Below, one piece after another: positions 1 through 12,503 of a stretch of 12,503 nucleotides of DNA. Each line of letters opens with the position of its first letter. Within the stretch, counting starts at the first letter, position 1. Made by a program: the position numbers and the translations under genes. The notes under the pieces were generated by a model, which was not told the DNA's origin, did no database searches, and saw nothing but the letters and a program-made list of their open reading frames with translations. Source of the stretch: DASVDK01 sp036562265 [NCBI: Thermodesulfobacteriota bacterium] (lineage in GTDB: Bacteria > DASVDK01); NCBI GenBank assembly GCA_036562265.1, contig DATCKS010000274.1, positions 1 to 12,503 on the forward strand, given 5' to 3'.

Positions 1-273
1 ACGCTTCACCGCCTGGCGGGGCGACTCGCCCTCCCCCTCGCCCTGCTCGAACGGTACCGGATGATCGAGCTCCTCTTCGAGGGGGCCGCGCGGTTCGGCC
101 AGCTCCCGGCGCTCCTCGAGTTGCTCGAAGCCGAGGCGCGAGCGGCCGGCGCCTACTACGCCGCCCGCGCCGCCGAGCACCCAGGGGCCGCCGCCGCCCT
201 GGACGGCTGGACCGCACGGGCCGCGGCGACCGCGGACGCCCTGCTCGCGATGCGCCGCGAAGCCGCCCGCTGA
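1..273 (+). CDS. 3' end of an unknown helical protein (partial)
   Basis: The frame is open from the first base of the window to a TGA at 271-273, giving about 90 visible residues; the true start lies upstream, and the ATG at 61 is only an internal methionine. The visible part is rich in alanine, leucine, glutamate and arginine and should be almost entirely alpha-helical, with no membrane segment, no cysteine and no motif I recognise. Its stop is followed after 6 nt by the ATG of the TauE/SafE permease, so the two are probably co-transcribed. I do not recognise the family. Codon third positions are mostly G or C, as in the neighbouring genes, which supports real coding. Confidence 0.6.
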   Translation, partial: TLHRLAGRLALPLALLERYRMIELLFEGAARFGQLPALLELLEAEARAAGAYYAARAAEHPGAAAALDGWTARAAATADALLAMRREAAR

Positions 274-279
274 CCCACC

Positions 280-1092
280 ATGCTCACGCTCGTCGCCATC
301 GGGCTCGTCACCGGCATCGCGTCGGGCCTGCTCGGCGTCGGGGGCGGCTTCATCCTGGTGCCGCTCCTCTCGGCGCTCGCCGTCCCGCTCCACGCCGTCA
401 TCGGCGCGAGCCTCGTCTTCGTCCTCGCCACCTCGGTCTCCGGAGCCCTGCGGCACCTGCGCCAGGGCACGGCCGACTGGCGGCTCGGCCTTCCCCTCAT
501 GGCGGCCTCGGCCGCGACGGCGGCCTTCGGCTCCGCCGTCAGCGTGAGCCTTCCGGACCGGGTCCTCGGCTGGCTCTTCGCCGCGGTGACCGCGCTCGCC
601 CTGGTGCTCTTCAACCTGCCTCGACCCACCCCCCGCGAGCGTCCGGCCGGCCGCGCGGGCCGCTTCGTCGTCACGCGGGTGCAGGTCGCCGGGGAGGAAC
701 GGTACGCCTACTCGTACTCGCTCGTCGGCGCGCTCCTCGTCGGCGCCGGCATCGGGGGCGTGACCGGCCTCCTCGGGATCGGCGGCGGCTTCCTCCTCGT
801 GCCGCTGCTCGTCGTCCTGCTCGGCATCCCTCTTCCGATCGCCATCGGGACGTCGCTCCTGTCGATCCTCGCCGCCGCGATCGCCGGCATCGCGACGCAC
901 TGGACCCTCCTCGGCGTCGACCCGGCCCTCGTGGGGCCGCTCGTGGCGGCGGGCGTCATCGGCGCGCAGGCGGGCGCGCGCCTCGTGGTGTGGCTGCCGC
1001 GGGCGCGGCTCCGGGTCCTCTACAACGCGCTGCTCGTCGGCGCGACGCTCTACATGGCGGTGCGCGCCGGGCTCGGCCCGGCGGCGGGCTAG
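280..1092 (+). CDS. TauE/SafE family anion exporter (membrane permease)
   Basis: A 270-residue polytopic inner-membrane protein. The family (TauE/SafE, formerly DUF81) exports or imports small organic or sulfur-containing anions such as sulfoacetate, sulfite or related compounds. The internal duplication typical of the family is plain: GLLGVGGGFILVPLL at about residues 17-31 recurs as GLLGIGGGFLLVPLL near residue 163. Each copy opens a half of roughly four hydrophobic segments, and a polar arginine-rich loop around residues 108-135 separates the halves. Length is normal. The ATG at 280 gives an immediate hydrophobic first helix; I see no Shine-Dalgarno, and translation may be coupled to the gene ending 6 nt upstream. 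It converges on metX, with only 21 bp between the stops. The substrate cannot be read from sequence; the nearby sulfur-related genes only hint at a sulfur compound. Confidence 0.93.
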   Translation: MLTLVAIGLVTGIASGLLGVGGGFILVPLLSALAVPLHAVIGASLVFVLATSVSGALRHLRQGTADWRLGLPLMAASAATAAFGSAVSVSLPDRVLGWLFAAVTALALVLFNLPRPTPRERPAGRAGRFVVTRVQVAGEERYAYSYSLVGALLVGAGIGGVTGLLGIGGGFLLVPLLVVLLGIPLPIAIGTSLLSILAAAIAGIATHWTLLGVDPALVGPLVAAGVIGAQAGARLVVWLPRARLRVLYNALLVGATLYMAVRAGLGPAAG

Positions 1093-1113
1093 GCGACGGT
1101 CCCGCGATCGGCG

Positions 1114-2334
1114 CTAGTTGCCGGGGACGCGACGGCGCGCGGCCAGCACCGCGCCGAGGAAGTCGCGGACGAGCGGCCCCTGCTCCTCGGCCTCGAGGAG
1201 GAACGCGTCGTGGCCGTATGCGGAGCGCACCTCGTGCCGCTCCACCTGCATCCCGCGTACGGAAAGGGCCGTGGCGATCTCGTACGACTGCTCCGTCGGG
1301 TAGAGCCAGTCGGAGGTGAAGGAGAGGACGAGGGCGCGCTTGCCCTCGAGGACGCCCCGCAGCGCGCGGTCGACCGCGGCGATCTCCTCGTGCCAGTCGA
1401 ACGTGTCGAGGGCGTTGGTGATGTAGAGGTAGGAGTTCGGGTCGAAACGGTTCACGAACGCCTGACCCTGGTGGTCGAGGTAGTGTTCGACCTCGAAGGT
1501 CGGGCGGAACTTCTCGCGCGGTCCCCGCTGCCGGCGCCCGAAGCGCTTCTCCATGGCCTCGCTCGACAGGTACGTGATGTGGCCGAGCATCCGGGCCACC
1601 GCGAGCCCCTTGCCGGGAGTCGGCCCCCCGTAGTAGTCGCCGTCGTTCCAGTTCGGATCGGAGGTGATCGCGCGCCGCCCGACCTCGTTGAAGGCGATCT
1701 GCATGGCGGTGTGGCGCAGGCACGAGGCCGAGACGACGACGGAATCGACGCGGTTCGGGTACGAGGCGAGCCACTGGAGCGCCTGCATCCCGCCCATCGA
1801 TCCGCCGGCCACGCAGAGGAGGCGCTCGATGCCGAGCGCGGAGACGACGCGAGCCTGGACGTCGACCATGTCGCGGATCGTCACGAGCGGGAAACGGAGC
1901 GCGTAGGGCCGGCCGGTCGTCGGGTCGATGCTCGACGGACCGGTCGTGCCGTAGCACGAGCCGAGGACGTTCGTGCAGACGACGAAGTACCGCGACGTGT
2001 CGAACGGCTTGCCCGGCCCGATCATGACGTCCCACCACCCCGGCTTCCGGTCGGTCGGGCTCGAGTAGCCGGCCGCGTGCGCCCCGCCCGAGAGGGCGTG
2101 GGCCACGAGGATGGCGTTGTCGCGGGCGGGTGAGAGCGTGCCGTAGGTCTCGTAGGCCACCGTGACCGAGGGGAGGACGTCGCCGGACTGGCAGCGGAAC
2201 GGGCCGTCGAGCGTGATGTGATGCGTCGTGACCAGGCCGACGGAGTGCGGATCGCCGGCCCGGTCCACCCCAGGTGCCTCTTCGCGGGGGACCTCGTCGG
2301 CGGTCGAACGACCTGATTCCTCGGCGCGCGGCAT
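1114..2334 (-). CDS. metX: Homoserine O-acetyltransferase (MetX family)
   Basis: An alpha/beta-hydrolase-fold acyltransferase of 406 residues that activates homoserine as its O-acyl (usually acetyl) ester for methionine synthesis by direct sulfhydrylation. Family marks: YETYGTL near residue 61, HALSGGAH at 79-86, NVLGSCYGTTGP at 122-133, and the nucleophile elbow GGSMGGMQALQW with Ser179. The rest of the triad is Asp342 in FTSDWLYP and His375 in YGHDAFLLE. The catalytic domain begins around residue 35; the first 30 or so residues are an acidic, low-complexity extension compared with usual MetX proteins of about 370-380 residues. The ATG at 2334 is favoured because a promoter-like pair lies just upstream; the frame stays open much further but that part overlaps the phosphatase gene. 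It lies 32 bp downstream of the phosphatase gene. The choice of acetyl rather than succinyl donor is inferred from the family name. Confidence 0.95.
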   Translation of the reverse strand: MPRAEESGRSTADEVPREEAPGVDRAGDPHSVGLVTTHHITLDGPFRCQSGDVLPSVTVAYETYGTLSPARDNAILVAHALSGGAHAAGYSSPTDRKPGWWDVMIGPGKPFDTSRYFVVCTNVLGSCYGTTGPSSIDPTTGRPYALRFPLVTIRDMVDVQARVVSALGIERLLCVAGGSMGGMQALQWLASYPNRVDSVVVSASCLRHTAMQIAFNEVGRRAITSDPNWNDGDYYGGPTPGKGLAVARMLGHITYLSSEAMEKRFGRRQRGPREKFRPTFEVEHYLDHQGQAFVNRFDPNSYLYITNALDTFDWHEEIAAVDRALRGVLEGKRALVLSFTSDWLYPTEQSYEIATALSVRGMQVERHEVRSAYGHDAFLLEAEEQGPLVRDFLGAVLAARRRVPGN

Positions 2335-2341
2335 GCGCGCG

Positions 2342-2370
2342 AGGGTACCACGCGGCGCGACGCGACTCAA
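2342..2370 (-). promoter_or_regulatory. Candidate promoter of metX
   Basis: On the minus strand TTGAGT (2370-2365) is followed after exactly 17 nt by TACCCT (2347-2342), then 7 nt and the metX ATG. The -35 element overlaps the stop codon of the upstream phosphatase gene. If active it would start transcription at or next to the ATG, giving a leaderless metX mRNA independent of the upstream gene. Only partial matches to the sigma70 consensus, so moderate confidence. Confidence 0.4.
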
Positions 2371-3269
2371 CGGGCCGACGACTCCCCGAAGGCGGCGACG
2401 AGCGCGTCGTGGACGCGACCGTTCGAGACGATGAGGCCCCGCCGCCAGGTCGGGTCGTCGGTCTCGAAGGTGAGCGCCGCGCCCGACAGGTCGGTGATCC
2501 GCCCGCCGGCCTCCTCGACGATCACCGAGGGGCCGACCAGATCCCACACCGACGTCTGCAGGCTCGCCGAGGCGTAGGCGTCGGCGCTCCCCTGCGCGAC
2601 GAGGACCGCCTTGAGCCCGAGGCTGCCGACCTGGATCAGGGTGCGATGGGGCAGCGCGGCAAGCCGCTCGAGGAAGCCCTCGCGGTGCCGGCTCTTGCCG
2701 ACGAGGAGGCGCGCCGCCTCGAGGGTGCGCACCTCGCTGACGTGCAGGGCCGATGGGCCTTTGTCCTCCTCGGTCACGCTCCCCTCGACGCCGGCGAGCG
2801 GCTCCTGCCACGCCCCGCCGCCGCTCGACGCCCAGTAGATCTTCGGCGAGCCCTGGTCCGGGGGCGGCAGCGGCCGCGCCGCGACGCCGAGGACCGGGCG
2901 GCCGCCGAAGGTGGCGCCGAGGAGGACCATCCACTGTCCGGTCCCGGCCACGAAGTCGCCGGTGCCGTCGATCGGATCGACGAACCAGCACCACCCGCCC
3001 GGCGTGCCGCGCAGCCCCCCCTCCTCGCCGACGATCGGCGTGCCGGGGTCGGCCTCGGCGAGCCGGCGGACGAAGAGGTCGTTGATCTCGCGGTCGACGG
3101 CGGTGACCGGCGTCTGGTCCGCCTTCACCTCCGCGACGACCTGGCCGGCGCGCCAGCGGCGCACCGCCACCTGCGCCGCCTCGCCGACGAGGCGGCGTGC
3201 GAGCGCGACGCGCCGGGCAAGCTCGGCGGGGTCGGGCGGCACCGCGGGCGGAACGGCCGGGTCGGACAT
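2367..3269 (-). CDS. Inositol-monophosphatase family phosphatase, CysQ-like
   Basis: A 300-residue metal-dependent phosphomonoesterase of the IMPase/FBPase/CysQ fold. The metal and catalytic motifs are all present: GEE at 81-83, DPIDGT at 98-103 followed by GDF, and SVWD with Asp243 ahead of EEAGGRITDLSG at 252-263. DQTPVTAVDRE near 51-61 corresponds to the conserved segment before the first metal motif. Substrates in this family include inositol monophosphate, 3'-phosphoadenosine 5'-phosphate (CysQ), histidinol phosphate and fructose bisphosphate; the sequence alone does not decide. The metX gene immediately downstream makes a CysQ-like role in sulfur assimilation attractive but unproven. 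A proline-rich stretch occupies the first 14 residues, and an insertion at about 130-175 is longer than in short IMPases. The ATG at 3269 is chosen because a -10-like hexamer sits 6 nt before it. Confidence 0.9.
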   Translation of the reverse strand: MSDPAVPPAVPPDPAELARRVALARRLVGEAAQVAVRRWRAGQVVAEVKADQTPVTAVDREINDLFVRRLAEADPGTPIVGEEGGLRGTPGGWCWFVDPIDGTGDFVAGTGQWMVLLGATFGGRPVLGVAARPLPPPDQGSPKIYWASSGGGAWQEPLAGVEGSVTEEDKGPSALHVSEVRTLEAARLLVGKSRHREGFLERLAALPHRTLIQVGSLGLKAVLVAQGSADAYASASLQTSVWDLVGPSVIVEEAGGRITDLSGAALTFETDDPTWRRGLIVSNGRVHDALVAAFGESSAR

Positions 3270-3275
3270 GTGACG

Positions 3276-3281
3276 AGCATA
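3276..3281 (-). promoter_or_regulatory. Candidate -10 element for the phosphatase gene (leaderless)
   Basis: The minus strand carries TATGCT at 3281-3276, separated by exactly 6 nt from the ATG at 3269. That places the expected +1 on the A of the start codon. No Shine-Dalgarno is visible and no good -35 hexamer lies 16-18 nt upstream, where a small hairpin (CCGGC 3294-3298 with GCCGG 3305-3309) sits instead. Confidence 0.3.
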
Positions 3282-3634
3282 GCAGAGGCGTTCCCGGCTT
3301 TTTCGCCGGCCACGCCCCCCTCACGCGAGGGATGGGTGTGCGGTCACGGACCGGAGCGCGCCGGCGCGGCCGACGCCCCCTCGCGGTCGCCTCCTTCACA
3401 TGGGAGATGGGAGACGGCAACGGAAGACGGCCAGGCTCGGGCGTCGTGGAGCGGGCAAGACCGGCCGTCGCCGAGCCGGCGGCTCAGGCGCTCGCGGATA
3501 CGCCGGTACAGGCGGCGCGCACCGAAGCCAGGCGGGCGAGCCTCCTCGCCCGGTGGCGGCCGCGCCGCCTCCCGCACGTGGCGTTCGGCTCCCCATCGGC
3601 CGAGCCGTCGGCGCCGCACGGCAGGTCGCCGCGA

Positions 3635-3654
3635 GCCGGCGCCGTCGCGCCGGC
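3635..3654 (-). terminator. Hairpin after the response-regulator gene, possible terminator
   Basis: A perfect 8-bp GC stem (GCCGGCGC at 3635-3642, GCGCCGGC at 3647-3654) with a 4-nt loop begins 16 nt after the stop codon of the response regulator. No T-tract follows on the minus strand, so it is not a canonical rho-independent terminator. It may stabilise the mRNA 3' end or act with Rho. Confidence 0.3.
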
Positions 3655-3670
3655 CGCCGCGTGCTGCTCG

Positions 3671-4321
3671 TCAGGCGTTCGAGGGGGCGGTCGACGGGGA
3701 CGAGGACGAGGAGGCGGAGTTCGTGGTGCGGGCGAAGCCGCCCCGACGACGGAAGTCCTCCTTGCGCAAACCGTACGCGCGCATCTTCTCGTAGAGCGTC
3801 TTCGCGTTCACCCCGGCGCGACGCGCGGTCGCCCCGAGGTGCCCCCGCTCCTCCGTCAGCACGCGGACCAGGTAGTCCCGCTCGAGCTGGCGTACCGCCT
3901 TCTCGCGCATGGCGAGCAGCGGCAGCCCGGTGTCGACCACCGCGACCGGCGCCTGGCGTCGGGCGAGCCCCTTCTGCATCGCCTCGTTGAGCTGCGGCAG
4001 GGAGATCGGCTTGAGGATGACGTCGACGGCGCCCAGGCGGATCGCCTGCAGCGCCTCCTCCGTCGTCGCCGCCCCCGTGATGGCGATGACCGGAAGATCT
4101 GGCCGCTCCTGCTTGAGCGTCCGGAGCAGGTCGGCTCCGCCCTGACCCGGCAGCCGGAGGTCGACCAGGACGATGCTGTACTGGCCGTGGCGCACCATGG
4201 TCAACGCGGTCGCCGCGTCCGAGGCCACCTCCACGTGCTGGCCCGGCGTACGCTCGAGCGCGGTCTTCAGGAAGCTTCGAATGCTCGGGTCGTCGTCGAC
4301 GACGAGGATGTGGGTTTCCAT
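3671..4321 (-). CDS. Response regulator, receiver plus Fis-type HTH (RegA/ActR-like)
   Basis: A 216-residue two-component response regulator. Residues 1-120 form a receiver domain: acidic pair Asp10/Asp11, phospho-acceptor Asp54 in LVDLRLPG, Thr82 in ITG and Lys104 in LKPIS. A linker leads to a Fis-type helix-turn-helix at about 145-190 (ERDYLVRVL, then GHLGATARRAGVNAKTLYEKM), closely resembling the C-terminus of NtrC-class regulators but without the AAA+ sigma54-activating domain. This is the architecture of RegA/PrrA/ActR regulators, which bind DNA without remodelling sigma54 polymerase. The last 17 residues are a low-complexity serine-rich tail. No histidine kinase is in the window, so the partner is unknown. 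The ATG at 4321 begins directly with the receiver. Weak promoter-like hexamers lie just upstream. Confidence 0.92.
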   Translation of the reverse strand: METHILVVDDDPSIRSFLKTALERTPGQHVEVASDAATALTMVRHGQYSIVLVDLRLPGQGGADLLRTLKQERPDLPVIAITGAATTEEALQAIRLGAVDVILKPISLPQLNEAMQKGLARRQAPVAVVDTGLPLLAMREKAVRQLERDYLVRVLTEERGHLGATARRAGVNAKTLYEKMRAYGLRKEDFRRRGGFARTTNSASSSSSPSTAPSNA

Positions 4322-4330
4322 AGCGTCGGG

Positions 4331-4359
4331 AACCTACACCCGGTCGTTTCGGCAGGCAA
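4331..4359 (-). promoter_or_regulatory. Weak candidate promoter of the response regulator
   Basis: On the minus strand TTGCCT (4359-4354) and TAGGTT (4336-4331) are separated by 17 nt, with 9 nt from the -10 to the ATG at 4321. No Shine-Dalgarno is apparent. The matches are poor (TTGxCx and TAxxxT only), so this is a suggestion based mainly on spacing. Confidence 0.25.
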
Positions 4360-4596
4360 GCAAATTCTTAGTCAGCAGGCGCCCGACTGCCGTATCAGGT
4401 GACCCGATTGATGCGAGCCGGCCCGAGAACGCGGCGAAAACGGGGCCATATGGCCCGAGTCCGGCCCCTGCGGGCCGACGGTCCCGGGCGGCGACGGGCG
4501 GGAGCGCTGCGGGGCCAAATGCCGGCCGCCGCAGAAAAATGTCGCCGGTCTTCGCCTCAAAGGCCTTGACACCGCATAAGTTGTCGTCAATTCACC

Positions 4597-4649
4597 ATAA
4601 TTTAGTTTCACAACGCGCGTTGACAGCCCATTCGGGCTCCCCGTAGTAT
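4597..4649 (+). promoter_or_regulatory. Strong sigma70-type promoter with UP-like AT tract, for the small RNA
   Basis: A consensus TTGACA at 4620-4625 and TAGTAT at 4644-4649 are separated by 18 nt. Immediately upstream, 4597-4610 is almost pure A/T in an otherwise very GC-rich window, at the position of an RNA-polymerase alpha-subunit UP element. Expected start is near 4656. No protein gene follows on this strand; the transcript runs into a strong terminator about 150 nt later. A second TTGACA at 4566-4571 has no properly spaced -10. Confidence 0.75.
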
Positions 4650-4655
4650 GGACCC

Positions 4656-4815
4656 TGCTCGCCGGGCAGCCCGAGGTCCGTATATCCCCGCACTCGCTCC
4701 GCGGGGGGCCCGAGGGACTCTTCCTACGGCGAGATCCTTCGTTTCGGCCACATGCCGGCCCCTGGCCGGCCCCGACGCGCCCCGACCCGGCGTACGCCGG
4801 GTCGGGGCTTTTTTT
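4656..4815 (+). ncRNA. Stand-alone structured small RNA, family not recognised
   Basis: Defined by a strong promoter (start near 4656) and a perfect terminator (T-tract ending 4815), giving about 160 nt. The predicted 5' half is an irregular rod: CUCGCCG (4658-4664) pairs with CGGCGAG (4727-4733). Inside it GAGGUCC (4673-4679) pairs imperfectly with GGGACUC (4714-4720), and the tip is CCCCGC (4686-4691) with GCGGGG (4701-4706) around a 9-nt loop. A second hairpin, GCCGGCC/GGCCGGC (4754-4770), precedes the terminator. The octamer GCCCGAGG occurs twice, at 4669-4676 and 4708-4715. The only ORF across it (ATG at 4648) overlaps the -10 element and reads straight through the terminator, so it is not coding. 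It lacks SRP RNA, tmRNA, RNase P and tRNA signatures. Length and an interrupted rod recall 6S RNA, but the pairing does not span the whole transcript. Confidence 0.65.
4779..4815 (+). terminator. Rho-independent terminator of the small RNA
   Basis: A perfect 13-bp stem (4779-4791 with 4796-4808) around a GTAC loop is followed directly by seven Ts (4809-4815). The T-tract is on the plus strand only, so it terminates the plus-strand small RNA rather than the minus-strand peroxiredoxin gene that ends at 4841. Confidence 0.93.
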
Positions 4816-4840
4816 GTGCCTGCGCCGTCGAGGGAAACGG

Positions 4841-5353
4841 TCACTGGCCGCCGCACGCGCGCAGCGCCGCGGTCGGGTCCATCGCGCGCGCGCCGGTGTG
4901 GATCTCGATCACGCGGCCGTCGGGGTCGATGACGAAGGTGGTCCGCCTGGGGAAACCGAAGACGGGGTCGTAGACGCCGTATCGCCGCGCGACCGCGGCG
5001 TCGGAGTCGGCGAGGAGCGGATAGCTGAGCGAGAGGCTCCGCGCGAACGCGCGCACCTCGGATTCCGGGTCGGTGGCGACGCCCAGCACCTGGGCACGGG
5101 CCGCCGCGAACCGCGACGCGAGATCGCGGTACCCGGCGAGCTCCTGCGCTCAGCCGCCGGTGAAGCTCTTGACGATGAAGGCGAGGACGACGGGGCGCCC
5201 GCGGAAGTCGCCGAGCCGGACGGTGCGGCCGTCCTGGTCGCGCAAGGCGAAGTCGGGTGCGACGTCCCCCACCCTCACCGGGCCGTCCGCGGCCGCCGGG
5301 CCGGCGATCAGCGCGGCGGCAACGAGGCCGAGCAGGACGGCCCGGCGCGTCAT
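4841..5353 (-). CDS. Exported selenocysteine-containing peroxiredoxin (AhpC/TSA family), TGA = Sec68
   Basis: Read through one in-frame TGA (5152-5150) as selenocysteine, this is a 170-residue thioredoxin-fold peroxiredoxin that should reduce peroxides outside the cytoplasm. Residues 1-23 form a signal peptide (MTRR, hydrophobic core, AAA/DG cleavage). VGDVAPDFALRDQDG (28-42), RGRPVVLAFIVKSFTGG (51-67), then Sec68 and AQELAGYRD follow the family pattern: T65-G-G-U68 replaces the TxxC peroxidatic motif. Downstream GVATD (91-95), YPLLADSD (111-118) and RRTTFVIDPDG (136-146, with the conserved arginine) continue without a frameshift. The only cysteine, Cys167 near the C-terminus, may resolve the selenenic acid. 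The ATG overlaps the nitroreductase stop as ATGA, implying coupling. A SECIS-like hairpin follows the TGA. The alternative, a Cys-to-stop mutation making a pseudogene, is less likely because the stop is TGA, sits at the catalytic residue, and is followed by that hairpin. Confidence 0.85.
5116..5149 (-). promoter_or_regulatory. Bacterial SECIS-like element after the UGA codon
   Basis: Starting 6 nt after the UGA, GAGCUCGC (5143-5136) pairs with GCGAUCUC (5127-5120) with a single C-U mismatch. The 8-nt apical loop CGGGUACC (5135-5128) contains GGU with a G among its first two bases. A lower helix, GCGC (5149-5146) with GCGU (5119-5116), extends it. The loop starts 14 nt after the UGA, slightly nearer than the usual bacterial range. 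Such an element would bind SelB with Sec-tRNA to recode the stop. Confidence 0.65.
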
Positions 5354-5910
5354 TCGGTCAGGAAGCGGACCCGCTCCTCGAGCGGGCGCCGGGTTTGCGG
5401 CGGCGCGGGCGCGGCGGGGAAGCCGAGGAAGACGGCCGCCACGAGCTTGGCGTCGGCAGGGATCTCGAGGAACGCCTTGACGGCCGGGTGCTCGCACGGC
5501 ACCCCCGTGCGCCAGATCGCCCCGAGCCCTTCGGCGTGCGCCGCCAGGAGCAGGTTCTGCACGGCGCAGCAGGCGGCCGCGTAGTTCTCCTCGCTGTCGT
5601 GCGGCGTCTCCGCGGCGAAGGTCTGGACGAAGACGACGGCCGGCGTGTTGCGGATCCGCTCGGCGGTCGTCTGGAGCTTGCCCCGGGCCTTGTCGCCGCC
5701 GGGGTCCGTACGCGCCGCCTCGAGCAACCGGTCGGCGAGTCGGGCGCGCGCGTCGCCTTCCACCACGTGGAAGAACCAGGGCTCGTTGTGCCGGTGGTTG
5801 GGGGCCCAGGTGGCGGCCTCGAGGATGGTCCGCAGCTTCCCCTTCGGGATCGGGTCGGCGCAGTAGACGGCGATGCTGCGCCGGGTCCGGATCGCGTCGA
5901 GGACGTCCAC
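5350..5910 (-). CDS. Nitroreductase family FMN oxidoreductase (YdjA-like)
   Basis: A 186-residue single-domain flavoprotein, normal length for the small nitroreductases. The N-terminal FMN phosphate-binding signature RTRRSIAVY (8-16) and WAPNHRHNEPWFFHVV (35-50) are characteristic of the YdjA-type branch. EENYAAACCAVQNLLLAAHAEGLGAIWRTG, in the third quarter, forms the conserved dimer helix and second flavin contact. It would use NAD(P)H to reduce nitro compounds, quinones or other electrophiles; the physiological substrate is unknown. No signal peptide, so cytoplasmic. The GTG start at 5910 is well supported by AAGGAGG with good spacing. Its TGA overlaps the ATG of the selenocysteine peroxiredoxin, making a two-gene redox operon. 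A sigma70-like promoter lies upstream at 5980-6009. Confidence 0.93.
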   Translation of the reverse strand: MDVLDAIRTRRSIAVYCADPIPKGKLRTILEAATWAPNHRHNEPWFFHVVEGDARARLADRLLEAARTDPGGDKARGKLQTTAERIRNTPAVVFVQTFAAETPHDSEENYAAACCAVQNLLLAAHAEGLGAIWRTGVPCEHPAVKAFLEIPADAKLVAAVFLGFPAAPAPPQTRRPLEERVRFLTE

Positions 5911-5947
5911 GCGTCGCCTCCTTCACGGGGAGAGGAACACGGCGACA

Positions 5948-5962
5948 CGGCATCGGATGCCG
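5948..5962. promoter_or_regulatory. 15-bp dyad in the nitroreductase leader
   Basis: CGGCATC and GATGCCG flank a single central G, a near-perfect palindrome lying between the expected transcription start (about 5973) and the Shine-Dalgarno of the nitroreductase. It could be an operator for a repressor of this operon or a small leader hairpin. No regulator gene adjoins it. Confidence 0.35.
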
Positions 5963-5979
5963 GCGCCGCCGCCGCGTGA

Positions 5980-6009
5980 ACGGTACCGACCCCGCCCGCC
6001 GGCTGTCAA
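5980..6009 (-). promoter_or_regulatory. Promoter of the nitroreductase-selenoperoxiredoxin operon
   Basis: On the minus strand a consensus TTGACA (6009-6004) is followed after 18 nt by TACCGT (5985-5980). The expected start near 5973 leaves a leader of about 60 nt carrying a dyad and a strong Shine-Dalgarno. It lies in the 111-bp gap after the HEAT-protein stop, so the redox pair is probably transcribed separately from the genes upstream. Confidence 0.6.
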
Positions 6010-6021
6010 TCGGACGCTGCG

Positions 6022-7074
6022 TCAGCCGTCCTCGCGCCTGCCGCGCGCGTCGGTCCCGTCGTCGGCCTCGTCCGCCTCCTCGGCGTCCTCCTCGTCGGGT
6101 GCCGTCGCCGCCTCCTCGAAGATGGCGACGATCTCGGCCGCCTTGGCGCGCACCGCGGGGTCGGGATCGGCAAGCGCCCTGCGCGCGGCCTCCTCCCCCG
6201 CCCGGCCTCCGAGCTGCTCGCCGAGCGCCTCGACCGCGGCGAGCCGCTCCTGGGGCGACGGACTCGACAGCGCCTGCTCGGCGGCGGCGATCGCGGCCTC
6301 GCGGCCGGCCGTGGCGACGAGCGCGGCGAGCGCCGCCCAGCGAATCTGCAGGTCGGGGTCGGTGAGCGCCGCGTGGCGCAGCGCGTCGGGCGAGGCGAGC
6401 TGCGTCGCCTCGGCCACCTCGAGCGCCCGCTGCCGCACGGCCGGGTTGGGGTCGGCGATGAGCGCGTCGAGTTCCGCGCCGGCGCCGGCCGGCGCCGAGG
6501 GACCGAGCCGGGCGAGCGCGGCGAGCCGCGCCTCCGTCTCGGGCGGCAGCGACGGGTCCGACGGCACCGTCCCGTCCTCGGCCGCGTCTCCGGTCCGGCC
6601 GGGGCCGTCGGTCGACGGCGCCGCCGGCCGTGTGGTCGCCGCCGGCCGCGTGGTCTCCGGCGACCGCTCCGCCTCGGCGGGCGGATAGACGACGACCTTC
6701 TCGAGCCTGGGCGGTCCCCCACCCGGGCGCGGCCGGTAGACGAACGCGACGTTGAAGGGGCGCAGCAGGCGGCGCAACGCCCGCTCGAACGTGAGGCCGC
6801 GGAACCGGTCGGACACCTCGCGTGCGACCGAGCCGTGGACGGACACCGCCACGCCGGTCTCGGCCTGGATCGCGTCGAGCACCGCCGGCAGCGGCGCCTC
6901 GTCGAGGGCGACCGAGAGCCGGCCGCGAACGGCCTGGACCCAGAGCGATGCCGCGTCGGGGGCGGCGCCGCCCGGCCCGCGATTCGCGGACAGGGCGGCG
7001 CCCGTCGGCATTACCAGTGTGCCGATCGCCGCCAGCGCGAGCGCGCGGGCGGCTCGGCCATGTCGCCGGACCAT
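6022..7074 (-). CDS. Secreted STN-domain plus HEAT-repeat protein
   Basis: A 350-residue protein with an N-terminal hydrophobic segment (about 7-30) that looks like a signal peptide. Residues 51-113 match an STN (secretin/TonB short N-terminal) domain: LSVALDEAPLPAVLDAI, then GVAVSVHGSVA, then LTFERALRRLL. A low-complexity Pro/Thr/Ala linker (about 132-178) leads to a HEAT-like helical repeat region at 200-322, where units such as ADPNPAVRQRALEVA, TDPDLQIRWAALAAL and ADPDPAVRAKAAEIV recur about every 30 residues. The C-terminus is a strongly acidic tail (321-340). No beta-barrel or secretin domain follows the STN domain. It is probably a periplasmic adaptor that binds partner proteins; the partners are unknown. 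The ATG at 7074 is 5 nt after the stop of the EEP gene, with AGGTGG just upstream, so they form an operon. Confidence 0.8.
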   Translation of the reverse strand: MVRRHGRAARALALAAIGTLVMPTGAALSANRGPGGAAPDAASLWVQAVRGRLSVALDEAPLPAVLDAIQAETGVAVSVHGSVAREVSDRFRGLTFERALRRLLRPFNVAFVYRPRPGGGPPRLEKVVVYPPAEAERSPETTRPAATTRPAAPSTDGPGRTGDAAEDGTVPSDPSLPPETEARLAALARLGPSAPAGAGAELDALIADPNPAVRQRALEVAEATQLASPDALRHAALTDPDLQIRWAALAALVATAGREAAIAAAEQALSSPSPQERLAAVEALGEQLGGRAGEEAARRALADPDPAVRAKAAEIVAIFEEAATAPDEEDAEEADEADDGTDARGRREDG

Positions 7075-7079
7075 TCCAC

Positions 7080-7895
7080 CTAGTGGACCGAGAACCGGGT
7101 GACGACCGGCCTGTGGTCGGAAACCCAGGTCTGGATCACGCGGGCCGACTGCGGCTTCGCCCGCCCGCGGTAGAGGACGTAGTCGATGCGGGCGTTGCGC
7201 GTCGCCCCCTTGCCCTTGCCGACCTGCTCCCAGCTGTCCTTCACGACGCCGCCGAGCACCTTGAGCGGCGCCTTGCCCGGCTTGTCGTTCATGTCGCCGG
7301 TCACGAAGATCGCCGGCGTCCGGTCCTTGCGGATGATGTCCGCCACGCGCCGCGCCTGGGCCGCCCGCTTGCCCGTCGACCCCGAGTCGAGGTGGACGGT
7401 GTAGACGGCGACCGGGCCGCCGGGCGCCTTGATGGCGGCGCGGGCGAGGCCGCGCGAGTACGGGAGCTTGTACGCGTCGGCGCGGGAGATCGGGTAGCGG
7501 CTCACGATCAGGACGCCCTCCTGACGCGGCGTGCTCGTGACGTGCTTGCAGTGCTTCGAGCTCTGACGCGCGCTCGTGTTGGCGGCGTAGGCCCAGTACC
7601 ACCGGTCACCGGTGTAGCGCTGGAGCGCGCTCACGAGCTTCTTCGGCTGGTCGACGCATCCGTAGTCGCCCTTCTTCGCGACGCGGGCGAACCGGCGCAC
7701 CTGCTGAAGACCGGCCACGTCGGCGCCGCTCGAGGCGATCACCTTGGCGATGGCGTCGAGGCGTTTGCCGCTCGGGGCACCCCAGTTGATGTTGTAGGAC
7801 ATCACGTCGAGGTTGGCGGCCGCCGCGTGCGTCGCGAGGGCCGGTGCGAGCCACGCCGCGATGACGGCGGCGGCAAGGAGCCTGCGGAACGACAT
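7080..7895 (-). CDS. Secreted endonuclease/exonuclease/phosphatase (EEP) family protein
   Basis: A 271-residue member of the DNase I/APE1/sphingomyelinase-like metal-dependent superfamily. Residues 1-27 are a signal peptide (MSFRRLL, hydrophobic core, HAAAA). Superfamily motifs appear in order: MSYNINWG with Asn35, AGLQQVRR at 61-68, TVHLDSGS with His168, GDMND with Asp201/Asn203, RIDYVLYRG with Asp238, and SDHRPV with Asp260/His261. The metal-binding glutamate normally found in LQE(V/T) is a glutamine here (Q65), which may lower or alter activity. Three cysteines fall in the exported part (80, 116 and one nearer the N-terminal half if present); disulfides are possible. The substrate could be nucleic acid or a phosphoester. 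The ATG at 7895 follows GGGAGGA; the frame stays open upstream to 8015, but that would bury the signal peptide. Confidence 0.88.
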   Translation of the reverse strand: MSFRRLLAAAVIAAWLAPALATHAAAANLDVMSYNINWGAPSGKRLDAIAKVIASSGADVAGLQQVRRFARVAKKGDYGCVDQPKKLVSALQRYTGDRWYWAYAANTSARQSSKHCKHVTSTPRQEGVLIVSRYPISRADAYKLPYSRGLARAAIKAPGGPVAVYTVHLDSGSTGKRAAQARRVADIIRKDRTPAIFVTGDMNDKPGKAPLKVLGGVVKDSWEQVGKGKGATRNARIDYVLYRGRAKPQSARVIQTWVSDHRPVVTRFSVH

Positions 7896-8104
7896 GATGG
7901 CGAATCCTCCCTTGTTTCGGGTTGGTGTCCGCTCTACCACGGAGCGGCCCGGTCCCCCGGCATCGGGGTGCGGAATGTCGGTTGGCCTCCTTTGCAGGTT
8001 CGGGTTGTCGGCCATTCGTGCGGGTGGTTCACCGCACGGACCAGTCGAACGGTGCGCAGGATGCCAGACGGTCGTGTGTCGGTCTGTGTTTCAAATTACG
8101 TTCT

Positions 8105-8128
8105 AACCAGGCGAGGCCTTGCCTGGTT
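8105..8128. repeat. 24-bp dyad symmetry upstream of the EEP gene
   Basis: AACCAGGC (8105-8112) and GCCTGGTT (8121-8128) are exact inverted repeats, and the 8-nt centre holds a further palindrome AGGCCT flanked by G and T. As DNA it is an almost complete 24-bp palindrome suited to a dimeric regulator. As RNA it could fold into a 10-12 bp hairpin. No T-tract follows on either strand, so it is not a rho-independent terminator. It lies 210 bp upstream of the EEP start. Confidence 0.5.
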
Positions 8129-8499
8129 CTCGTATCCAATCTATGAATCGGAAAGGCGTGCGGCGTTCTATTCGGGAACCGTCGGGAGGATCCGGCAAGG
8201 CAATTGCCGCGCGCGACCGCCCTTCAGCCGCGGCACGTCGCGCGCCCGGCGGCGCGTCGCGCGTGGCGCCTCTCGGCGAGGCGAAAGGCGCGTCGAGGCA
8301 GACCCGACGCGGCGATCCGCGTCGCGGCCGTCGCACGGCATCACGGCGGCCGCCCACCCGTCACCTCGACGGCCGCTCGGTCGTCCGGCTGCACGGCGTC
8401 CGACATCTGAACGGCGTTATGACGTCGTCCCGGTTCGAGGTCGCGGTCCGGGTGGCCACCGCACCGTACGCCCCTTCCGGCCGCGTGCAGATTTTTTTC

Positions 8500-8518
8500 G
8501 CGGCGCGTCACGCGCCGC
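8500..8518 (-). terminator. Hairpin directly after the outer-membrane protein stop
   Basis: A perfect 8-bp stem (GCGGCGCG / CGCGCCGC on the minus strand) with a 3-nt loop begins on the base after the stop codon. It is followed on the minus strand by a run of seven As rather than Ts. It therefore lacks the tract needed for intrinsic termination and may serve as a 3'-end stabiliser. Confidence 0.35.
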
Positions 8519-9394
8519 TCACCGGCGGGGTGTGCTCGCGGCCCCGTTCGGCCGGCCCCAGGTCCGGCCGAAGCCGGGTAGATCGAACCGGTAGGTCGCT
8601 CCAAGGGCGATGCCCCAGTCGCGTGACAGCTCGCCGGTCGCGCCGAGAGGGCGCGAGCCGTTGAAGCCCATGGACGCCGACAGATCGAGCCCGAGCCGCC
8701 CCCGCGTCCAGCGCAGGCCGGCCCGTCCCTCGGCGAGTTCGAAGGCCGGGGCGTTCGTCGTCTGCCCGTAGTACTCGACGAAGGGGGTCACGCCGCCCGG
8801 CAGGTCGACGAGGAGGGCGGCGCTGTACGCCCACGCATCGGTTTGCGCCAGCGGATCGGTGGGGCTCTCGATGATCAGGAGCCCTCCGGACAGGCGCACC
8901 TCCACCGGGCCGACGCGTGGGGTGACGAGGCCGAGCATCGAGAAGTCGGTGTTGTTGGTGCCGAGCCGTTCCCGGGCGGAGGCGTTCGGCAGCTTCACCC
9001 CCAGCCGGATCGCGGTCGGCGGGAGCACGGAGGGGCTCCCGTCGTCGTCGAGTCCGTCGAGCAGGCGCAGCTTGCCGAAGAGGTAGAGGTCGCCGGTGCC
9101 GTTGGTGTCACGCATGTCGCGTGACTCCCGCCACAGCCAGCGGTACGTCGCCGAGAACTCGGCGATCCCCGCGATCCCGAGCCGGGAGCTGAGCACGGGC
9201 GCGGAGGTGAGCGTCTCCTGGCCTGGCAGACGCACGTGCTCGACGCCGACGCCGGCAAGCACCTCCCCCGAGTCGACCACGTTGGCGGTGTCGGTGCCCA
9301 GCGGGCGATCGACGACGGCGAGGTTCTGCGCGTACGCGGGAGCGGCGTAGGCCAGGCACGAGAGGAGAAGCACGAGAAGGCCGAGCGGGCGCAT
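8519..9394 (-). CDS. Predicted outer-membrane beta-barrel protein
   Basis: A 291-residue protein with a clear signal peptide (MRPLG, hydrophobic core, AYA/Q cleavage near residue 22). The mature part alternates polar and hydrophobic residues in about a dozen candidate amphipathic strands with aromatic girdles, for example AEFSATYRWLWRES, TGDLYLFGKLRLL, VEVRLSGGLLII, TPFVEYYGQ and WGIALGATYRFDLPGFG. The periodicity is typical of 10-12 strand barrels. It resembles the loosely defined transporter (phenol MetA-like) families, but I cannot assign a substrate. A Cys at 13 in LLLSC is a possible lipobox but would leave too short a signal. The C-terminus extends past the last strand with a basic, unstructured tail rather than ending in phenylalanine. 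A TGC-TACTAG stretch lies 6 nt before the ATG at 9394 and no Shine-Dalgarno is seen. Confidence 0.78.
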   Translation of the reverse strand: MRPLGLLVLLLSCLAYAAPAYAQNLAVVDRPLGTDTANVVDSGEVLAGVGVEHVRLPGQETLTSAPVLSSRLGIAGIAEFSATYRWLWRESRDMRDTNGTGDLYLFGKLRLLDGLDDDGSPSVLPPTAIRLGVKLPNASARERLGTNNTDFSMLGLVTPRVGPVEVRLSGGLLIIESPTDPLAQTDAWAYSAALLVDLPGGVTPFVEYYGQTTNAPAFELAEGRAGLRWTRGRLGLDLSASMGFNGSRPLGATGELSRDWGIALGATYRFDLPGFGRTWGRPNGAASTPRR

Positions 9395-9400
9395 GCTGCA

Positions 9401-9406
9401 CTAGTA
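9401..9406 (-). promoter_or_regulatory. Weak -10-like element before the outer-membrane gene
   Basis: TACTAG, preceded by TGC as in an extended -10 element, lies exactly 6 nt before the ATG at 9394 on the minus strand. The last position deviates from TAnnnT and no convincing -35 is seen. Listed because the spacing matches the other leaderless candidates in this window. Confidence 0.2.
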
Positions 9407-9441
9407 GCACACGCCCGACGGTCCATCGACCGGTCGAGGCG

Positions 9442-9819
9442 CTAGTCGCCGGAGTGTCCCTCCCGCATGCCGCGCGCGAGCCCCGTTCGCGGCACGTCGA
9501 GCGTTGCCGGCACGAATGCCTGGCTCCTGGGCAGGACGATCGTCAGCACGCCGTTGCCGAAGGTCACGTTCGCGGTCCGCCCGTCGACCGGCGAAGGCAG
9601 CTTGACCGATCGGTGATAGGGCCCATAGGTCCACTCGTGGTGCAGATAGCGCTTGTCGGCGTCCTCGCCGCGCGCGTCCGACTCCATCGTGAGTGTGTCC
9701 CCCTCCACGCGCACGGTGATGTCCTCGGGCTCGATGCCGGGCATGGGGGCCACGACGACGAGTTCCTCGTCGGTCTCGAAGGCGTTGATCGGCAGCTCGC
9801 GTCGCTCCGGCACGTCCAT
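9442..9819 (-). CDS. Small heat-shock protein, Hsp20/alpha-crystallin family
   Basis: A 125-residue small heat-shock protein, an ATP-independent holdase that binds unfolding proteins. The alpha-crystallin domain covers about residues 10-100: INAFETDEELVVVAPMPGIEPEDITVRVEGDTLTM, then YGPYHRSVKLP, and the hallmark FGNGVLTIVLPR at 87-98. The N-terminal arm is only about 10 residues and the C-terminal extension lacks a perfect IxI motif (LDV at 107-109 is the nearest), so oligomer size may be small. The ATG at 9819 is preceded by a strong GGAGGT at ideal spacing; the frame stays open 63 nt further upstream but without support. The leader can form alternative hairpins next to the Shine-Dalgarno. 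It lies 93 bp downstream of the acetyltransferase gene on the same strand. Confidence 0.95.
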   Translation of the reverse strand: MDVPERRELPINAFETDEELVVVAPMPGIEPEDITVRVEGDTLTMESDARGEDADKRYLHHEWTYGPYHRSVKLPSPVDGRTANVTFGNGVLTIVLPRSQAFVPATLDVPRTGLARGMREGHSGD

Positions 9820-9825
9820 GGCGCG

Positions 9826-9883
9826 ACCTCCGTGATCTCTCGTGGCCAGGGGAGCCACGCCTCTGTCGTGCGGATCACGCACG
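9826..9883 (-). promoter_or_regulatory. hsp20 leader with two mutually exclusive hairpins, candidate thermosensor
   Basis: Structure A: CGUGAUC (9879-9873) pairs over 35 nt with GAUCACG (9837-9831), enclosing CGUGGC/GCCACG (9859-9854 with 9846-9841). Its last base pair uses the first G of the Shine-Dalgarno GGAGGT (9831-9826). Structure B: CGUGCG/CGCACG (9883-9878 with 9872-9867) traps UGAUC in its loop and cannot coexist with A. Small heat-shock genes are often controlled by RNA thermometers; this is not a ROSE or fourU element, so the role is inference. Confidence 0.4.
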
Positions 9884-9912
9884 GCGCATGCCAGCGGCGC
9901 GGCGAGGCGCGC

Positions 9913-10545
9913 TCAGGCGACCGCGCGCAGGGGGAGCGGGAGGACCGAGGGAGGCGGCTGGCCGGTCCTGCGGCGCACGGCCAACCGGCGCCATCGCCAG
10001 AGCCGGACGTACCGGATGTCCGCCACGCGCTCGAAGCCGGCCTTCTCGAGGCCGCGGAGCGAGGGGGCGTTGTCGGCGCGTGCGGCGATCCAGACCCGCG
10101 TGACCCCCGAGCCGGCCAGGTCGCGCGCGATCGCGCCGAGGAGCGCGGGATAGAGCCCGCGACCGCGATAGGCCGGCAACGTGGCGCAGTCCCAGATGTA
10201 GGCCTCGCTCGGGCCCACCCGGATGCGCCCCTCGACCTCGGCGATCTCCTCGTCGCCCCGGGTCACCCATCCGTAGGCCAGGATGCCGGGCGGTCCCTCC
10301 ACGACGTAGGCGCGCCGCCCGCTGGCCAGACGCGCGTCGATCTCCGGCTCCGGCGTCGGGGCCATGGCCGCGGCGAGGCCACGCCGCCTGGGCGAGCCTG
10401 CCGGCTCGCGATCGGTCACGCAGGCAACCGCGAGACCGGGCGGCAGTGACGGCGCTGCCGGCGGCTCGCGGTCGAGGTCGCGTCCCCAGAGCTCGACGTG
10501 GCAGGCGTGGAAGAGCCGACGGGGCAGCAGGGCGGAGAGGATCAT
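9913..10545 (-). CDS. GNAT-family N-acetyltransferase
   Basis: A 210-residue acyl-CoA-dependent acetyltransferase. The GNAT core spans about residues 78-178: AYVVEGPPGILAYGWVT (79-95), SEAYIWDCATLPAYRGRGLYPALLGAI with the pyrophosphate-binding loop YRGRGL at 126-131, and VWIAARADNAPSLRGLEKAGFERV (151-174) for motif B. The N-terminal 75 residues are less conserved and include HACHVELWGRDL, often seen in GNATs fused or linked to polysaccharide-type metabolism, though I cannot identify the substrate. The C-terminal tail is basic and proline-rich. The ATG overlaps the stop of the small helical gene upstream (ATGA), so translation is probably coupled. Confidence 0.9.
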   Translation of the reverse strand: MILSALLPRRLFHACHVELWGRDLDREPPAAPSLPPGLAVACVTDREPAGSPRRRGLAAAMAPTPEPEIDARLASGRRAYVVEGPPGILAYGWVTRGDEEIAEVEGRIRVGPSEAYIWDCATLPAYRGRGLYPALLGAIARDLAGSGVTRVWIAARADNAPSLRGLEKAGFERVADIRYVRLWRWRRLAVRRRTGQPPPSVLPLPLRAVA

Positions 10546-10775
10546 CGCCGCCCGGCGCGGACCGCGACCTCGAGCCGGCGCACGCGCGCGGCGAGCGCGT
10601 CGGCGGCCCTGGCGCGCGACGCGCGCAGCCCGGCCGTGGCCCGCGTTGCCACGTCGATCACGGTCGCCGCGGCGCGTCGTGGGCCCTCGTGCCGCAGCAC
10701 GCCGCCGTAGAGGTCGTCGAGCATCGCCATCGCTTCGTCGATCGCGCGCTCGCTCGGTCGGTCGGCGCGTCGCAC
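10542..10775 (-). CDS. Small helical protein of unknown function
   Basis: A 77-residue arginine- and alanine-rich protein predicted to be helical throughout, with segments AIDEAMAMLDDLYGGVL and LAARVRRLEVAVRAG that could form amphipathic helices or a short coiled coil. Third codon positions are nearly all G or C, as in neighbouring genes. I chose a GTG start at 10775; the frame is open to 10850, but that part overlaps the divergent PHB-type regulator and its promoter. Its stop overlaps the acetyltransferase start by ATGA. It has no recognised domain. Being divergent from a PHB-accumulation-type DNA-binding protein by 40 bp, it might be a phasin-like or granule-associated protein, but nothing in the sequence proves this. 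Confidence 0.55.
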   Translation of the reverse strand: MRRADRPSERAIDEAMAMLDDLYGGVLRHEGPRRAAATVIDVATRATAGLRASRARAADALAARVRRLEVAVRAGRR

Positions 10776-10780
10776 GTTCG

Positions 10781-10809
10781 TTGACCTGCCTCGGGCGGCG
10801 TGGTAGCGT
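10781..10809 (+). promoter_or_regulatory. Promoter of the PHB-accumulation-type regulator (leaderless)
   Basis: TTGACC (10781-10786) and TAGCGT (10804-10809) are separated by 17 nt, and 6 nt separate the -10 from the ATG at 10816, so the expected +1 is the A of the start codon. There is no room for a Shine-Dalgarno. The -35 overlaps the leader of the divergent small gene. Confidence 0.6.
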
Positions 10810-10815
10810 CGCGGC

Positions 10816-11253
10816 ATGGTGACCATCCGTCGGTATCGGAACAATCGCAAACTCTATGATACCGCCCGGAGTCGCTACGTGACCCTCCAGGACGTCGCCG
10901 CGCTCGTCCGGCGCGGCGAGCCGCTGCGCGTCATCGACAGCGAGAGCGGCGAGGACCTGACGGCCGCGACCTTCGCCCAGATCCTGTTCGAGTCGGAGCG
11001 GGTGCGCGCCCGCCTCTCCCCGGCCGTCCTGGCCGACCTGATCCGCGGCGCCGGCCGATCGACCGACGGCCGCACGGCCGCGATGCCTCGCGCCACCCGG
11101 GCCCGCGTCCGCGAGATCCTCGAGCGGGCCGTTGCCGACGCCCCCCTGACCCGCCGCCTGGCCGCGCTCGAGGCCCGGGTCGCGGCGCTCGAGAACGCCA
11201 TCCGCCAGCAGGCGCGAGGCGGAGGCGCCCGCCGCCGGACGCGCGCCCGCTAG
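10816..11253 (+). CDS. PHB/PHA accumulation regulator DNA-binding-domain protein (PhaR-like)
   Basis: A 145-residue protein whose first 60 residues are a clear PHB_acc_N domain: IRRYRNNRKLYDTARSRYVTL (4-24), QDVAALVRRGEPLRVIDSESGEDLT (25-49) and AATFAQILFE (50-59). In PhaR proteins this domain binds both DNA and polyhydroxyalkanoate and represses phasin genes until granules form. The middle is variable, with an arginine-rich segment (about 80-98). The C-terminus (112-135) is a short leucine-heptad coiled coil (RLAALEARVAALENAI) followed by a basic tail, instead of the PHB_acc second domain of classical PhaR. It may thus be a simplified regulator. The ATG at 10816 sits right after a promoter. 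It converges on the VTT-domain gene with 10 bp between stops. Confidence 0.85.
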   Translation: MVTIRRYRNNRKLYDTARSRYVTLQDVAALVRRGEPLRVIDSESGEDLTAATFAQILFESERVRARLSPAVLADLIRGAGRSTDGRTAAMPRATRARVREILERAVADAPLTRRLAALEARVAALENAIRQQARGGGARRRTRAR

Positions 11254-11263
11254 CCCCCTCCCC

Positions 11264-11971
11264 TTACGCTCCCGGCCCCGCTTGCCGTCCTTTCGCCCGG
11301 TGCGCGGGGCGGCGCCTGAGCGCCCGTCCGAGCAGCCACGCCGCCGCCGTCACGGCGAGCACGCCGAAGAGGATGTCCACGGTGTCGGCCGCCCGGCCGC
11401 CGAACCACGAGTAGAGCGCGGTCGCGGGGAGCTGCCCGAGGCCGGTGCCGAGCAGGAAGCGGCCCTGGGACATCGCCGTGAGCCCGGCCGCGTACGAGAT
11501 CGGGTCGAACGGGACGAAGGGGACGAGGCGCGCCACGACGATCGCCTGGACGCCGTAGCGGCGGAAGAAGGCGTCGGCCGTCCCCAGCGCCGCCCGGCCG
11601 ACGAGTCGCTCGGCCGCCGGCCGGCCGAGCGACCGGGAGATGCCGAAGCAGACCCAGGCGCCGACCAGGGCGCTCGACCACGACAGGAGCCCGCCCAGGA
11701 CGGGCCCGAAGACGAGGCCGTTCGCGAGCGTGATGACGAACGCCGGCAGGGGCGCGATGATCGCCTGCGCGACCATGAGGAGGGCGGAGACGGCGGCCGC
11801 CCAGGGACCGAAGTCGAGCAGGTAGGCACGCAGGCCCTGCGTGTCGCCCGCGAGGAGGAGACCACCCACGATGCCGGCCGCCTCTCGCAGCGGTGGGACC
11901 GCCAGCACCGCGCCCGCCGCGACCGCGGCCGGGACGAGCGCGTAGAGCGCACGCCGGGCGGCCGGCCCCAC
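11264..11971 (-). CDS. TVP38/TMEM64 (VTT/DedA-superfamily) inner-membrane protein
   Basis: A 235-residue integral membrane protein with about five to six hydrophobic segments. The VTT-domain signature is clear: PLPAFVITLANGLVFGPVLGGLLSW, followed by GAWVCFGISRSLGRPAAERLVG. Then come FFRRYGVQAIVVARLVPFVPFDPISYAAG with the conserved re-entrant-loop arginine and prolines, and GTGLGQLPATALYSWFGG. Members of the wider DedA/VTT superfamily act in lipid flipping or membrane homeostasis; for this TVP38 branch the role is not settled. The basic C-terminal tail (RRRPAHRAKGRQ) is expected in the cytoplasm. The GTG start at 11971 is 4 nt after the molybdopterin-synthase stop, with no Shine-Dalgarno, so translation is probably coupled. 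Confidence 0.88.
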   Translation of the reverse strand: MGPAARRALYALVPAAVAAGAVLAVPPLREAAGIVGGLLLAGDTQGLRAYLLDFGPWAAAVSALLMVAQAIIAPLPAFVITLANGLVFGPVLGGLLSWSSALVGAWVCFGISRSLGRPAAERLVGRAALGTADAFFRRYGVQAIVVARLVPFVPFDPISYAAGLTAMSQGRFLLGTGLGQLPATALYSWFGGRAADTVDILFGVLAVTAAAWLLGRALRRRPAHRAKGRQAGPGA

Positions 11972-11975
11972 GAGG

Positions 11976-12503
11976 CTACGAGCGGCCGGCGTCGGGCATG
12001 CCGACCCAGTGGGTGCCCCCGTCGGCCCACGCCTCCTTCTTCCAGATCGGGACGATCACCTTGATTCGCTCGATCGCGTGGCGGGCGGCCTCGAACGCCT
12101 CGGCCCGGTGCGGCGAGGCGACGACGATGGCGACGCTCACGTCGCCGATGGCGAGGCGACCGACCCGGTGGACGATCGCCACCCGGTCGAGCCCCCAGCG
12201 GGCGCGGATCTCGTCGCCGATCTCCGCGAGCTTGCGGGCGGCCATCTCCCGGTACGCGTGGTACTCGATGCCGGACACCGGCCGCCCCTCGGCATGGTTG
12301 CGCACCGTCCCGAGGAACACCACCACAGCGCCGCAGGCGGGGTGCGACACCTCGGCGACAAGGCCGCTCACGTCGATCGGGCCGTCGACGACCTCGAAGC
12401 GCCCCGGCGCGCCGCCCGAGACGGGCGGGATCAGGGCGAGCTCGTCGCCGTCGGCGAGGCCGTGCCCGGGCGCCACGTACTCCATGTTCACGGCCGTCAG
12501 GAG
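11976..12503 (-). CDS. Fused MoaD-MoaE molybdopterin synthase (partial at the window edge)
   Basis: The frame is open to the last base of the window. The visible N-terminal part, LLTAVNMEYVAPGHGLADGDELALIPPVSGG, is the end of a MoaD small subunit including the C-terminal Gly-Gly that must carry a thiocarboxylate. It continues without a stop into a full MoaE large subunit. That part has ACGAVVVFLGTVRNHAEGRPV, EYHAYREMA, HRVGRLAIGDVSVAIVVASPHRAEAF, and IKVIVPIWKKEAW with the catalytic lysines. Together they convert cyclic pyranopterin monophosphate to molybdopterin. In a fusion the Gly-Gly is internal; the mycobacterial MoaX fusion is reported to be cleaved there. The start lies outside the window. 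The ATG at 12491 is only an internal residue. TVP38 follows 4 nt downstream. Confidence 0.88.
   Translation of the reverse strand, partial: LLTAVNMEYVAPGHGLADGDELALIPPVSGGAPGRFEVVDGPIDVSGLVAEVSHPACGAVVVFLGTVRNHAEGRPVSGIEYHAYREMAARKLAEIGDEIRARWGLDRVAIVHRVGRLAIGDVSVAIVVASPHRAEAFEAARHAIERIKVIVPIWKKEAWADGGTHWVGMPDAGRS

Follow-up and report, generated by a model that had tools for sequence, protein, structure and literature searches.

Peroxiredoxins with selenocysteine (Sec) in a TxxU motif have already been described. In the available portion of a 2026 review (PMC13188914), peroxiredoxin (PF00578, TxxU) is listed over the heading 'Predicted with high confidence' and is supplied with a biochemical reference from 2001; the review also cites a Methylomirabilota genome for which 63 selenoprotein genes were predicted. 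Excerpts of two other articles report 43 Sec peroxiredoxins with TxxU from the Sargasso Sea (PMC1088965) and four selenoproteins in three families from Acidobacteria (PMC1794560). The stretch of DNA analysed here, of 12,503 nt and hereafter called the window, carries a gene for which a sequence-only reading had proposed a Sec-for-Cys selenoprotein. The homologues support that exchange, with the correction that, according to the excerpts of PMC13188914 and PMC1088965, Sec peroxiredoxins with TxxU constitute an established family.

With the described PrxU family (PF00578, TxxU; PrxU of Eubacterium acidaminophilum, as presented in the same partial sources), the window protein shares the AhpC/TSA fold and Sec at the peroxidatic position. 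It differs from that family in a signal-peptide-like N-terminus, in a lone Cys about 99 residues after Sec and in Val at the place of the motif Pro, and it scored 59.3 bits against the PrxU model NF040737, whose cut-off is 270; no NCBIfam model passed its cut-off for the window protein or for its homologue L001. Among known structures, the best match of its model was BcpB of Mycobacterium tuberculosis, a Cys protein (PDB 5epf; Z 25.0, rmsd 1.7, 146 aligned residues), and the 1-Cys peroxiredoxin AhpE of the same species (1xxu; Z 24.2, rmsd 1.7, 146 aligned) was among others tied within 1. In PrxQ/Bcp proteins the resolving Cys lies at +5 from the peroxidatic residue, whereas the only Cys of the window protein lies at +99. 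What looks new is an exported subfamily whose members carry a single C-terminal Cys and have often lost the motif Pro. Such a subfamily was not found in the titles and abstract openings of literature on selenoproteins of Rokubacteria/Methylomirabilota and Acidobacteria and on periplasmic or Sec peroxiredoxins, and the term 'signal peptide' had no occurrence in the available text of PMC13188914, PMC1088965, PMC1794560, PMC12013277, PMC9312934 and PMC5029168.

The coordinates of the locus are given in Table 1. The frame runs on the minus strand from 5353 to 4841, with 67 codons, the TGA at 5152-5150 and 102 further codons up to a second TGA. The sequence-only reading had described it as a peroxiredoxin frame with that TGA as its sole interruption, placed exactly at the TxxC cysteine (T65-G-G-stop68) and followed by 102 collinear codons that include the conserved Arg. 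All of this was borne out, since the position of the TGA can be read off the frame, the read-through product matches Pfam AhpC-TSA over residues 28-150 (E 4.9e-37), and the Arg is R137, the same in all 156 aligned rows. Cys167 is, as had been stated, the only Cys codon of the frame. GC at codon positions 1/2/3 is 0.75/0.56/0.94 downstream of the TGA versus 0.79/0.54/0.97 upstream, and the downstream stretch is thus coding-like by codon-position GC; the window as a whole (1-12503) has 73.6% G+C, with third-position GC of 0.95-0.97 in the four genes checked. Additionally, the signal peptide noticed earlier was recovered as a prediction from hydropathy and by eye, the best 12-residue mean hydropathy of the N-terminus being 2.9, followed by A-A-A-D (motif by eye).

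Table 1. Positions of the peroxiredoxin gene, its key residues and adjacent features in the window.
Feature	Position	Strand	Basis or remark
Sec-peroxiredoxin gene	4841..5353	-	170 codons + stop, one internal TGA read through
TGA read as Sec68, peroxidatic position	5150..5152	-	TGA aligned with the TxxC Cys of homologues
Thr65 of TxxU	5159..5161	-	T in 49/49 rows of the Acidobacteria-phylum group
Arg137, active-site Arg	4943..4945	-	R in 156/156 aligned rows
Cys167, candidate resolving Cys	4853..4855	-	+99 from Sec68, directly after the last helix (160-166)
Val61 where the motif PxxxTxxC has Pro	5171..5173	-	Motif comparison of aligned rows
Predicted signal peptide, residues 1-23	5285..5353	-	Hydropathy; outside the Pfam domain; cleavage site by eye
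Candidate SECIS hairpin	5124..5139	-	13-28 nt from T of TGA; position as in Rokuibacteriota-phylum relatives
Nitroreductase-family gene	5350..5910	-	Upstream; stop overlaps the peroxiredoxin start (ATGA, 5353-5350)

A scan of genome contigs returned 14 loci, the best of which (L001) had TGA at the same codon, the other 13 having Cys. In the following, the Rokuibacteriota phylum is the phylum of the L001 genome, which we take to be Methylomirabilota in GTDB, and the Acidobacteria phylum is that of the L006 genome. The former gave matches at E 1e-15 in 79 of 95 genomes and, among the matches listed, most had one TGA; the latter gave a match at E 1e-22 in 170 of 396 sampled genomes. The best match was stronger in the Acidobacteria phylum (E 2.6e-41) than in the Rokuibacteriota phylum (8.2e-34), and the best Acidobacteria-phylum matches, with one TGA each, extended to residue 167-168. 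Among the matches listed, the nearest relatives of the window peroxiredoxin also belong to the Acidobacteria phylum, at no more than 50% identity; after Sec, the window and its best relative are identical at 45 of 102 residues. One of the best 80 Acidobacteria-phylum matches, L228, has a TAG near the start of the matched stretch.

The codon comparison drew on 90 of the Rokuibacteriota-phylum matches listed (best first, some skipped) and on the best 80 of the Acidobacteria-phylum matches listed, the last 20 of which do not enter the tree, motif and SECIS counts. The alignment comprised 156 rows including the window, that is, 164 minus L009-L014, L048 and L120, whose redox motifs are different; L001 and L020 are one and the same gene. 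L048 and L120 are thioredoxin-like proteins with UxxC (TWUPNC, YWUPFC), in which Sec lies three residues before the aligned site. At the Sec68 codon, the 156 rows had TGA in 123 cases, TGC in 27, TGT in six and nothing else, and 20 further matches had TGA, TGC and TGT in six, 13 and one, respectively. A chance TGA is excluded, since homologues show only TGA, TGC or TGT at this codon. The comparison with Cys homologues proposed by the sequence-only reading thus aligned Cys with the TGA in 33 of the 156 rows, and such a correspondence between an in-frame UGA and the redox Cys of homologous proteins is what characterizes bacterial selenoproteins. Furthermore, as many relatives keep the TGA at exactly the same place, the gene is most likely whole and not broken. 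Under the standard code, the TGA as a true stop would yield a 67-residue exported fragment and perhaps a re-start at GTG 5089 (82 aa). Neither of these products would contain the Arg together with the peroxidatic site, and the two halves are collinear in homologues, which makes termination at this codon extremely unlikely.

Regarding the decoding machinery, selB exceeded the cut-off in 84 of 95 Rokuibacteriota-phylum genomes and in 254 of 396 Acidobacteria-phylum genomes, and in two of 14 control genomes (E. coli and M. jannaschii). It was found in 47 of the 48 genomes that supply the 49 lone-C-terminal-Cys rows described below, G371 being the one without it, and also in five genomes of the last-added rows. 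Compared with the rest of the 396, this enrichment gave a Fisher p of 3.8e-9, a value computed over related genomes that are not independent, and the commoner occurrence of selB in genomes with the gene also argues against a true stop. A tRNA-Sec exceeded the cut-off in 79 of 95 Rokuibacteriota-phylum genomes and in 19 of the 20 genomes of L150-L169 (all except G434), with a model less specific than that of selB, since it exceeded its cut-off in five of the 14 controls. Within the 12,503 nt of the window, there was no tRNA gene and no Rfam match at gathering; with E up to 10, three Rfam matches appeared, all far below gathering. We infer that UGA is decoded as Sec in the window's organism. A changed genetic code, in which UGA is read as Trp or Cys, is a scarcely credible alternative: the protein sequence alone does not separate it from Sec, and Cys occupies the site in 33 of 156 rows, but the relatives carry selB and tRNA-Sec, and TGA serves as a stop elsewhere in the window, because the peroxiredoxin and nitroreductase frames both end at it.

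The best 80 Acidobacteria-phylum matches listed were sorted by the position of the next Cys, since grouping by the TGA itself was to be avoided. A lone later Cys at +86 to +105 was found in 54 of them, and all 54 had TGA at the site. TGC or TGT occurred in 22, all with a Cys at +4 or +5; the other four TGA matches were L193, L202 and L224, with Cys at +4/+5, and L199, with Cys at +47. Among the first 49 of these 54 matches, the spacing was +99 in 27, +100 in 15, +105 in three, +97 in two, +104 in one and +86 in one, and in the window it is +99. A hydrophobic N-terminal stretch was present in 47 of these 49 rows, in all 12 exported Sec rows of the Rokuibacteriota phylum and in the window protein. 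These homologues share the TGA, begin with a hydrophobic stretch and have a single C-terminal Cys at almost the spacing of the window; they therefore uphold the earlier placement of Sec at the peroxidatic position and of Cys167 as the only candidate resolver, and they make export of the protein probable. The exported Acidobacteria-phylum Sec peroxiredoxins (L150-L169 and others) resemble the window protein in the TGA, the hydrophobic N-terminus, the lone C-terminal Cys and the Arg, and differ from it in being at most 50% identical and in a stem-loop, 17-38 nt from the TGA, that was not recognised in the window. On the other hand, the exported Rokuibacteriota-phylum Sec peroxiredoxins (L001, L021-L030, L149) share with it the TGA, the hydrophobic N-terminus and the hairpin position, and differ in having no C-terminal Cys at +99: 11 of the 12 lack any Cys beyond Sec, and the remaining row carries one at +91.

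Two exported Rokuibacteriota-phylum rows, L031 and L036, have Cys both at the site and at +99 and, as judged from their sequences, are exceptions to a Sec-only subfamily. In a tree with the Sec column masked, the window fell in a set of 64 rows, 62 with Sec and two with Cys (L031 and L036), with a support of 3, and within two sets made up of Sec rows only, one of 13 rows (support 65) and one of 25 (support 64). The window is a long branch (0.95) on this masked quick tree, and its place there is unsure. A sequencing error or a very recent nonsense mutation, by which an ordinary Cys peroxiredoxin or a young pseudogene acquired TGA at its Cys codon, would agree with these two rows and with a window in which no Sec machinery is visible (neither a tRNA gene nor an Rfam match). 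Nevertheless, of the 63 rows that share the window's tree set, 61 have the same TGA, as do all 54 lone-C-terminal-Cys matches among the best 80 listed for the Acidobacteria phylum, the downstream codon bias is intact, and the invariant Arg and the C-terminal Cys are kept, so that such an event is very improbable. As a separate observation, the Sec row L224 (KAFTAGUTAEC, Cys at +4) lies among the similar Cys rows L220, L222 and L225 of the Acidobacteria phylum, possibly reflecting another Sec/Cys exchange. Likewise, L040 (WTPGCSKCMP) is a single Cys row in a Sec clade with L098 and L132 (WTPGUSKCMP), and a recent Sec-to-Cys change is possible from this pattern.

With respect to the PxxxTxxC(U) motif, its Pro was kept in all 33 Cys rows and was replaced in 68 of the 123 Sec rows, and the window, with Val61, also departs from it. 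The link between Sec and Pro loss (68/123 vs 0/33) comprises only three independent pairs on starred branches, too few for significance. The T/SxxC(U) motif and the conserved Arg are both present in the window protein (T65, R137), which also has the domain and the fold of a peroxiredoxin (Pfam E 4.9e-37; Z 25.0 to 5epf). The fold and the other residues keep it in the peroxiredoxin superfamily despite Val61.

The AlphaFold2 model, built from nine sequences, had a mean pLDDT of 91.3, with low values confined to the N-terminal end (about 55 over residues 1-20); Cys167 comes next after its last helix, residues 160-166. Taken together, the gene very probably encodes an exported selenoprotein peroxidase with an AhpE/Bcp-like fold, in which UGA specifies Sec at the peroxidatic position. 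Such an enzyme would be a periplasmic, thiol-dependent peroxidase with Sec68 held beside Thr65 and Arg137. Sec68 would reduce a hydroperoxide and become a selenenic acid, which Cys167 may then attack, within the monomer or with a partner subunit, to form an Se-S bond, and a periplasmic thioredoxin-like or DsbD/TlpA-type protein might restore the reduced form. An equivalence of Cys167 with the resolver of human Prx5, which we take to be Cys151, was considered and rejected: model residue 167 ends against residue 161 of 1hd2, and the two were not equated.

The selenoprotein may instead be a one-Sec enzyme whose direct reductant is an external thiol, as in AhpE or in the relatives from the Rokuibacteriota phylum, with Cys167 playing no resolving part. 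That the exported Sec rows of that phylum have no Cys after Sec in 11 of 12 cases, and one at +91 in the twelfth, is consistent with this, as is the presence of the 1-Cys AhpE among the close structural matches. On the other side stand the lone C-terminal Cys in 54 of the best 80 Acidobacteria-phylum matches and the Cys at +99 in L031 and L036, and we consider the one-Sec form unlikely, if a serious contender. With Cys167 as the candidate resolver, a broader proposal can be formulated, which we put forward tentatively and hold to be slightly less likely true than false: an undescribed and widespread clade of exported Sec peroxiredoxins, with a resolving Cys at about +99, in which the switch to Sec relaxed the motif Pro. 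If this is true, Acidobacteria and their relatives use selenium to remove extracytoplasmic peroxides, and do so through a mechanism with two centres, Sec and Cys. Annotation programs for which every TGA ends a gene would report such genes in pieces or not at all, so that annotation may be hiding, in two large bacterial phyla, an exported defence against peroxides that depends on selenium. The one-Sec, Sec plus C-terminal-Cys and few Cys forms of the family represent a natural test of the benefit of Sec to a peroxidase and of the recycling of a selenol that has been exported.

Covariation supports a stem-loop downstream of the TGA in the relatives. In the 38 distinct sequences of the 49 Acidobacteria-phylum rows, it has nine pairs and a loop of three bases and lies 17-38 nt from the T of the TGA. 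Paired cells amounted to 78.7%, while shuffles gave 69.8% and slid versions no more than 52.3%; cells changed on both sides numbered 28, versus 10.0 in shuffles, with two-sided changes in six pairs. The covariation score was reached by none of 500 shuffles and by no slid version of the 38 sequences, a result partly favoured by the derivation of the structure from the same 38 sequences. In the window, synonymous shuffles folded as low as the candidate hairpin in 43% and 50% of cases with the window's codon usage and in 17% with another usage, and the Acidobacteria-phylum covariance model (R1) gave at most 3.1 bits, at the wrong place; that the hairpin is no lower than its shuffles and is missed by the relatives' model counts in favour of the TGA as a true stop. 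On Rokuibacteriota-phylum loci, R1 gave four matches at the expected offset, mostly weak (E 0.0052, 0.063, 0.63 and 1.7), and two off it.

In folding-energy tests, the Bcp-like Sec group was the only one clearly apart (mean z -2.06; 15 of 18 at 5% or less). The mean z was -1.48 in the exported Rokuibacteriota-phylum rows (1/12), -0.66 in the Acidobacteria-phylum rows (7/49), -0.50 in the Cys rows (3/33) and +0.23 in the 43 other Sec rows (3/43). Given these group values, energy is no general separator of Sec from Cys rows, and the SECIS claim is based on covariation in the relatives, neither on energy nor on the window.

With regard to the neighbourhood, translational coupling of the nitroreductase-family gene with the peroxiredoxin gene is likely, since the stop of the former overlaps the start of the latter (ATGA). 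The sequence-only reading had singled out this pairing; the overlap itself is present in the window, but as a family trait the pairing did not hold, no match being found in the flanks of 73 relatives' loci. In fact, none of nine neighbour proteins of the window matched these 73 loci at E 1e-5 (flanks mostly of 1.5 kb per side); two of these queries, MetX and the inositol phosphatase, did produce matches at other loci. The nitroreductase also gave no match at E 1e-30 in 357 Acidobacteria-phylum genomes, a search run without a positive control. MetX was 56-58% identical to its counterparts in three Rokuibacteriota-phylum genomes, with 43% or less in the other matches listed, and 55-59% identical in five of 317 Acidobacteria-phylum genomes, with 47.9-49.2% in 12 plasmid matches listed. 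When four window proteins were joined into one query, 10 of 95 genomes matched at E 1e-25, with only nine candidates scored per genome and best identities of 47-51% (VTT protein). At a distance of 32 nt beyond the stop of the peroxiredoxin gene, the window has a 13-pair hairpin (4779-4808), whose T7 tail is present on the plus strand only.

Some Rokuibacteriota-phylum genomes (e.g., G043, G063, G084 and G093) contain up to six peroxiredoxin matches each at E 1e-15, many of them with one TGA and belonging to several distinct subfamilies. A Bcp/PrxQ-like group of that phylum (L032-L035, L037, L038, L041, L042, L044, L045, L090, L092-L094 and L096), with the motif T(P/G/A)GUTAEGC, has peroxidatic Sec, a Cys at +5 and a strong hairpin after the TGA, which presumably resembles the E. 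coli fdhF SECIS in sequence.
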